Positions 1-64,000 of a stretch of DNA of 64,000 nt are shown here, in pieces. A program made the translations under genes and the position numbers. The stretch is taken from assembly GCA_902629585.1 (NCBI GenBank), contig CACORI010000001.1, positions 1 to 64,000 of the forward strand, written 5' to 3'. The first letter of the stretch is position 1; each line of letters starts with the position of its first letter. Origin of the DNA: an uncultured Pelagibacteraceae bacterium (GTDB taxonomy: Bacteria; Pseudomonadota; Alphaproteobacteria; Pelagibacterales; Pelagibacteraceae). The notes below the pieces were generated by a model that searched no databases, was not told the DNA's origin, and worked only from the letters and a program-made list of their open reading frames with translations.

Positions 1-1315
1 GCCATATGATCCTGTGTTGAACATTTTGAACTTGAACAAACAATTGTCCCATTCCAGTCTCATGTGAGTCTGATTGATTTCCAAATCCATTGTCTGGATA
101 GTGTAAAGCTTCCTGATATTCATTATTCATGTCCATCATTCCACAAACACCTCTGAATGGATTTGTTCTTATCCAGTCACAATTTTTCTTGAAATCAGCA
201 TCATTAAGCCCAAGAGCTTTTGTTGCATTCCAAGAAGCAGCCAGATAATTTACTATATCATATCCATTACCGGTATAGACAAGACCCATTGTGTTCTTTT
301 TATATGTTCCAAATTCCGGAAATCTTTTTAGATAATTCTTTCTAAAATCTTCTCCCATTTTGTCTCCATATATTCCAAGAACTGTGCTCCAACAGAAACC
401 TTCCATCGCTCGACCACCAAGTTCTAAGAACTCAGGTTGAGATGCACCATATTGTACATAAACAAGTGCTCCTGGTACTGGATCTGCTCTGAATTGTTTG
501 CAAAAAGCAGCTTCCTCCGCAGCCATCCAATGGTTACACATAATAGCGCCGGCTCCAACTTTTTTAAGTTCTTGAATTACCGGTCCCCAATCATTAACTG
601 GATATTGTATTTGAGTATCACCAGCTAGTTCCCAACCAGATTTTGCTAAAGACTCTTTAGCAGCTTTTAAAATGGTTTGGTTATAACCAGTTTGCTCAGA
701 AATTATGTGAACTTTATTATTCACAGGTTTCCAAGTTCCAGTTGCTTTCATTGCATCCAACCACATTGGATAAGTCCATCCATAATTTACCTCTGAAGGG
801 TCTGTTTGCAATACATGACTATACTTCTTAGGATTCTTTTTAAATTCCTCAGTAGCAAGTCTTTGAGTATTACCCTGTAAATATGGAGCTTTCCATTTAG
901 TTGATGTGTCCATTCCAGGAATCGGAGCAAAAGTAAATGCATTTGAAATTGCATGAACTTTCTTATCTATACAAGCTGCAATAGCCGATTGTGTACTTTC
1001 AGCAGATAGTTTGTCGTAATCAGGAACGAAAGTTTTTAATTCTCTACCCTGAACTCCTCCTTTTGCATTTATTTCCTCAATTGCCATTATTGTACCATTC
1101 AAGTGATCTTGATCATCAGCTACTCCGTAAGGTGTTGATAATGACGAAGGCACTCCAATAAGTAAGTGATTTGATGCATCAGCTTTTCTAACCCAAGGCA
1201 TAGGTAAGAAATTAGAAGCACCAGCTAATAAAGCAGCAGAACCTAAAGTTTTTAGAACTTTTCTTCTACCTTTATTCTTTACTACTTTAATAGACTTCTC
1301 TTTTTTCTTTGTCAT
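1..1315 (-). CDS. Branched-chain amino acid-type ABC transporter substrate-binding protein, partial (3' end off window)
   Basis: The frame is open from an ATG at 1315 to the left edge (about 438 codons), so it is absent from the ORF track. The N-terminus has a twin-arginine stretch (KGRRKVLKTLG) followed by a hydrophobic, small-residue segment (SAALLAGAS), suggesting Tat export. The mature part reads as a type 1 periplasmic binding fold of the LivJ/UrtA/AmiC class (IGVPSSLSTPYG; AIEEINAKGGVQGREL). A strong Shine-Dalgarno (GGGGGAA) sits just before the ATG, as for the other abundant binding proteins here. It should deliver a small amino acid, amide or urea-like ligand to permeases presumably encoded left of the window. 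The ligand cannot be read from sequence. A regulator is divergent across a 236-base spacer. Confidence 0.85.
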   Translation of the reverse strand, partial: MTKKKEKSIKVVKNKGRRKVLKTLGSAALLAGASNFLPMPWVRKADASNHLLIGVPSSLSTPYGVADDQDHLNGTIMAIEEINAKGGVQGRELKTFVPDYDKLSAESTQSAIAACIDKKVHAISNAFTFAPIPGMDTSTKWKAPYLQGNTQRLATEEFKKNPKKYSHVLQTDPSEVNYGWTYPMWLDAMKATGTWKPVNNKVHIISEQTGYNQTILKAAKESLAKSGWELAGDTQIQYPVNDWGPVIQELKKVGAGAIMCNHWMAAEEAAFCKQFRADPVPGALVYVQYGASQPEFLELGGRAMEGFCWSTVLGIYGDKMGEDFRKNYLKRFPEFGTYKKNTMGLVYTGNGYDIVNYLAASWNATKALGLNDADFKKNCDWIRTNPFRGVCGMMDMNNEYQEALHYPDNGFGNQSDSHETGMGQLFVQVQNVQHRIIW

Positions 1316-1354
1316 AGTTTTCCCCCAAGTTGTCTATTTAATGATATAAATCTA

Positions 1355-1364
1355 TCACCGGTGA
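1355..1364. promoter_or_regulatory. Perfect 10-bp palindrome, candidate operator
   Basis: TCACCGGTGA is a perfect palindrome about 40 bases upstream of the binding-protein start, in the spacer shared with the divergent regulator at 1552. It is a GC-rich island in very AT-rich DNA. Its position fits an operator, but binding is an inference. Confidence 0.4.
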
Positions 1365-1551
1365 GATTTGATTTCGACAGAATTGTAAATTTTTTTTCTA
1401 CTTAAAATTGAAAAACAATTAAAAGTAGAATCTATTTTTTTTTCAATTAAAAAAATTGTTAAGATTTTAGCTTTTTAAAATTAGATAATAAATAATTAAT
1501 TATAAAAAATATTATTAATAATATAAAATATAATAAAATAAATATTATTTA

Positions 1552-2262
1552 ATGCAACTGGAAATTGAAAAAAAAAATTCATTAAGAAAAAGAGTTGTTG
1601 AACAAATACAAACTAGAAAAAAAATAATTTCAGATTTTCTAAAAGATTTATCTCTTAAAGAAAAACAAATTACTACCTCAAAAAAAACAGGAATAAATGA
1701 AAATACGATAACTCGAATGAAAAATAATGATAATTTTGTTACTTCATTTGACAACGCAATTGCACTTTATAGTGTTTATCCAGAGTTAAATAAGATGTTT
1801 CTAAATCAGTGGATTGAACTTTCAGGATTGCAGACTATTAATGAATTCGAGGTACAAATTAATGGAAGTATTACTAAAAATTTTGATATATTGCCTCTTC
1901 ATCCAAATGAAATATCTTCATTAAAAATACCTCAAAATATTTACATAAACTTCAAACCTATGATTGTTTATAGATATCAAAGCAGCACTTCACTTCTTAA
2001 CAGACAATTATTCATATTTTCACAAAGAGGACTCGACATAAATAGTTGCGAAAATTTTTATAAATTTTTTCCTGATAAAATTTGTTTGGCAATCGCAGAT
2101 GATAACAAGCAATATGTAGGATATTTAACCAAAGAAGGAAATGATTATTTTGTAGTAAATCCAATCAACAAAAAAATTTATAAAAATTCACTTAAAATAA
2201 ACGAAGTATATAGATTAATCCTTACAATTAATGATGATTGGTCAATGACGAGTGATCAATAA
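1552..2262 (+). CDS. Putative DNA-binding regulator, uncharacterised
   Basis: This 236-residue protein is not recognised with certainty. Residues about 25-75 (KEKQITTSKKTGINENTITRM) look like a helix-turn-helix, with a recognition-helix-like NENTITRMK. The C-terminal half (about 120-230) is beta-rich and resembles the sensory half of CI/LexA-type repressors, but no clear Ser-Lys protease dyad was seen, so self-cleavage is not claimed. A TATAAT -10 box at 1529-1534 implies a leader of only about 10 bases. It is divergent from the binding protein at 1315, the usual place for a local regulator, so control of that transporter is a reasonable inference. It could also be a global or stand-alone regulator. 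Confidence 0.55.
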   Translation: MQLEIEKKNSLRKRVVEQIQTRKKIISDFLKDLSLKEKQITTSKKTGINENTITRMKNNDNFVTSFDNAIALYSVYPELNKMFLNQWIELSGLQTINEFEVQINGSITKNFDILPLHPNEISSLKIPQNIYINFKPMIVYRYQSSTSLLNRQLFIFSQRGLDINSCENFYKFFPDKICLAIADDNKQYVGYLTKEGNDYFVVNPINKKIYKNSLKINEVYRLILTINDDWSMTSDQ

Positions 2263-2267
2263 ATAGA

Positions 2268-2426
2268 TTAAAAGTTAAAAAATTTTATAATTTCATCTTT
2301 GTAGTAAATGAAATTTACCAATATGATGATTATTATAGCCAATACCACACCATATTTTGCCTTTGGGAAGGCAACACCTCTCATTTTAGTCGGCCTTAGT
2401 TCTTCGTTATTATCTTTATCTGACAT
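2268..2426 (-). CDS. Small single-span membrane protein, unknown
   Basis: The tracked ORF runs through the terminator hairpin. The plausible start is the internal ATG at 2426, giving 52 residues beginning MSDKDNNEELRP. There is a charged N-terminus, then one hydrophobic span (VVLAIIIIILVNFIYY) and a short Lys-rich tail. It lies just downstream of the terminator that ends the amt operon, so it is either read through or has its own promoter inside the hairpin region. No family was recognised; the composition is typical of the small membrane proteins common in streamlined SAR11 genomes. Confidence 0.5.
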   Translation of the reverse strand: MSDKDNNEELRPTKMRGVAFPKAKYGVVLAIIIIILVNFIYYKDEIIKFFNF

Positions 2427-2440
2427 TTTATAAGTATAAC

Positions 2441-2472
2441 AAAAAAAAGGGCGCCACATTAAAGTGGCGCCC
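2441..2472 (-). terminator. Rho-independent terminator after the amt operon
   Basis: A perfect 9-bp GC-rich stem (GGGCGCCAC / GTGGCGCCC) with a 6-base loop is followed on the minus strand by a run of eight T. A shorter T-run on the other side means it could also act on the plus strand. Confidence 0.9.
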
Positions 2473-2490
2473 AAATTTTTTAAGTTTTAA

Positions 2491-2721
2491 TTACCAGTCG
2501 GTAATATTACTTTTATGATCGTTGGCACCATGTCTTTTTCTTGCTAATCTTTCAAGCTCGTCGCTCTCAGATCTAGCAGTCAAAATATGCCAACCAACCC
2601 ATAAGATTATTGCTAATATAACTAGCAAACCCTCTGATGATCCAGCACCAGGATAAACTGCACCAGCAACTTCTTCAGCTGGTTTGTTAAGGTGATCGAT
2701 CCAGTTTGTAACTGTAGCCAT
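2491..2721 (-). CDS. Small membrane protein in the amt operon
   Basis: This 76-residue protein starts 11 bases after the Amt stop with a strong ribosome site (AAGGAGA). It has a hydrophilic N-terminus, one transmembrane segment (about 30-47, LLVILAIILWVGWHIL) and an Arg/Lys-rich cytoplasmic-looking tail with Glu/Asp. The terminator directly after it makes it the last gene of the operon. No family was recognised. Its tight linkage suggests a role with the transporter, for example as an accessory or regulatory subunit, but that is inference. There is no resemblance to the PII regulator GlnK, which usually accompanies amtB. Confidence 0.7.
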   Translation of the reverse strand: MATVTNWIDHLNKPAEEVAGAVYPGAGSSEGLLVILAIILWVGWHILTARSESDELERLARKRHGANDHKSNITDW

Positions 2722-2732
2722 ATATTTCTCCT

Positions 2733-4133
2733 TTACCTGGTTGATGCGGCAACTGCTTTTTCATCACTCTTTGCAGTCTCCATTATTTCATAGTCTAGTC
2801 CAGCTATTTCAACCTCACGTGGGATTCTCAATTTACCCATTCCATGAAGAACTTTAGCTATGACATAGCCTGGTATTAGTCCAAGAACAACGAACATTAT
2901 TAATGCTCCTATGAACTGTCCTAATGGATTAATTGATGCATAAGTAGTTCCATCCCACATAGCGCCTACACTGTATCCAGATGCAGGATAACCATTTAAA
3001 ACAAAACCACAAATTACAAGACCAATAAACCCAGCATATCCATGTACTGCTACTGCTCCAACAGCATCATCAATTTTGAACTTACGTTCAACCCAATAAT
3101 GTAGTTTGTAAGATAGCACTACTCCGATCATACCAATTATCATTGCTTGAATTGGGTGGTATAAATCATTCCCAGCTGAAGCACAGATAATACCCGCAAG
3201 ACCACTAGAGTATGTCCAGAAAGGATCACCTTTTGCAATCCAATAACCGGCTAATAATCCTCCTGATAATGACATCAAGAAGTTAAAAGTTATTCCACTG
3301 AGTGTAGTAGGGGTTACATATATGTTTGTTGCTGTCCAATAACTTATTCCTTCCATACCGTATTCAGGTCCTAGGTCAAATATTGGTATATTACATGCAG
3401 CATAGAATCCCCAAAAACCAGTATAAATTAAAAATAATCCAATAGTTACTAGCCAAGGATTTCTTGGTCCAATATTTCTTGGTTCACCACTTGATGAAAA
3501 TTTACCAATTCTTGGTCCTAAAACCATAAGAACACCTAAAGCAAAACCTCCGGCAATTGCGTGAATTACTCCTGACGCATATGCATCATGATATCCTAAA
3601 AGTTTTAACATCCATCCATCAAAATGCCATCCCCAAGCAGCGTCAATTACCCAGAATACCGAACCTATTGCGATCGCTAAAATCCCAAAAGCAAAAGTAG
3701 TTATTCTTTCAATAATAGCTCCTGAAACGATAGAAGCAGCTGTCCATGAGAAAAGTAAGAACGCAGCCCAGAAGACACCAGAAATATGGTCTCCAAGGTT
3801 TACAGCCATCAAATCACTTGTAGCAGTATACCAAGTCGCACTAAAAGCTGAGTCATCTGTAATTAGGGCCGTGCTTTCATTCATTATTGATGGAGCTAAT
3901 CCCGGTCCTGTAGGAAAAGCCCAGTAAATCCACCAACCAAATAAAAACCATGTAACTGTTACCAGAGGTATCAGCATTGTATTTTTCATTAGAGTATGTT
4001 GGTGATGTTTATATCGAGAAGCTCCAACTTCATACATACAGAAACCGACGTGAATTAAAAACATCAATACTACTGTCACCCAGTAGTAAAATTCTGTAAA
4101 TATAGTAGTAAGAGCCGCTAACTGATCAGTCAT
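2733..4133 (-). CDS. amtB: Amt-family ammonium/methylammonium transporter
   Basis: A 466-residue polytopic inner-membrane protein with about 11 hydrophobic segments. It keeps Amt signatures: DAVGAVAVHGYAGFIG with the second pore histidine, and the first pore histidine in ASGVIHAIAGG. The region around the first histidine departs from the usual FAGG-VVH-AG form, so this is a divergent Amt clade. AAGGAG precedes the ATG. It is separated from the mgs operon by a terminator and 126 bases but follows it in the same direction. This context suggests uptake of ammonium or methylammonium for GmaS. Substrate choice cannot be read from sequence. Confidence 0.9.
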   Translation of the reverse strand: MTDQLAALTTIFTEFYYWVTVVLMFLIHVGFCMYEVGASRYKHHQHTLMKNTMLIPLVTVTWFLFGWWIYWAFPTGPGLAPSIMNESTALITDDSAFSATWYTATSDLMAVNLGDHISGVFWAAFLLFSWTAASIVSGAIIERITTFAFGILAIAIGSVFWVIDAAWGWHFDGWMLKLLGYHDAYASGVIHAIAGGFALGVLMVLGPRIGKFSSSGEPRNIGPRNPWLVTIGLFLIYTGFWGFYAACNIPIFDLGPEYGMEGISYWTATNIYVTPTTLSGITFNFLMSLSGGLLAGYWIAKGDPFWTYSSGLAGIICASAGNDLYHPIQAMIIGMIGVVLSYKLHYWVERKFKIDDAVGAVAVHGYAGFIGLVICGFVLNGYPASGYSVGAMWDGTTYASINPLGQFIGALIMFVVLGLIPGYVIAKVLHGMGKLRIPREVEIAGLDYEIMETAKSDEKAVAASTR

Positions 4134-4203
4134 AATCTCTTTCTCCTTATTTAGTTTTGAAAACCCTATAAAATTTATTTAGTAGTTACAAACGAAAAAA
4201 TAG

Positions 4204-4231
4204 AAAAAAACCTATTAGCAGGCTAGGTTTT
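4204..4231 (-). terminator. Rho-independent terminator of the gmaS-mgs operon
   Basis: An 8-bp stem (AAAACCTA / TAGGTTTT) with a 9-base loop is followed on the minus strand by T residues, just after the stop of the 136-aa gene. It separates this operon from amtB. Confidence 0.7.
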
Positions 4232-4259
4232 AAAAAAAAATCAACTTAAGATTGTGTAA

Positions 4260-4670
4260 TTAAAATTTTAGGTAAGCTTTCTTTAAATCAACTAAGGGGT
4301 GTTTTGGAGACATTTGAAATTTTACTAAAAGTTCTCTTGCAATCATATCTCTATCTTGTTGATTATTTGGTAGCTTTATAGAACTTGGTATTGTAACCCA
4401 TCCGTTTGCATTTCTGCAAAATACTGCTGGTCTATCCTCTTCATATCCCATATGAACGTCTTCTAACCAGTTTAAATCATCCCATCCCATAGCCTCTATA
4501 TATTTTTTTAAAAATGGAGTGATTTTACTGTAGTCTGGTAAAAGATTTACATCATATCTGTAACCAATAGATTGACCAATCATTTTCTCTCTGGCAGTTT
4601 CTTTCTTTTTACCGAGTTGGCCTTTAATCTCTTTTAACTTTGTTAATTTTTTACCCTTTTTTTTGACCAT
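4260..4670 (-). CDS. Unknown protein, last gene of the mgs operon
   Basis: This 136-residue soluble protein starts 9 bases after the mgsC stop. The first 30 residues are strongly Lys-rich (MVKKKGKKLTKLKE), like the N-terminus of MgsC upstream. The rest is mixed alpha/beta with several Trp and aromatic residues (MGWDDLNWLEDVHMGYEED). No domain was recognised, no membrane span is present and there is no cysteine pair. Being within the operon and before its terminator, it may be an accessory or assembly factor for N-methylglutamate synthase. This is a positional inference only. Confidence 0.7.
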   Translation of the reverse strand: MVKKKGKKLTKLKEIKGQLGKKKETAREKMIGQSIGYRYDVNLLPDYSKITPFLKKYIEAMGWDDLNWLEDVHMGYEEDRPAVFCRNANGWVTIPSSIKLPNNQQDRDMIARELLVKFQMSPKHPLVDLKKAYLKF

Positions 4671-4678
4671 AATTATAT

Positions 4679-6103
4679 TTATATTTTGTGATAATTATCA
4701 ACTCCAACAGTATAGTTTGTACCTGCTAATGGAACTTTAGCTAAAGCTGAGGCCTCAGATGTTAATGCGGCTAAATCCTCAGGTTCTAAAGAATGAATAT
4801 TTGTTTTTCCACAAGCTCTCGCTAAAAGTTGCGCCTCTAACGTCATTGAATGTAAGTAATTATAAACTCTTAAAGCAGCATCATCTGGGTTTAATCTAGC
4901 TCTTAACTTTGGATCTTGAGTAGCAACACCTACAGGACATCTACCTGTATGACAATGATAACACTCACCTGCTTTAACTCCCATTTCTTTTTCAAAGTTT
5001 GCTTCAGGAATATCTTTATTACAATTTAAGGCAATCATTGACCCAGTTCCTATTGCAATCGCATCAGCTCCTAATGCAAGTGCTTTAGCCATATCAGCAC
5101 CGTCTCTAACACCTCCAGCATAGATAAGAGTTACCTTTCCTGTCTTACCAACATCATCAATTGCTCTTCTAGCTTCTCTAATTGCAGCAATACCAGGTAT
5201 ACCTGTATTAGCTGCAGCTATGTGCGGACCAGCTCCTGTTGAACCCTCCATACCATCAAGATAAATTGAGTCAGGATCACATTTTGCAGCCATACGAACA
5301 TCATCATAAACTTTTGATGCTCCCAATTTTAATTGAATAGGCACTTTATTTTTTGTAAGTTGCCTCAATTCCTCTACTTTTAATGCCAAATCATCTGGTC
5401 CTAACCAGTCAGGATGTCTTGCTGGCGATCTTTGATCAATACCTGATGGAAGAGATCTCATTTCAGCTACTTGATCAGTTACTTTTTGACCCATTAAGTG
5501 TCCACCCATTCCAACTTTTTGTCCTTGACCTATGAAAACTTCAATACCATCTGCCAGTTGTGCATGATGTGGATTAAAACCATATCTTGATTGGATACAT
5601 TGATAATACCATTTTTCAGAATATCTTCTTTCATCTGGTATCATTCCACCTTCACCAGAACAAGTTGCGCTACCAGCCATTGTAGCTCCTCTCGCTAAAG
5701 CTGTTTTAGCCTCATAAGAAAGTGCACCAAAACTCATTCCCGTAATGTAAACTGGTATATCTAATTCAATAGGATTTTCACATCTTGGACCTATAACAGT
5801 TTTTGTTTCACACTTTTCTCTATATCCCTCAATAACAAATCTCGTTAAAGTCCCCGGCAAGAAAACTAAGTCATCAAAAGTAGGAATCTTTTTCATCAAT
5901 GCCATTCCCCGCATTCTGTATCTTCCTAGTTGTGACTTAATATGAATATCATCTATAACTTCAGGAGTAAAAATTGCATTGTGTCCAAGTAAACTTTTAT
6001 TTCTTGAACCATTACTACTTAAATGTACATCAGCTTTTCCACCAACATTTCCGTTTACGTTACTATTTTTACTCTTTTTAATTTTCTTTTTTTTCTTAGC
6101 CAT
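4679..6103 (-). CDS. mgsC: N-methylglutamate synthase FMN subunit (glutamate synthase-like, GlxD/MgsC)
   Basis: A 474-residue protein matching the central FMN-binding domain of glutamate synthase. Visible features are the TIM-barrel core with GMSFGALSYEAK and YLDGMEGSTGAGP, and a C-terminal cysteine cluster (CYHCHTGRCPVGVATQ) of the iron-sulfur type. In this pathway it would use ammonia or glutamate nitrogen exchange with methylamine to form N-methylglutamate. The start overlaps the mgsB stop by one base. The N-terminal 30 residues are Lys/Asn-rich and atypical. The split into three small genes (amidotransferase, GXGXG, FMN) is diagnostic of the Glx/Mgs type rather than GltB. Context with gmaS, tdm and tmm favours Mgs. 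Confidence 0.88.
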   Translation of the reverse strand: MAKKKKKIKKSKNSNVNGNVGGKADVHLSSNGSRNKSLLGHNAIFTPEVIDDIHIKSQLGRYRMRGMALMKKIPTFDDLVFLPGTLTRFVIEGYREKCETKTVIGPRCENPIELDIPVYITGMSFGALSYEAKTALARGATMAGSATCSGEGGMIPDERRYSEKWYYQCIQSRYGFNPHHAQLADGIEVFIGQGQKVGMGGHLMGQKVTDQVAEMRSLPSGIDQRSPARHPDWLGPDDLALKVEELRQLTKNKVPIQLKLGASKVYDDVRMAAKCDPDSIYLDGMEGSTGAGPHIAAANTGIPGIAAIREARRAIDDVGKTGKVTLIYAGGVRDGADMAKALALGADAIAIGTGSMIALNCNKDIPEANFEKEMGVKAGECYHCHTGRCPVGVATQDPKLRARLNPDDAALRVYNYLHSMTLEAQLLARACGKTNIHSLEPEDLAALTSEASALAKVPLAGTNYTVGVDNYHKI

Positions 6104-6957
6104 TAAATTGCTCCTTTTTTCTCTGTAGGTTCTAAATTATCGTAATTCCAAAGTTTTTTACCAGCTACAATTTTTTTCATTTTACTAACATCAAAGTTTT
6201 CACCAATTTCTGCTACCTTTAATTTTCTTCTTAACCAATCTTGGTCATTCGAGGTTAAGTCAGAATCTACAGCATCACTACCATATGATCCAATTTTTCC
6301 ACCTACAAAAATTGTCCCATCATACATAGAGTCACCTAAGTTGATACCTACATCACCTAATATAATAATTCTGCCTCTTTGCATCATAAAACCTGTAAAA
6401 GCTCCAGCATCACCACCTATAATTATAGTGCCACCCTTCATATCAATACCTGTTCTTGCGCCAACGCTTCCTTTACAAATTAAATCACCACCTCTGATTG
6501 CTGCACCAAAACAAGAACCAGCATTTTTTTCAATAACAACCTTTCCTGCCATTAGGTTTTCCGCACATGACCAACCAACTCTTCCATTAATTCTTACTGT
6601 AGGACCATCACAAGATCCCATACCAAAATATCCCAAACTCCCCTCAAAAATTAAATTTAGCTTGTTTAAAATTCCAACACCCAAACTATGCTTTCCTTGA
6701 GGATTTTTAATTACAATCGTTCCATATCCTTCACTCATCAAATTATCTATTTCCCTATTAGCTTCCGCTGCTGTCATATCTTTTACATCAAGATCTGTTC
6801 TTTTATTAAAGTCTACATCATAAGTACCAAAGTAATAAAAATTCTCTGCTTCGTCAGGATTAAAAAATTTTTGTTGAGTTCGACCAGTTAATACTTCAGT
6901 ATGCATTCCCATTGATTGGGCTTTTGATTTTTTACTTACTGTTTTTATATTTGCCAT
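6103..6957 (-). CDS. mgsB: N-methylglutamate synthase GXGXG subunit (GlxC/MgsB)
   Basis: This 284-residue protein corresponds to the C-terminal GXGXG beta-helix domain of glutamate synthase. Repeating Gly-rich rungs are obvious from about residue 120 to 230 (CFGAAIRGGDLICKGSVGA; GGTIIIGGDAGAFTGFMM). It is a structural subunit with no catalytic residues of its own. The start overlaps the mgsA stop by 13 bases and the stop overlaps the mgsC start, consistent with stoichiometric coupled translation. Confidence 0.88.
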   Translation of the reverse strand: MANIKTVSKKSKAQSMGMHTEVLTGRTQQKFFNPDEAENFYYFGTYDVDFNKRTDLDVKDMTAAEANREIDNLMSEGYGTIVIKNPQGKHSLGVGILNKLNLIFEGSLGYFGMGSCDGPTVRINGRVGWSCAENLMAGKVVIEKNAGSCFGAAIRGGDLICKGSVGARTGIDMKGGTIIIGGDAGAFTGFMMQRGRIIILGDVGINLGDSMYDGTIFVGGKIGSYGSDAVDSDLTSNDQDWLRRKLKVAEIGENFDVSKMKKIVAGKKLWNYDNLEPTEKKGAI

Positions 6958-7889
6958 ACTTTTACCTCACCATCAAAAGGGTCATAAGTATCAATTTCTT
7001 GAGGAAGAACAGATCTAATTGCAATTTCCTCTGAACCCATTGCCACTAAATCATCTGACTCATAAAGAACTAGCGGCTTAGCCGCCATTGTGTCTTTTGC
7101 CATTCCTAAAGAGTTTTTAGTTGCAACAAAATATGTAAAGACACCATCAAGACCAGTTAGAGATTCTTTCATGCCTTCTTCTAAACTTGCTCCTTCTCTC
7201 ATTTTTTGAGCAATATAAACTGCAATTAACTCAGAGTCACACTCAGACATAAATCTCATCCCTTTATTTTCTAAAGCTCTTCTATTGTTCCAATAGTTAG
7301 TTAACTGCCCATTATGAACGACTGAAACGTCACTGAATGGATATCCCCAAAAAGGGTGAGCAGATTTAATATCTACACCAGATTCAGTAGCCATTCTTGC
7401 ATGTCCTATTGCATGAGTTCCAATTAGTTTATCAAGAGAATATCTATCACATACAGCTTTAGCATTACCAAGATCCTTAATAACTTCTAGGGATTTTCCC
7501 ATTGAAAGAATTTCTACACCTGGAATACTTTCTATTCTTTGTGAAAAATCTAGTAAATCTTTTTTATCATAGTCAATTTCATATCTAAGCGAGTATGGCA
7601 GAGTTCTTTCTTCTTTAACAATCTTGGCACCAAGTTCTGCAAGAGTTTGGTCTACGATTTTTTTTCTTTCATCATAAACTGATACATCCTCTACAATTGA
7701 TGAACTTCCTTCACCAACATTTTCTCCAACCTTAAAACGCATGATGAAGTTTTTTCCATCTGTATCACCGTAAAGCGCATAACCAGTTGAGTCTTCACCC
7801 CTATGTTTTAAAGCTTGCAACATACCTTGAAGCTCACTTCCTACATTTGATGATTTTCCTCTATGTATTAATCCCGCTATTCCGCACAT
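6945..7889 (-). CDS. mgsA: N-methylglutamate synthase glutamine amidotransferase subunit (GlxB/MgsA)
   Basis: A 314-residue class II glutamine amidotransferase. The N-terminus MCGIAGLIHRG provides Cys2 as the N-terminal nucleophile after Met removal. Downstream motifs include GHARMATES, the binding-site stretch VVHNGQLTNY and CDSELIAVY. AGAGAGGAAA precedes the start. It is the first of the three synthase subunit genes, 26 bases after gmaS. It is longer than a bare amidotransferase domain because of an insert at about residues 60-140. Confidence 0.88.
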   Translation of the reverse strand: MCGIAGLIHRGKSSNVGSELQGMLQALKHRGEDSTGYALYGDTDGKNFIMRFKVGENVGEGSSSIVEDVSVYDERKKIVDQTLAELGAKIVKEERTLPYSLRYEIDYDKKDLLDFSQRIESIPGVEILSMGKSLEVIKDLGNAKAVCDRYSLDKLIGTHAIGHARMATESGVDIKSAHPFWGYPFSDVSVVHNGQLTNYWNNRRALENKGMRFMSECDSELIAVYIAQKMREGASLEEGMKESLTGLDGVFTYFVATKNSLGMAKDTMAAKPLVLYESDDLVAMGSEEIAIRSVLPQEIDTYDPFDGEVKVWQI

Positions 7890-7915
7890 ATATTTCCTCT
7901 CTTTTACTTATAAGT

Positions 7916-9385
7916 TTAAGGTAAACAATCTAAATATGTATCTAGATCCCATTGTGTTGTTGCTCCTAAAAATTTCTCCCATTCATCATTTTTATACCAA
8001 TGAAATATTTTATACATTTCATCAGGCATTGCAGATTGAACTACCTTATCTTCAGAAAGTCTTTCAAGTGCTTCACCTAAACTTAAAGGTAATTTTTTAA
8101 CATCTTTTCCAGCTTTTTGAGCTTCATAAATATTTCTTGATTCTGGTTTGCCTGGATCAATCTTATTTGTAAGACCATCATCCATTGTTTTTAGTAAAGC
8201 CGAACCCATTAAATAAGGATTATGCATAGAATCAACTGATCTATATTCAAATCTTCCTGGCGCTGAAACTCTTAAACCGCAAGTTCTGTTTTGATATCCC
8301 CAATCAGCATAAACTGGAGCCCAGAAACCCTGATCCCAAAGTCTTCTATAAGAATTAACTGTCGATGATCCAATAGCCGTCAAAGCAGGCAAGTGTTTCA
8401 TAATACCACCAATTGACATTAATCCTACTTTTCCTGGAAGCTGCATATCCTTAGTATCTGGCATAAAAGTATTTGTTCCACCTTCAACATAAGTAAACAC
8501 CTCTTCTACTCCCGGTAATGATTTATGTCCTAATTTGTTTACAACGTCCTTTCCACCTTTCCATAAGGATAGATTAGTATGACAACCACTTGCAGAAACT
8601 CCCATAAATGGTTTTGTCATAAAACATGCGATTAAACCATGTTCTCTTGCTACTTGAGCACAAATTTGTCTATAAGTAGAGAGCCTGTCAGCATTTCTAA
8701 GTACATCATCGTACATCCAGTTTAATTCTAATTGACCAGGGGCATCCTCATGATCACCTTGGATCATATCAAGACCCATCGCGTTTGCATATTCTATAAC
8801 TTTCATGAAAACGGGTCTTAACGACTCAAACTGGTCGATGTGATAACAGAAAGGTTTTGAAAAACCTTTTCCTGTTGGCGTACCATCTTCATTTTTAGTT
8901 AACCACATCATTTCAGGTTCAGTACCAACTCTCATTTGGTAACCATGTTTTTTCTTAAATTCCTCAGCAATAATTCTTAGGTTTCCTCTACAGTCAGAGG
9001 TTAAATGACCACCTGGATTTTCTCTTTCTTCTCTATTTCTAAAACAAGTGCAAAAAACTCTTCCAACTCTTTTGTCCCAAGGTAATTGAACAAAAGTTTC
9101 AGGATCTGGAATTCCAACTAATTCTTTAGCCTCTGGGCCATATCCTATATAATTATTATGACGATCTAAGAATAAATTTGCAGTTGCTCCATAAACTAAT
9201 TGAAAACCTTTTTCAGCAGTTCTTTCCCAGTGATCAGCTGGTATACCTTTACCAACAACTCTTCCTGTAACTGATATGAATTGAAAATAAATATAAGTTA
9301 TTCCTAACTCATTAATTTTTTCTCTTACTTTTTTTACTAATTTTGCTCTTCCTGGTTGGTTAACATGTTTTTCTAGATCTGTCAT
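7916..9385 (-). CDS. gmaS: Gamma-glutamylmethylamide synthetase (glutamine synthetase-like)
   Basis: The start at 9385 (MTDLEKHVNQPG) is preferred over the tracked 9415 because GAGGGGA lies immediately before it; this gives 489 residues. The protein is a glutamine-synthetase-fold ligase: beta-grasp N-domain, then catalytic core with the metal-binding Glu in GTEPEMMW and GDHEDAPGQLELNW. It would join methylamine and glutamate with ATP hydrolysis. It resembles the GlnT/type III-like clade rather than GlnA. Placement just before mgsABC is the arrangement of the N-methylglutamate pathway. If the assignment is wrong, it is a GlnT glutamine synthetase of a glxBCD-glnT cluster. Confidence 0.85.
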   Translation of the reverse strand: MTDLEKHVNQPGRAKLVKKVREKINELGITYIYFQFISVTGRVVGKGIPADHWERTAEKGFQLVYGATANLFLDRHNNYIGYGPEAKELVGIPDPETFVQLPWDKRVGRVFCTCFRNREERENPGGHLTSDCRGNLRIIAEEFKKKHGYQMRVGTEPEMMWLTKNEDGTPTGKGFSKPFCYHIDQFESLRPVFMKVIEYANAMGLDMIQGDHEDAPGQLELNWMYDDVLRNADRLSTYRQICAQVAREHGLIACFMTKPFMGVSASGCHTNLSLWKGGKDVVNKLGHKSLPGVEEVFTYVEGGTNTFMPDTKDMQLPGKVGLMSIGGIMKHLPALTAIGSSTVNSYRRLWDQGFWAPVYADWGYQNRTCGLRVSAPGRFEYRSVDSMHNPYLMGSALLKTMDDGLTNKIDPGKPESRNIYEAQKAGKDVKKLPLSLGEALERLSEDKVVQSAMPDEMYKIFHWYKNDEWEKFLGATTQWDLDTYLDCLP

Positions 9386-9455
9386 AGTCCCCTCTGTTAA
9401 GAATTTTAAGTACAAAAAGGTAACTGAAAAAAAAACGTCTGTCTACTTAGATCAA

Positions 9456-10784
9456 CTAGCTCCAAGGAAACGGACTGTTCGAAGTAGGGTGAAGTTCACC
9501 CTTCTCGTATCGGTTGAATCTAAAAGGTTTTAATAAGTCACTTTCTTGTCCTAAAATTTCTTTAGCAACTAGTTCACCAACTCCAATCATTTTATACCCA
9601 TGATTAGCATCAGCTATCATATAAACATTTTCTAAAAATCTATCAAAAATTGGGAATGAGTCTGGTGTCATGCACCCAAGGCCACCTGATGGTCCTTTTC
9701 TATATAAATCAGACTTACCTTCAAATCTTTTTTGGCAATGTGCAAGAGCAGAACACCACATATCATTAAAAGCTTCAGTAGTTTGGTATTCTGGAGACTC
9801 AATTCCATAAGGATCTACATTCACTTGATCAAAATGTTTATCTACAATGTAAGGTGAAGTACCACCTTGAACACCTAATCCTTCGATATCAGGTTTATAG
9901 TAAATACCCCAAATTTTATCAGTAATTAATTTTTTTGTTTTATCAGAATATAATGGAGCAGTTGAGTCAACATGAATTACTGGTGGTGCTTCACCATTAT
10001 TCATTTTTAAAAAATCTGGCTCAACACCAATTACACCCTCTTGTAACATCCAATATGTCCACATATCAGTTGTATGCATCTTACCATCTTTACCTTTAAT
10101 ATTTGCAGTCTTAGGAAGTTCAAGCATGTTCCAAAAATCCCTAGCCCAAGGACCCGCACCTATTACTACTTGTTCACAGTCTATTGTTCCTTTGTCAGTT
10201 TCGACTCCAGTAACAGCTTTACTGTTACTTCCTCTCTTAAATCCGTTTACTTTAACCCCTTTGATTACCTGAACACCATTAGATGTAGATTTGCTTTCTA
10301 AAGCTTTTATAGAATCTTTGTTAAATGCATAGCCACCTTTTTTTTCATGAAGCACTGATGTAATTCCTTGAGCCTGCCAATCATCAAACATACCTTTCAT
10401 ATAGTTCATACAATCTTTTTCACCTTCAATAAATTCTGAGTCATAACCAATAGCTTTTTGTTGCTCATAAATTGTGGCAACATCTTCATGCATAACTTCT
10501 GGTGAAATTTGTAAATACCCTACGGCGTTATATTTAAATGCTTTAGGATCACTTTCCCAAACCGATACAGAGTGAGCCATTAATTCCCTCATTGCTGGTT
10601 GAAAATAATTATTTCTTATTACACCACAAGCTATTCCACTAGCACCAGCTGCTGTATCTTTTTTTTCTAACACTACGATATCGCCAGGATTTTTATAGGT
10701 CTCTGATAATTTCCAGGCTGTACTTAAACCGTGAATTCCTCCACCGATAATAACTACTTTTGCTTTAGACGGTAAATTTGACAT
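9456..10784 (-). CDS. FAD-dependent oxidoreductase of the DAO/sarcosine-oxidase beta family
   Basis: A 442-residue flavoprotein with an N-terminal Rossmann motif (VVIIGGGIHGLSTAWKLSE) and a DAO-type fold, ending in the usual C-terminal FAD contact region (MIADANHGYKMIGVGE). It is related to SoxB-like amine oxidases but lies alone, without small, alpha or gamma subunits. It is the first gene of the run leading into gmaS-mgsABC, 71 bases upstream of gmaS. It may oxidise N-methylglutamate, a secondary methylated amine or another N-methyl amino acid. Which one cannot be decided from sequence. It is divergent from the malyl-CoA lyase gene over 136 bases. Confidence 0.8.
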   Translation of the reverse strand: MSNLPSKAKVVIIGGGIHGLSTAWKLSETYKNPGDIVVLEKKDTAAGASGIACGVIRNNYFQPAMRELMAHSVSVWESDPKAFKYNAVGYLQISPEVMHEDVATIYEQQKAIGYDSEFIEGEKDCMNYMKGMFDDWQAQGITSVLHEKKGGYAFNKDSIKALESKSTSNGVQVIKGVKVNGFKRGSNSKAVTGVETDKGTIDCEQVVIGAGPWARDFWNMLELPKTANIKGKDGKMHTTDMWTYWMLQEGVIGVEPDFLKMNNGEAPPVIHVDSTAPLYSDKTKKLITDKIWGIYYKPDIEGLGVQGGTSPYIVDKHFDQVNVDPYGIESPEYQTTEAFNDMWCSALAHCQKRFEGKSDLYRKGPSGGLGCMTPDSFPIFDRFLENVYMIADANHGYKMIGVGELVAKEILGQESDLLKPFRFNRYEKGELHPTSNSPFPWS

Positions 10785-10883
10785 ATATTTACAAATTAAT
10801 GAATCAGTAACAAATGCGAAATTTTTATTAAAGTTTATTTTTTACTACTAAAAACTATATATAAAAAGAATACGTTAATTTTA

Positions 10884-10913
10884 TTGTTTTAAGAACCTTA
10901 TTAAATTTATACT
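10884..10913 (+). promoter_or_regulatory. Promoter of the mclA-mtkAB operon, probably leaderless
   Basis: TTGTTT, an 18-base spacer and TATACT (10908-10913) end seven bases before the mclA ATG, which has no Shine-Dalgarno. Transcription would start at or next to the start codon. Confidence 0.5.
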
Positions 10914-10920
10914 ATTTTGC

Positions 10921-11859
10921 ATGAGTTATAAGTATTATAAGCCTGCTAAATCTCGCCTTCAAAGAAGTGAATTAGCAGTGCCAGGCTCTTCCCCAAAAAT
11001 GTTTGAAAAAGCATTAAACTCGGATGCTGATTATATTTTTTTAGACTTAGAAGATGCAGTTTCTCCTAATGATAAAATATCTGCTCGGCAAAATATTATA
11101 AAGGCATTAAAGGAAATTGATTGGAGAGGTAAAGGGAAAACAATTTCAGTAAGAATAAATAGTTTAGATACACATTACATGTATAGAGATGTTGTTGAAA
11201 TAGTTGAGGAAGCAGGAGAAAAAATTGATACAATTTTAATACCAAAAGCTGGAACAGCTAGTGATGTTTATATGGTTGATTGTTTATTAACTCAAATTGA
11301 AACTAATAAAAAGATAATTAATAAAATAGGTCTAGAGTGTTTAATTGAAACTGCACTTGGAATGTCAAATATTAAAGAGATTGCAAAATCTAGTGAAAGA
11401 CTCGAGGCTCTTCATTTTGGTGTAGCTGATTATGCGGCTAGTTTAAGAGCAAGAACAGTTGTTATAGGGGGATTAAATCCTGATTACCCTGGAGATCAAT
11501 GGCATCATGGATTATCAGAATTAGTAATGACATGTAGGGCTTATGGGTTACGCGCAATTGATGGACCATTTGGTGATTTTAACGATCCAGACTCATATAT
11601 TGCGGCCGCAAAAAGAGGAGCAGCAATCGGTATTGAGGGAAAATGGGCTATTCATCCATCTCAAATAGAGCTAGCAAATAAAGTTTTTTCTCCACCGGAG
11701 ACAGAGGTAAATAAGGCTAAAAGAATTTTAGATGAATTAGATAAAGCTGCTAAAGAAGGACGAGGAGCTGCTCAGCTTGATGGAAGAATGATCGATGCTG
11801 CCTCAGCAAGAATGGCTGAAAATATTGTAAACATTGATAAATTGATTAATAAAAAATAA
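10921..11859 (+). CDS. mclA: Malyl-CoA lyase (CitE-like superfamily)
   Basis: A 312-residue TIM-barrel lyase of the HpcH/HpaI-CitE superfamily. It keeps the Mg-binding DLEDAV motif (about residue 42), the arginine in SVRINS, the metal-ligand Glu in GLECLIETA and the C-terminal GKWAIHPSQI. L-malyl-CoA lyases share this pattern and cleave malyl-CoA to glyoxylate and acetyl-CoA, or run in reverse. It is followed after 2 bases by a succinyl-CoA-synthetase-like pair, as in the serine cycle. Beta-methylmalyl-CoA or citramalyl-CoA lyase are possible alternatives. Confidence 0.82.
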   Translation: MSYKYYKPAKSRLQRSELAVPGSSPKMFEKALNSDADYIFLDLEDAVSPNDKISARQNIIKALKEIDWRGKGKTISVRINSLDTHYMYRDVVEIVEEAGEKIDTILIPKAGTASDVYMVDCLLTQIETNKKIINKIGLECLIETALGMSNIKEIAKSSERLEALHFGVADYAASLRARTVVIGGLNPDYPGDQWHHGLSELVMTCRAYGLRAIDGPFGDFNDPDSYIAAAKRGAAIGIEGKWAIHPSQIELANKVFSPPETEVNKAKRILDELDKAAKEGRGAAQLDGRMIDAASARMAENIVNIDKLINKK

Positions 11860-11861
11860 TT

Positions 11862-13025
11862 ATGGATATACACGAGTATCAAGCAAAAGAAATATTATCT
11901 AGTTTTGGAGTAACAATCCCAAGAGGAGGAATAGTTTACAGCCCTGAGACAGCTGAAAATAAAGCTCGTGAAATTGGTGGATCAAAGTGGGTAGTAAAAG
12001 CACAAATACATTCAGGTGCAAGAGGTAAAGCAGGAGGAGTAATTGTTTGTAATACCCCTTTAGAAGTTGCTCAAGCGACAGACAAATTATTAGGAAAAAA
12101 ATTAGTTACAAATCAAACTGGCCCAGAAGGAAAAATAGTTAATAGAATTTACATTGAGGAAGCTACTGATATCGAGAAAGAATTATATTTAGGATTAGTT
12201 TTTGATAGAAGTTCAGAAAGTATTATGGTTGTAGCCTCTACTGAAGGTGGAATGAGTGTAGAGGAAATAGCTAAAGAAAAACCAGGCTCTATCATAAGAT
12301 CTAAAATTGAGGTTGCAGTTGGTATACAAAGTTTTCAAGCAAGAGAATTAGCTTTTGGCCTAGGCATTGAACCAGAGTTAATCAGGAGAGCCTCAGAAAC
12401 TATTATTGGATGTGCTAAAGCTTTTAGTGAGTTGGATGCTACTATGGTTGAAGTAAATCCATTGGTAATTTCAAAACAAAAACAAATATTGGCACTGGAT
12501 TGTAAAATGAGCTTTGATAATAATGCAATGTTCAGAAGAGATAAAGTATCTGAACTTAGAGATAAAACTCAAGAAGATGAAAAAGAAGTTTATGCATCAG
12601 ATAGAGGCCTCAATTACGTTAGCCTAGATGGAAACATTGGGAACATTATTAATGGTGCAGGATTAGCAATGGCATCTATGGATATGATTAAGTTAGCGGG
12701 CGGAGAACCAGCTAATTTTCTTGATGTTGGTGGAGGAGCAACACCAGAAAAAATAGTGAAAGCTTTTAGACTCATCACAATGGATAAAAAAGTAAAAGTT
12801 ATTTTAGTTAACATTTTTGCTGGTATAAATAGATGCGATTGGGTCGCCGAAGGAATAGTTCAAGCATTAGAAAAAATAGAAGTTAAGGTCCCTCTAGTAA
12901 TTAGATTGGCTGGGACTAACGTTGAAAAAGGGAATAAAATTCTTCGGGATAGCAAACTTAATTACATTGAGGCAAACACTTTAGAAGATGCTGCAAATAA
13001 AGCAGTTGCGGCATTAAAGAAATAA
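11862..13025 (+). CDS. mtkA: Malate-CoA ligase beta subunit (SucC-like)
   Basis: A 387-residue ATP-grasp protein like succinyl-CoA synthetase beta. Its N-terminus is [17 protein letters not shown], with [15 protein letters not shown] in the nucleotide site and a C-terminal [17 protein letters not shown] ligase domain. Sequence alone hardly separates SucC from malate thiokinase; linkage to mclA, rather than to mdh or the 2-oxoglutarate dehydrogenase genes, favours malate-CoA ligase. It starts 2 bases after mclA and ends 2 bases before the alpha subunit. Confidence 0.75.
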
Positions 13026-13027
13026 AA

Positions 13028-13915
13028 ATGGCAGTTATAATCGAAAAAGACACAAAAATTTTAATACAAGGCTTCACAGGAAAGATGGGAACTTTTCATG
13101 CTGAAGAAATGATAAAATATGGATCTAATGTTGTAGGCGGTGTTACTCCAGGAAAAGGAGGTCAAAAACACTTGGACAAACCAGTTTTTAATACTGTTAA
13201 AGAAGCTGTAAAACAAACTGGAGCAACAGCATCAATATTATTTGTACCACCAGCTTTTGCGGCTGACTCAGCTATGGAAGCGGCAGATGCGGGTATAAAA
13301 ACTTGTGTAGCTATAGTTGATGGGATTCCTTCACATGACATGATTAGGATCAAAAGGTATATGAGGAGGTATTCTAAAAATGAAAAAATGACACTTGTCG
13401 GACCAAATTGTGCTGGAATTATTAGTCCAGGAAAATCAATGTTGGGAATTATGCCAGGGCACATTTATAAAGAGGGAAGAGTTGGAATAATAAGTAGATC
13501 AGGAACTCTTGGTTATGAAGCTGCAGAACAAATGAAAAATTTAGGTATTGGAATTTCAACTAGTGTAGGTATAGGAGGCGATCCAATAAATGGCAGTTCA
13601 TTTAGGGACATAATTGAAAAATTTGAAACAGATAACGAAACAGATGCAATTTTAATGATCGGTGAGATTGGGGGACCTCAAGAGGTTGCAGCCGGAGAAT
13701 TTGCAAAGGAAAATATGAAAAAACCAGTAATTGGTTACATTGCCGGACTAACTGCTCCTAAAGGACGAGTTATGGGACACGCAGGGGCAATAGTTTCTGC
13801 TTATGGTGAAAGCGCCGTAGAGAAGGTAGAGCTGTTAAAAGAGTGTGGAGTGACAATATCAAAAAATCCATCAGTAATGGGTGAAACTGTAAAATTAGTT
13901 TTAAGCAAAAAATAA
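13028..13915 (+). CDS. mtkB: Malate-CoA ligase alpha subunit (SucD-like)
   Basis: A 295-residue protein with the CoA-binding Rossmann domain (ILIQGFTGKMGTFHAEEMI) and the phosphohistidine motif MGHAGAIVSA near residue 245. It pairs with the preceding beta subunit to make a heteromeric acyl-CoA ligase. The same caution applies as for the beta subunit: sucD is the alternative name. Its gene converges with the MarR-like gene at 13916 with no spacer. Confidence 0.75.
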   Translation: MAVIIEKDTKILIQGFTGKMGTFHAEEMIKYGSNVVGGVTPGKGGQKHLDKPVFNTVKEAVKQTGATASILFVPPAFAADSAMEAADAGIKTCVAIVDGIPSHDMIRIKRYMRRYSKNEKMTLVGPNCAGIISPGKSMLGIMPGHIYKEGRVGIISRSGTLGYEAAEQMKNLGIGISTSVGIGGDPINGSSFRDIIEKFETDNETDAILMIGEIGGPQEVAAGEFAKENMKKPVIGYIAGLTAPKGRVMGHAGAIVSAYGESAVEKVELLKECGVTISKNPSVMGETVKLVLSKK

Positions 13916-14266
13916 TTAAATAGAAATTTCTCTTAGCCTTACAAGATAATTCTCAAATTCTTCCACAAAACTTTTTGAAGGTTTGATAAATTTTTTTCTT
14001 TGATCATTAGAGGCCTTCTCTAAATAAAAAAATTTTTTTTCACATGCCTCGTTAATCATTAGTGCAGATTTCGGTCTTGATGTCTTGAACAATTTTGTTT
14101 TTAATTCCTCTACTGTTAAGCCTTCATTTTGCTTAAACGCGTTCATAACTAAAAGCATCATATGATAATGAGAAGGAGATTTTCTAAAAAAATAGTTACT
14201 AGACATATGTGAAAGTTTCATTTGATCTTCCCAAAAGTTTAATAAATCTCTTGTTGTTCGAACCAT
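13916..14266 (-). CDS. MarR-like winged-helix protein coupled to tdm
   Basis: A 116-residue protein whose central part (about 35-95) looks like a winged helix: SHYHMMLLVMNAF, then LTVEELKTKLFKTSRPKSALMINEACEKKFFYLEKASNDQRKKFI, where the last stretch matches the wing of MarR-type regulators (ND-R-K). Its start overlaps the tdm stop as TAATG, so it is translated with the demethylase. The role is probably regulation of the TMAO genes or folate flux. It is shorter than usual MarR proteins. Confidence in the family is moderate. Confidence 0.55.
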   Translation of the reverse strand: MVRTTRDLLNFWEDQMKLSHMSSNYFFRKSPSHYHMMLLVMNAFKQNEGLTVEELKTKLFKTSRPKSALMINEACEKKFFYLEKASNDQRKKFIKPSKSFVEEFENYLVRLREISI

Positions 14267-16605
14267 TACGATCTCACTCTTGTTTTTTGAGGATCAAAAT
14301 GCGGAAAACCAACTATTTTAGCAGAAATTCTTTTTTGATGACCATCAATCTTTCCTACCTCGACTTCATTACCAATTTCTGCATACTTACTATCAATTCT
14401 ACATAGAGCGATATTTTTGCTTAATGTTGTTGATAAACATCCGCTGGTAACTATTCCTACTTGTGATCTTCCTATGTGTACGCAGTCACCATGTCCAGCA
14501 ATTTCTTTACCTATTAACTCTAATCCAACAAGTTTTTTCTGTGGATTGGCTTTTCGTTCAATCAAAACATCTTTTCCTATAAAATCATCTTCTTTAGTTT
14601 TTAGCGGAACAGTAAAACCAACTCCAGCTTCAAATGGATCTTGTTGTCCATCAAACTCATTACCAAACAAAATTAAACCCGCTTCAATCCTTAATTTATC
14701 CAAGGCAGCAAAACCTGCGGGTATTAACCCATCATTTTTACCTGCATCCATAAGTTTATCCCAAACTTTAGGAGCATCTTTAGGATGGCACCAAACTTCA
14801 TAACCCAACTCACCAGTATACCCCGTTCTCGACACTATGAGAGGAATTCCTTGAAGAGTTTCAACTCTACAAACAGTGAATCTAAACCAACCCAATTCAT
14901 CTATTGAAGGTTGAGTGGGAGGTGTAAAAATTATTTTTTTTAGTATTTCTCTACTTTTAGGACCTTGAATAGAGACGTTACTTATTTGATCGGTAGAATT
15001 CTTGATATTAACTTTAAAATTTTTCTTTTTAGCGGTTTCTTTTAACCAATCGCCCGCATATTCATCTCCACAAATCCATCTAAAACCTGTCTCACTTAGC
15101 CTTAATAAAGTTCCATCATCAAACATCATACCATTGTCATAACACATTGCAGAATACACAACCTGACCAATAGATAATTTTTTTATATTTCTTGTTAAAG
15201 TATAATTCATCAATTCCTCAGCATCAGGACCAATTATTTCAAATTTTCTTAATGATGAAAGATCAATCAATACTGCATTTTCTCTACAGGCGTTATATTC
15301 TTCGATTACACCATGCTTTGTATAATCGTTAGGCAACCAAAAACCTCTCGCATCAATAAAATTTCTTGTTAATTTTGAAGTTCTTTCATAGAAACCAGAA
15401 TTTCTAGTTAGTTTTTTTTCAGAGTCAGCTTTCATCCTAAACGCAAATGATTTTGAAAATTCTTTTTTTTTGTCATAAGTTCTAACAAAAATATCAGTTG
15501 GATTCCAGGAGTTACACGGATCAATATCACTTGGACATGCTGTTGTGCCTATTGTCAAATCTTTGAGCGCTCGAAACATTACATAATCTCCAGGTCTAGC
15601 ATAAGACTCATCTGAAATTACAGAGTTAAGTCCTGTGGCAGATGTGTTAAAAAATAAGTTTATTGCATGCCAACCTTTTTGCTTTTGTACCCCGTATTTA
15701 TCCATAGAAGTTGTAAGGTTGTCTGAGCAGTTAGGATGACCAAAGTATCCAACATCTTCATAATATTTTGAGGTACACGCTAAATTAAAAGTATCATGTT
15801 TTCCAACTGTATCTCTTATAACTTCAATTAAAGGCTCATGATCTGTATCGTAAAACTTGGAAAACAAACCCGGCCCTGGAAAAGTATTTCCCATAAAAGT
15901 TCTAGTTGTTTGCCAATCAAGCCCTTTTTCAATACCTTTCTCTAATTTTCTAGTATCAAAGGCCACAAAATCTGAACATTGTCTCCCTGCAGGACTTATA
16001 ATTTGAATATAGTCACCTTCATTTACTTGATATGAAACACTTGTTTGTCTATCGATATTTTGCTCATAGCTCGGTTCATACACTGGATCTGGAATTACAG
16101 ACAATTCTTTGTCGTTAGTAATTTTTGATCTTTTTATAAATATTGTTAAATCGCTTGAGGGATTTTGATCATTAATTAACATATTATTGTTTGGTGCAGC
16201 AAAAATTGCGTAACATTTATCTTTTGATTTTAATTTTAGTTTTTCCCCACTAGGGGTGTCATTATCAAAAATAATTGCTGATTTTGATTGATTAATATTT
16301 AAATTTCTCTTTTTTAATTGATGATTTGTTATTAAAGAACTTTCATCTTTACTATTTAATATTTCCTTAATAAAATTTAATTTATTGCTTTCCTTTAAGT
16401 TTATAATCCCTAGATCGGATTTTCCATCTTTATTAAAACAAATAATTTCACAAATTTGATTACCTTCGTCATTTATGATTTCGATTTCATCATCAGGAAA
16501 AATTTGCAAACCTGTTAATCCACCAGCAATAATAACATGTCTTTCAACTCCAGGTGGTAATACATTTAAGCCTGGCTCTTTGATATCTAAAGTAGTTAGC
16601 GGCAT
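14266..16605 (-). CDS. tdm: Trimethylamine N-oxide demethylase (Tdm)
   Basis: A 779-residue two-domain protein. The N-terminal part (to about residue 400) is DUF1989-like and holds three cysteines (C277, C293, C357), with spacing matching the three-cysteine zinc site I recall for characterised Tdm. The C-terminal part (about 405-779) is a GcvT-type tetrahydrofolate domain (SRTGYTGELGYEVW; AALDKLRIEAG). The enzyme splits TMAO to dimethylamine and formaldehyde, which the folate domain can capture. It is divergent from tmoX over 100 bases. The TATATTATAG stretch upstream may hold its -10 box. The neighbouring tmoXWV and tmm support the call strongly. Confidence 0.92.
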   Translation of the reverse strand: MPLTTLDIKEPGLNVLPPGVERHVIIAGGLTGLQIFPDDEIEIINDEGNQICEIICFNKDGKSDLGIINLKESNKLNFIKEILNSKDESSLITNHQLKKRNLNINQSKSAIIFDNDTPSGEKLKLKSKDKCYAIFAAPNNNMLINDQNPSSDLTIFIKRSKITNDKELSVIPDPVYEPSYEQNIDRQTSVSYQVNEGDYIQIISPAGRQCSDFVAFDTRKLEKGIEKGLDWQTTRTFMGNTFPGPGLFSKFYDTDHEPLIEVIRDTVGKHDTFNLACTSKYYEDVGYFGHPNCSDNLTTSMDKYGVQKQKGWHAINLFFNTSATGLNSVISDESYARPGDYVMFRALKDLTIGTTACPSDIDPCNSWNPTDIFVRTYDKKKEFSKSFAFRMKADSEKKLTRNSGFYERTSKLTRNFIDARGFWLPNDYTKHGVIEEYNACRENAVLIDLSSLRKFEIIGPDAEELMNYTLTRNIKKLSIGQVVYSAMCYDNGMMFDDGTLLRLSETGFRWICGDEYAGDWLKETAKKKNFKVNIKNSTDQISNVSIQGPKSREILKKIIFTPPTQPSIDELGWFRFTVCRVETLQGIPLIVSRTGYTGELGYEVWCHPKDAPKVWDKLMDAGKNDGLIPAGFAALDKLRIEAGLILFGNEFDGQQDPFEAGVGFTVPLKTKEDDFIGKDVLIERKANPQKKLVGLELIGKEIAGHGDCVHIGRSQVGIVTSGCLSTTLSKNIALCRIDSKYAEIGNEVEVGKIDGHQKRISAKIVGFPHFDPQKTRVRS

Positions 16606-16646
16606 TTTTTTTAAATCTATTTCTATAATATATAAATATAAGGGTG

Positions 16647-16675
16647 TTGACTATCTTTTTACTTAGGCACATACT
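16647..16675 (+). promoter_or_regulatory. Sigma-70 type promoter of tmoX
   Basis: TTGACT, exactly 17 bases, then CATACT. The tmoX ATG follows 30 bases later behind an AAAGGGGA ribosome site. Confidence 0.7.
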
Positions 16676-16705
16676 AGGGAACTTAATATTAAGAAAGGGG
16701 AACAT

Positions 16706-17650
16706 ATGCGAAAAATAATATCATTAATTTCTGCAGCAATTATTTCAGTAGTAAGTTTTACTGGCTTATCAAATGCAGATAGCAAAAAACCCATTGTTAT
16801 CCCAACTCATAACTGGTCAAGTCAAATTGTGATGGCTTATGTTATTGGTGGAATAATGGAAAGCATGGGTAATAATGTTAAATATGTAAATGCTGACTCA
16901 CAAGCAGTTTACGAGTCAATTAGAATTGGAGACGTAACTATATCTCACGAGGTATGGGAGTCTGCTTTTGGTAAATCATTTACTACAGCTTTAGATAAAG
17001 GTGGTTTACTTGACTGGGGAGATCATGAGGCTAGAACTCTAGAGGATATGGGTTATCCTAACTGGGTTGCTGAAAAAGGTCTTTGCCCAGGACTACCAGA
17101 TTGGACTGCTCTTAAAAATCCTGATTGTGCAAAAAACTTTACAACACCTGACTCTCCAGATGGAAAAGGAAGAATGTTGGAAGGTCCACAAACTTGGCAT
17201 GGTGATTTAATTCCACAAAGGGTTGACGCTTTAGGTTTAGGAGATCTTTGGTGGGTTAAATTTGCTGGAAGTGCTGACGCACTATGGGCAGAGTTAGCAG
17301 CAGCTGAAAAAGAAGGAAGAGGAACTATTATCTTTAACTGGACACCAAACTTTACAGATGGTGCTGGTTTTACATTTATTGACTTTCCTCCATACACAGC
17401 TGGTTGTAGACCAGAAGATGGTGGAGATGGAAAATGTGGTTCACCAGATGGTTATTTGAAAAAAGCAGTTAACGCTGACTTTCCAAAAACTCATCCTGAT
17501 GCAGCGGCTATGTTTAAAAAACTTTCTTTTACGACAAGTCAAATTGGTGCAATGGCAGCTTTAGTTGACGTTGACAAAATGACTCATGAAGATGCTGCAA
17601 AAGCATGGTTAAAAAAGAACGAGAAAGTTTGGAAAGCATTTACTAAATAA
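16706..17650 (+). CDS. tmoX: TMAO-binding periplasmic protein (OpuAC/ProX-like)
   Basis: A 314-residue type II binding protein with a Sec signal peptide ending near residue 24 (GLSNA-DSKK). Several Trp residues expected for a quaternary-amine or N-oxide cage are visible (HNWSSQ; HEVWES; GPQTWHGD; FNWTPNF). The glycine-betaine-binding family fold is clear. TmoX is preferred to ProX because tdm is divergent and tmm and tmoWV are close by. GGGG just before the ATG and a near-consensus promoter suggest high expression. A terminator follows 24 bases after the stop. Confidence 0.88.
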   Translation: MRKIISLISAAIISVVSFTGLSNADSKKPIVIPTHNWSSQIVMAYVIGGIMESMGNNVKYVNADSQAVYESIRIGDVTISHEVWESAFGKSFTTALDKGGLLDWGDHEARTLEDMGYPNWVAEKGLCPGLPDWTALKNPDCAKNFTTPDSPDGKGRMLEGPQTWHGDLIPQRVDALGLGDLWWVKFAGSADALWAELAAAEKEGRGTIIFNWTPNFTDGAGFTFIDFPPYTAGCRPEDGGDGKCGSPDGYLKKAVNADFPKTHPDAAAMFKKLSFTTSQIGAMAALVDVDKMTHEDAAKAWLKKNEKVWKAFTK

Positions 17651-17673
17651 GGTAAATAACAATTAAATCTTTA

Positions 17674-17709
17674 AATCTCTCCCAACTAAGTTGGGGGAGA
17701 TTTTTTTTT
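17674..17709 (+). terminator. Terminator/attenuator after tmoX
   Basis: A 12-bp stem (ATCTCTCCCAAC / GTTGGGGGAGAT, one G-T wobble) with a 3-base loop is followed by about ten T. It would set binding-protein mRNA above the downstream genes. Confidence 0.85.
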
Positions 17710-17722
17710 GAAGCAAATTTAA

Positions 17723-18184
17723 ATGAATAAATATTTTTTAAGTATATTAGTAACTTTATTATTTTTTAATCAAACTTTAGCGAAAGATATAAGTATCAGT
17801 GAAAATATCGATCTTGAGTTTGTTTGCGATTTAGAGAAAAAAATAATTAAAAACTCTGAATATAATTATCAAACCTTTTCAGCTAAAGATTTAAATGAGA
17901 AAGGTATTGATAATTTTAAAATTTTATCCAAGAAACCAAAGACACTTTCAATTAAAGGATTGTCATTGTTTCTCTCAGATTCATCAAAATTAAATGTTAA
18001 AGTGGTTAATAAAGATGTGGTTTTATTTAAATCAATTGATCAAAAAAATAATTATTCAGAGTCAGGCATTATCACAAGAAAAACAGGTGAATTAATTCAT
18101 GAAATAACAAAAAATATAAAAAGCGAATATCCGGAAAAATATATTTCTATTTATTCATGTAATAAAGATGACAAAAAAGTATAA
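17723..18184 (+). CDS. Secreted protein of unknown function in the tmo locus
   Basis: A 153-residue protein with an N-terminal signal peptide (MNKYFLSILVTLLFFNQTLA) and a hydrophilic mature part rich in Lys, Ser and Asn. Two cysteines (in EFVCDLEK and IYSCNKDD) lie near the ends of the mature chain and could form a disulfide. No domain was recognised. It starts 14 bases after the terminator of tmoX and precedes two further exported or anchored proteins. Nothing in the sequence ties it to TMAO itself. Confidence 0.7.
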   Translation: MNKYFLSILVTLLFFNQTLAKDISISENIDLEFVCDLEKKIIKNSEYNYQTFSAKDLNEKGIDNFKILSKKPKTLSIKGLSLFLSDSSKLNVKVVNKDVVLFKSIDQKNNYSESGIITRKTGELIHEITKNIKSEYPEKYISIYSCNKDDKKV

Positions 18185-18215
18185 TTTTTTTTTAATTAAT
18201 TTTGTGTAAAATAAT

Positions 18216-18596
18216 ATGATGAAAAAATATTTATATACTATTATTTTAAGCTTACTTATCAGTTCAGTCGCATTAGCGCGAAGCACAGGGTGTAAAGAAG
18301 GAAATTGTGAAAATGGATTTGGAAAATGGGTTTATACAGATAAAACTACTTATGAAGGTGAATGGGTAGGCACCAAGAAAAATGGCCAAGGAATTGAAAC
18401 TTGGCCCAATGGATACATCTATAAAGGTGAGTTTAAAAATAGTGAATGGAGCGGAGTAGGTGTTTTAACTTTTCCAGACGGCTCAACTTATGAAGGTGAA
18501 TGGGCAAAAGGATTCATGAATGGGAAAGGCACTTTTACCTCATCAGATGGAAACCAAAAATCTGGCATATGGAAAAATGGAAAGTTGCAAGAGTAA
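18216..18596 (+). CDS. Secreted MORN-repeat protein
   Basis: A 126-residue protein with a signal peptide (cut near SVALA-RST) followed by about four MORN-type repeats with the pattern YEGEW-G---NGQG---WPNG and YKGEFKN--WSGVGVLTFPDGS. Two Cys occur close to the mature N-terminus (GCKEGNCENG). MORN repeats are beta-hairpin scaffolds that often touch membranes or partner proteins; no enzyme domain is present. The stop is directly followed by the next start. Confidence 0.8.
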   Translation: MMKKYLYTIILSLLISSVALARSTGCKEGNCENGFGKWVYTDKTTYEGEWVGTKKNGQGIETWPNGYIYKGEFKNSEWSGVGVLTFPDGSTYEGEWAKGFMNGKGTFTSSDGNQKSGIWKNGKLQE

Positions 18597-19148
18597 ATGT
18601 TAAAAGAAAATTTTTTTAATAGAATAAAATATTTACCTGAGAATATGAAGCAGTTTGGAGGTTTGTTACTAATAATTCTAATTATATTATGCTCTTTTTT
18701 TGTTTTAAACATAATGTTTGGAGGAGGCGATGAACTTGTTAGAAAAATGAAATTAGAAGAGGAAAGAATTGCGAAAGAAAAAAAATTGAGTGAATTAATA
18801 TCTAAACTTCCCTCAGGTATATTGGTAACTTTTGATGGCACAGATCACTACAAGCTAACAGACGAAGTTTATGAGCAAGTTTGTAAAGCAACAAAATTAA
18901 TCCCACAACGTGCTATTATGGGGGCAAATTTTCTTAATTTTAGAGCTCACGAAATTTACACAATTAACGGAAATAAAATTGATGAAACATTTGTTGATTG
19001 GGATGATGAGAAAAATAAATGTTTTGCTGGGTTTACTGTGAGTGGAAATAATGTTGGAGTCGACGAGTCAGTAACTGTAAGTGGGGAGGCATTAAGTTTT
19101 TTAAGTACAGGAATTGATACAAGGGTTTACTATATTAAAAATTTTTAA
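18597..19148 (+). CDS. Membrane-anchored protein of unknown function
   Basis: A 183-residue protein with a short cytoplasmic N-terminus, one membrane span (about 21-41, FGGLLLIILIILCSFFVLNIM), a short charged coiled-coil-like stretch (KMKLEEERIAKEKKLSELISKL) and a beta-rich external domain. It begins at the base after the MORN gene stop, so the two are translated as a unit. It is followed by 63 bases before tmoW. The family was not recognised. Confidence 0.7.
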   Translation: MLKENFFNRIKYLPENMKQFGGLLLIILIILCSFFVLNIMFGGGDELVRKMKLEEERIAKEKKLSELISKLPSGILVTFDGTDHYKLTDEVYEQVCKATKLIPQRAIMGANFLNFRAHEIYTINGNKIDETFVDWDDEKNKCFAGFTVSGNNVGVDESVTVSGEALSFLSTGIDTRVYYIKNF

Positions 19149-19211
19149 GGAGAACGTAACAATATTATGGATTTAATTTTATCTTAATTTCATATAACTT
19201 GATTAAAATTT

Positions 19212-20240
19212 ATGTCTGAGCCAGTAATTAAATGTGAAAATGTTTATAAGATTTTTGGAACAAATGCTCAAAAAATGCTTCAAGAATCTAATGGCAATGT
19301 TGATGCTAAAACTTTTCAAGAAAACGGTTGTATAGTTGGAGTGAACAATGCTTCTTTTGAAGTTTCAAAAGGAGAGATGTTAGTTGTTATGGGCTTATCA
19401 GGCTCAGGTAAATCAACTTTATTAAGATGTATTTCACGATTAACTGATGCAACAGGGGGTAAAATTTTTATAGAAGGCCAAGACCTCTTACAACTAAATA
19501 ATAAAGATCTAATCGATCTTAGAAGAAATAAAATGGGAATGGTTTTTCAAAGTTTTGCTTTACTTCCGCATAAAACTGTTGTTGAAAATATAGCTTTCCC
19601 ACTTCAGATTAAAGGAATTAAGACAGAAGACAGCATTAGCAAGGCAATGGATATGGTTAAACTAGTTGGTCTTGATGGTAGAGAAAACTATTTTCCAAGA
19701 GAACTTTCAGGTGGACAACAACAAAGAGTAGGTATTGCAAGATCTCTAGCTGTTGAACCTGATATTTGGTTTTTAGATGAGCCTTTTTCAGCCTTGGATC
19801 CATTGATTAGAAAAGAGATGCAGGATGAGTTTTTAAGACTTCAAGACAAGTTACAAAAAACAATTATGTTTATTACGCATGATTTTGATGAGGCTTTAAA
19901 ACTTGCTGATCGAATTGCAATTATGAAAGATGGTATAATTGAACAATTGGATACACCTGCTAATATTGTTTTAAACCCGGCCACGGAATATGTTAGAAAA
20001 TTTACTGAGGAAGTGCCTAGAGAAAAAGTTTTATTAATTAAAGATGTCATGGAGATGTCTAAAAATAATTTAGGTGATTTAAAAGTTTCTAAAGATGAAA
20101 TCATAGAGAATGTTGCGGAAAAAATTCTTACTCAAGAAAAACCAGTTGCTGTAGTAGATAAAAATAATGAAATCATAGGCTCTATTAATCCAATCAAAAT
20201 AATTAATACAGTTTTTGGAGGAAGAAAAAAAAATAACTAA
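19212..20240 (+). CDS. tmoW: TMAO ABC transporter ATPase (OpuAA/ProV-like)
   Basis: A 342-residue ABC ATPase with Walker A GLSGSGKST, signature LSGGQQQRVG, Walker B WFLDEP and switch His in FITHDFDEA. The N-terminal extension and C-terminal CBS-like remnant are typical of the glycine betaine/ProV branch. It energises import of TMAO bound by TmoX through TmoV, which starts 3 bases downstream. Confidence 0.88.
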   Translation: MSEPVIKCENVYKIFGTNAQKMLQESNGNVDAKTFQENGCIVGVNNASFEVSKGEMLVVMGLSGSGKSTLLRCISRLTDATGGKIFIEGQDLLQLNNKDLIDLRRNKMGMVFQSFALLPHKTVVENIAFPLQIKGIKTEDSISKAMDMVKLVGLDGRENYFPRELSGGQQQRVGIARSLAVEPDIWFLDEPFSALDPLIRKEMQDEFLRLQDKLQKTIMFITHDFDEALKLADRIAIMKDGIIEQLDTPANIVLNPATEYVRKFTEEVPREKVLLIKDVMEMSKNNLGDLKVSKDEIIENVAEKILTQEKPVAVVDKNNEIIGSINPIKIINTVFGGRKKNN

Positions 20241-20243
20241 ATT

Positions 20244-22397
20244 ATGGAACTTTTAAAGAGATATCCAAAAACTTTTCAATGGTTATTCCTATTAATTGTA
20301 TTCTTTGCTTTATGTTTTGCAATTGATGTCCCTGAAACATATAAGTTTATAAGAGGCCAAGCAGAATTTGTAAAAGATCCAAATCAAAGCAGTTATGTAT
20401 TTTTAGGTAAAGAGGTTAGATATTATGCTTTTGATGTCTTCTGGAGATTACCGCCATTGCTTGGATGGTTACCTATTTGGATTAATGACTCTTTATTTTT
20501 CTTAATGAACGAATGGATGCCGATTGAAGTTTGGAACGAAGATACTCAAGAATTTAAAAGTCGTCCAATAGTTTTACAAATAAGTAGAAATTTGACTGCC
20601 TTCATGACTTTTTTGATAGAATTAATAAGAGAGATTTTATTAGGCGGTCTCGAAACTATAGTTGCGTTTACCAGTTGGGATTGGATAGATAAAAACCCAT
20701 GGGCTGAATTACCAGGATTACCTTGGACAATTGTTGCAGCAGGCGCAGCGCTACTTTCATACAAACTAAGCGGCAAAGGTCTAGCTTTGTTTGCTGGTTT
20801 AACGATGGTTTATATTTCGGTATTTGGTCAATGGAAACCTTCTATGCAAACTCTTTCATTTATATTAGTAGCTGCTCCATTATCTTTCATTTTTGGTTTA
20901 GGATTGGGTATAGCAGCTTTTAAAAGTAAACGTGTGGAAAGAACTTTATATCCAATATTACTAGTAATGCAGACTATGCCGCAATATGCTGTATTAGTAC
21001 CAGCATTAGTTCTTTTTGGAGTAGGTGATCATGCTGCAGTAATTATTACTATGGTTGTAGCAATACCACCTATGATATTATTGACTCTATTAGGCTTAAG
21101 AGCAGTGCCCCCAGAGGTTATTGAGGCAGGTAGAATGAGTGGGTGTAATAATTTTCAATTAATGTTTAAAGTATTAATTCCTACTGCTAGAAGAGATATT
21201 CTAATTGGGGTAAATCAAGTCATCATGGTGTGTTTTTCGATGGCAGTTATTTCAGCTTTTATTGGAGCAAAAGGTTTAGGATTCAATTTATTATTAGCAC
21301 TAAACCAATTAAACATTGGACTAGCCTTAGAGGCAGGCTTATGTATTAGTTTAATTGCAATTCTTTTAGATAAAATGTCCTTAGCATGGGCTAACAAACA
21401 AACTGATTATTTTGGTAATCTTACCTTCTATCAAAGAAATAAGAATCTAATATTTTTTGGCGTAATATTTGTTATTGGAATAGTACTAGCTTATTTTGGC
21501 ACTTTTTTATTCAAAGGTACTTTTAATTATTTATTCGAAATTCCACACAATAAAGGAATATCGACTGCAGATTTTTGGAATAAAGGAGTAGATTGGATTT
21601 TTGAGACTTTCTTCGTATATATAAAAGCTTTCAACACATGGTTGATACAAGATGTACTTCAGCCAATGAGAGCACTTTATTTAAGAATGCCTGCAATAGC
21701 TACAATAGTGTTAGTAGTTGGTGCGGGGTATCTAATAGGTGGCTTACGTTCAGCATTAGTAGTGTGTGCTTTAACTTTATTTATCGCATTTAGCCCTTGG
21801 TGGGACAGAGCTTTAGTTACAACATATATGGCAACTTTCGGAGTTATTGTCTCTTGTATGATTGGGTTTACTGTAGGAACTTTATGTTTCCAAAATAAAC
21901 ATTCAGCAAACTTTATGTTAGGCGTTTGTGATATTTTTCAAACATTCCCATCTTTTGTCTATTTGATTCCAGTGATGATGCTGTTTGGTATAACTGATAC
22001 GTCTGTACTTATCGCAGTTATAGTTTATGCAACGATACCAGCTACAAGATATACAATTGAAGGACTTAGAAGTGTTCCTGCAGGACTGCATGATGCAGCA
22101 ACAATGTCAGGTGTAAATAAATTTCAAAGATTAACTAAAATAGAATTTCCTTTAGCATTTCCTCACATGATGCTTGGTATAAATCAAACAATTGTATTCG
22201 CTTTATTTATGGTGATCATAGGAGCATTTATTGGTACAGAAGATTTAGGTCAATATATTCTAAAAGCATTATCAGATAAAAAAGGTGCAGGGATTGGATT
22301 AACGCTTGGTATCTGTGTAGCTTTTATAGCTTTAATATTTGATAATTTAATAAGAGCTTATGTTCAAAAAAGAAAAAAACACCTTGGTATTGATTAA
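20244..22397 (+). CDS. tmoV: TMAO ABC transporter permease, double-domain
   Basis: A 717-residue polytopic protein containing two ProW-like permease domains in tandem (about 180-390 and 490-710). Each has its own EAA-type loop: IEAGRMSGCNNFQLMFKVLIP and HDAATMSGVNKFQRLTKIEFP. A fused permease means a homodimer is not needed. This fused form is the TmoV arrangement. It converges with tmm with only 8 bases between. Confidence 0.88.
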   Translation: MELLKRYPKTFQWLFLLIVFFALCFAIDVPETYKFIRGQAEFVKDPNQSSYVFLGKEVRYYAFDVFWRLPPLLGWLPIWINDSLFFLMNEWMPIEVWNEDTQEFKSRPIVLQISRNLTAFMTFLIELIREILLGGLETIVAFTSWDWIDKNPWAELPGLPWTIVAAGAALLSYKLSGKGLALFAGLTMVYISVFGQWKPSMQTLSFILVAAPLSFIFGLGLGIAAFKSKRVERTLYPILLVMQTMPQYAVLVPALVLFGVGDHAAVIITMVVAIPPMILLTLLGLRAVPPEVIEAGRMSGCNNFQLMFKVLIPTARRDILIGVNQVIMVCFSMAVISAFIGAKGLGFNLLLALNQLNIGLALEAGLCISLIAILLDKMSLAWANKQTDYFGNLTFYQRNKNLIFFGVIFVIGIVLAYFGTFLFKGTFNYLFEIPHNKGISTADFWNKGVDWIFETFFVYIKAFNTWLIQDVLQPMRALYLRMPAIATIVLVVGAGYLIGGLRSALVVCALTLFIAFSPWWDRALVTTYMATFGVIVSCMIGFTVGTLCFQNKHSANFMLGVCDIFQTFPSFVYLIPVMMLFGITDTSVLIAVIVYATIPATRYTIEGLRSVPAGLHDAATMSGVNKFQRLTKIEFPLAFPHMMLGINQTIVFALFMVIIGAFIGTEDLGQYILKALSDKKGAGIGLTLGICVAFIALIFDNLIRAYVQKRKKHLGID

Positions 22398-22405
22398 TAT
22401 TCTAA

Positions 22406-23734
22406 TTATTTTAAAAAAGTTTTCATTGAATCATCCATCGCATTTTCCCAAGGCGTATGATGAACTGGCGCAACTGAACCAGTAACAGGTGAAGAAAAAG
22501 ATTTATTTCTATAAGTCAAAATATTTTCAACTTTATGGTGTTCCCATTCTTTAAAGTGTTTTCTAATCAATTCAAAATCTATCTTTGGATAGTCTGACAT
22601 TTCGTGAAGATCTTTTGTATATTCGGTTTGAAAATCAATCATTTGATCTGGATTTTCAAGTTTCTCTTCTAATGCAACCCATTTATTAATATCTTTTTCA
22701 ACTTCACTTTCATTTGGTATTTTAATTTTATTCATTATCACGTCTCTTGCATACCAAGCCTGACAATCAAACATATTAAATGTATGAAACTGATCTTGCA
22801 TTCCAAGATATAAAAGTTTTTGATTATCTTGCCATACAACACCTTTATATAATTTTGGTGGATAAAGCCTGTTACCAGTTTTTAATTGCAAGCTTTGATC
22901 TAAAAACGGAAAATGATGCAAATAACCAGTGCATAAAATTACCACATCAGCTTCTTGTTCAGTACCATCTTTAAAAATTGCTTTTTTACCCACTAATTTA
23001 TCTAAGTAGTGTACCTCTTTCATTCCTTTGGGCCACTTAAATCCCATAGGATTATGTCTGTAACCTATAGTCACACTTTTTGCTCCATACTTGTTACATT
23101 GAAGTGCGATATCTTCTGCAGAGTAACTACTTCCTAAAACTATTACATTCTTATCTCTAAATTCTTCAGCATCTCTAAAGTCATGAGAATGCATTATTCT
23201 TCCTGGAAAAGATTTCATACCCTCATATTCAGGAATGAATGGAACAGAAAAATGACCAGTAGAAACCACAACATAATCAAAATTGTCCTTTAAAATCTTA
23301 TTATTAACTTTGTCTTGATAGCTAATCTCAAATTTTTCATTTTTAAATATTGTGTTAACTACTCTTGTATTAAATTTGATTTTATTTTTTAAATTACCCT
23401 TACTCACTCTTCCAACAATATAATCGTATAAGACTTCTCTAGGTGGAAATGACGGAATTGGTTTGCCAAAATGTTCATCAAAAGAGTAGTCAGCAAACTC
23501 TAAGCATTCTTTAGGTCCATTTGACCAAAGATATCGATACATACTATTTGGAATAGGATCTCCATATTGGTCAGATCCAGTTCTCCAGCTATAGTTCCAT
23601 AAACCACCCCAATCTTCTTGTTTTTCAAAACAAACTATTTCAGGAATTTTTTCACCTTTTTTTTCAGCTTGTTCGAAAGATCTCAACATTGATAAACCAC
23701 ATGGTCCAGCACCAATAATTGCAACTTTAGTCAT
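22406..23734 (-). CDS. tmm: Trimethylamine monooxygenase (flavin-containing monooxygenase)
   Basis: A 442-residue class B flavin monooxygenase. It has the FAD motif GAGPCG (8-13), the FMO signature FPGRIMHSHDF (176-186) and the NADPH motif GSSYSAED (201-208). The close match of the N-terminal third to known bacterial Tmm (DWGGLWNYSWRTG; SMYRYLWSNGPKE) makes this specific. It oxidises TMA to TMAO with NADPH and O2, feeding Tdm; related amines and dimethyl sulfide are known side substrates of the family. The gene is convergent with tmoV and divergent from glpK. Confidence 0.93.
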   Translation of the reverse strand: MTKVAIIGAGPCGLSMLRSFEQAEKKGEKIPEIVCFEKQEDWGGLWNYSWRTGSDQYGDPIPNSMYRYLWSNGPKECLEFADYSFDEHFGKPIPSFPPREVLYDYIVGRVSKGNLKNKIKFNTRVVNTIFKNEKFEISYQDKVNNKILKDNFDYVVVSTGHFSVPFIPEYEGMKSFPGRIMHSHDFRDAEEFRDKNVIVLGSSYSAEDIALQCNKYGAKSVTIGYRHNPMGFKWPKGMKEVHYLDKLVGKKAIFKDGTEQEADVVILCTGYLHHFPFLDQSLQLKTGNRLYPPKLYKGVVWQDNQKLLYLGMQDQFHTFNMFDCQAWYARDVIMNKIKIPNESEVEKDINKWVALEEKLENPDQMIDFQTEYTKDLHEMSDYPKIDFELIRKHFKEWEHHKVENILTYRNKSFSSPVTGSVAPVHHTPWENAMDDSMKTFLK

Positions 23735-23817
23735 TTAAATAATAATTTTAAAATAATTTTTTTTAAAATTAATTTACTAACAAAATACCAAAATTTAAAA
23801 TAAAATAATTCTGTTTT

Positions 23818-25296
23818 ATGAAAAAATTTATTATTTCTATAGACCAAGGAACAACCTCAAGTAGAGCTATTTTATTTGATCTGAAGGGGAAACCGATATT
23901 TGTTTCTCAAACAGAATTTACTCAATACTTTCCTAACGATGGTTGGGTTGAACATAACCCAGACGAAATATGGAAAACTACATTAAAGGTTTTGAGAAAT
24001 GTAATTAAAAAAAGCAAAAAGCTAAAAGGAAAAATTTTAACAATAGGAATTACAAATCAGAGAGAGACAACAATACTATGGGATAAAACTACGGGCAAAG
24101 CTGTTTATAATGCTATAGTTTGGCAAGATAGAAGATCATCTGAATATTGCAAAAAGTTAATAAGGCAAAAAAAAGAAACTATTATTTATAATAAAACTGG
24201 ATTGTTAATTGATGCATATTTTTCAGCGACAAAAATTAAATGGATAATAGAAAATGTTCCTAAAGCAAAAGAATTAATCAAAAAGAAAAGATTATTATTT
24301 GGAACTGTAGATTGTTTTCTTTTGTGGAAATTAACTAATGGAGCAGATCATGCTACAGACGCAACCAATGCAAGTAGAACCATGTTATTTAATATTTCTA
24401 CAAACGACTGGGATAAGCAAATACTAGGAATATTGAAAATACCTAGGGAAATATTACCCACAGTTAAAGATTGTTCGGCTGATTTTGGCCACACAGATCC
24501 CAGTCTTACTGGCACATCTTATCCTATAACAGGAATGGTAGGAGATCAGCAATCAGCAACTATAGGACAATGTTGTTTTGAACCAGGATCACTTAAAAGT
24601 ACTTACGGCACAGGAGCTTTTGTCCTTCTAAATACAGGAAGTAAAAAAGTTTATTCTAAAAATAGACTATTAACTACAATTGGATATAGAATTAATGGAA
24701 AAACAACTTACGCTTTAGAGGGATCTATTTTTATTGCTGGTGCCGGTGTGCAATGGTTACGAGACAAAATAAAATTTATAAAAAAAGCTTCTGATACTGA
24801 AAAAATAATTAAATCTTTGAAGTCCAATAATGGCATTTATTTAGTTCCAGCTTTTACGGGTCTTGGTGCTCCTTATTGGGCAGTAAATGCGAGAGGAGTA
24901 TTGTCAGGTTTGACTAGAGATACAGGTCCAAAAGAAATTGTAAGAGCTACAGTAGAGTCTGTTGCATACCAGACTCATGATTTATTTGAAGCAATGAAGA
25001 ATGATGGCTTGAGACCAAAAATAATAAAGGTAGATGGAGGAATGGTTAAAAATAATTGGTTTTCACAATTTTTAGCTGACGTAGTTGATGTAAAAGTGTT
25101 GAGACCAAAAGTAGATGAAACAACAGCTTTGGGTGCAGCTTTTATGGCAGGACTCCAAATAGGAGTTTATAAATCTTTAAAAGATATTTCTAACAACTGG
25201 CAAGTCGACAGAACCTTTCATCCTAAAATGAAATCATCTAATAGAAAAAATCTTATTAAAGGCTGGGATAAAGCAATTAAAAAAACATTATCATAA
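23818..25296 (+). CDS. glpK: Glycerol kinase
   Basis: A 492-residue FGGY-family kinase with the phosphate-1 motif SIDQGTTSSRAILFD at the N-terminus, the substrate loop ITNQRET and VWQDRR, and the adenosine motif STYGTGAFVLLNTG. It phosphorylates cytoplasmic glycerol to glycerol 3-phosphate. Length is normal. There is no Shine-Dalgarno; a TAAAAT at 23801-23806 implies a very short leader. It heads a glycerol gene set with an ABC importer and gpsA. Confidence 0.93.
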   Translation: MKKFIISIDQGTTSSRAILFDLKGKPIFVSQTEFTQYFPNDGWVEHNPDEIWKTTLKVLRNVIKKSKKLKGKILTIGITNQRETTILWDKTTGKAVYNAIVWQDRRSSEYCKKLIRQKKETIIYNKTGLLIDAYFSATKIKWIIENVPKAKELIKKKRLLFGTVDCFLLWKLTNGADHATDATNASRTMLFNISTNDWDKQILGILKIPREILPTVKDCSADFGHTDPSLTGTSYPITGMVGDQQSATIGQCCFEPGSLKSTYGTGAFVLLNTGSKKVYSKNRLLTTIGYRINGKTTYALEGSIFIAGAGVQWLRDKIKFIKKASDTEKIIKSLKSNNGIYLVPAFTGLGAPYWAVNARGVLSGLTRDTGPKEIVRATVESVAYQTHDLFEAMKNDGLRPKIIKVDGGMVKNNWFSQFLADVVDVKVLRPKVDETTALGAAFMAGLQIGVYKSLKDISNNWQVDRTFHPKMKSSNRKNLIKGWDKAIKKTLS

Positions 25297-25299
25297 TTA

Positions 25300-25344
25300 T
25301 TCAATTAGAAATTGAAAACCGTCTTAAAAATTGAATTTTTTTTT
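25300..25344 (+). promoter_or_regulatory. Alternative hairpins between glpK and glpV (possible attenuator/terminator)
   Basis: TTCAATT (25300-25306) can pair with AATTGAA at 25310-25316 or with a second AATTGAA at 25329-25335, which is followed directly by nine T. The second pairing would look like a weak terminator. The stems are AT-only, so stability is doubtful. Confidence 0.35.
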
Positions 25345-25371
25345 GACATACACTCTTCGATCTAGTTTAAT
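25343..25371 (+). promoter_or_regulatory. Strong sigma-70 type promoter of glpV
   Basis: TTGACA, exactly 17 bases, then TTTAAT. The ATG at 25413 follows behind a GGGGGAA ribosome site. This is the best consensus promoter seen in the window. Confidence 0.75.
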
Positions 25372-25412
25372 TATTTATCTAAGAATAAATAATAACAAAA
25401 ACGGGGGAAATA

Positions 25413-27131
25413 ATGATTAAGACATTAAAAACTGTTCTTGCTGTTGCTGTTACATTTTCAATCCTAACTATTTCTAATGCATCTGCTAATGCAATTAAGA
25501 AATGGTCTAACGGTGAATTTAGTCTTTCTGTTTTATCTGCTAAAGAAAGAGAGAAAGAGCTAAAGTGGTTTCAAGATGCTGCTAAGCCATTCAAAGGAAT
25601 GACCTTAAAAGTAGTATCTGAGGGGATACCAACTCACGTGTACGAGTCTAAGACTCTTACAAAAGCGTTTGAAGAAATAACAGGCATCAAGGTACAACAC
25701 CAGATCATAGGAGAAGGCGACGTTGTAATGGCCGTTCAAACACAAATGCAAACTAACGTAAGTATTTACGATGCATATGTTAATGACTCAGACTTAATTG
25801 GTACGCACGCACGTATGCAGCAGGCTGTCAACTTAACTGACTGGATGAAAGGCGAAGGTAAAGCTGTTACTAATCCATATTTGGATTTAGATGATTTTAT
25901 AGGACTTCAATTTACTACAGGTCCAGATGGAAATCTTTACCAACTACCAGACCAACAATTTGCTAACCTTTATTGGTTTAGAAAAGACTGGTTTGATAGA
26001 CCTGAAATTCAAAAACAATTTAAAGCTAAATATGGTTATGATTTAGGTGTACCATTAAACTGGTCTGCTTATGAAGACATCGCTAAATTCTTTTCAGAAG
26101 ATGTAAAGACAATAGATGGTGTTAATATTTATGGTCATATGGACTACGGTAAAAGAGCTCCTGACTTAGGTTGGAGAATGACTGATGCATGGTTATCAAT
26201 GGCTGGTGCAGGAAGTAAAGGTCTACCTAATGGAGTACCTGTAGATGAGTGGGGAATAAGAATGGAACCAGGTTCATGTAACCCAGTTGGTGCTAACGTA
26301 TCAAGGGGTGGAGCTACTAATGGCCCTGCTGCAGTATACGCAATTAGAAAATGGGATGAATGGTTAAGAGCTTATGCGCCTCCGGGAGCAGCGGCTATGG
26401 ACTTTTATCAGTCTTTACCATCTCTTTCTTCAGGAAATGTTGCTCAGCAAATTTTTTGGTATACAGCTTTCACAGCTTCTTTAGTAGGAAAAGATCCTAA
26501 TAATAAAGTAGTTGATGCAAACGGTATGCCTTTATGGAGAATGGGCCCATCACCTAAAGGACCTTATTGGGAAGAAGGTATGAAGCTTGGATATCAAGAC
26601 GTTGGATCATGGACTTTATTTAAGTCTACTGACGTTGAGAGAAGAAAAGCTGCATGGTTGTACGCTCAATTTGCAGTTTCAAAAACTGTATCTCTTAAAA
26701 AAGCAGATGTAGGTTTAACTTTCGTAAGAAAAAGCACTGTTAACCACAAACACTTTACCAAGAGAGCGCCTGAATTAGGTGGACTTATTGAGTTCTATAG
26801 ATCAGACAACAGAAATGTATGGTCTCCTACAGGTATTAACGTTCCAGATTATCCGAAGCTTGCACAATTATGGTGGCAGCATATTGGAGAAGTTAACTCT
26901 GGTACATTTACACCACAACAAACTATGGATCGTCTTGCAGATGAGATGGACTTAGTTATGTCTCGTATGGAAGCTGCTGACAAAGCTAGTAACGCTTACG
27001 GTGGATGTGGACCAAGACTTAATAAACCAAGAGAAGCTTCTTATTGGTTAAATAAAGCTGGTTCGCCAAAAGCTAAAGTTAACGAGAAACCTCAAGGTAA
27101 AACCATAGCATACAAGGACGCTTGGAAATAA
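25413..27131 (+). CDS. glpV: Glycerol ABC transporter substrate-binding protein (GlpV-like)
   Basis: A 572-residue exported binding protein, well above the usual 400-450 of sugar-binding proteins and matching the length of rhizobial GlpV. A Sec signal peptide ends near residue 26 (SNASA-NAI). The body belongs to family 1 extracellular solute-binding proteins. Glycerol as ligand follows from the context: glpK upstream, two unusual ATPases, two permeases, the small DUF2160 protein and gpsA. The coding sequence is richer in GC-ending codons than its neighbours, consistent with high expression. Confidence 0.85.
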   Translation: MIKTLKTVLAVAVTFSILTISNASANAIKKWSNGEFSLSVLSAKEREKELKWFQDAAKPFKGMTLKVVSEGIPTHVYESKTLTKAFEEITGIKVQHQIIGEGDVVMAVQTQMQTNVSIYDAYVNDSDLIGTHARMQQAVNLTDWMKGEGKAVTNPYLDLDDFIGLQFTTGPDGNLYQLPDQQFANLYWFRKDWFDRPEIQKQFKAKYGYDLGVPLNWSAYEDIAKFFSEDVKTIDGVNIYGHMDYGKRAPDLGWRMTDAWLSMAGAGSKGLPNGVPVDEWGIRMEPGSCNPVGANVSRGGATNGPAAVYAIRKWDEWLRAYAPPGAAAMDFYQSLPSLSSGNVAQQIFWYTAFTASLVGKDPNNKVVDANGMPLWRMGPSPKGPYWEEGMKLGYQDVGSWTLFKSTDVERRKAAWLYAQFAVSKTVSLKKADVGLTFVRKSTVNHKHFTKRAPELGGLIEFYRSDNRNVWSPTGINVPDYPKLAQLWWQHIGEVNSGTFTPQQTMDRLADEMDLVMSRMEAADKASNAYGGCGPRLNKPREASYWLNKAGSPKAKVNEKPQGKTIAYKDAWK

Positions 27132-27151
27132 CCTTAGGTTAATCTAAATTT

Positions 27152-27180
27152 AAAAAGGGGCATTTATTGCCCCTTTTTTT
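27152..27180 (+). terminator. Terminator/attenuator after glpV
   Basis: GGGGC / GCCCC stem flanked by A and T runs (AAAAAGGGGC...GCCCCTTTTTTT) with a 7-base loop, 25 bases after the glpV stop and before glpS. It should raise binding protein over transporter. Confidence 0.88.
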
Positions 27181-27205
27181 TGAAGCTAAATTACAAATTA
27201 TAAAT

Positions 27206-28270
27206 ATGAGTTTAGAATTAAAGAATGTTGAAAAAAAAGTAGGTATAGAAACTCATATTTATTCAACAAATTTAAAATTAGAAAAAAACACCATTAATGT
27301 TCTATTAGGCTCCACTCTTGCAGGCAAAACAACTCTAATGCAAATTATGGCTGGTCTAGACAAACCCACATCAGGCGAAATTTGGTTTAATGGTGAAAAT
27401 GTTACTGGTAAAGAAGTTCAAAAAAGAAATTGTTCTATGGTTTACCAACAATTTATTAATTATCCAAACTTTACTGTTTTTGAAAATATTGCTTCACCAT
27501 TGAAAATTACGGGTGTGAAACCTGATGAAATTAACAAAAGAGTAGGAAAAGTTGCTGAACTTTTAAAATTATCGGCTATGTTAAATAAAAAACCTGATGA
27601 ATTATCTGGAGGTCAACAGCAGAGAACTGCACTAGCTCGAGCGCTAGTAAAAGACTCAGATTTGATATTACTAGATGAACCTTTAGCTAATTTAGATTTT
27701 AAACTTCGTGAAGAGCTAAGAGAAGAATTACCTAAACTTTTTGAAGATAGAGACTGTATTGTCGTATATGCAACAACAGAACCCTTAGATGCATTAATGA
27801 TAGGTGGAAACACTGCAACATTATTAGAAGGAAATGTTATTCAATATGGAAAAACTTTAGATGTTTACAGTAAACCTGAAAATTTAATTTCAGCTAAAGT
27901 ATTTAGCGATCCTCCAATGAATATAGCTGAAATAACCAAAAGTGGAGAAATTTTCAAATTAAAAGATAACGATGTCCAATGGAAATCAAACGTAAAAATC
28001 AAAGATGGAAACTACAAAATAGGTATAAGACCACACAATATAACTACATACAAAGAAGGAAATAATTCAGTTGAAATTAATGGAAAAGTTTTAATTTCTG
28101 AATTAAGTGGGTCAGAAAGCTTAATTCATTTTACTAACGGAAAACTTAATTGGGTTTCGTTATCAAACGGTATTCAGCAAAAAAATATTGGTGAGAATAC
28201 AAAATTATTTATGAATGTAGATGAGTTTTTATATTTTGATATAAATAACAGATTGGTCACTAATGGCTAA
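27206..28270 (+). CDS. glpS: Glycerol ABC transporter ATPase, lacking the switch histidine (GlpS-like)
   Basis: The tracked start at 27167 lies inside the terminator; the ATG at 27206 (MSLELKNVEKK) gives 354 residues. It has Walker A GSTLAGKTT, a normal signature LSGGQQQRTA and Walker B LILLDEP. The usual switch THD is replaced by TTE (VVYATTEPLDAL), so the catalytic His is missing. A C-terminal TOBE-like domain follows. It should pair with the other ATPase, whose defect is in the signature. The stop overlaps the glpT start by 8 bases. Confidence 0.87.
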   Translation: MSLELKNVEKKVGIETHIYSTNLKLEKNTINVLLGSTLAGKTTLMQIMAGLDKPTSGEIWFNGENVTGKEVQKRNCSMVYQQFINYPNFTVFENIASPLKITGVKPDEINKRVGKVAELLKLSAMLNKKPDELSGGQQQRTALARALVKDSDLILLDEPLANLDFKLREELREELPKLFEDRDCIVVYATTEPLDALMIGGNTATLLEGNVIQYGKTLDVYSKPENLISAKVFSDPPMNIAEITKSGEIFKLKDNDVQWKSNVKIKDGNYKIGIRPHNITTYKEGNNSVEINGKVLISELSGSESLIHFTNGKLNWVSLSNGIQQKNIGENTKLFMNVDEFLYFDINNRLVTNG

Positions 28271-29327
28271 AATTACTTTAAAAGATTTAAGTCATAGCTA
28301 TTTAACAAAACAAAGTAACGATGCAGACTGGGCATTAAGAGGAGTTGATATTGATTGGAAAGATGGGGGAGCTTACGCATTATTAGGCCCTTCTGGTTGT
28401 GGAAAGACAACATTACTAAACATTATTTCAGGCTTATTAAAACCAACTAAAGGTGAAATTTTATTTGATGATAAAGATGTAACGGCCTTAAATCCAGTTG
28501 AAAGAGATATTGCTCAAATATTTCAGTTTCCAGTTATATACGACACTATGACTGTTTATGATAATTTAGCCTTTCCACTTAAAAATAGAGGCCTTTCTAA
28601 AACAGAAATTGACTCAAAAGTAAAAGAAATTGGAGAAATGTTAGAACTGACATCAACTCTCAATAATAAAGCCGCTGGATTAACAGCAGATGGAAAACAA
28701 AAAATTTCTTTAGGAAGAGGACTAGTCAGATCAGATGTTAACGTAATTATGTTTGATGAACCTTTAACGGTTATTGATCCTCATTTGAAATGGGTTTTAA
28801 GGTCAAAGTTAAAAGAATTACACCAAAAAATTAGTCGGACTATGATTTATGTTACTCATGACCAAATTGAAGCATTAACTTTTGCAGATCAAGTAGTGGT
28901 TATGCATGATGGGCAAATCGTTCAAACGGGTACTCCTGTAGAATTATTTGAAAAACCAAAACATACTTTTGTAGGACATTTTATTGGTTCGCCAGGCATG
29001 AATATTCTTCCTTGTGAAATTGAAAATGGCCAAATTAATTTTGAAGGAAAGATCTTATCAAATAATACAAGTATTAAAAAAACAAATTTTAGCAAAACTC
29101 AAATAGGCATAAGGCCAGAATTTGTCAATTTTTCTAATGAGGGAATTGAAGTAAAGATCAAAAGAGTAAGTAATACAGGCAGACATAAAGTAATTGATAC
29201 TGAGTGTAGTAGCGGAATTATTAAAATTTTAACTAACGCTTCCGCAGAGATACCTAGTGATAGTGCACATATAACTTTCGAAAAAAAATACACTTATGTA
29301 TATGGAGATGACTGGATAATTGAATAA
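28263..29327 (+). CDS. glpT: Glycerol ABC transporter ATPase, degenerate signature (GlpT-like)
   Basis: A 354-residue ABC ATPase with Walker A GPSGCGKTT, Walker B VIMFDEP and the switch His intact (YVTHDQIEAL). The signature is degenerate, LTADGKQK in place of LSGGQ. A MalK-like TOBE tail follows. Not to be confused with the GlpT glycerol-3-phosphate antiporter of enterobacteria; the name follows the rhizobial glpSTPQUV nomenclature. The stop overlaps the permease start as TAATG. Confidence 0.87.
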   Translation: MAKITLKDLSHSYLTKQSNDADWALRGVDIDWKDGGAYALLGPSGCGKTTLLNIISGLLKPTKGEILFDDKDVTALNPVERDIAQIFQFPVIYDTMTVYDNLAFPLKNRGLSKTEIDSKVKEIGEMLELTSTLNNKAAGLTADGKQKISLGRGLVRSDVNVIMFDEPLTVIDPHLKWVLRSKLKELHQKISRTMIYVTHDQIEALTFADQVVVMHDGQIVQTGTPVELFEKPKHTFVGHFIGSPGMNILPCEIENGQINFEGKILSNNTSIKKTNFSKTQIGIRPEFVNFSNEGIEVKIKRVSNTGRHKVIDTECSSGIIKILTNASAEIPSDSAHITFEKKYTYVYGDDWIIE

Positions 29328-30193
29328 TGAACAAAACACTTAATCAAAAAGCCTGGTACTTTGTTATTCCTGTTTTTGCACTTGTTGCATTTAATGCTGT
29401 AGTGCCATTAATGACTGTTGTTAACTATTCCTTCCAAGAAACTTTTGGAAGTAACGTTTTCCAATGGGAAGGAACAAGATGGTTCAAAGAAATTTTACAT
29501 TCCGAAAGATTTCACGCATCTTTAGGTAGACAATTTATATTCACTTTTATAATTTTACTAATACAGCTGCCTTTAGGTATAGCTATTGCTTTAACTATGC
29601 CTAAAAAAGGTTGGGGCGTTCCTGTTTGTTTAATTTTAATGTCAATGCCGTTATTAATACCTTGGAATGTAGTAGGGGCTATGTGGAATATATTTGCTCT
29701 TCCTGACATAGGTTTTCTTGGAAACTCTTTAAATTCACTCGGTTTTGATTATAATTTTACTCAACAAAGTGGAGATGCTTGGTTCACAACTATTCTTATG
29801 GATGTTTGGCATTGGACTTCTTTAGTTGTTCTTTTATCTTATGCAGGTTTAAATTCAATTCAGCCAGCATACTATCAAGCTGCAGAAATAGATGGTGCTA
29901 GTAGATGGGATGTTTTTAGATATATAGAACTACCTAAAATGAAAAAAGTTTTAACTTTAGCTATACTTTTAAGGTTTATGGATAGCTTTATGATCTATAC
30001 TGAACCTTTTGTTTTAACAGGAGGTGGCCCTGGTAATGCAACAAACTTTCTATCATTAGATTTAGTAAAAATGGCCTTAGGTCAATTTGATCTTGGACCT
30101 GCAGCTGCTATGTCACTTATTTACTTTTTAATTGTACTTTTAATGTGTTGGGTTTTCTACAGCTTAATGATGAAGGATGAGGGCAGAACATGA
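29327..30193 (+). CDS. glpP: Glycerol ABC transporter permease (GlpP-like)
   Basis: A 288-residue MalF-type permease with six hydrophobic spans and an EAA loop (YYQAAEIDGASRWDVFRYIELP) at about residue 185. The N-terminus resembles other sugar-type permeases. Translational coupling to both neighbours (TAATG and ATGA overlaps) shows assembly as one complex with the following permease. Confidence 0.88.
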   Translation: MNKTLNQKAWYFVIPVFALVAFNAVVPLMTVVNYSFQETFGSNVFQWEGTRWFKEILHSERFHASLGRQFIFTFIILLIQLPLGIAIALTMPKKGWGVPVCLILMSMPLLIPWNVVGAMWNIFALPDIGFLGNSLNSLGFDYNFTQQSGDAWFTTILMDVWHWTSLVVLLSYAGLNSIQPAYYQAAEIDGASRWDVFRYIELPKMKKVLTLAILLRFMDSFMIYTEPFVLTGGGPGNATNFLSLDLVKMALGQFDLGPAAAMSLIYFLIVLLMCWVFYSLMMKDEGRT

Positions 30194-30990
30194 AAAAAAT
30201 AAAATGGGCGGTACCAACATTATATATAATTTTTTTAATGTTACCTATTTATTGGTTGTTAAATATGTCATTTAAATCAACTACTGAAATTATAAATGTT
30301 TATTCATTGTGGCCACAAGATTTTACTTTAGATAATTATAAAACAATATTTACAGATAGCACCTGGTATATGGGTTATGTAAATTCTATTACGTATACTG
30401 TTTTTAATACTTTAATTTCTGTATCTGCAGCACTTCCTGCTGCTTACGCCTTTTCAAGATACAAATTTTTAGGTGATAAACATTTATTTTTCTGGCTGTT
30501 AACAAACAGAATGGCTCCACCAGCCGTTTTTGCTTTACCTTTCTTTCAATTTTACTCATCAGTAAATTTATTTGATACACATATAGCTATTGCGCTATCT
30601 CACTGTCTCTTTAATATTCCTCTTGCTGTTTGGATATTGGAAGGATTTATGTCTGCTGTTCCTAAAGAATTAGATGAAACCGCATATGTTGATGGTTATT
30701 CTTTTCCTAAATTTTTCTTTAAAATTTTTATACCTACAATAGCTGCTGGAATAGGTATTACTATGTTTTTCTGTTTTATGTTTTCTTGGGTTGAATTATT
30801 GTTGGCAAAAACTCTTACCGCTACAATAGCTAAACCAATCGCAGCTATAATGACAAGAACCTCAAGTACTTCAGGTTATGAGCTTGGTTTGCTTGCAGCA
30901 GCTGGAAGTTTAACTATTTTACCTGGAGCAGTAGTAATTTATTTTGTGAGAAATTATATTGCTAAAGGTTTTGCAATGGGGAGAGTATGA
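30190..30990 (+). CDS. glpQ: Glycerol ABC transporter permease (GlpQ-like)
   Basis: A 266-residue MalG-type permease with six spans. Its EAA loop (LDETAYVDGYSFPKFFFKIFIP) lies around residue 160-180. ATGA overlaps couple it to the preceding permease and the following small protein. It is the second half of the heterodimeric glycerol channel. The rhizobial name glpQ is used; it is unrelated to the glycerophosphodiesterase of the same symbol. Confidence 0.88.
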   Translation: MKKIKWAVPTLYIIFLMLPIYWLLNMSFKSTTEIINVYSLWPQDFTLDNYKTIFTDSTWYMGYVNSITYTVFNTLISVSAALPAAYAFSRYKFLGDKHLFFWLLTNRMAPPAVFALPFFQFYSSVNLFDTHIAIALSHCLFNIPLAVWILEGFMSAVPKELDETAYVDGYSFPKFFFKIFIPTIAAGIGITMFFCFMFSWVELLLAKTLTATIAKPIAAIMTRTSSTSGYELGLLAAAGSLTILPGAVVIYFVRNYIAKGFAMGRV

Positions 30991-31343
30991 TTTTTACAAA
31001 TCTATATGCATCTAGCTGGTCTACGGTTGGCGAACCGAAAGAAAAAGGTCTTTTTGATTTTGATTTTATAACATGGATGGCTTGGACTTGGCCAACAGCA
31101 AGTTTTTTTATTTTTATAGCTCTTTGCATCACAGTTATGTATTTCTGGGAAAAAAAAGTTCCAGGAGGAAGCCCTAGAAAGGGAATATTAACTTTAAACA
31201 CAACAAGAGGAGACAGATTGTTTGTTTCACTTCTTAGTGCAGCATTTATTCATCTAGCTTGGCTTGGATTGACAGATTTAAACCTTTGGTTTGCTACATT
31301 TATTTCCTCTTTATTTGCAGTATTTGTCTTTAGATATGTATAA
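30987..31343 (+). CDS. glpU: Small DUF2160 membrane protein of the glycerol transporter
   Basis: A 118-residue protein with about three hydrophobic segments and the conserved FDFITWMAWTWPTA start of the first span, then WEKKVPGGSPRKGIL in a loop. These match DUF2160 (GlpU), which occurs only in glycerol-type ABC operons and therefore supports the glycerol call for the whole transporter. Its biochemical role is not known to me; it overlaps the permease by 4 bases. Confidence 0.85.
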   Translation: MIFTNLYASSWSTVGEPKEKGLFDFDFITWMAWTWPTASFFIFIALCITVMYFWEKKVPGGSPRKGILTLNTTRGDRLFVSLLSAAFIHLAWLGLTDLNLWFATFISSLFAVFVFRYV

Positions 31344-31346
31344 AAA

Positions 31347-32375
31347 ATGAAAAAAATTGTAATTATTGGAGCTGGCGCAATGGGTTCAGCTTTTGCTGTT
31401 CCATGTGCTGATAATTCTAATCAAGTTTTTTTAGTTGGCTCTTTTTTAGAAGATAAATTAATACAAGAAATAAAAAGTCTAAATAATTTTCATCCTGTTT
31501 TAAAAAGTCAATTACCAGAAAATATAAAAGTTCTTAAATTTTCTGAATTTGATAATAAATTAAAAGAAAATATTGATTTATTAGTTGTAGGAGTTAGTTC
31601 AAAAGGTATTCAATGGATTGGAGATGAAATTTCTAAATTTTACAAAAACACAATAGATATTTTGTTATTAACCAAAGGCTTAGCTGTGATTGATGATAAA
31701 TTTGAAACTTTAGCAGAGAAACTAAATAAAATTTTAATAAAAAATGGACTCAAAAATTCAAAAATCTCTGCTGTTGGCGGACCATGTCTGGCAAATGGTT
31801 TGGTTAATAGAATAAATAGTAGTGTTGTACTTGCAAATGAAAATTTAGATATTGTCAAAAATATTGGAAAAATGATTTCTACAAAATATTATTCGACGGA
31901 GTACTCTAATGATTTAATAGGAGTAGAAGTATGCGCGGCAACAAAAAATATTTATTCTATGTTAATAGGCGCTTCTGAAGGTTTGAGCAGTAATTCTTTA
32001 GATAATCAAATTAAAAATAAGTATTACCTCAATACTGCTGCCTCTTTAGCTTATAAATCAGTTTCTGAAATGAAAATTTTAACAAAAAAATTAAATGGTA
32101 AAGCAGAAACTGCATATGGTTTATCTGGATTGGGAGATTTATATGTGAGTTCGGCTGGAGGAAGAAATAGTAAAATGGGATATTATCTTGGTCAAGGTCA
32201 TTTATTTAAAGAAGCTAAAGAAAAATTTATGAAAGACATCACTGTTGAGGGAGCTGATTTAGCTTTTGAAATTGGACCAAAAATTCTTCAAGAGTTTGAT
32301 AAAAAAGAATTTCCATTACTTATTAGTGTGATTGAAAGTATTTATAATAACAAAAAATTGGAAATTTGTTGGTAA
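31347..32375 (+). CDS. gpsA: NAD(P)-dependent glycerol-3-phosphate dehydrogenase
   Basis: A 342-residue GpsA-type enzyme: Rossmann motif GAGAMGSAFA at the N-terminus, the catalytic Lys region EVCAATKNIYSM and the substrate region GLSGLGDLYVS. It interconverts glycerol 3-phosphate and dihydroxyacetone phosphate. It starts 3 bases after glpU. The membrane enzyme GlpD is not in the window, so this soluble enzyme may carry glycerol catabolism, lipid synthesis, or both. It is somewhat divergent from housekeeping GpsA. Confidence 0.85.
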   Translation: MKKIVIIGAGAMGSAFAVPCADNSNQVFLVGSFLEDKLIQEIKSLNNFHPVLKSQLPENIKVLKFSEFDNKLKENIDLLVVGVSSKGIQWIGDEISKFYKNTIDILLLTKGLAVIDDKFETLAEKLNKILIKNGLKNSKISAVGGPCLANGLVNRINSSVVLANENLDIVKNIGKMISTKYYSTEYSNDLIGVEVCAATKNIYSMLIGASEGLSSNSLDNQIKNKYYLNTAASLAYKSVSEMKILTKKLNGKAETAYGLSGLGDLYVSSAGGRNSKMGYYLGQGHLFKEAKEKFMKDITVEGADLAFEIGPKILQEFDKKEFPLLISVIESIYNNKKLEICW

Positions 32376-32377
32376 TA

Positions 32378-34063
32378 TTAAAATAAACCTTCTATTTCAC
32401 CTTTATTATTAAGCTTAATTGAGTCTGCAGCGGGAACTCTTGGTAAGCCAGGCATCGTCATAATAGCTCCACAAACAACAACTATAAACTCAGCACCAGA
32501 TGAAAGTCTTATTTCTCTGATTGGCAGCGCGTGACCAGTCGGAGCACCCTTTAAACTGGGATCAGTAGAAAAACTATATTGAGTTTTAGCAACACAAATA
32601 GGTAATTCGTCATATCCAGCTTCTTCAAAACTTTTGAGCTGATCTCTAATTTTAGTATCTGCTATAACCTCATCAGCTCTATAAATTTCTTTTGCGATTG
32701 TCTCTATTTTATTGAAAAGAGGTGTTTTACTTTCATATAAAAATTTAAATTTAGACTCATTTTTTTCACATAAATCCACAACATGAGCAGCAAGATCTTT
32801 CGTTCCCTCACCACCATTTGCCCAATGAGTACACAGACTAGCTTTAACTCCCAGATCATCACAAAAATCTATTAAAGCCTTAACTTCTTTATCGGTATCT
32901 TTAATAAAATGATTAACTGCTATTGCAACAGGTAATCCAAATTTTTTAACATTTTCAACATGCCTTTGAAGATTAACCAATCCTTTCTTAAGAGCATCAA
33001 CGTTTTCATTTTTTAAATCATCTTTAGCAACACCACCATGCATTTTTAATGCTCTTATAGTTGCAACTATTACTACACAGCTTGGTTTCAAATTTGATTT
33101 TCTGCATTTTATATCAAGAAACTTTTCAGCACCTAAATCTGCACCAAAGCCAGCTTCAGTAACCACATAGTCTGCAAGCTTAAGTCCTGTTTTTGTCGCA
33201 ATAACAGAGTTACATCCATGAGCAATATTTGCAAATGGACCTCCATGAATAATGGCAGGATTATTTTCTAAAGTTTGTGTCACATTAGGTCTAATTGCAT
33301 CTTTAAGTAAGACGGTCATAGGACCTTGTGCTTTTAAGTCCTTAGCGTAAATAGGTTTTTTTTCCCTAGTGTAAGCAACAGTAATGTTTCCAATTCTTTT
33401 TTCTAAATCTTCAAGATTATTAGCTAGACAAAAGATTGCCATTATCTCTGATGCGACAGTGATATCAAAACCATCTTCTCTAGGAAAACCATTTGCAACA
33501 CCACCTAAATTTATATTAATTGATCTAAGAGCTCGATCATTCATGTCTAAAACTCTTCTCCAAACAATTCTCCTTACGTCTATATTTAATTTATTTCCCC
33601 AATAGATATGATTATCAATTAACGCGGATAAAAGATTATGAGCTGATGTGATTGCATGAAAATCACCTGTAAAATGTAAATTAATTTGTTCCATTGGAAC
33701 TACTTGTGCATATCCACCACCTGCCGCACCGCCTTTCATTCCAAAAGAAGGACCTAAACTTGGCTCTCTTAAACAAACTATAGATTTTTTTCCTATTTTA
33801 TTTAATCCATCATTTAAACCAACAGAAGTTGTTGTTTTTCCTTCACCCGCTGGTGTTGGAGTTATTGCAGTTACTAATATCAATTTTCCATCAGGTTTAT
33901 CTTTTAATTTATCAAGATACTCCAAGTTAATTTTAGCAATATGTCTACCCATGGGACTGAATGCAGCACTTTCATCAGGAACTTCAACTTTTGACAATAT
34001 ATCATTGATTGGTTGCATTTTTGCTTCTCTTGCAATTTGGATGTCTGATTTTACTTCACTCAT
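32378..34063 (-). CDS. fhs: Formate-tetrahydrofolate ligase
   Basis: A 561-residue ATP-dependent enzyme joining formate and tetrahydrofolate to 10-formyl-THF, or releasing ATP and formate in reverse. The P-loop-like [14 protein letters not shown] (about residue 68-81), [18 protein letters not shown] and [16 protein letters not shown] are diagnostic. Length is normal. It is convergent with gpsA (2 bases) and divergent from soxB. It processes one-carbon units released by the demethylases around it. Confidence 0.97.
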
Positions 34064-34191
34064 TAAAAGTCCTATATAAATATTAAAAAAGTTGATCGAT
34101 TAGTATCTCTTTTTACAGCCTTTGGAAATATCTAAAAATTATATATAAAAAAAATATGAACTATTTCTATTCTTTATTATAAAATTTATAA

Positions 34192-35448
34192 ATGCAAAAA
34201 TATTCAATATTTAATTTAGTTAAAAATGCTTTTTCAAATCATGAGAATTGGGATTTAGCTTGGAAGGATCCAACTCCTAAAAAAGAATACGACGTAGTAA
34301 TTATTGGAGGTGGAGGCCATGGTCTAGCAACCGCATATTATCTGGCAAAAGAGCATAATATTACCAACGTGGCAATCATAGAAAAGGGCTGGATTGGTGG
34401 TGGAAATGTTGGACGTAATACAACAATAATTAGATCTAATTATATGTACGACGACAATGCTTTGTTTAGTGAGTTTGGAATGAATTTATGGAGAAAGATG
34501 AGTCAAGATTTAAATTATAATGTTATGTTTTCTCCAAGAGGAATTATAAATCTTGCCCACTCTGATGCGCAGATGAACATTTATGCAAGAAGAGGCAACT
34601 CAATGAGGCTCAATGGTATTGATGCTATTCTTCTCAATAGGGAGCAAGTTAAAGAAATAATTCCAATGGCAGATTTTTCAGAAAATGTACGGTTTCCAAT
34701 TTTTGGTGGATTAATGCAACCAAGTGCAGGAACCGCAAGACATGATGCAGTTGCTTGGGGTTATGCAAGACAAGCTGACTCGATGGGAGTCGATATAATT
34801 CAAAATTGTGAAGTTACAGGTTTTGATGTTTCAAGCGGAAAAATAAAAGGTGTTCGAACCTCAAGAGGTGATATTAGCGCTAAAAAAATAGGTCTATGTG
34901 TTGCTGGTAGTACAAATATTTTAGCAGAAAAACTAAACATGACTTTACCAATCGAAACTCATCTTCTTCAAGCATGTGTTTCAGAACCTGTTAAACCAGT
35001 TTTAGACAGAGTTGTAACTTTTGGAGCTGGACACTTTTATATTAGTCAATCAGACAAAGGTGAAATGGTTATGGGTGGAGATTTAGATGGATATAATAGT
35101 TACGCACAAAGAGGAAATCTTCCAACCCTTCAGCATGTTTTAACAGAAGGAATTGCAATGATGCCCTTTTTAAGCAAATTAAAAATGCTTAGAACTTGGG
35201 GTGGAATTATGGATATGTCAATGGATGGTTCTCCAATAATTGATAAGACACATATTGAAGGATTATATTTAAATTGTGGTTGGTGCTATGGTGGTTTTAA
35301 AGCAACTCCAGCATCAGGATGGACTTTTGCTCATACAATTGCACAAGATAGGGTTCATGAATTGAACTCTGGTTACAGTTTAAGCAGGTTCAATACAGGT
35401 CACTTACTTGATGAAAAGGGACTTGGGACTAAAACTTGGATTTCGTAA
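34192..35448 (+). CDS. soxB: Heterotetrameric sarcosine oxidase beta subunit
   Basis: A 418-residue flavoprotein with the FAD motif VVIIGGGGHGLATAYYLA, the SoxB signature GRNTTIIRSNY and TARHDAVAWGYAR, whose His matches the covalent FMN attachment site of the family. It oxidises the N-methyl group of sarcosine; a variant (MgdA) acts on N-methylglutamate. No Shine-Dalgarno is present and a TATTAT box lies close to the ATG, so the leader is very short. First of four genes in the sox order BDAG. Confidence 0.92.
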   Translation: MQKYSIFNLVKNAFSNHENWDLAWKDPTPKKEYDVVIIGGGGHGLATAYYLAKEHNITNVAIIEKGWIGGGNVGRNTTIIRSNYMYDDNALFSEFGMNLWRKMSQDLNYNVMFSPRGIINLAHSDAQMNIYARRGNSMRLNGIDAILLNREQVKEIIPMADFSENVRFPIFGGLMQPSAGTARHDAVAWGYARQADSMGVDIIQNCEVTGFDVSSGKIKGVRTSRGDISAKKIGLCVAGSTNILAEKLNMTLPIETHLLQACVSEPVKPVLDRVVTFGAGHFYISQSDKGEMVMGGDLDGYNSYAQRGNLPTLQHVLTEGIAMMPFLSKLKMLRTWGGIMDMSMDGSPIIDKTHIEGLYLNCGWCYGGFKATPASGWTFAHTIAQDRVHELNSGYSLSRFNTGHLLDEKGLGTKTWIS

Positions 35449-35718
35449 ATGTTGCATATTAAGTGCCCACATTGTGGAATGAGATCTCAAAATGAATTTT
35501 CTTACGGAGGAGATGCCACCATTAAAAGACCAGAGCTAAATAAAGATATATCAGATCAAGAGTGGAACAATTTTGTTTATAATAGAAAAAGTTTAAGAGG
35601 CAAACATTGGGAATTATGGCAACATTTATCAGGCTGTCGACAATGGATTAAAGTTGAGAGAGATACAGCTACACATGAAATTTTTAATACTCTTAAAGCT
35701 AATGAGGATATTTCTTAA
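35449..35718 (+). CDS. soxD: Sarcosine oxidase delta subunit
   Basis: An 89-residue zinc-binding subunit. Cys6, Cys9, His59 and Cys63 (CPHC and HLSGC) form the zinc site, at the same residue numbers I recall for the structurally known enzyme. It starts directly after soxB and overlaps the soxA start by one base. Confidence 0.95.
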   Translation: MLHIKCPHCGMRSQNEFSYGGDATIKRPELNKDISDQEWNNFVYNRKSLRGKHWELWQHLSGCRQWIKVERDTATHEIFNTLKANEDIS

Positions 35719-38714
35719 TGATACAAAGTTTTAGATTAGAAAATGTTGGACTTATTAATAGAAACAAAAAACTTTCATTTAAATTTAATGGCAAAACTTA
35801 TTATGGTTATGAAGGAGATACATTAGCTTCGGCATTACTAGCTAATGGAGTTCATCTTATTGGTAGAAGCTTTAAATATCATAGACCAAGAGGTTTTTTT
35901 GGAGCAGGTGTTGATGAACCTTATGCAATAGTTCAGTTATATAGAAATGGTGAGACAGAACCGAATATAAAAGCAACTGAGCAAGAACTTTTTGAGGGGT
36001 TAGTAGCAACTAGTGTAAATTGTTGGCCAAGTGTTAAATTTGATGTTGGAGCAATAAATAATTTCTTAAAAATATTTCTTCCTGCTGGATTTTATTACAA
36101 AACATTTATGTGGCCAAAAAGTTTTTGGTATAAAATTTATGAGCCATTTATTAGAAAGGCAGCAGGCCTTGGTGTTGCTTCAATTAAACATGATAAAGAA
36201 AGATACGAACATAAATATGAATATTGTGATTTATTAATAGCTGGCTCAGGACCATCAGGTTTGGCAAGTGCTTACGCAGCAGCAAAAAATGGTGCAAGAG
36301 TGATACTTGCTGAAGATAAGTCCAGATTTGGAGGAACTTTGCTAACAAGCGATGTAAATATTGGAAATAAATCAGGCAAAGAGTGGGCCGAGGGAGTTAT
36401 TGCTGAACTTAAAGAAATGCCTAACGTGACTGTAAAAAATAGATCACAGGTTTTTGGATATTACGATCATAACATGTTGGTGATGTCCGAAAGAGTTAGT
36501 GATCACCTTGCAACAACAAAAAAATTTCATCCAAAACAAAGACTTTGGTACATAAGAGCAAAAGAGGTTCTAATTTCCGCAGGATCGATAGAAAGACCGA
36601 TAGTTTTTGGGAATAATGATACACCAGGTGTGATGCTGTCATCAGCAGCAAAAGAGTATTTAAGAATTTATGGAGTATTAGTTGGAAAAAAACCACTTAT
36701 TTTTACAAATAATGATAGTGGCTATGAAACTGCTATTGATTTTAAAAAAAACGGTATTGATCCAATTATTCTAGATACAAGAAAAGACCCTCAATCTGAA
36801 ATAGTTGAAGAAGCAAAAGAATTAGGAATTAATATTAAATTTTCTTATGTAGTTGTGGCGGCGAAAGGTTATAAAAAAGTAAAATCAGCTGATATTGCGA
36901 AAATTTCAGATAATAAAGAAGATCTTGGGGTGATAGAAAATATCAATTGTGATTGTATATGTGTCTCTGGTTTTTGGACACCTACAATTCACTTAGCATC
37001 ACAATCAGGAAATAAAACAAAATTCAATGAAAATATAGATGCATTTGTTCCAGGAATATCAAAACAAAATGAAACAACTTTAGGTGCCGCAAATGGAGTT
37101 TATACATTGAATGAAACTTTAAAAAGTTCTTTTGAAACTGCTCATGCGTTATCAAAAAAAATAACAAATAATGATAATAAGATTTCATTTCCCAATGTTG
37201 TTGAAAAAAAATCTACAACACATGATAAATTTTGGTGTGTACCGTTACCAAAAGGAAAAAATTATAAACGATTTCTAGACTTTCAAAATGATGTTGCAGT
37301 CTCAGATATTGAAATAGCACTTAAAGAAGGTTATCGATCAATTGAACATGTAAAAAGATATACCACCCTTGGAATGGCAACTGACCAAGGCAAAACAAGT
37401 AATCTAAATGGTTTACAGTTAGTTTCTAAAATAGAAAATAAAGTTGTGCCAGCTGTAGGTCACACAACTTTTAGGCCTCCGTATAACCCAGTATCTATTG
37501 GTGCAATTGTTGGAAGAGAAGTTGGAAAGCACTCAAAACCAACAAGAAAATCTCCAATGCATAATTGGCATGAAAAAAATAATGCAGTTTTTGTTGATGC
37601 AGGTGTGTGGTTAAGACCTAGGTACTATAAAAAAGGAGATGAAAATTTATTTGAGGCATCAAAAAGAGAAGCAAAAAATGTAAGAACAAACGTTGGTGTT
37701 TGTGACGTAACTACGTTAGGTAAAATAGATATTAAAGGACCAGATGCAGGAGAATTGCTTAATAGAGTTTATACTAATGCATGGTTAAAATTACCAGTTG
37801 GTAAAGCCAGATATGGCGTGATGTTGAGAGAAGACGGAATAGTTATGGATGATGGAACAACTACTAGAATTTCAGAGAATCATTATCATATGACTACAAC
37901 TACTGCTCAAGCAGCAAATGTACTTTCTCACTTAGAATATTATTTACAACTAGTGTGGCCAGAATTAAATGTGAACGTAGTTTCTACTACGGAACAATGG
38001 GCAGGAGCTGCAATCGCAGGTCCAAAATCAAGAGATTTATTACAAAAATTATTTCCAAATAGTGATGTATCAAAAGAAGGATTACCTTTTATGGGTTACA
38101 TGGAAGGTGATTTATTTGGAGTTAAGGCCAGAATTTTTAGAATTTCATTTTCTGGCGAGCTTGCTTACGAAGTAAACGTTGAATCTGATAATGGAAATTT
38201 TATGTGGGAAAAAATTATTGAAGTTGGTCAAGCTTTTAAAATTCAACCATATGGAACTGAAGCATTATCCACTCTAAGAATAGAGATGGGACACGTTGCA
38301 GGTTCAGAACTTGATGGAAGAACAATACCTTATGACAATTCTCTTGAAGGACTAGTAAGCAAAAAGAAAGATTTTATAGGCAAAAGATCTTTAACTAAGG
38401 AAGCATTTACAGCCGAAGATAGACAAAAAGTTGTTGGTGTAGTTCCTTTAGATAAAAAGACAAGTATTCCAGAAGGATCTCATTTAGTAAAAGACTCAAA
38501 TGCACCATTACCTAATCCAAAATTAGGTTATATTTCAGCTTCGTGTTGGAGTGTTGAATATGATAATCCATTTTCCTTAGCAATATTGAAAGACGGAAAA
38601 AACATGATTGGAAAAAAACTATTTGTAATGTCTCCTCTCAAAAATAAAGTAATTCCAGTTGAGATAGTTTCCTCACACTATGTTGATCCAAAAGGCGAAA
38701 GGGTACGATCATGA
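35718..38714 (+). CDS. soxA: Sarcosine oxidase alpha subunit
   Basis: A 998-residue modular protein: an N-terminal 2Fe-2S-like beta domain (to about 110), an NAD-binding Rossmann domain (CDLLIAGSGPSGLASAYAAA, from about 170), a flavoprotein core, and a GcvT-type folate domain in the last 400 residues (SGELAYEVNVESDNG). It binds tetrahydrofolate so that the formaldehyde released becomes methylene-THF. ATGA-type coupling links it to soxG. The MgdC subunit of N-methylglutamate dehydrogenase has the same architecture. Confidence 0.93.
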   Translation: MIQSFRLENVGLINRNKKLSFKFNGKTYYGYEGDTLASALLANGVHLIGRSFKYHRPRGFFGAGVDEPYAIVQLYRNGETEPNIKATEQELFEGLVATSVNCWPSVKFDVGAINNFLKIFLPAGFYYKTFMWPKSFWYKIYEPFIRKAAGLGVASIKHDKERYEHKYEYCDLLIAGSGPSGLASAYAAAKNGARVILAEDKSRFGGTLLTSDVNIGNKSGKEWAEGVIAELKEMPNVTVKNRSQVFGYYDHNMLVMSERVSDHLATTKKFHPKQRLWYIRAKEVLISAGSIERPIVFGNNDTPGVMLSSAAKEYLRIYGVLVGKKPLIFTNNDSGYETAIDFKKNGIDPIILDTRKDPQSEIVEEAKELGINIKFSYVVVAAKGYKKVKSADIAKISDNKEDLGVIENINCDCICVSGFWTPTIHLASQSGNKTKFNENIDAFVPGISKQNETTLGAANGVYTLNETLKSSFETAHALSKKITNNDNKISFPNVVEKKSTTHDKFWCVPLPKGKNYKRFLDFQNDVAVSDIEIALKEGYRSIEHVKRYTTLGMATDQGKTSNLNGLQLVSKIENKVVPAVGHTTFRPPYNPVSIGAIVGREVGKHSKPTRKSPMHNWHEKNNAVFVDAGVWLRPRYYKKGDENLFEASKREAKNVRTNVGVCDVTTLGKIDIKGPDAGELLNRVYTNAWLKLPVGKARYGVMLREDGIVMDDGTTTRISENHYHMTTTTAQAANVLSHLEYYLQLVWPELNVNVVSTTEQWAGAAIAGPKSRDLLQKLFPNSDVSKEGLPFMGYMEGDLFGVKARIFRISFSGELAYEVNVESDNGNFMWEKIIEVGQAFKIQPYGTEALSTLRIEMGHVAGSELDGRTIPYDNSLEGLVSKKKDFIGKRSLTKEAFTAEDRQKVVGVVPLDKKTSIPEGSHLVKDSNAPLPNPKLGYISASCWSVEYDNPFSLAILKDGKNMIGKKLFVMSPLKNKVIPVEIVSSHYVDPKGERVRS

Positions 38715-39298
38715 GCATGATATCAGCATTAGCAAATGTCCATTTAAAAGGAAAATTTGGTGACTATGAAGGAAAAAATGAGAACAATCTTTTAAGAATC
38801 TCTGAGAAAAAAAACTTATTAATAGTTCAAATTGTCCAATATAAATCTTCTACTTTATCGTTGGAAAATATTGATATCGATGGTTTGAAATTAAAAGATG
38901 AGCCATTAAGCGTAATTAATAATAATGATACAAGAATTCTATGGAACGGACCCAAGAATTGGCTTTTAGTATCAACAAAAAAAGAATTACTTAAAAAAAT
39001 TTCTCAGAATTTTATAGAGACTGATTTTGCTTTAACAGATCTATCTCATTCAAGAGCTTTAATTGAAATAGAGGGGCGAAATGTAAAAGAAGTTTTAAAG
39101 AAAGGGTGTCCTTTTAATTTTAATTCTTTAGAAAAAAATAATTCAATAAATTCTACTTATAATGGAATAGCGCTCACTATTGATATGATAGATAATAATC
39201 CAGATAAAGTAAGAATATTCGCACTTAGAAGTTTTGGTGAGTCATTATATCATTCAATTACAGATGCGTCATTGGAGTTTGGTTTCAAATCAATATAA
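38711..39298 (+). CDS. soxG: Sarcosine oxidase gamma subunit
   Basis: A 195-residue small GcvT-fold subunit, quite divergent, with the family feature LTDLSHSRALIEIEG followed by VLKKGCPFNF. It packs against the folate domain of the alpha subunit and has no active site of its own. The start overlaps the soxA stop by 4 bases. Confidence 0.88.
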   Translation: MSMISALANVHLKGKFGDYEGKNENNLLRISEKKNLLIVQIVQYKSSTLSLENIDIDGLKLKDEPLSVINNNDTRILWNGPKNWLLVSTKKELLKKISQNFIETDFALTDLSHSRALIEIEGRNVKEVLKKGCPFNFNSLEKNNSINSTYNGIALTIDMIDNNPDKVRIFALRSFGESLYHSITDASLEFGFKSI

Positions 39299-39305
39299 TT
39301 ATTTT

Positions 39306-40154
39306 TCAATCTCGCGTTGCAATATAAACACCAATTGAGGTTATTAAAAAACCTAAAAGATCTAAATTAGTTAAGCTCTCATTTAAAAATAACCAAGCCA
39401 TAAAAGCTGATGTTGCCGGTACTAAAAAAAATATAGAAACTGTTTTGCTTGCAGAATTATTTTTAATTAAATACATTAAAATTGTAAAAGCTCCAAATGA
39501 TACCAAAAATATTTGATGGCTCATTGCAATTAAAAATGTTTGTGAAAAATCAATATATGGTTTTGCAAAAAAAAATATTACTATTACATGAAATATAACT
39601 CCGCCTAAAGCTTGATACATATTACTTACAGATAGCGGTAAATTTGTACTAAGTTTTTTTTGCCAAATAGTTGATGATGTAATAGCAATTAAAGCTATCA
39701 CAGTAGCAAATAAACCCATTGTTGGAATATTTTCCCCAATATCAAAACCAAGAACTATAATTGCACCTATGAAGCCCAGTAAAACGCCAAACCATTGTTT
39801 AACTGTTACCTTTTCATTTAAGATCGGTCCACTCAAAGCATTGGTTAGTATTGGTTGAAGTGTAACTATAAGAGCTGCAATACCAGTTGGCATTCCTCTT
39901 GAAATTGAAAAAAAAACACCACCTAAATAAAATCCATGAAAAAGAACACCACTAAAAAATGACTCAATAAAATTTTTTTTACCTATAAAAACATTTTTTT
40001 TTGAATAAAGAGAAAATAGAAAAAATCCAAAAAAAACAATTGAAAATCTAAAAGCTAGAGCTGCAAAAGGGTCACTATGATCTATAATTGGTTTTGTAGT
40101 TATAAAAGCTGAAGACCAAAGTATAATAAATATAAAAGGAAATATTTTAACCAT
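39306..40154 (-). CDS. EamA/DMT-family transporter
   Basis: A 282-residue inner-membrane protein with about ten hydrophobic segments in two EamA repeats (PIIDHSDPFAALAFRF; GMPTGIAALIVTLQPILTNALSGPILNEKVTVKQW in the first). The second repeat ends with LFLNESLTNLDLLGFLITSIGVYIA. The family mostly exports metabolites or amino acids; the substrate is unknown. It converges with soxG. Confidence 0.88.
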   Translation of the reverse strand: MVKIFPFIFIILWSSAFITTKPIIDHSDPFAALAFRFSIVFFGFFLFSLYSKKNVFIGKKNFIESFFSGVLFHGFYLGGVFFSISRGMPTGIAALIVTLQPILTNALSGPILNEKVTVKQWFGVLLGFIGAIIVLGFDIGENIPTMGLFATVIALIAITSSTIWQKKLSTNLPLSVSNMYQALGGVIFHVIVIFFFAKPYIDFSQTFLIAMSHQIFLVSFGAFTILMYLIKNNSASKTVSIFFLVPATSAFMAWLFLNESLTNLDLLGFLITSIGVYIATRD

Positions 40155-40272
40155 TTTGATTTATAGACTAAAAATTTACTGTAATTTATAAAATTTTAAC
40201 CCTATTTTGGACTATTTCTTAATTGAGAAAATTTAACAAATCACATAAGTTTATATCGAGGGATAATTGATA

Positions 40273-40671
40273 ATGTTAAAAAAGTTTACTAGAATACTGC
40301 TATTTGTAACTTCTTTCGTGTTTTTAACTGGATTTGTGCAAGTCGCATCTCTTCTAGGTCCAAGTCTTACTATTTTTTCTTCAGGGAATGTCTATAAAGC
40401 TGGAGCTCAAATTTTAATTGATAATGAAATAAAAAAAAAGACAGGGAAAAATTCTTTAACCTTAGTAACTGAAGAGATGAAAAAACAAAATGATAAAAAA
40501 AATTTTAAAGAGGACCTAAAACAGCTTATTGAAAATAAAATAGTATCAGGTCATAAAAAAATAATTAAGCAAAATAATCAAAAAATACTTAACAGAGAAT
40601 TTCAAAAAATTATTGAACAAAGAGTAGAACTAGTCCATAAAAAATTAAATATTGAAAACATCAGTCAATAA
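40273..40671 (+). CDS. Exported or membrane-anchored small protein, unknown
   Basis: The ATG at 40273 (MLKKFTRILL) is preferred to the tracked TTG at 40267, since GAGGGA lies at a good distance. The 132-residue product has a signal-like hydrophobic N-terminus (to about 30) and a highly charged, Lys-rich helical remainder. The residues VASLLGPSLTIFSSGNVYKAG just after the hydrophobic part look conserved in style. No family was recognised. It converges with, and overlaps by 11 bases, the next gene. Confidence 0.65.
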   Translation: MLKKFTRILLFVTSFVFLTGFVQVASLLGPSLTIFSSGNVYKAGAQILIDNEIKKKTGKNSLTLVTEEMKKQNDKKNFKEDLKQLIENKIVSGHKKIIKQNNQKILNREFQKIIEQRVELVHKKLNIENISQ

Positions 40672-41098
40672 TATTTAGACATATTAAATTACTTTGCTTG
40701 CTCTCCTTACACCATAATTCGTAACTTTCACATATTCTCCACAAATTATTAAATGCTCTTTGAGATATTTCTAGAGGGAAATGACTTTTAGTATAGTAAA
40801 GATCAGGAAATTGAATCAATTGTTTTACCATCAATTCTCTTTGAGTTTTTAATAAATTGATTGTTTCCTCTGGAATTTTTTTATTTGATTTTTTATCCCT
40901 AAAATTATTTTTTTGTAATTCATTAAACCAATCATCGTGAAATTTTCCTGAGCTTATATTATTGTAAGTTTCTGATCCTATAAAAGCATCAATTGAATCA
41001 ATATTTGAAAATTCTGGATTAGATTTTTTTATTTGAGTTATTTCATTATATATTATTTCTGCAACATATAATACGTATGGTCTGTCTTTTGAGCCCAT
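40661..41098 (-). CDS. Unknown protein downstream of the racemase
   Basis: A 145-residue soluble, helical protein with three Cys near the C-terminus (RICESYELWCKESKQSNLICL). It starts 5 bases after the racemase stop, so it is probably in the same transcript. No domain was recognised; it could be a lineage-specific SAR11 protein. Confidence 0.6.
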   Translation of the reverse strand: MGSKDRPYVLYVAEIIYNEITQIKKSNPEFSNIDSIDAFIGSETYNNISSGKFHDDWFNELQKNNFRDKKSNKKIPEETINLLKTQRELMVKQLIQFPDLYYTKSHFPLEISQRAFNNLWRICESYELWCKESKQSNLICLNIID

Positions 41099-41103
41099 TA
41101 ATA

Positions 41104-41847
41104 TTAATGGTTTTTTTTCATAGCTGAATTAGCTAAAATTAAATTTGGATCTAAAAATATTTTTGAAGATTTGATATTTTTAAATGATTTAAAGGCAAAA
41201 ATTGCAATAGGAAGTTCTGTACATCCTAAAATAATTTTTTTGCATTTCATTTTCAAAAGATATTTTATTGCTGGTCGAATTTTAATTTCTGCATCCTTAA
41301 CTTTTCCCATTTTTACTAATTTAATTGCTTGATTTACACATTTCTTTTGCAATTGTTGTGTTGGATTCAATAAATTAAAATTTTTGTCAAAAATTTTATT
41401 ATATACCCCAGTTTTTAGAGTACCTTCGGTTGCAAGAAGGCCTATTTTAGAATTTTTTTTACACGTTTTTTTTGTTACTCTAAATACTTCTCTAGGCATA
41501 TTAATTATTGGTATATTTATTCTTCTTTTTAAATCATCGTACCAATAGTGAGCTGTGTTGCATGGAATTACTATAAATTTGCACTTGTTTTTCTGTAAAA
41601 GTTTACAGCCTTTAAGTAAACTTTGCAGAACTAATGAATATTTTTTTTTACTAAGTTTATTTATTTTCTTATTAGATATATTTCCAGTCTGGACTCCAAT
41701 TGATTCAGGTCTACCAGGTATATTTGATTTATTATATAATATAAATAAAGGATATTCTTGATCGATCTTTCCTCTATTTAAAATAGCTAACTTATTACAA
41801 AAATCTAAACCAGCTTGGGTACCCATCCCTCCTAATATTCCAATCAT
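41104..41847 (-). CDS. Aspartate/glutamate racemase family protein
   Basis: A 247-residue PLP-independent racemase fold. The N-terminal MIGILGGMGTQAGLDF and the two catalytic cysteine motifs (IPCNTAHYW and LGCTELPIA) are all present, so it is likely active. It interconverts L- and D-forms of an acidic amino acid, either for cell wall or for use of D-amino acids. Substrate specificity is not readable from sequence. Confidence 0.85.
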   Translation of the reverse strand: MIGILGGMGTQAGLDFCNKLAILNRGKIDQEYPLFILYNKSNIPGRPESIGVQTGNISNKKINKLSKKKYSLVLQSLLKGCKLLQKNKCKFIVIPCNTAHYWYDDLKRRINIPIINMPREVFRVTKKTCKKNSKIGLLATEGTLKTGVYNKIFDKNFNLLNPTQQLQKKCVNQAIKLVKMGKVKDAEIKIRPAIKYLLKMKCKKIILGCTELPIAIFAFKSFKNIKSSKIFLDPNLILANSAMKKNH

Positions 41848-41980
41848 AATAAAGAAATTAACAATTTAAATTATGTAAAATCATTTCAATTAATCTGAAT
41901 AGATTTAATATTTAAAAAATTTTATGCAAGAAATATATTTTTATGATTAATAAAAATAATGTTTTACTATTCTGATTGAT

Positions 41981-42028
41981 ATTGGCTATAAAAATAATAA
42001 ATATTATCTTAAAATGATTATAGCCAAT
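41981..42028. repeat. Long inverted repeat downstream of the cold-shock gene
   Basis: ATTGGCTATAA and TTATAGCCAAT form a perfect 11-bp inverted repeat separated by 26 AT-rich bases, 18 bases after the stop of the cold-shock gene. It may form a 3' stem protecting or ending that mRNA; no T-run of terminator type follows. Confidence 0.55.
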
Positions 42029-42045
42029 AAGTGATATTGTGAAAA

Positions 42046-42252
42046 TTATGCAGTTTTTAAGTTAACTGCTGAAGGACCTTTAGGACCATCTTCAACATCG
42101 AAAGTCAAAGCCTGACCCTCATCTAAACTGTTCATACCAGCATCTCTGACTGCAGAGACATGAACAAATACATCTTTTTCTTTATCTTCACGTTCAATAA
42201 AACCAAAACCTTTAGTTGGATTGAACCATTTTACTTTTCCTTGTAGACTCAT
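42046..42252 (-). CDS. cspA: Cold-shock domain protein
   Basis: A 68-residue single cold-shock domain with RNP1 (KGFGFIER) and RNP2 (DVFVHVSAV). It binds single-stranded RNA or DNA, acting as an RNA chaperone. Its leader is about 50 bases, longer than most in this window, which would suit post-transcriptional control. The gene stands alone. Confidence 0.95.
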
Positions 42253-42310
42253 ATTTTTTTACTTTTTGTTATATTAATAAATTACTTATAATTAAGTAAC
42301 TATCGCTTTC

Positions 42311-42338
42311 TTTATAATTTAATCAGTTTTGTCAACAA
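42311..42338 (-). promoter_or_regulatory. Probable promoter of the cold-shock gene
   Basis: On the minus strand TTGTTG, 16 bases, TATAAA; an overlapping TTGACA is also present but too close to the same -10. The predicted transcript starts about 50 bases before the ATG. Confidence 0.4.
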
Positions 42339-42366
42339 AATTGATGATTTATTTGCAATTATTATT

Positions 42367-42834
42367 TCAAGTGTTGTCTAAAAGTTTTGTTAAATAAAGT
42401 GAGTTTATATCTTCTTTATAGTGTGCAAATGGTGGACATGGCTTGAAACCACATTTATCAAATAATTTTCGTGCTGGGATAAAGAAATCTCCAGAACCAG
42501 TTTCAATACTCAACCTGTTAATCTGTAATTTTTTTGCTTCATTAATAAGATGATTAATAACTTTAATGCCATTACCTTTATTTCTAAAATTATCATGGAT
42601 TCTAATTGATTTGAATTCACCATGACCTTTTTCAAGAAATTTTAAAGCTCCACATCCCATTAAATTATCGTACTCCCATAAACTCCAAAATTTAATCGAA
42701 GGCACATTTAAACCCTCAATATCTAATACATGAGCACTTCCAATAGGAGATGCGGCCCTTAATTCAATAAAGTGATTTTTGAGAAGCTCATTTACCTTAG
42801 GGTGATCAAAGTTACCTTCTATTGATTTAATCAT
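42367..42834 (-). CDS. GNAT-family N-acetyltransferase
   Basis: A 155-residue acetyltransferase. Motif A appears as FRNKGNGIKVINHLINEAKKL (CoA pyrophosphate loop, about 85-105), followed by LSIETGSGDFFIPARKLFDKCGF. The overall pattern resembles YhbS/ElaA-like small-molecule acetyltransferases. Its start overlaps the purK stop by 8 bases, so it is expressed with the purine genes, but a functional tie is not evident. Confidence 0.85.
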   Translation of the reverse strand: MIKSIEGNFDHPKVNELLKNHFIELRAASPIGSAHVLDIEGLNVPSIKFWSLWEYDNLMGCGALKFLEKGHGEFKSIRIHDNFRNKGNGIKVINHLINEAKKLQINRLSIETGSGDFFIPARKLFDKCGFKPCPPFAHYKEDINSLYLTKLLDNT

Positions 42835-43879
42835 TTTCTAAAATTGTTATATGACCCATTTTTCTTTTTTCTTTTATTTCTTTTTTAAGGTAATCAAAAA
42901 AGAATTGGTTTTTATCTAATTTAGTATTTTCTCTATACGGAATTATATCATTCCCAATCAAATTAATCATTTTGGCATTCGATATTTTTTTTAATTTTAT
43001 TTGTTTCAAAGAGCATACTGCCCTAATGTGATTTTCAAATTGACTTATATTGAAAGCATTAATTGTCAAATGTCCTGAGTTATGAACTCTCGGAGCAATT
43101 TCATTCACATATAAATTATCATTTCTGTCTATAAAAAATTCAACACAAAGTGTACCAATAAATTTCAACTCCTCAGCTATTTGAACTGCCCATCCTTGAG
43201 ATTGATTATATAATTTTGGACTTATTTCAGCAGGAATTTTTGAATATTTTAATATTTGTTCTTCATGAATATTTTCAATTGGTTCATAGATTTCATATTT
43301 ATTATTTGCAAATCGAGTAATAATCACAGAAATTTCTTTTTTTAGTTTGACTAATTTTTCCAAAATATATTTTTTTGAAAAGTCAATATTTAAGGAGGAA
43401 ACTTGATTTATGTTATGAATTGGGTATTGTCCTTTTCCATCATAACCCATAGTAGTTGTTTTTAAAATGCCAGGCAAAAAATCAGACAGCGGTTCAAGAT
43501 CTTTTTTGTTTTCAATATGAACATATCTTGTCGTTCTTAAATTTAATTTATTAACAAAATCCTTTTCTGCGAGTCTATGTTGTATCAGCCTGTTAATTGA
43601 AGGTTTAGGAGAAACTATCTTTAGTTTATTTAATTCATCCAAAGTTTCATAAGGAATATTTTCGAACTCAAAGGTAATATAATCTACCTTGCTTGAAAAT
43701 TCATAAATCTTATCTTTATCATTATATTTTGCAAAAACGAATTCATCACAAAATTTTTGTGCAGGAGCATTTTCATCGTCACTTAAAATTACACTTTTTA
43801 TATTTAATTTTTTAGCCGCAATACACAACATACTTCCAAGTTGTCCACCACCAAGAATACCTAGTCTAATTTCAGACAT
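42827..43879 (-). CDS. purK: N5-carboxyaminoimidazole ribonucleotide synthase
   Basis: A 350-residue ATP-grasp enzyme (LGILGGGQLGSMLCIAAKKL at the start; FFIDRNDNLYVNEIAPRVHNSGHLT in the active site). It makes N5-CAIR from AIR, bicarbonate and ATP in purine synthesis. It shares one base with the purE stop codon region and forms the usual purE-purK pair. Confidence 0.95.
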   Translation of the reverse strand: MSEIRLGILGGGQLGSMLCIAAKKLNIKSVILSDDENAPAQKFCDEFVFAKYNDKDKIYEFSSKVDYITFEFENIPYETLDELNKLKIVSPKPSINRLIQHRLAEKDFVNKLNLRTTRYVHIENKKDLEPLSDFLPGILKTTTMGYDGKGQYPIHNINQVSSLNIDFSKKYILEKLVKLKKEISVIITRFANNKYEIYEPIENIHEEQILKYSKIPAEISPKLYNQSQGWAVQIAEELKFIGTLCVEFFIDRNDNLYVNEIAPRVHNSGHLTINAFNISQFENHIRAVCSLKQIKLKKISNAKMINLIGNDIIPYRENTKLDKNQFFFDYLKKEIKEKRKMGHITILEND

Positions 43880-44370
43880 TATTTAGGAACTTTTTTTACA
43901 GATTTACTCTGTAATTTTTTCCAACTTTTTAATTTATTTTTTATTTTTGAGTCAGAATTACTTATTATTGATGCAGCAAGCAAAGCTGAATTGATCGCCC
44001 CATCCTCACCAATAGCTAATGTTCCAACTGGAATCCCTTTTGGCATTTGTACTATTGATAATAAACTGTCTAAACCTCTTAATTTCTTACTTTCTATCGG
44101 TACACCAAGAACAGGAATTGAGGTTAAAGCAGCAATCATACCAGGTAAATGTGCAGATCCACCTGCGGCAGCTATTATAACACCAATATTATTTTTATCT
44201 GCGTTTACTCCATATTCATACATTCTTTTTGGTGTTCTATGGGCTGAGATAATTTTAGTCTCAAAAGAGACGCCTAGTTTTTTAAGAATTTTTTCTGTTA
44301 GTTTCATGATTTTGTAGTCTGATTGACTACCCATAACAATTGAAACTTTTAGTTTAATTTTTCTACTCAT
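43879..44370 (-). CDS. purE: N5-carboxyaminoimidazole ribonucleotide mutase
   Basis: A 163-residue class I PurE with VSIVMGSQSDYKIM, SAHRTPKRMYEYG and AAAGGSAHLPGM, the active-site motifs. It converts N5-CAIR to CAIR. It is the first gene of the purE-purK-GNAT transcript and is divergent from the M19-like gene. Confidence 0.96.
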   Translation of the reverse strand: MSRKIKLKVSIVMGSQSDYKIMKLTEKILKKLGVSFETKIISAHRTPKRMYEYGVNADKNNIGVIIAAAGGSAHLPGMIAALTSIPVLGVPIESKKLRGLDSLLSIVQMPKGIPVGTLAIGEDGAINSALLAASIISNSDSKIKNKLKSWKKLQSKSVKKVPK

Positions 44371-44467
44371 TTGTTTAGTTTAAACTTTATTTCAAAATAT
44401 AGTTAAAATTTCAATAAAATTTATAGTAATTGAAAATACATGTTGTTATGTTTAATATTTCTAAATC

Positions 44468-45433
44468 ATGAATTATAAAATAGATAATCTTCAATATTGT
44501 AAGTGGTCAAGAGATATATTCAAAATTAATAGACAAGCAGGCTTAGATGCAGTCCATGTAACTGTTGTTTATCATGAGGATTATGATGAATTCTTAGGGG
44601 AATTGAAAAAATGGGAATTATTTTTTAAAGAAAATTCTGATCTAATATTTTTAGGAAAAAGTTTTAAAGATATTGAAAAAGCAAGAGAGGAAAATAAAAC
44701 GGCAATTTTTTTTGGCTTTCAAAACTGTTCTCCAATTGAAGATGACATAAATTTAGTTGAAAAAGTTCATGAACTTGGATGTCGTTTTATGCAATTGACG
44801 TATAATAATCAATCTTTACTGGCAACTGGTTGTTATGAAAAAATAGATAGTGGAGTGACAAATTTTGGAAGAGAGGTAATAAAAGAAATGAATAGGGTCG
44901 GTATTGTAATAGACATGTCTCACTCTGCAGAAAAAAGCACACTAGATGCTATCAATTTAAGTGAAAAACCAGTTGCAATTACTCACGCAAATCCAGCATT
45001 TTGGCACGCAGCAAAAAGGAATAAATCCAATGATTTGTTGAAAGAATTGTCAGATAGTGGTGGAATGTTAGGTCTTTCTTTATATCCGCACCACTTAAAA
45101 GATAATTCAAATTGCACATTAATGAGTTTTTGTGAAATGGTAGCAAAAACTGCGGACATAATGAATGTAAAACATATAGGTATTGGTTCAGATCTATGCT
45201 TGGATCAACCAGACTCGATTGTTGAATGGATGAGAAATGGAACATGGACTATAAATAAAAATTATGGTGAAGGATCAAAAAATAAACCAGGTTTTCCAAA
45301 ACAACCTCATTGGTTTAAAGATGCAAGAGGGTTTTTAAATTTAGATGAAGGTTTGAAAAAAATTGGTTTTTCTGGCGAGGAAATTAACGATATACTCGGT
45401 AACAATTGGTTTAATTTTTATAAGAATATTTGA
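44468..45433 (+). CDS. M19 renal-dipeptidase-like protein lacking the N-terminal HxD motif
   Basis: A 321-residue amidohydrolase-fold protein of peptidase family M19. Later motifs are present: QLTYNNQSLLATGCYE, GIVIDMSHSAEKSTLDA, PVAITHANP and HIGIGSDLCLD with the final Asp. The N-terminus, however, runs IDNLQYCKWSRDIFKINRQAG and has no DGHND-type His-x-Asp. From memory, this variant is found near dimethylglycine/betaine catabolic genes in other proteobacteria (for example the dgc region of Pseudomonas aeruginosa). True substrate unknown; a non-peptide amide is possible. First gene of a four-gene run. Confidence 0.8.
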   Translation: MNYKIDNLQYCKWSRDIFKINRQAGLDAVHVTVVYHEDYDEFLGELKKWELFFKENSDLIFLGKSFKDIEKAREENKTAIFFGFQNCSPIEDDINLVEKVHELGCRFMQLTYNNQSLLATGCYEKIDSGVTNFGREVIKEMNRVGIVIDMSHSAEKSTLDAINLSEKPVAITHANPAFWHAAKRNKSNDLLKELSDSGGMLGLSLYPHHLKDNSNCTLMSFCEMVAKTADIMNVKHIGIGSDLCLDQPDSIVEWMRNGTWTINKNYGEGSKNKPGFPKQPHWFKDARGFLNLDEGLKKIGFSGEEINDILGNNWFNFYKNI

Positions 45434-45434
45434 A

Positions 45435-47105
45435 ATGCAAATAAAATTAAGAAATCCGAATATAATAATGAAATTATCAAGACTTGGTTCATTTCATCAA
45501 TCTAAATTATCTTTTCTAAGAAGTTTCTTAGATGAGTTCAGAGATTGGGATTATAGTAACGATCTATTTGATTTAGATGAAAATGGATACGGGACAGCTA
45601 TTTACTCATTTAAAAAAAAAAACAGAGTTTATTCTTTAATTTGTTTTGCTAATAAAATTAACAATCACGAAAGATCTGATAGAGTTATTGCAACAAAATG
45701 GGATGCTGCATTTACATTGTATGATGGTGTTCCCACTAAAGAAGATATTGAAAGGTTAAAAAATGAGGTCCCAAAACAAGAGGTTGGAAGATTATCTTAC
45801 AAGGAACTTACATTATCAAGAGCTAATAAATCTTTAAGAGTTTTTGATCACGTGGTTGCAAGTTTAAGTGAGGGTAAACAGCCTGATTTAGATCTTCTAG
45901 GAAAAGTAGGATATCTTTATAGAACTACAGCTGTTTATGGTTCTGGTAAATTTGGACTAGCTGATCGATTTAGAATTAAAGATAGAGAGGAAATAAATGG
46001 TCCTTTTAGACTTGAGATGATGTTAGTTTACTTAGTAAGACAATTTACGTTTGATCAAGTTAATCACGTTGCAAAATTTAAAAACCCAAAAAAAGCAGTC
46101 AAATTAGATCCAGAAATTTGTAAAAGTTTAGGCATTGGTAATTCAACAGGACTAGGTATGGCACCATTTATTGTAAATCATCCAACACTTCTAAATAACT
46201 GGATTTTATGCAGAGAAAAGGCTTTGAAAAAAATAAGAGAAACTAAAAATGTTCAAAAAGATCAATATGATCTTTTTAAAAAAAGCTTAAAAAATTCTGT
46301 AAAAAATATAACAAGTTGGAACACAGAAAGTGAATATCAAAAGAAAAAGATTAATTCTTTACTTCAGAATGTAAAAAAAACATTAAATTTTTTAGAAACT
46401 AAATTTAGTTTCGATATTGAGTATCCATTTAATAAAATATATTTGTGGTTGGAAAAAGAAACATGTGATGAGTGTATTGAGTATGTTGTTTCCATAATGA
46501 TGGAACCTTTTGACGAAATAATAAAACCTTTAGTCAGCGAAATGAGCTCAGATGAGGAAAAATATTTTAATATTCCAACACAAAAAACGGTTGAGGATTT
46601 AAAAAATATAATTGAAAATAGATATACTGATATTTTAAAAATAGATTTTAATAAAAAAGAAAATATTAAAAATTTTTGGTTTATCTCAAGAAATAAGGAG
46701 GAACCAAGATATTCTAATAGATTTGAAGAGGCAGGCTCAGAACTTGAACAACCTTTAGCAATAGCTAGAGATATCAAAAAATTATATGAACAATTAAATT
46801 TTTTCAAAAATAATTTAAAAATTGACAAATTTTTATCTAAACATCCCTCGTCGAGACATGTTGTAAGAAGAGCATTTATAATTGACAAATTTCCTTATGC
46901 CGAGATTCAAGATAACACCATTGCTGAGAATGTCGTACCTGTTGACATGTTAAGATTAAAATTATCTTTTTTTGGTGCATTAAAGTTTGACCCAAGATCA
47001 GATAAGTGGCTCAGAATTTGTATGTTTCAAGGGGCACCATTACCAAATGAGTTAAAAGATTATGATCAACAATGGGTTTATAATTTTAGCAATGAAATCA
47101 TTTAG
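45435..47105 (+). CDS. Large uncharacterised protein in the M19-DUF3726 cluster
   Basis: The ATG at 45435, one base after the M19-like stop, is preferred to the tracked TTG at 45363; it gives 556 residues. No known catalytic motif was recognised. The N-terminal half has well-ordered stretches (SRLGSFHQSKLSFLRSFL; ERSDRVIATKWDAAFTL; YRTTAVYGSGKFGLADRF; GNSTGLGMAPFIVNHP). The second half is more Lys-rich and helical. There is no signal peptide or membrane span, so it should be cytoplasmic. GNSTGLGMAPF looks like a nucleotide or phosphate loop but this is only impression. Confidence 0.75.
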   Translation: MQIKLRNPNIIMKLSRLGSFHQSKLSFLRSFLDEFRDWDYSNDLFDLDENGYGTAIYSFKKKNRVYSLICFANKINNHERSDRVIATKWDAAFTLYDGVPTKEDIERLKNEVPKQEVGRLSYKELTLSRANKSLRVFDHVVASLSEGKQPDLDLLGKVGYLYRTTAVYGSGKFGLADRFRIKDREEINGPFRLEMMLVYLVRQFTFDQVNHVAKFKNPKKAVKLDPEICKSLGIGNSTGLGMAPFIVNHPTLLNNWILCREKALKKIRETKNVQKDQYDLFKKSLKNSVKNITSWNTESEYQKKKINSLLQNVKKTLNFLETKFSFDIEYPFNKIYLWLEKETCDECIEYVVSIMMEPFDEIIKPLVSEMSSDEEKYFNIPTQKTVEDLKNIIENRYTDILKIDFNKKENIKNFWFISRNKEEPRYSNRFEEAGSELEQPLAIARDIKKLYEQLNFFKNNLKIDKFLSKHPSSRHVVRRAFIIDKFPYAEIQDNTIAENVVPVDMLRLKLSFFGALKFDPRSDKWLRICMFQGAPLPNELKDYDQQWVYNFSNEII

Positions 47106-47703
47106 TGAAATAGAAACAATTTCAAAACGAGCGAGTAAAGCAATAGGTTTTTCCTGGGGAATAGCAGAGGAAGTGGGTAAGGGTATTAAAATATTAGAAT
47201 TATTCGGTCTAGCTGGAATTAGAAATTTGAATGAATATTTTAATTTAAAAGAAAACAACCAATATGAAAATTTAAATTTGATAAATGAGAAAAATCAATC
47301 TAAAAAATATCCATATTGTCCAATCATATTAGGAGTAAGTTTTTTAGACCAAGTAAATAATCTTGAAAAATTTAAAAAAATTCAATTACAAAAAGTTGCA
47401 TTTCCCCTTTTAGTTTTACCTTTCCTCAGTAGAAGCTCAGCAGAAATTGGAAAAAAAATTCTTTATAAGTTCGATGAATACAGTTTTTTATTAAATTTAA
47501 ATGTTAATATTTCCTCACAAAGTTTCTCAAACGAATGTCCATCAAATGCAGATAATATAGAAATTAGTTTTATAGACAATAAAGATAATTTCAGGGAACA
47601 AGATTGGAAAAGCTTATATAAATTATCTGAAAAAACCTTTGTAAAGGAGACTGATAGCTTAAAAATAGGAGCCGCAGGCGCAGGACTCACTGATAATGAT
47701 TAA
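47092..47703 (+). CDS. DUF3726-like protein
   Basis: The ATG at 47092 (MKSFSEIETISKRASKAIG) is chosen over the tracked 47062; it overlaps the previous gene by 14 bases and gives 203 residues. The N-terminus (FSEIETISKRASKAIGFSWGIAEEVGKG) and the C-terminal GAAGAGLTDND match the shape of DUF3726 as I remember it. It has no known activity. The short glycine-rich tail with terminal acidic residues is conspicuous. Coupled translation with both neighbours suggests a complex. Confidence 0.7.
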   Translation: MKSFSEIETISKRASKAIGFSWGIAEEVGKGIKILELFGLAGIRNLNEYFNLKENNQYENLNLINEKNQSKKYPYCPIILGVSFLDQVNNLEKFKKIQLQKVAFPLLVLPFLSRSSAEIGKKILYKFDEYSFLLNLNVNISSQSFSNECPSNADNIEISFIDNKDNFREQDWKSLYKLSEKTFVKETDSLKIGAAGAGLTDND

Positions 47704-47866
47704 ATATAGAAATAAATTAGAAAATGAGGATAAAGATTTAGGGGACTTAGATAATATATGTGATGAGTGTAAAGATGAAGATGAAAGTGTGCTACAAAAT
47801 TTAATACTTACGGGTTTTAAAATTTGTAAATCTTGCAGAATATCTAAGACAATATTCCCACTTTAA
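47696..47866 (+). CDS. Small CxxC-CxxC zinc-ribbon-like protein
   Basis: A 56-residue frame too short for the ORF track. It starts at ATG 47696, overlapping the DUF3726 stop by 8 bases, and stops at TAA 47864-47866. Two CxxC pairs (ICDECKDE and ICKSCRIS, Cys 22, 25, 44, 47) suggest a zinc or iron knuckle. The overlap spacing and cysteine pattern make a chance frame unlikely. It would be the fourth gene of the M19-like cluster. Its last bases overlap the converging membrane-protein gene. Confidence 0.65.
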   Translation: MIKYRNKLENEDKDLGDLDNICDECKDEDESVLQNLILTGFKICKSCRISKTIFPL

Positions 47867-48432
47867 CTTAAAGTAACGTTACTTACACTTGAGAATTGGC
47901 TTAAAAACCATGTAAAAAATATAATTTGCGGAGCTAAAGTTAAAATTATTGACTTGAAATAATTTTCGTATTTTAATGCCTCTTTTACTCCAATGATTAA
48001 AGTAACGCAATACCAGACATAAGGAATAAATGTTAAATATATGAGACTTATGTCAAAAATAAATATGTAAAAGATAAATGGTGCATTCGCGTATGCAACT
48101 AAAGTTAACAGTTTTCTAAAAGAACATTTTGTGGATTTGCTTCTAAATATCACTACCCCGAAAAAATAAAGATAAGTAGTTTTAATTAACCAAACAAAAA
48201 AAGATATTATCAAGATTGATCTAATTGACGGTCCTTTATGATCACTTATTCCAAATGCCGTACTCATATGTTGTGTAAATGCAGATCCTGGAACTGTGCT
48301 TATTAGCGAGGTTAATAAAATTATTATTACCGCATAATAAATTGATGCTTCACCAAAATTTTTATTATCTGAATAAAGTGACTTATCTAATTTAATAGAC
48401 TTGAAAATTATATTTAAAAATTCACTGAACAT
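47863..48432 (-). CDS. Yip1-like integral membrane protein
   Basis: A 189-residue protein with about five hydrophobic segments from residue 30 on and a short amphipathic N-terminus. The arrangement and the loop KCSFRKLLTLVAYANAPFIFY resemble bacterial Yip1-domain proteins. Function is unknown. It is coupled to the 34-residue protein upstream (5-base spacing). Confidence 0.65.
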   Translation of the reverse strand: MFSEFLNIIFKSIKLDKSLYSDNKNFGEASIYYAVIIILLTSLISTVPGSAFTQHMSTAFGISDHKGPSIRSILIISFFVWLIKTTYLYFFGVVIFRSKSTKCSFRKLLTLVAYANAPFIFYIFIFDISLIYLTFIPYVWYCVTLIIGVKEALKYENYFKSIILTLAPQIIFFTWFLSQFSSVSNVTLS

Positions 48433-48437
48433 TTTAT

Positions 48438-48542
48438 TTATTTTTTTTTACTATTTTGTGCCCTGTATGAAACTATTAACGGAAATAGTATTAATGCAAT
48501 AGCAATAATAATGCAAACTGCTATTAAGAAACCTTTAGTCAT
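48438..48542 (-). CDS. 34-residue membrane peptide
   Basis: The frame MTKGFLIAVCIIIAIALILFPL... ends in a short basic tail (RAQNSKKK) and stops 5 bases before the Yip1-like start. It is one hydrophobic span with a positive C-terminus. It begins just after a terminator and lacks a clear ribosome site, so it is a tentative gene. Confidence 0.4.
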   Translation of the reverse strand: MTKGFLIAVCIIIAIALILFPLIVSYRAQNSKKK

Positions 48543-48555
48543 CAGAATTGAAGAA

Positions 48556-48577
48556 GGGGAGCTAATTCAGCTCCCCC
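48556..48577 (-). terminator. Terminator after the DmdA/LigM-like gene
   Basis: An 8-bp stem GGGGAGCT / AGCTCCCC with a 5-base loop lies 9 bases after the stop at 48586; on the minus strand TTCTTC follows, so the T-run is imperfect. Confidence 0.65.
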
Positions 48578-48585
48578 ATTGAATT

Positions 48586-49944
48586 TTAACCTTTTACCAC
48601 TTCCCTTGTATTTGCGTTGAAAGACTCTTTAAATGGAATATCCACAACAACAGCATCCACTGGTGTACCAGGAGTATCTGAATATTTTTCTGGAAGATGA
48701 ACTTTAAATTTAGTTCCAACCTTACCTTTAGGAAATCCATTTGGGTTTAAAGTTCCATCAAATGGAACATATCCCATTGCAATATTTGTTTTCTTCTCAG
48801 GATGCCACCATGGTGAAGTGAGGAATCCCACAGGATCTCCTCCATTTTCAGGAGATACTAACCAAAAGTCGGGTGCATAGTCATCAATTGGTTTGCCGCC
48901 TAACTCCATTCCAACTAATTGAAGTTTATATGGTTTTTGACCAGCTTTAATGTTTGCTTTCATTTTCTCTAGAGCAGCCTTACCTACATAATCAGCTTTT
49001 TTATCCCACTCACCTTTGCCAGATAAAGAAACTTGATAACCTAAATTACATTGGAAAGGATTATGTTGCTGATCCATGTCTTGGCCCCAAGAAAGAATAC
49101 CTGCTTGAATTCTTCTATGGTGTGCAGGTGCAATAACCATCAAATTATGTTTTTTTCCTGCTGCTAATACCGCATTCCACATATCCTCAGCATACAAAGT
49201 TGCATTTCTTAAGTATATTTCATAACCAGCTTCTCCGGAAAAACCTGATTGTGAAATTACAACATCTCTTCCTCCAACTTTAGCCTCAGCTAAACCATAG
49301 AAAGGCATATTATCAAAATCAACTTGATCTCCACAAAGATCTTTCATTAAAGCTTTTGATTTAGGACCTTGAATTTGAACTGGACATGCATCTATTTCTT
49401 CAATGGTACAATTAAATCTTCCATCTGCATTAACACCTTGTAAATACAATCCAATATCAGAGTCAGATAATGAAAACCAAAACTCATCTTTAGAAATTCT
49501 TAAAAGAATTGGATCATTTAAAACTCCACCGTAAGCATTACATAAGATAACGTATCTTGCTCTCATCGGAGAAATTTTTGTTGCATCTCTGGTTATAACA
49601 TAGTCGGTAAATTTTTCTGCGTCTGGACCTTTAACTCTTATTTGTCTTTCAACAGCAACATTCCACATTGTTACATGATTTACGATGGCATCATATTCAA
49701 CCATTGCTCCACCATCCTCAGGTTTTACATATCCTCTTGGATGATAAATTCGATTGTAGACTGTCGCTCTCCAACAGCCTGCTTGCATAGATAAATGCCA
49801 GTAAGGTGATTTTCTCACTCTTGTTGAAATTAACATTTCAACTTTAGTTGGTCCACTTTGTCTTAAATTGTATGGTACTTCTCTGTCCGATTGATCAACA
49901 GAAGTAACATGTTTCACTTTAGTATAGTCAACTTCTTTAGACAT
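48586..49944 (-). CDS. GcvT-fold folate-dependent demethylase of the DmdA/LigM type, substrate unknown
   Basis: A 452-residue GcvT-family protein. The N-terminus (STRVRKSPYWHL) and NVAVERQIRVKGPDAEKFTDYVITRD match the DmdA/LigM branch rather than GcvT itself, and SQSGFSGEAGYEIYL is the folate-side motif. It is about 80 residues longer than DMSP demethylase DmdA and nearer the size of LigM/DesA, the aryl O-demethylases. It overlaps the following MetF-like gene by 8 bases (that gene is upstream in transcription), so the methyl or methylene-THF made here would be handled by it. An osmolyte methyl donor is likely; the exact one is not readable. Confidence 0.78.
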   Translation of the reverse strand: MSKEVDYTKVKHVTSVDQSDREVPYNLRQSGPTKVEMLISTRVRKSPYWHLSMQAGCWRATVYNRIYHPRGYVKPEDGGAMVEYDAIVNHVTMWNVAVERQIRVKGPDAEKFTDYVITRDATKISPMRARYVILCNAYGGVLNDPILLRISKDEFWFSLSDSDIGLYLQGVNADGRFNCTIEEIDACPVQIQGPKSKALMKDLCGDQVDFDNMPFYGLAEAKVGGRDVVISQSGFSGEAGYEIYLRNATLYAEDMWNAVLAAGKKHNLMVIAPAHHRRIQAGILSWGQDMDQQHNPFQCNLGYQVSLSGKGEWDKKADYVGKAALEKMKANIKAGQKPYKLQLVGMELGGKPIDDYAPDFWLVSPENGGDPVGFLTSPWWHPEKKTNIAMGYVPFDGTLNPNGFPKGKVGTKFKVHLPEKYSDTPGTPVDAVVVDIPFKESFNANTREVVKG

Positions 49945-50665
49945 AACTATTCTCCTTCAACCACTTGTTAGTTTCCTTCAAGCCGCCGAATGTATAAATG
50001 TGGAAGTTATCAGTATGCGATTTAACTTTCCCAATTAAATCATTAGGGTCTTTAGGTTTCAATAAATCTAGTGCCTTAGTAAAATTAGATTTAAGAAAAT
50101 TAAGGGAATTTTTCGCTCCTACAATATTAGCAAATTTAATTAAGCTCGATATTTTTAGTGGCCCAGTAATTCCCACATGAACTGGTATGCTTTGCTTAGA
50201 AATAAAATCTATAATAGGCTGAGGATCAAGTAACCATTGTGTTACAATATAATCAGCATAAGGCTTTTTATCTATCATAGCTTTTTCTAAATCTGAGTCG
50301 GATATATCAGGACTCCCCTCTGGGTGTCCAGCAATTCCTATCTTCATTTTTTCAAAATAACCTGTTTCTAAAAGTTGAAATGAACTATCAAATTTCCCTA
50401 AAGGTTCTCTGCCACCCCCTATTATCAAAGCTTGTTTGACACCTCCATCTTTACACATATTAACATAGTCTTTTAGCTCCTTTTCATTATGCATTGATCT
50501 AGCAGGAAAATGAGGAACAGGGTTAAAACCTTTTTTTACCAACTCAACTGCTTGTTGAGCAGTTTCTTTATAATCCCCACCAGGAAGCATAGTGATGTAA
50601 ACATCATTCACAGAGGGAACTGTGTTCAAGTCTGTATTAGGACTGATTTCTAGTGAAAAATTCAT
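49937..50665 (-). CDS. Short methylenetetrahydrofolate reductase-like protein
   Basis: A 242-residue MetF-fold protein: TMLPGGDYKETAQQAVELVKKGFNPVPHFPARSM matches the folate-side barrel strand, then IIGGGREPLGKFDSS, IGIAGHPEGSPDI and IVTQWLLD. It is shorter than MetF (about 300) and misses some N-terminal residues. The protein likely interconverts methyl- and methylene-THF. It is translated just before the DmdA/LigM-like gene, as ligM and metF are linked in sphingomonads. Confidence 0.8.
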   Translation of the reverse strand: MNFSLEISPNTDLNTVPSVNDVYITMLPGGDYKETAQQAVELVKKGFNPVPHFPARSMHNEKELKDYVNMCKDGGVKQALIIGGGREPLGKFDSSFQLLETGYFEKMKIGIAGHPEGSPDISDSDLEKAMIDKKPYADYIVTQWLLDPQPIIDFISKQSIPVHVGITGPLKISSLIKFANIVGAKNSLNFLKSNFTKALDLLKPKDPNDLIGKVKSHTDNFHIYTFGGLKETNKWLKENSYV

Positions 50666-50768
50666 TTTTCAGATCATTATCTTTTTTAAAAAAGCTGTCA
50701 AAGAAATTCAACATATGGATTTATCGAAATTTGTTGCCCAACAATAATGACCATGATAATTTTTTTTT

Positions 50769-51962
50769 GTGGGCAAAAAACAAAAATTCAAAAATATTAC
50801 AGAAATAATAGACAGTAAAAAATTACTTGCTGTAAAAAAGCCAATTGACGAGGCAAATGGCCTTCCAAATGAATGCTATATCAACGAAGATTATTCGTTT
50901 TACGAAAGAGAAAAAGTATTTTTTAATAAGTGGACTGTGATTGGCGTTGGAAGCTCAATACCCAAATCTGGAGACAGCATATCATACAATCTGTTAGGGA
51001 TACCGTTGCTTATAATTAGAGATAAAAGTATGAAGATTCGCGTGTTTCATAATGTGTGTAGTCACAGGGGACACAAGCTTATAGAAAAATCTTGTAACTT
51101 GAAAAATGTAATTAGATGCCCTTATCACTCTTGGTCTTATGATTTTGAAGGCAATCTAGTAGCGACACCCCACATAGGGGGACTTAACATACATACCTCA
51201 AAAAATTTTGATAAAAGTAAAAATAAATTGAAAAGCGTAAGGACCAAAATTTGGATGGATATTATTTTTGTTAATCTGAATTCAAATGAGATTGATTTCG
51301 ATGAGTATATATCACCACTAGAACAAAGATGGAAAAAGTTTATTACTAAGGATGATCATAATTTAATAGTTCATTCAAATGACTATGGTTATTTTTGTTT
51401 AAATATTAATAGTAATTGGAAATTTGCGATTGAAAATTATTGTGAAAGTTATCATTTACCAACTATTCATCCAGAATTAAATAAAGTTTCAAACATAAAT
51501 GATCATTATCATATTCAAGGTTTGCCTAATAGATTTGCCGGCCAAGGAACAAAAAAATATGATCAACCAATGATTGGTAATAAAAAATTTGACACTTTTT
51601 CTAATTGGGAAAAAAATAGATTAAAAAATGCAGAATATGTTGCTTTATTTCCCAATGTAATGATTGGATTACATGTAGACTTGTTTTATGTATTTTGGCT
51701 TGAACCACTTGGAATAAATAAAACTAAAGAGCATATGCAAATATATTACGTTGGTAATGATAGTGCTAATGGAGAAGATTTAAAAGAATTGAGACAAGAG
51801 AACTCAAGATTTTGGAAAAAAGTTATGTTAGAAGATGTAGGTGCAATTGAAAGTATGCAAAAAGGAAGATGTTCTCCTTTTTATAATGGTGGAAGTTTTT
51901 CCTCTATTATGGATCAACCAACACATCAATTTCATAAATGGGTTGTTGAAAGTCTAATTTGA
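50769..51962 (+). CDS. Rieske non-heme iron oxygenase, alpha-subunit type
   Basis: A 397-residue protein with a Rieske 2Fe-2S site (C97, H99, C117, H120; CSHRGH and CPYHSW) and a mononuclear iron site (ENYCESYHLPTIHPEL, with H229 and H234). This is the architecture of choline/glycine betaine/carnitine-type monooxygenases and ring-hydroxylating dioxygenases. The context favours a quaternary ammonium substrate, but no reductase partner is in the window. The GTG start of the track is uncertain: in-frame ATGs at 50754 and 50748 also exist in my reading. Confidence 0.85.
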   Translation: MGKKQKFKNITEIIDSKKLLAVKKPIDEANGLPNECYINEDYSFYEREKVFFNKWTVIGVGSSIPKSGDSISYNLLGIPLLIIRDKSMKIRVFHNVCSHRGHKLIEKSCNLKNVIRCPYHSWSYDFEGNLVATPHIGGLNIHTSKNFDKSKNKLKSVRTKIWMDIIFVNLNSNEIDFDEYISPLEQRWKKFITKDDHNLIVHSNDYGYFCLNINSNWKFAIENYCESYHLPTIHPELNKVSNINDHYHIQGLPNRFAGQGTKKYDQPMIGNKKFDTFSNWEKNRLKNAEYVALFPNVMIGLHVDLFYVFWLEPLGINKTKEHMQIYYVGNDSANGEDLKELRQENSRFWKKVMLEDVGAIESMQKGRCSPFYNGGSFSSIMDQPTHQFHKWVVESLI

Positions 51963-51963
51963 A

Positions 51964-52371
51964 ATGAAAATAATTCTTATAATGGGTTTACCAGGATCTG
52001 GGAAAACAACTTTGGCATCTCATTTAGTTCCTTTGTTAAAAGCTAAATGGCTTAATGCTGACGAGGTAAGAAAAGAGGCTGATGACTGGGATTTTTCACC
52101 TGAGGGAAGAACCAGACAAGCAAAAAGAATGTGGAGCAAAGCATTAGAATTAAAGAACCAAGGTTTTCATGTTGTTGCAGATTTTGTTTGCCCAACTCCC
52201 GCAGCTAGATCACTGTTTCCCGCTGATTACATTATTTGGGTAGATACAATTAAAGAAGGTAGATTTGATGATACAAATAAGATGTTTGTAAAACCTGATA
52301 AGTATAACTTTCATGTTACCACACAAGATGCTAAAAATTGGGCACCAAAAATATTTAAGGAGATAGATTAA
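51964..52371 (+). CDS. P-loop kinase, adenylylsulfate-kinase-like
   Basis: A 135-residue protein with Walker A GLPGSGKTT at residue 8-16, then LNADEVRKEADDWDFSPEGRTRQAKRM, typical of APS-kinase-like small kinases. It is shorter than CysC (about 200) and lacks some of its C-terminal part. It starts 1 base after the Rieske gene and overlaps the next gene by one base. A role in activating a small molecule by phosphorylation is inferred. Confidence 0.7.
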   Translation: MKIILIMGLPGSGKTTLASHLVPLLKAKWLNADEVRKEADDWDFSPEGRTRQAKRMWSKALELKNQGFHVVADFVCPTPAARSLFPADYIIWVDTIKEGRFDDTNKMFVKPDKYNFHVTTQDAKNWAPKIFKEID

Positions 52372-52745
52372 TGTCTTATAAATGGGATAATAAAAAACCA
52401 ACTGCACAGATGTTAGGTAGATGGCAACCATTTCATGAAGGTCATTACACTCTATTTAAAGAGATAATAAAAAAAACAGGTCAAGTATGTATTCAAATTA
52501 GAGATGTGCAAGGTGTTGATGATAATCCTTTTGATTTTGAAACAGTAAAAAAAAAAATCGAAGAAAGACTTAACCCAGAATTTGAGGGTCGTTTTAAAAT
52601 CATTCTTGTTCCAAATATAACCAACATTTGTTATGGAAGAGGTGTCGGATACAAAATTGAAGAAATTATATTACCAGAGGAAGTGCAAAAAATTTCAGCT
52701 ACAAAAATAAGAGCTAAAATGAGAGAAGAAGGTAAACTTAAATAA
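52371..52745 (+). CDS. Small HxGH-type nucleotidyltransferase
   Basis: A 124-residue nucleotidyltransferase with the motif GRWQPFHEGHYTLF (HxGH) and the C-terminal ISATKIR, both conserved in NadM/TagD/CoaD-like cytidylyl- or adenylyltransferases. It is shorter than most of these (about 140-170). It is fused by overlap to the P-loop kinase, so the two probably act in sequence on one substrate. Confidence 0.75.
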   Translation: MSYKWDNKKPTAQMLGRWQPFHEGHYTLFKEIIKKTGQVCIQIRDVQGVDDNPFDFETVKKKIEERLNPEFEGRFKIILVPNITNICYGRGVGYKIEEIILPEEVQKISATKIRAKMREEGKLK

Positions 52746-52751
52746 TTCTTG

Positions 52752-53525
52752 ATGAACATAAAGACCATTAAGCAGGGCAAAGATATTGTCAGAGTAATTA
52801 TAAATGAGCCAAAAACATACAACTCATTATCAACAAATAATCTTATTGATTTAATTAAAATTTTCAAAAAACTTGATTTAGATAAAACCGTAAAAGTAAT
52901 AATCTTGGAGGGAGCAGGAAAAGGCTTTAGCGCAGGACACAATTTAAATGAGGTGAAAAATTTAAAAAAAAAAGAAAAATATCAAAAATTATTTAATCTT
53001 TGTTCAAAGCTTATGCTTCAAATTGTTGAGGGTAGAAAACCAGTTATCGCAAAAGTTCATGGAGCTGCGTATGCTGCTGGTTGTCAATTAGTAGCCAGCT
53101 GTGACCTGGCTTACTGTTCTAAGGATGCATTATTTGCAACACCAGGTGTAAACATAGGATTATTTTGTAGCACTCCAATGGTTGCGGTAAGTAGAAAGAT
53201 TAATAGAAAACCAATGATGAAAATGTTGCTTACAGGAGATCCAATAAATGCGAGTTATGCAAAGGAGATAGGATTGATAAATAATTTTTATTTAAAATCT
53301 AAGTTAGATAGAGAAGTTTTAAGGGTAGCAAGAAAGATTGCATCAAAATCAAATATTACAATAAAAATTGGCAAACAAGCATTTTATAAACAATTAGAAA
53401 TGCCTTTAAGAAAAGCATACTCTTATACAAGTAAAATGATGACCCTAAATATGATGGCAATGGATGCCAAAGAGGGAATTTCAGCATTTTTAGAAAAAAG
53501 AAAACCGAAATGGAAAAATAAATGA
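52752..53525 (+). CDS. Enoyl-CoA hydratase/isomerase family protein
   Basis: The ATG at 52752 is chosen over the tracked TTG at 52749; 257 residues. Crotonase fold with the oxyanion-hole segments GKGFSAGHNLNEV and KVHGAAYAAGCQLVASCDL. The usual catalytic Glu of hydratases lies in a region that here reads ATPGVNIGLFCST, so the reaction may differ from simple hydration. It overlaps the next small gene (ATGA). Confidence 0.85.
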   Translation: MNIKTIKQGKDIVRVIINEPKTYNSLSTNNLIDLIKIFKKLDLDKTVKVIILEGAGKGFSAGHNLNEVKNLKKKEKYQKLFNLCSKLMLQIVEGRKPVIAKVHGAAYAAGCQLVASCDLAYCSKDALFATPGVNIGLFCSTPMVAVSRKINRKPMMKMLLTGDPINASYAKEIGLINNFYLKSKLDREVLRVARKIASKSNITIKIGKQAFYKQLEMPLRKAYSYTSKMMTLNMMAMDAKEGISAFLEKRKPKWKNK

Positions 53526-53710
53526 ATTTAAAAAATTTATTAATCATAATTTTTATAATAATAGGATTAATTGTGGTTTTAAACTTTAGAGATCACAACT
53601 TTAAAAGAGCAATTGATGCTTGTGTAGCTGGAAGTCAAAAGCTTGAGAAACCAATGACAATAGATGAAGCTAAAAAGTTTTGTGAAAAAAAAATTATGAA
53701 CAAAGATTAG
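53522..53710 (+). CDS. Small membrane-anchored protein
   Basis: A 62-residue protein with one N-terminal hydrophobic span (LLIIIFIIIGLIVVLNF) and a charged exterior tail containing two Cys (DACVAGSQ and KFCEKK). It overlaps the enoyl-CoA hydratase gene by 4 bases. It is not recognised. The Cys pair could be disulfide-bonded if the tail is periplasmic. Confidence 0.6.
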   Translation: MNLKNLLIIIFIIIGLIVVLNFRDHNFKRAIDACVAGSQKLEKPMTIDEAKKFCEKKIMNKD

Positions 53711-53715
53711 ATTTA

Positions 53716-54120
53716 ATGACTAACACAAAGGAAATTTTAACAACATCTACTAATATAGCTTTAGTTGGAGCCAGCAAAGATTTAACTAAAACTTCATCTG
53801 TTGTAATGAAATATTTACAAAAATATGGTTATAAAGTTTTTCCTGTAAATCCAAATATGAAGGGAGAAAGAATTTTAGGAGAAAATGTATACGGAAAGAT
53901 TTCAGAAATTAAAGATAAAATTGATATTGTTGATGTGTTTAGACCATCAAATGAAGCTATTGAAATTGCTAAAGAAGCTGTCATTGTAGGTGCAAAGGTA
54001 CTGTGGTTACAATTAAAAATAAAAAATGATGAAGCTAGAAAAATAGCAGAGGCTAATAATATATTATATATTGAAGATAAATGTACAAAAATTGAAATTG
54101 AAAAATTTATTAATAAATGA
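53716..54120 (+). CDS. CoA-binding (YccU-like) protein
   Basis: A 134-residue Rossmann-fold protein with NIALVGASKDLTKTSSVVMKYLQKYGY at the N-terminus and PVNPNMKGERILG, matching the CoA_binding_2 family. It may bind CoA or a nucleotide; no catalytic motif was seen. It overlaps the following quinone-reductase-like gene by 4 bases. Confidence 0.85.
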   Translation: MTNTKEILTTSTNIALVGASKDLTKTSSVVMKYLQKYGYKVFPVNPNMKGERILGENVYGKISEIKDKIDIVDVFRPSNEAIEIAKEAVIVGAKVLWLQLKIKNDEARKIAEANNILYIEDKCTKIEIEKFINK

Positions 54121-54686
54121 AAAAAATTTTTATTGTTTATGGTCATTACAATGAAAAATCCTTTAATGCAGCAATAAGAGATACTTTTAAAGAGACTGTA
54201 GAGAAAAATGGTCACTATGTTGATATTGTTGATCTTTACAAAGAAAAATTTGATCCAGTTTTTTCTGGAGAAGAACCAGATGAGAAAGTTCTAGACCATA
54301 GAAAAAGAATAGAAAAATCAGATGCAATAGTTTTAATTGCCCCCATATGGAATTTTAGAATGCCAGCTATCGTTGAAGGATGGGTGGATAAAGTTTTAGC
54401 TCCACCTTGGGCATTTAAATTTAAAAAAATTTTTGGAAATTATGGTTACCCCATAGGAAATCTTAAGGGAAAAAAAGCTGTTGTTTTTTGCACATATGGC
54501 TCTCCACAATTCGCTGTAAGAACATTTTTTCTTAATATGCCGACAAAAAGGCTAAGGAGGGGGGTATTCAACATATGCGGCATAACGGATGTTATATATC
54601 GAAGATACTTTGCTGTACCATTCGTAGAAGATTATAAAAGAAAAAAATTTTTAGAAGATGTTAAAAAAACAGCAAATAATATTTAA
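54117..54686 (+). CDS. Flavodoxin-fold NAD(P)H quinone reductase
   Basis: A 189-residue protein of the MdaB/YwrO/KefF family. The N-terminal KKIFIVYGHYNEKSFN and APIWNFRMPAIVEGWVDKVLAPPWAFKF are typical FMN or FAD contact motifs. It reduces quinones by two electrons to protect against redox cycling. It is in a run of four overlapping genes. Confidence 0.85.
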   Translation: MKKIFIVYGHYNEKSFNAAIRDTFKETVEKNGHYVDIVDLYKEKFDPVFSGEEPDEKVLDHRKRIEKSDAIVLIAPIWNFRMPAIVEGWVDKVLAPPWAFKFKKIFGNYGYPIGNLKGKKAVVFCTYGSPQFAVRTFFLNMPTKRLRRGVFNICGITDVIYRRYFAVPFVEDYKRKKFLEDVKKTANNI

Positions 54687-55131
54687 TATTCTAGCAATTT
54701 TTCTTTTCTCAATAACAATTTCTAATGCAGAACTTATAAAGCCAAAAAGCGATATTAAGCCAAGTAAAGTCGTAGAAATTCAATTATTAGGCCTTCAAAA
54801 AAACGATTTAAATTATAAAGATAGCGGAATAGAACAAACATGGAATTTTGCACACCCAAGCAATAAAAAAGTCACAGGTCCTTTGAATAATTTTAAGAGG
54901 ATGTTAAAAGGAGATTCTTACAGGATGATGATTGATCACTTGAGTCATACCATTACCCAGCTAGGAACTGGAGAAAACTGGGCTCAATTTGAAGTAATAA
55001 TACTAGATAAAGAAAAAATTTATCATAAATTTAACTGGCAAGTGGAAAAATATACTATAGAAGGCCCTTTAAAAGATTGTTGGTTAACAACTATGGTATC
55101 TAATCCCATACCGTTAGGTAGCTCAATTTGA
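54658..55131 (+). CDS. Exported DUF4864-like protein
   Basis: A 157-residue protein with a signal peptide (FNILAIFLFSITISNA) and the DUF4864-like core (KVVEIQLLGLQKNDLNYKDSGIEQTWNFAHPSN; GPLNNFKRMLKG). The start overlaps the preceding gene by 29 bases in another frame; the clear signal peptide supports it. Function unknown. Confidence 0.75.
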   Translation: MLKKQQIIFNILAIFLFSITISNAELIKPKSDIKPSKVVEIQLLGLQKNDLNYKDSGIEQTWNFAHPSNKKVTGPLNNFKRMLKGDSYRMMIDHLSHTITQLGTGENWAQFEVIILDKEKIYHKFNWQVEKYTIEGPLKDCWLTTMVSNPIPLGSSI

Positions 55132-55186
55132 ATTCAAGGTTACAATTTTGTTTCGAAATGAATAAAAATTTAGTAGGAATCCCTTA

Positions 55187-57619
55187 ATGAAATCTAAAAC
55201 AAAAGTAGTAGTAGTTGGTGGTGGAGTTGTAGGTGTTAGTGCACTTTATCATTTAGCAAAAAAAGGTTGGTCAGATGTAGTTTTAGTTGAGAGAAAAGAG
55301 TTAACCTCGGGTTCAACTTGGCATGCTGCAGGATTGCTTCCGCTGTTTAATATGAGTTACTCAGTTGGTCAATTACACAAATATGCGGTCGATCTTTATA
55401 AAAAATTAGAGGAGGAGACTGGAAAAAATGTTGGTTTTAGTGTGGTTTCAAATATTCGTCTAGCAAGCACAAATGATAGAATGGATGAGTATCATCAGTA
55501 TGCTGGTGTTGCTAAAACAATTGGTGTAGATGTAAAATTTTTAACACCTCAACAAGTAAAAGAAATTTGGCCACTTTGTCATACAGATGATTTAGTTGGA
55601 GCCATTCAACACCCAGAGGATGGCTACATTCAACCTGCTGATTTAACTCAAGCTCTTGCTACAGGAGCAAGAAACAAAGGAGCTGAAATTTATCGAAATA
55701 CAACTGTTTTAGGAATGAAACAAACAAAAGATGGTTGGATAGTAGAGACTGATAAAGGCTCTATTGAATGTGAACATATTATCTCATGCTCTGGTAATTT
55801 CGCAAGACAAACTGGAGAAATGGTAGGATTAGATATTCCAGTCATTCCAGTAGAACATCAATATATAGTGACTGAGCCACATCCAGAAATTCAGAAAAGA
55901 AAAAAAGCGGGGCTTCCGGAAATGGGAGTTTTAAGAGATAGTGATAGCAGATGGTATATGAGAGAGGAAGCTGGTGGATTAATTTTAGGTCCATATGAAG
56001 ATGGTGCCCCTGCTTGTTATGTAGAAGGACCATCAAAAAATTCTGAATACGAATTATTTCAAGAAGACTTAGATAGACTAGCACCGCATATTGAGGGAGC
56101 AATTCATAGAGTTCCAGCTTTTGGCGAAGTAGGAGTTAAAAAAGTTTACAACGGTGCAATTTGTTATACTCCAGACGGTAATCCAATTGTAGGGCCAGCG
56201 TGGGGTTTAAAAAATTTTTGGATAAATGAAGGACATAGTTTTGGTATAACTGCTGCAGGAGGTGCTGGTTGGCAATTAGCTGAATGGATTATTGATGGAG
56301 AACCAACTATTGATATGCTGGGAGTTGAACCTAGAAGATATGGAAATTATGCTACTAAATCGTATTTAAAAGCAAAAAATGAGGAAGCATATAGTCATGT
56401 TTTTATTGTTCATTATCCTGATGAAGAGAGACCAGCAGCTAGACCTTTAAGAACAGCACCTTGTTATGAAAGAATGAAAAATTTAGGAGCAGTGTTTGGA
56501 CAAAAATTTGGTTGGGAAAGACCAAATTTTTTTGCTACGGATGGCATGGAGCAAAAAGATGATTGGTCATTTAGAAGATCTAAGTGGTTTGATGCTATTA
56601 AAAAAGAGTGTGAAAATGTCAAAAAGAATGTTGGTCTTTTAGACATGACAGCATTTGCAAAATGTAGAATTAAAGGTTCAAAGGCAGAAGAATTTTTAGA
56701 TTATTTAGTGGCAAATAAGCTTCCAAAAAAAATTGGAAGAATTAATTTATGTCACGCTCTAAATACCAAGGGTGGAGTTCACTCAGAGTTCACAATTATG
56801 AAAGAGGCAGAGAACAGTTATTATTTAGTTTCAGCAGGTGCTAATTTACGATTAGATCATGATTGGATACAAAAATGGATGCCTACAGATGGCTCTGTGA
56901 TTTTTGAGGATTTGACTAACAGCACAGGAGTATTAGTAGTTGCTGGTCCAAAAGCTAGAGAGTTAATGCAAAAAGTATCAAAAGATGATTTTGCCAATGA
57001 GAACTTCAAATGGCTGACTGCTAAGAATGTTAACGTGGGATATGCGCCAGTCAACGCTATGCGAGTTAATTTTGTTGGAGAACTTGGTTGGGAATTACAT
57101 CATCCAATTGAGTATCAGAATCATATTTTTGATAAATTGATGGAAGCAGGCAAAGATTTAGGAATAAAACCATTTGGAATAAGAGCTATGAACAGTTTAA
57201 GAGTTGAAAAATCTTATAAACTTGTTGGTACTGAGTTATCAATCGAATATTCACCTTATGAGTCTGGTTTGGATAGATTTATTCATCCTAACAAAGGAAA
57301 CTTTATTGGTCTTGATGCATTAAATAAATGGAGAGAAAAAGGTTTCAATAATAAATTAGTAACACTTGAAGTTCATAACACCACAGATTCTGATGTATTA
57401 GGAAATAATCCAATATATAAAAATGATAAAGTAGTTGGAAGAGCTACAGGTGGGGAATATGGATTTAGACTAGATAAATCAATAGCTCTAGCAATGGTAA
57501 AACCCGATTTAGCCAACGTTGGAGAGAAGCTTAAAGTCGACATTTTAGGAAAGATGTATGAGGCTACAATTCTAGATGAGAGTCCATACGATAGTGAAAA
57601 TAAATTATTGAGAGCTTAA
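55187..57619 (+). CDS. Dimethylglycine dehydrogenase
   Basis: An 810-residue fusion of an N-terminal DAO-type flavoprotein ([21 protein letters not shown]) and a C-terminal GcvT-type folate domain (about 430-810). [10 protein letters not shown] has His46 in the position of covalent FAD attachment in dimethylglycine and sarcosine dehydrogenases. It oxidises an N-methyl group to methylene-THF and passes electrons to ETF, whose genes start at the last base of its stop. Sarcosine dehydrogenase or a related N-methyl amino acid dehydrogenase cannot be excluded. Confidence 0.87.
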
Positions 57620-58368
57620 TGAAAATTTTAGTCGCAGTAAAAAGAGTTATTGATTACAATGTTCAAATTAGAGTGAAAGAGGATGGTAGCGGGGTAGTAA
57701 CCGATAATGTTAAGATGTCAACTAACCCGCCTGATGATAATGCTATCGAGGAAGCTGTAAAACTCAAAGAAGCTGGAAAAGCTTCAGAAGTTATAGTAGT
57801 TTCTGTAGGTGATGAAAAAGCCCAAGAGACAGTTAGAAAAGCATTAGCTGTCGGTGCTGACCGTGGAATTCTTGTCAAAGCAGAGGGTATGATAGAGCCT
57901 TTGGCTGTATCAAAAATCTTAATGAAAATAGTTGGAAAAGAAAAACCAGATTTAGTTTTTATGGGAAAACAAGCAATAGATGACGACTGCAATCAAACTG
58001 GACAAATGTTAGCTGCTTTATTGAAATGGCCACAAGCTACTTTTGCATCCAAGATTGAAGTTAAAGATAAATCTTTAGAAGTTACGAGAGAAGTAGATGA
58101 AGGACTTGAAACTATAGAAGTTAATACTCCTGCAATAATTACCTGTGATTTAAGACTAAATGAACCTAGATACGCTTCTTTACCAAACATAATGAAAGCA
58201 AAAAAGAAGCCAATTGAACAAATAAATGCCTCAGATCTAAGTGTTGATACAAAACCTCGAATTGAACAAATTAAAGTAGAAGAGCCACCGAAAAGAAAGG
58301 CGGGGATTAAAGTCGCAAGTGTTGAAGAATTAGTTCAAAAACTAAAAAATGAAGCTAAAGTAATATAA
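57619..58368 (+). CDS. etfB: Electron transfer flavoprotein beta subunit
   Basis: A 249-residue ETF-beta: [14 protein letters not shown] at the start, the AMP-binding signature [16 protein letters not shown] and the recognition-loop region [22 protein letters not shown] that docks to dehydrogenases. The start overlaps the dehydrogenase stop by one base and the stop overlaps etfA. Confidence 0.96.
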
Positions 58369-59321
58369 TGTCAGTTTTATTAATTTCGGAGCACAATAAT
58401 AAAGAGGTAAAACCATTTACCTATAATGCGATTTCTGCTGCATCGCAAATAAATGAAGACTTGCATGTGTTAGTATTGGGATCAAATTCAGAAAATGTCG
58501 CAAAATCTATTTCTGAAGTCCCAAATGTAAAAAAAGTAATTCATGTAGATAATTCTATGTATGAAAATTACTTAGCAGAAAATTATACATCAGCAATAAC
58601 AAAAATTTCGGAAAATTATTCTCATATCATCTGCTCTGCTAATACATTTGGTAAAAATTTAATGCCAAGAGTTGCGGCCTTATTAGATGTTTCACAAGTA
58701 AGCGATATTACAAAAGTAATTTCTGAAGATACGTTTTTAAGACCGATTTATGCTGGTAACGCATTTGCTACGGTAAAAAGTAATGATAAGATCAAGTGTG
58801 TTACTATTAGACCTACGTCATTTGATCCTGCACCAACAACTGGAGGCTCAGCTGAAATAGAAAATGGAAACCCTGGAGATGAGACAAGTTTATCAAAATT
58901 TATTAAAAAAGAGGAAATTAAGTCTGATAGACCTGAGCTAGGAACTGCTAGAGTTGTTATCTCTGGTGGGAGAGGAATGCAAAGCGGTGAAAATTTTAAA
59001 TTAATTACTGCTGTTGCTGACAAGCTAAATGCAGCAATAGGCGCATCAAGAGCTGCAGTAGATGCAGGATATATTACAAACGATCATCAAGTAGGTCAAA
59101 CAGGGAAAGTGGTGGTTCCAGATCTTTATATTGCAGTAGGTATTTCAGGTGCAATACAACACTTAGCTGGAATGAAAGAAAGCAAAGTTATAGTAGCCAT
59201 AAATAAAGATGGTGAAGCTCCAATTTTTAGTGTTGCTGATTATGGTTTAGAAGCTGACCTTTTTGATGCATTGCCAAAGTTCTTAGAAGAACTTAATAAA
59301 TTAAACACTATACAAAAATAG
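58368..59321 (+). CDS. etfA: Electron transfer flavoprotein alpha subunit
   Basis: A 317-residue ETF-alpha with the FAD-binding C-terminal domain ([57 protein letters not shown]). It carries the FAD that accepts electrons from the upstream dehydrogenase and perhaps other acyl-CoA-type enzymes. Coupled to etfB by a one-base overlap. Confidence 0.96.
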
Positions 59322-59342
59322 AAAAATCTGTAAGAAATTATT

Positions 59343-60962
59343 ATGTCCAGAGAGACAATGGAATATGATGTTGTAATTGTTGGTGGTGGGCCATCTGGTT
59401 TATCTACAGCTATAAAATTAAAACAATTAAATTCAAATCTTAATGTTTGTGTTTTAGAAAAAGCTTCAGAAATTGGAGCACATATTTTAAGTGGCAATGT
59501 TTTTGAAACAAGAGCACTAGATGAATTAATTCCTAACTGGAAAGAATTAAATGCCCCAATAAAAACTAAAGTCTCGAAGGAAAAATTTTTATTTCTAGGT
59601 AAAACAAAATCATTAAGTTGGCCTACATGGTTACTTCCATCGGTACAAAAAAATCACAATAACTTTATAATTAGCCTTGCAAATTTATGTAGATGGCTTG
59701 CGGAGCAAGCAGAAGCTATAGGTGTTGAAATTTTTCCAGGTTTCCCAGCTTGTGAAGTTTTATATAATGATGATGGTTCGGTTAAAGGTGTTGCTACTCA
59801 AGATATGGGTATTGATAAAGATGGGAACAAAAAAGATAGTTATGAGCCTGGTATTGAACTTTTAGGAAAAGTCACTGTTTTTGCTGAAGGCTGTAGAGGA
59901 CATTTAGGAAAACAATTAATTAAAAAATTTGAATTAGATAAAGGTAAGGATCCTCAACAATATGGAATAGGATTTAAAGAAATATGGGAAATAGATGAGA
60001 AAACACATGAAGAAGGTCTCGTGATGCATACAGCTGGTTGGCCTTTGGACAACAATACTTATGGAGGTAGCTTCATGTATCACGCCGAGAACAAGCAGGT
60101 TTTTTTAGGATATGTAATTGGTTTAGATTATAAAAATCCTCATTTATCTCCATATGATGAATTTCAGAGATTTAAAACTCACCCAGCAATAAAAAAAATA
60201 ATTGAAGGCGGAAAAAGAATTTCTTACGGAGCGAGAGCGTTAATCGAGGGAGGTATTCAAAGCCTACCTAAAATGTATATGCCTGGTGCACTATTAGTTG
60301 GTTGTGATGCAGGAACATTAAATATGCCAAAGATTAAAGGATCTCATACAGCAATTAAAAGTGGGATGATTGCAGCGGAAACTATAAATTATCATATAGA
60401 AAGAGGTGATAATTTATCTTTATATGAAAAACTTTTTAAAAATAGTTGGATTTATAAAGAATTACATGAGGCTAGAAATGTAAAACCAAGTTTCAATTGG
60501 GGTCTTATTTTAGGAATTTTATTCACCGGAATAGATCAAATAATATTTAGAGGCAAAATGCCATTCACTTTAAAACACAAACATGCAGACCATGAAACCT
60601 TAAAGTCTGCTAAGGAAATGCCAAAAATTGAATATCCAAAGCCAGATAATATAATTTCTTTTGATAAGACAAGTTCAGTATATTTAACAGGAACAAATCA
60701 TGTAGATAATCAGCCTGTCCATTTACAATTAAAGGATCCAAATTTACCAATTTCATATACACTTGAAAAATATGATGAACCAGCACAAAGATATTGTCCA
60801 GCAGGTGTGTATGAAGTTCAAAGAGAAAATAATGTTAATAAATTTGTTATTAATTCACAGAATTGTATTCATTGTAAAACCTGTGACATCAAAGAACCTT
60901 CTCAAAATATTATTTGGGTAACCCCTGAAGGTGGAGGCGGTCCAAAATATGGAAACATGTGA
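59343..60962 (+). CDS. ETF-ubiquinone oxidoreductase
   Basis: A 539-residue enzyme with an FAD domain (VVIVGGGPSGLSTAIKLKQ), a membrane-contact region and a C-terminal 4Fe-4S site (RYCPAGVYEV, then CIHCKTCDIKEPSQNI). It takes electrons from ETF and reduces ubiquinone at the inner membrane, which completes the path from dimethylglycine to respiration. It is 21 bases after etfA. Confidence 0.95.
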   Translation: MSRETMEYDVVIVGGGPSGLSTAIKLKQLNSNLNVCVLEKASEIGAHILSGNVFETRALDELIPNWKELNAPIKTKVSKEKFLFLGKTKSLSWPTWLLPSVQKNHNNFIISLANLCRWLAEQAEAIGVEIFPGFPACEVLYNDDGSVKGVATQDMGIDKDGNKKDSYEPGIELLGKVTVFAEGCRGHLGKQLIKKFELDKGKDPQQYGIGFKEIWEIDEKTHEEGLVMHTAGWPLDNNTYGGSFMYHAENKQVFLGYVIGLDYKNPHLSPYDEFQRFKTHPAIKKIIEGGKRISYGARALIEGGIQSLPKMYMPGALLVGCDAGTLNMPKIKGSHTAIKSGMIAAETINYHIERGDNLSLYEKLFKNSWIYKELHEARNVKPSFNWGLILGILFTGIDQIIFRGKMPFTLKHKHADHETLKSAKEMPKIEYPKPDNIISFDKTSSVYLTGTNHVDNQPVHLQLKDPNLPISYTLEKYDEPAQRYCPAGVYEVQRENNVNKFVINSQNCIHCKTCDIKEPSQNIIWVTPEGGGGPKYGNM

Positions 60963-61340
60963 TTAAGATAAATCTATTGCAAATTTTTTAAGAGTTTCAA
61001 TTGGTATAATTTTTAAAGTATTTTCATGAGTCCTTTTCAAAAAAATTGGACAACCTTTACCTGCCTCAACTGCTCGCGCATACCATGTTGCACACACACA
61101 CCAACCATCGCCATCTTTTAAACCAGGAAAACCAAACTCTGGGTGAGGAGTGATTAAGTCGTTACCCGCTTCTTTGCACCATTCTAAAAATTCTATTGTT
61201 ACCTTAGCACAAACTGTATGAACACCATGATCATTTTCATCTGTATTACAGCAACCATCTCGATACCATCCAGTTAAAGGATCTAATGAGCATTCCTCCA
61301 GTTTTTCACCTAAAACGTTTTTTGATTTTTCAGCTTTCAT
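60963..61340 (-). CDS. DUF2237-family protein
   Basis: The ATG at 61340 (MKAEKSKNVLGEKLEECS) is preferred to the tracked 61412, because the family begins at NVLG; this gives 125 residues. Conserved Cys are in GCCNTDENDHGVHTVCA and GDGWCVCATWYARAV. The family has no known function to me; the many Cys suggest metal binding. It overlaps the 2OG oxygenase gene by 11 bases. Confidence 0.85.
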   Translation of the reverse strand: MKAEKSKNVLGEKLEECSLDPLTGWYRDGCCNTDENDHGVHTVCAKVTIEFLEWCKEAGNDLITPHPEFGFPGLKDGDGWCVCATWYARAVEAGKGCPIFLKRTHENTLKIIPIETLKKFAIDLS

Positions 61341-61965
61341 AAACATTAAAAATTTCTTGATCAACTTCAGCATTAAAAGAAATAGATCTCCTTTCATCTT
61401 GAGTTTCGTCAAAAGGATAAACTACATGCATTAGATAATGGGGGAAAAAATAATAATAACCAACCTCTGGCACTATTACCATTGAAGATGGAGACAAAAA
61501 TTGTCTTGAACCATGAATTAATTGCAGTCTTCCATTAAAATTAATTTTTTTATCTTGATGAGTTTTTCCCAACGAGTTTGGAACTTTTAGGTAACCAACA
61601 CCTGATACATGTCCACCGTGCCAATGGATAGGATTATATTCATTTTGAAACTGTCTTACAATCCAAGAGCTTAAAACACTAAATTTTTTAAGATTTTTTT
61701 TATCAGATATTTTAAGCCAATTTGATACAGACTCTGATAAAAATTTTAGATAGCCAGAAGACTCAATAAACTCATTTTCTAATTTAAATTCTTGAGTAAC
61801 ATTACCTACAAGTTTATCCCCATAGTTCAAATTTTTGATTTTATTTTTATTTAAAATTATTTCGTCAACATAGTTATTTAAAGCTTCAAGTAGTTCATTT
61901 GGAATTTTTACTTTTGCAACTGATGGACCAAAAGGTCTGATAACTTTTATCTCTTCACTTTCCAT
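61330..61965 (-). CDS. 2-oxoglutarate/Fe(II) oxygenase-like protein
   Basis: A 211-residue protein with a likely iron triad: the His pair in NPIHWHGGHVSG and a later His in FFPHYLMHVVYPF, followed by the 2OG-binding Arg in DERRSISFN. The fold matches the putative 2OG-Fe(II) oxygenase family TIGR02466-like. It might hydroxylate a protein or small molecule; there is no clue to substrate. Confidence 0.8.
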   Translation of the reverse strand: MESEEIKVIRPFGPSVAKVKIPNELLEALNNYVDEIILNKNKIKNLNYGDKLVGNVTQEFKLENEFIESSGYLKFLSESVSNWLKISDKKNLKKFSVLSSWIVRQFQNEYNPIHWHGGHVSGVGYLKVPNSLGKTHQDKKINFNGRLQLIHGSRQFLSPSSMVIVPEVGYYYFFPHYLMHVVYPFDETQDERRSISFNAEVDQEIFNVYES

Positions 61966-61970
61966 AATCT

Positions 61971-62438
61971 TTAAATTTTTGTCGGGTTTGGTTGACCCTT
62001 ATAAACTTTCTCAGGATCAAATTTTTTTTCTTTTTCTGTAAATTTCATCTCAATTTTTCTACCATTTTCAATTGCTCCTAAAGGAACCGATCTATAAAAA
62101 CATGAACGATATCCTACATGGCAACTAGCTCCATCCCCAATATCAACAGTTAACCAGATAGCATCCTGGTCATCATCAATTTTAATTTCAATTACTTTTT
62201 GAGTAAAACCACTTGTCTTACCCTTATGCCAAATAGTATTTCTCGAGCGACTATAATAGTGAGCTTCTTTTGATTCCATTGTCCTTTTCAAGGCCTCAAT
62301 ATTCATATAACCATGCATTAAAATTTCCTTAGTTTTCACACACGTTGTAATAACTGGTATTAGCCCATCATTATCAAATTTAGGTGAGAGGAGATTTCCC
62401 TCTTCAATTTCAACAACATTCTCTCTTTTTTTGAACAT
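61971..62438 (-). CDS. hisI: Phosphoribosyl-AMP cyclohydrolase
   Basis: A 155-residue HisI with the catalytic motif YSRSRNTIWHKGKTSG and the metal-binding Cys in GDGASCHVGYRSCFY. It opens the purine ring of phosphoribosyl-AMP in histidine synthesis. It is not fused to HisE. First gene of the short minus-strand run at 61-62.4 kb. Confidence 0.95.
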   Translation of the reverse strand: MFKKRENVVEIEEGNLLSPKFDNDGLIPVITTCVKTKEILMHGYMNIEALKRTMESKEAHYYSRSRNTIWHKGKTSGFTQKVIEIKIDDDQDAIWLTVDIGDGASCHVGYRSCFYRSVPLGAIENGRKIEMKFTEKEKKFDPEKVYKGQPNPTKI

Positions 62439-62515
62439 AATAAGTGATTATGTAGCACATATAGTTATATTTTAAATATTTTAAAATCATTAAATTATAG
62501 GTATAAAGCATTGCA

Positions 62516-63130
62516 ATGAAATTAGTTAAAGACACAAGCACTCAGCAAGAAGTAAAAAAGGTTTCTGATAAAGAGGCCGAAGATGCTTTCAGAACAATTT
62601 TGGCCTGGATGGGTGAAAATCCTAATAGAGAAGGATTATTAGAAACACCTAAAAGAGTGGTAAAAGCTTTTAAAGAATATTTTAAGGGTTATAAAGAAGA
62701 TCCCAATCAAGTTCTTGATAAAACTTTTGGTGACGTAGAGGGTTATGATGATATGGTTGTTCAAAAGAACATTTCAGTTCAAAGTCATTGTGAACATCAC
62801 ATGGCTCCAATAATAGGTAAAGCACATGTGGCATACATTCCTAAAGATAGAGTTGTTGGCTTAAGTAAATTAGCCAGGGTTGTAGAGGTTTTTTCTAAAA
62901 GACTTCAAACTCAAGAGAGATTAACTATGCAAATTGCGAATACACTAATGGAGTCTTTAGATGCAAAAGGAGTTGCCGTAACAATAGACTCAACTCATCA
63001 ATGCATGACTATGAGAGGTATAAAAAAAGAGCAAGCTTCAACAGTTACAAATTATTATTTAGGTCAATTTAAAGAAGATCTAAGTTATCAAAATAGGTAT
63101 TTAAGATTTATAAGTATAGTTAAAGAATAA
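62516..63130 (+). CDS. folE: GTP cyclohydrolase I
   Basis: A 204-residue enzyme with the zinc-site motif QSHCEHHMAPIIGKAHVAYIP and QTQERLTMQIA, and the later Cys in STHQCMTMRG. It makes dihydroneopterin triphosphate, the start of folate synthesis, which suits a genome relying on tetrahydrofolate demethylases. It is divergent from hisI over 77 bases. Confidence 0.96.
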   Translation: MKLVKDTSTQQEVKKVSDKEAEDAFRTILAWMGENPNREGLLETPKRVVKAFKEYFKGYKEDPNQVLDKTFGDVEGYDDMVVQKNISVQSHCEHHMAPIIGKAHVAYIPKDRVVGLSKLARVVEVFSKRLQTQERLTMQIANTLMESLDAKGVAVTIDSTHQCMTMRGIKKEQASTVTNYYLGQFKEDLSYQNRYLRFISIVKE

Positions 63131-63131
63131 A

Positions 63132-64000
63132 GTGTCTAATCAATTTAAAGCTCTTATACTTAACCAGAATGGTGAAAGTTTTTTAAGAGAGATAAAAACT
63201 ATAGAAAAAAATTTTTTAAAGCATGGTGACGTTACAGTAAAAGTAGATTACTCGGGATTGAATTATAAAGATGCACTAATTTTAAAAAATGGTGCACGCC
63301 TTGTAAAAGAATTTCCACATATACCGGGGATAGATTTCAGTGGAGTTGTTGAAGAAAGTAATCATAAAAATTTTAAATCAGGTGATGAAGTTATTTTAAC
63401 AGGCTGGAGAGTAGGCGAAATTTATTTTGGTGGTTATTCACAATACGCAAAAGTAAATGGTAATTTTTTGGTGAAAAAACCAGAAAATTTATCTCTTAGA
63501 GAATCAATGATAATGGGTACAGCAGGATTTACTGCATTGCAATGTTCATTTACAACAAAAACTACTAGAGAAGAATTGTTGCTTGGCGAAAAAGTTGAAA
63601 ATGTAATAGTGAGTGGAGCTTCAGGTGGAGTTGGCAGTATGGCTGTTATGATATTAAATAAATTAGGATGTAATGTTACTGCAATTACTAGTAAGGATAC
63701 AAACGTAGAATATTTAAAATTAATTGGTGCTAAAAACGTTGTAAACACTAAAGAATTAACTAAAGATGCAAGGCCTTTAGATAAAGGATTATGGGATGGA
63801 GCAGTTGACACAGTGGGTGGTAAAGTTTTAGAAAATATTCTTTCACAAACAAAGGATGCTGGAATTGTCTCTTCTTGTGGAAACGCTGCTGATGTAAAAC
63901 TTAATACAACCGTAATGCCTTTTATAATAAGAGGAGTAAAATTATGGGGTATTAATTCAGTAACTGCTTCTATAAAAAGAAGAAAATTTTTGTGGGGTGA
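63132..64000 (+). CDS. acuI: Acryloyl-CoA reductase AcuI/YhdH-like, partial (3' end off window)
   Basis: The frame is open from GTG at 63132 (1 base after the folE stop) to the right edge; about 289 codons. It is a zinc-free medium-chain dehydrogenase/reductase: VDYSGLNYKDALILKNG, PHIPGIDFSGVVEES and the NADPH motif VSGASGGVGSMAV. These fit AcuI/YhdH, which reduce acryloyl-CoA to propionyl-CoA, relevant to DMSP and acrylate use in SAR11. Other MDR quinone reductases are possible, but the N-terminal half is AcuI-like. Confidence 0.82.
   Translation, partial: MSNQFKALILNQNGESFLREIKTIEKNFLKHGDVTVKVDYSGLNYKDALILKNGARLVKEFPHIPGIDFSGVVEESNHKNFKSGDEVILTGWRVGEIYFGGYSQYAKVNGNFLVKKPENLSLRESMIMGTAGFTALQCSFTTKTTREELLLGEKVENVIVSGASGGVGSMAVMILNKLGCNVTAITSKDTNVEYLKLIGAKNVVNTKELTKDARPLDKGLWDGAVDTVGGKVLENILSQTKDAGIVSSCGNAADVKLNTTVMPFIIRGVKLWGINSVTASIKRRKFLWG

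Follow-up and report, generated by a model that had tools for sequence, protein, structure and literature searches.

A conserved three-gene module of SAR11 bacteria is probably the core of a homarine degradation pathway

We analysed 64,000 nucleotides of an uncultured Pelagibacteraceae (SAR11) genome, hereafter the window, and found that three adjacent genes, encoding an M19-like protein (M19L), a 556-residue protein (P556) and a DUF3726 protein, form a conserved module. The setting of this trio in other bacteria suggests that it is probably the conserved core of a pathway that yields N-methylglutamate from a pyridinium carboxylate methylated on its nitrogen, for which homarine (N-methylpicolinate) is the likeliest candidate. 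A fourth gene, for a 56-residue peptide (sp56), had originally been counted as part of the same system; the trio held up as the core, while the peptide is a SAR11 addition that lies outside it.

Table 1. Features of the window discussed in the text
Feature	Coordinates	Strand	Evidence
M19L (M19-like), amidohydrolase-fold, PA5396 (PDB 2i5g) clade	44468..45433	+	321 aa; Pfam M19, 2i5g match
P556, 556 aa, no known family	45435..47105	+	adjoins DUF3726 in 33/33 loci
DUF3726 protein, 203 aa, putative shortened Ldh_2 fold	47092..47703	+	Pfam 3.3e-19; AF2 fold search
sp56, 56-aa CxxC-CxxC peptide, Pelagibacteraceae-specific	47696..47866	+	75/79 loci
soxBDAG-type operon, probable N-methylglutamate dehydrogenase	34192..39298	+	
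formate-tetrahydrofolate ligase	32378..34063	-	Pfam FTHFS 1.2e-270

All four open reading frames of the cluster were confirmed (Table 1). M19L and P556 are separated by 1 base, P556 and DUF3726 overlap by 14 bases and DUF3726 and sp56 by 8 bases, and this tight spacing, preserved over 79 Pelagibacteraceae loci, agrees with the original prediction that the abutting and overlapping genes make up one translation unit. The start of DUF3726 was placed at 47092 (203 aa) rather than at that of the longer open reading frame from 47062, because an ATG occupies the aligned position in 42/42 Pelagibacteraceae orthologues, which are 202-204 aa in length. An Rfam scan of the window found no RNA element. 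In a neighbourhood survey, P556 adjoined DUF3726 in 33/33 sampled alphaproteobacterial DUF3726 loci and M19L adjoined in 31/33, as expected if the genes belong together. M19L, P556 and DUF3726 were also adjacent in every relative checked within the order, and a scan of genome contigs gave matches from Pelagibacteraceae only.

Outside SAR11 the trio sits in a fuller operon. At eight named plasmid loci (Phaeobacter, Aminobacter, Roseateles, Tritonibacter, Aliiroseovarius, Pararhizobium, Ruegeria TM1040 and Rhodobacteraceae M382), one block holds genes for a LysR regulator, an aldehyde dehydrogenase, M19L, P556, DUF3726 and an Ldh_2 protein, and a ninth named locus, in Shinella, has a similar layout. 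In Ruegeria TM1040 the operon corresponds to TM1040_RS02320-RS02345, and Phaeobacter inhibens DSM 17395 carries P556 in two copies. The aldehyde dehydrogenase is closest to the 2,5-dioxovalerate/KGSA dehydrogenase models, yet below their cut-offs, and the best match of the Ldh protein is 1wtj, a reductase of the DpkA type (1.1e-57; next match 8.9e-39), a family that makes N-methyl amino acids (PMC6110843). A BCCT or OpuA-type betaine transporter lies beside the operon in 9/9 named loci, and soxBDAG-type (mgd-like) genes adjoin it in four of the nine (Phaeobacter, Aliiroseovarius, Roseateles and Ruegeria). The sox genes of the first three of these, together with those of one locus of the genome sample (G114), fall in the clade that is anchored by mgd genes linked to gmaS-mgsABC; Ruegeria TM1040 has the same mgd-operon layout, and the Roseateles locus also holds purU and folD. 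These betaine transporters and the neighbouring N-methylglutamate dehydrogenase sustain the earlier suggestion of a connection between the cluster and methylated amino-acid derivatives.

M19L matches Pfam Peptidase_M19 at 1e-70, and as the match begins at profile position 42, the N-terminal metal-binding His-x-Asp of Peptidase M19 (membrane dipeptidase) is absent, as had been predicted, with IDNLQYCKW in its place. Gln85, a residue conserved in the clade, aligns with the bridging Glu of the two-metal site of 3id7, and the metal-site histidines of the later strands (His152 and His173) and the catalytic Asp242 are conserved. The loss of both the His-x-Asp and the bridging Glu is a new detail. 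The closest solved relative is PDB 2i5g (4.9e-56), an amidohydrolase from P. aeruginosa; M19 proteins of this PA5396 type likewise lack His-x-Asp and carry Gln for the bridging Glu. We propose that M19L is a re-wired amidohydrolase that would serve as the N-formyl or amide hydrolase of the pathway.

P556 and DUF3726 are the only proteins of the operon that have no assigned chemistry. P556 matched no family above the curated cut-off, housekeeping families included, in keeping with the original prediction, and a profile search against PDB sequences gave no match; an AlphaFold2 model from 43 Pelagibacteraceae sequences reached pLDDT 58, which is too low for a fold search. DUF3726 matches PF12525 at 3.3e-19 (69 bits, against a curated cut-off of 22.1), and the window protein gave no match to Ldh_2 (PF02615), nor did its profile find anything among PDB sequences. 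Its AlphaFold2 model (pLDDT 86) returned the Ldh_2 family in all of the top 19 fold matches, so that Ldh_2 (SESAS-fold) reductases such as DpkA are the only family among the confident hits, and the positional equivalents of DUF3726 in Natrinema and Variovorax match Pfam Ldh_2, below the cut-off. Homology of DUF3726 to Ldh was also sought by profile alignment, which was unsupportive (probability 2.5%). The predicted fold and the distant equivalents point to DUF3726 as a shortened Ldh_2-fold protein, differing from the reductases of that family in length (~200 against ~340 aa), in falling below sequence thresholds and in having a conserved C-terminal tail of its own (GAGAGLxDND; GAGAGLTDND in the window). 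This putative shortened fold and its tail would likewise be a new detail.

We infer the substrate, each catalytic role and the step order, which was modelled on trigonelline degradation, where ring opening is followed by an aldehyde dehydrogenase and an amide hydrolase. P556, the invariant partner of DUF3726, is proposed as a ring-opening component, and the two proteins would attack the aromatic ring, opening it between C5 and C6 to give an N-formyl-N-methyl-enamine bearing a C5 aldehyde. The 2,5-dioxovalerate-dehydrogenase-like enzyme would then oxidise this aldehyde, M19L would cleave the N-formyl (amide) bond and release formate, and the DpkA-like Ldh_2 protein, as an imine reductase, would yield N-methylglutamate, which Mgd (soxBDAG-type) would convert to glutamate and methylene-THF. 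Like this proposal, trigonelline degradation by the tgn genes of Perchat et al. 2018 involves an N-methylpyridinium carboxylate and the opening of its ring, which a passage of PMC8269262 attributes to the TgnA/TgnB oxygenase. It differs in its end product, succinate semialdehyde rather than N-methylglutamate, in its luciferase-like TgnA/TgnB, which is absent here, and in its hydrolase, which here has the M19 fold. As TgnAB is thought unlikely to open the homarine ring (PMC8269262), another ring-opening enzyme is needed. We give some tentative credence, short of an even chance, to a wider reading in which P556 and DUF3726 form a new two-subunit class of N-heterocyclic ring-opening enzymes with a fold unrecognised among solved proteins. 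DUF3726 would then have an NADPH-reductase fold in shortened form, and its conserved C-terminal tail would complete the active site of P556. Together with the re-wired M19 hydrolase, the same module would in rhizobia and betaproteobacteria have been joined to other sets of downstream enzymes, each for its own substrate, while a haloarchaeon would have the module but lack the M19 gene.

The operon probably belongs to a pathway that is already known, with a single enzyme family still to be explained. A homarine catabolic operon of five catabolic genes and a regulator, 'homABCDER', has reportedly been described by Ferrer-Gonzalez et al. 2026 in Nat Microbiol 11:1531, and the block from aldehyde dehydrogenase through M19L, P556 and DUF3726 to Ldh, with its LysR gene, would probably be this operon. 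Our consensus comprises five enzyme-type genes and a regulator and is linked to mgd, and its carriers are Rhodobacterales, SAR11 and probably SAR116. As the fuller operon appears to match the homarine operon of 2026, the cluster is probably not the undescribed system that the original prediction proposed. The SAR11 window differs in having three of the five genes together, with the SAR11-specific peptide and no adjacent regulator or transporter. Mgd itself participates in homarine catabolism, according to PMC13390433, which cites the 2026 paper.

A different N-heterocyclic betaine or amino-acid derivative is unlikely to be the substrate of the trio; candidates would be trigonelline and the betaines of proline, hydroxyproline and pipecolate, and mgd would then serve for some other N-methyl amino acid. 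Betaine-class transporters are non-specific, a betaine-demethylase-type Rieske/PDR-VanB cluster adjoins the Phaeobacter operon, and a GbcA-like Rieske gene begins ~3 kb from the window cluster. In addition, Sinorhizobium, Variovorax and others carry a divergent P556-DUF3726L-M19 module whose partners are IclR, RidA and aminotransferase genes, so that the module is not tied to a single substrate. Against such substrates, the known proline-betaine routes lead to proline, which leaves a 2,5-dioxovalerate-type dehydrogenase and mgd unneeded, and trigonelline would call for the TgnA/TgnB oxygenase (PMC8269262), whereas the annotation of the named trio loci shows no luciferase-like gene.

Far less probable is that the trio serves as accessory genes of dimethylglycine or glycine betaine catabolism, as for the PA5396 clade. 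The best solved relative of M19L does come from that clade, and pepD and a hypothetical gene lie upstream of dgcAB in Vibrio and Pseudomonas (PMC12093977). M19L, however, has clade-specific conserved His30, His36, His208 and His209 that are missing from 2i5g, and its operon partners differ from those of the PA5396-type M19 genes beside dgcAB. Neither a dgcB/etf block nor dgcAB next to the M19 gene was found at the annotated type-1 trio loci, where an NADH:flavin oxidoreductase lies within 9 kb only in Shinella, and dgcAB was not among the scanned neighbours in the window; a DUF3483 (DgcB) search of the genome gave no match but carries no weight, its control likewise matching in no genome. The link to dimethylglycine and betaine genes originally ascribed to the M19L clade belongs to its sister clade. 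The reading that small, unrelated genes of a streamlined genome came together by chance is refuted for the trio: SAR11 gene packing is tight, so that spacing by itself is a weak sign, but the class-wide adjacency extends to 4-6 Mb genomes and to a record labelled betaproteobacterial.

SAR11 are the most abundant heterotrophs of the surface ocean, and if homarine is the substrate, a conserved SAR11 gene block ties them to the homarine pool, and the biochemical question narrows to the roles of P556 and DUF3726. Homarine is abundant in surface particles, at up to 3% of surface-ocean particulate carbon (PMC8269262), concentrations that a 2023 correction describes as overstated owing to an impure standard (PMC10134881). 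A homarine route would also help to assign the role of N-methylglutamate dehydrogenase to one of the two soxBDAG operons of SAR11, a point that Sun et al. 2011 did not settle (PMC3160333). The sox operon of the window lies 5.2 kb from the cluster and takes an intermediate placement rather than one within the anchored mgd clade, and the second copy of this genome (contig C8) groups with sarcosine oxidase. Most genomes of the sister SAR11 family (f2) hold the trio with only the sarcosine-oxidase-type copy, so mgd is not obligatory; the comparison of Ldh and mgd co-occurrence in SAR11 gave no clear verdict, because it involves incomplete genomes and genes that lie close together. No close orthologue of the operon's aldehyde dehydrogenase (38%) or Ldh (37%) was found in Pelagibacter, where enzymes from genes elsewhere would supply the aldehyde and imine steps. 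The formate-tetrahydrofolate ligase of the window is a possible sink for a released one-carbon unit.

The peptide sp56 matched no family, and a pattern scan found no similar small open reading frame at the sister-family, HIMB59, SAR116 and Rhodobacterales loci, which marks it as a SAR11-specific addition and not a core member. Where present in Pelagibacteraceae, it overlaps DUF3726 by 8 bases in 71/75 loci, its start codon falling within the codons of the DUF3726 tail, and its CxxC-CxxC pattern suggests that it may carry a metal.

The four open reading frames of the cluster were recovered as first noted, with a spacing of 1 base and then overlaps of 14 and 8 bases. The expectation that genes of the cluster would be found together in other genomes also held, as P556 (the 556-aa protein) adjoins the DUF3726 protein in all 33 alphaproteobacterial loci read, out of 35 DUF3726 loci in 289 genomes surveyed (35/289), and M19L, the M19-like protein, is present at 31 of these 33, once as a fragment. 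Within the order, P556 was found in 40 of 61 relatives, most with incomplete genomes, and was flanked by M19L and DUF3726 wherever their loci were read. Among Pseudomonadota it was found in 27 of 299 genomes, chiefly of one family, probably Rhodobacteraceae, plus three families outside Alphaproteobacteria. One or two stops were reported in P556 of many relatives (L003, L010, L011, L018-L022, L024-L031); these seem to lie near match ends, and as the open frames are of about 550-563 aa, the genes are probably not broken. M19L, P556 and DUF3726 form a genuine catabolic trio that is conserved widely and is most likely the central part of the homarine (N-methylpicolinate) pathway.

Eight named plasmid loci showed a consistent block of a divergent LysR gene, aldehyde dehydrogenase, M19 (annotated 'membrane dipeptidase'), P556 ('hypothetical'), DUF3726 and Ldh, whose nearest solved relative is the imine reductase DpkA; a BCCT or OpuA-type betaine ABC transporter accompanies the block in these records, and a Shinella locus is similar. 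Four of the loci, those of Phaeobacter, Aliiroseovarius, Roseateles and Ruegeria TM1040, have soxBDAG-type genes next to the block, together with a regulator of the AraC/GlxA type; the Roseateles locus also has purU and folD. Orthologues of the aldehyde dehydrogenase (54% identity or more across 470 aa or more) and of Ldh (47% or more across 300 aa or more) were present at 11 and 15, respectively, of the 32 non-window DUF3726 loci.

An operon homABCDER, yielding N-methylglutamate and glutamate, was reportedly described by Ferrer-Gonzalez and colleagues in 2026 from Rhodobacterales, SAR11 and SAR116; its reported gene number, five plus one, and its reported distribution agree with those of the operon here. 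To become N-methylglutamate, homarine would have to lose C6 and be oxidised at C5. The simplest route would then form an aldehyde that carries an N-formyl group, oxidise the aldehyde, remove the formyl group and reduce an imine. Among family models, those of 2,5-dioxovalerate dehydrogenase come nearest to the operon aldehyde dehydrogenase, with scores under their cut-offs, and M19L has a hydrolase fold; this would leave P556 and DUF3726 for ring opening. Heal et al. (PMC8269262) argued that TgnAB is unlikely to act on homarine. The nearest Pelagibacter aldehyde dehydrogenase and Ldh are paralogues only 37-38% identical, so a SAR11 pathway would need substitutes or be partial. A row of genes on another contig of the window's genome (C12) resembles a trigonelline-type ring-opening cluster, and the closest paralogue of the operon aldehyde dehydrogenase in that genome sits in it.

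PMC13390433, citing Ferrer-Gonzalez et al. 2026, gives N-methylglutamate dehydrogenase (Mgd) a part in homarine catabolism, and Sun et al. 2011 (PMC3160333) left the identity of the two SAR11 soxBDAG operons unclear. Sox trees were anchored for mgd by operons flanked by gmaS-mgsABC (Paracoccus, also with dmm; two Rhizobium) and for sarcosine oxidase by a single Paraburkholderia operon assigned by its neighbours. Copies adjacent to the trio operons of Phaeobacter, Aliiroseovarius, Roseateles and genome G114 placed in the mgd group, and the contig C8 copy of the window's genome joined the lone sarcosine-oxidase anchor (support 0.998 and 1.0). Since the window copy was placed between the two groups, outside that of sarcosine oxidase, mgd is only a likely label for it. 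Most sister-family genomes have the trio with a sox copy of the sarcosine-oxidase type only. In Pseudosulfitobacter, an mgd-clade operon lies in a cluster that is possibly another N-methylglutamate source.

The noted loss of the HxD motif from M19L was confirmed by alignment, which placed IDNLQYCKW at this position. Gln85 replaces the bridging Glu and Tyr112 the substrate His, and His152, His173 and Asp242 are retained; the PDB 2i5g clade shares these losses, that of HxD included. A second type of module, in Sinorhizobium meliloti pSymB, Variovorax, Alloyangia and Neorhizobium, has a P556 28-31% identical, followed by DUF3726-like and M19 proteins. Residues common to both M19L types include Glu37, Gln85, Asn86, Tyr112, His152, His173, Asn175 and Asp242 (the comparison's own numbering is one higher than the M19L residue numbers). 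As His30, His36, His208 and His209 are conserved in the homarine-type clade and absent from the second type, they probably set substrate specificity rather than shared catalysis. An IclR regulator is annotated beside the second-type module, with an ABC transporter at most loci and RidA, an aminotransferase or GabT beside several. In the archaeon Natrinema, P556 is paired with an Ldh_2-like protein, and the neighbours include BCCT, an aldehyde dehydrogenase and a DHDPS-family protein but no M19. The module may form an imine or enamine, which would agree with its association with RidA in the second type and with an imine reductase in the homarine type.

The DUF3726 AF2 model was good (pLDDT 86), and Ldh_2 family members, comprising malate, lactate and ureidoglycolate dehydrogenases, took all of the first 19 places among its PDB fold matches (E 0.01-0.14, probability 0.95-1.00, TM 0.41-0.47). 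Operon proteins at the same position matched Pfam Ldh_2 below cut-off (Natrinema, 4.8e-9; Variovorax, 0.005). The ten C-terminal residues, GAGAGLxDND, are kept in most of the class. The monomer model places them with low confidence, which would be expected if this tail docks into a partner. P556, as anticipated for the large protein, had no family match and no PDB relative, and its structure model was poor. Many Arg, His211, His249 and a number of acidic residues are among those that its homarine and divergent types share (numbering offset by 11); none of the shared residues is a Cys.

The window belongs to a SAR11 genome, as relatives at 76-85% identity bear the name Pelagibacteraceae. The cluster's neighbourhood, with fhs, the soxBDAG operon and a GcvT-like gene adjoining an MTHFR-like gene, appears to be the counterpart of the HTCC1062 region of Sun et al. 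2011 (PMC3160333). A further methyl/betaine catabolic block possibly follows, and with a trimethylamine N-oxide demethylase the window holds several methylamine/betaine genes.

Features of the window and of related loci
Feature	Location	Remark
Trimethylamine N-oxide demethylase	14266-16605	1077.8 bits, below cut-off of 1100
soxBDAG-type operon	34192-39298	+ strand
GcvT/DmdA-like aminomethyltransferase (452 aa), overlapping short MTHFR-like protein (242 aa)	48586-50665	probable counterpart of SAR11_1265/1264
GbcA-like Rieske oxygenase, enoyl-CoA hydratase, CoA-binding and flavodoxin-fold proteins	50769-60962, first part	
810-aa dimethylglycine-dehydrogenase-like protein with ETF subunits and FixC-like protein	50769-60962, later part	
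Contig C8 sox copy	L213:7288-12381	window's genome
Luciferase-like monooxygenase, PF06684 protein, alpha/beta hydrolase, aldehyde dehydrogenase	L211:6315-10337	contig C12, window's genome
mgd-clade operon adjoining N-formylglutamate deformylase and formimidoylglutamate deiminase	L207:3294-12490	Pseudosulfitobacter
Divergent modules	L181, L183, L197, L198, L199; L182	rhizobia, Variovorax, Alloyangia; archaeal version without M19
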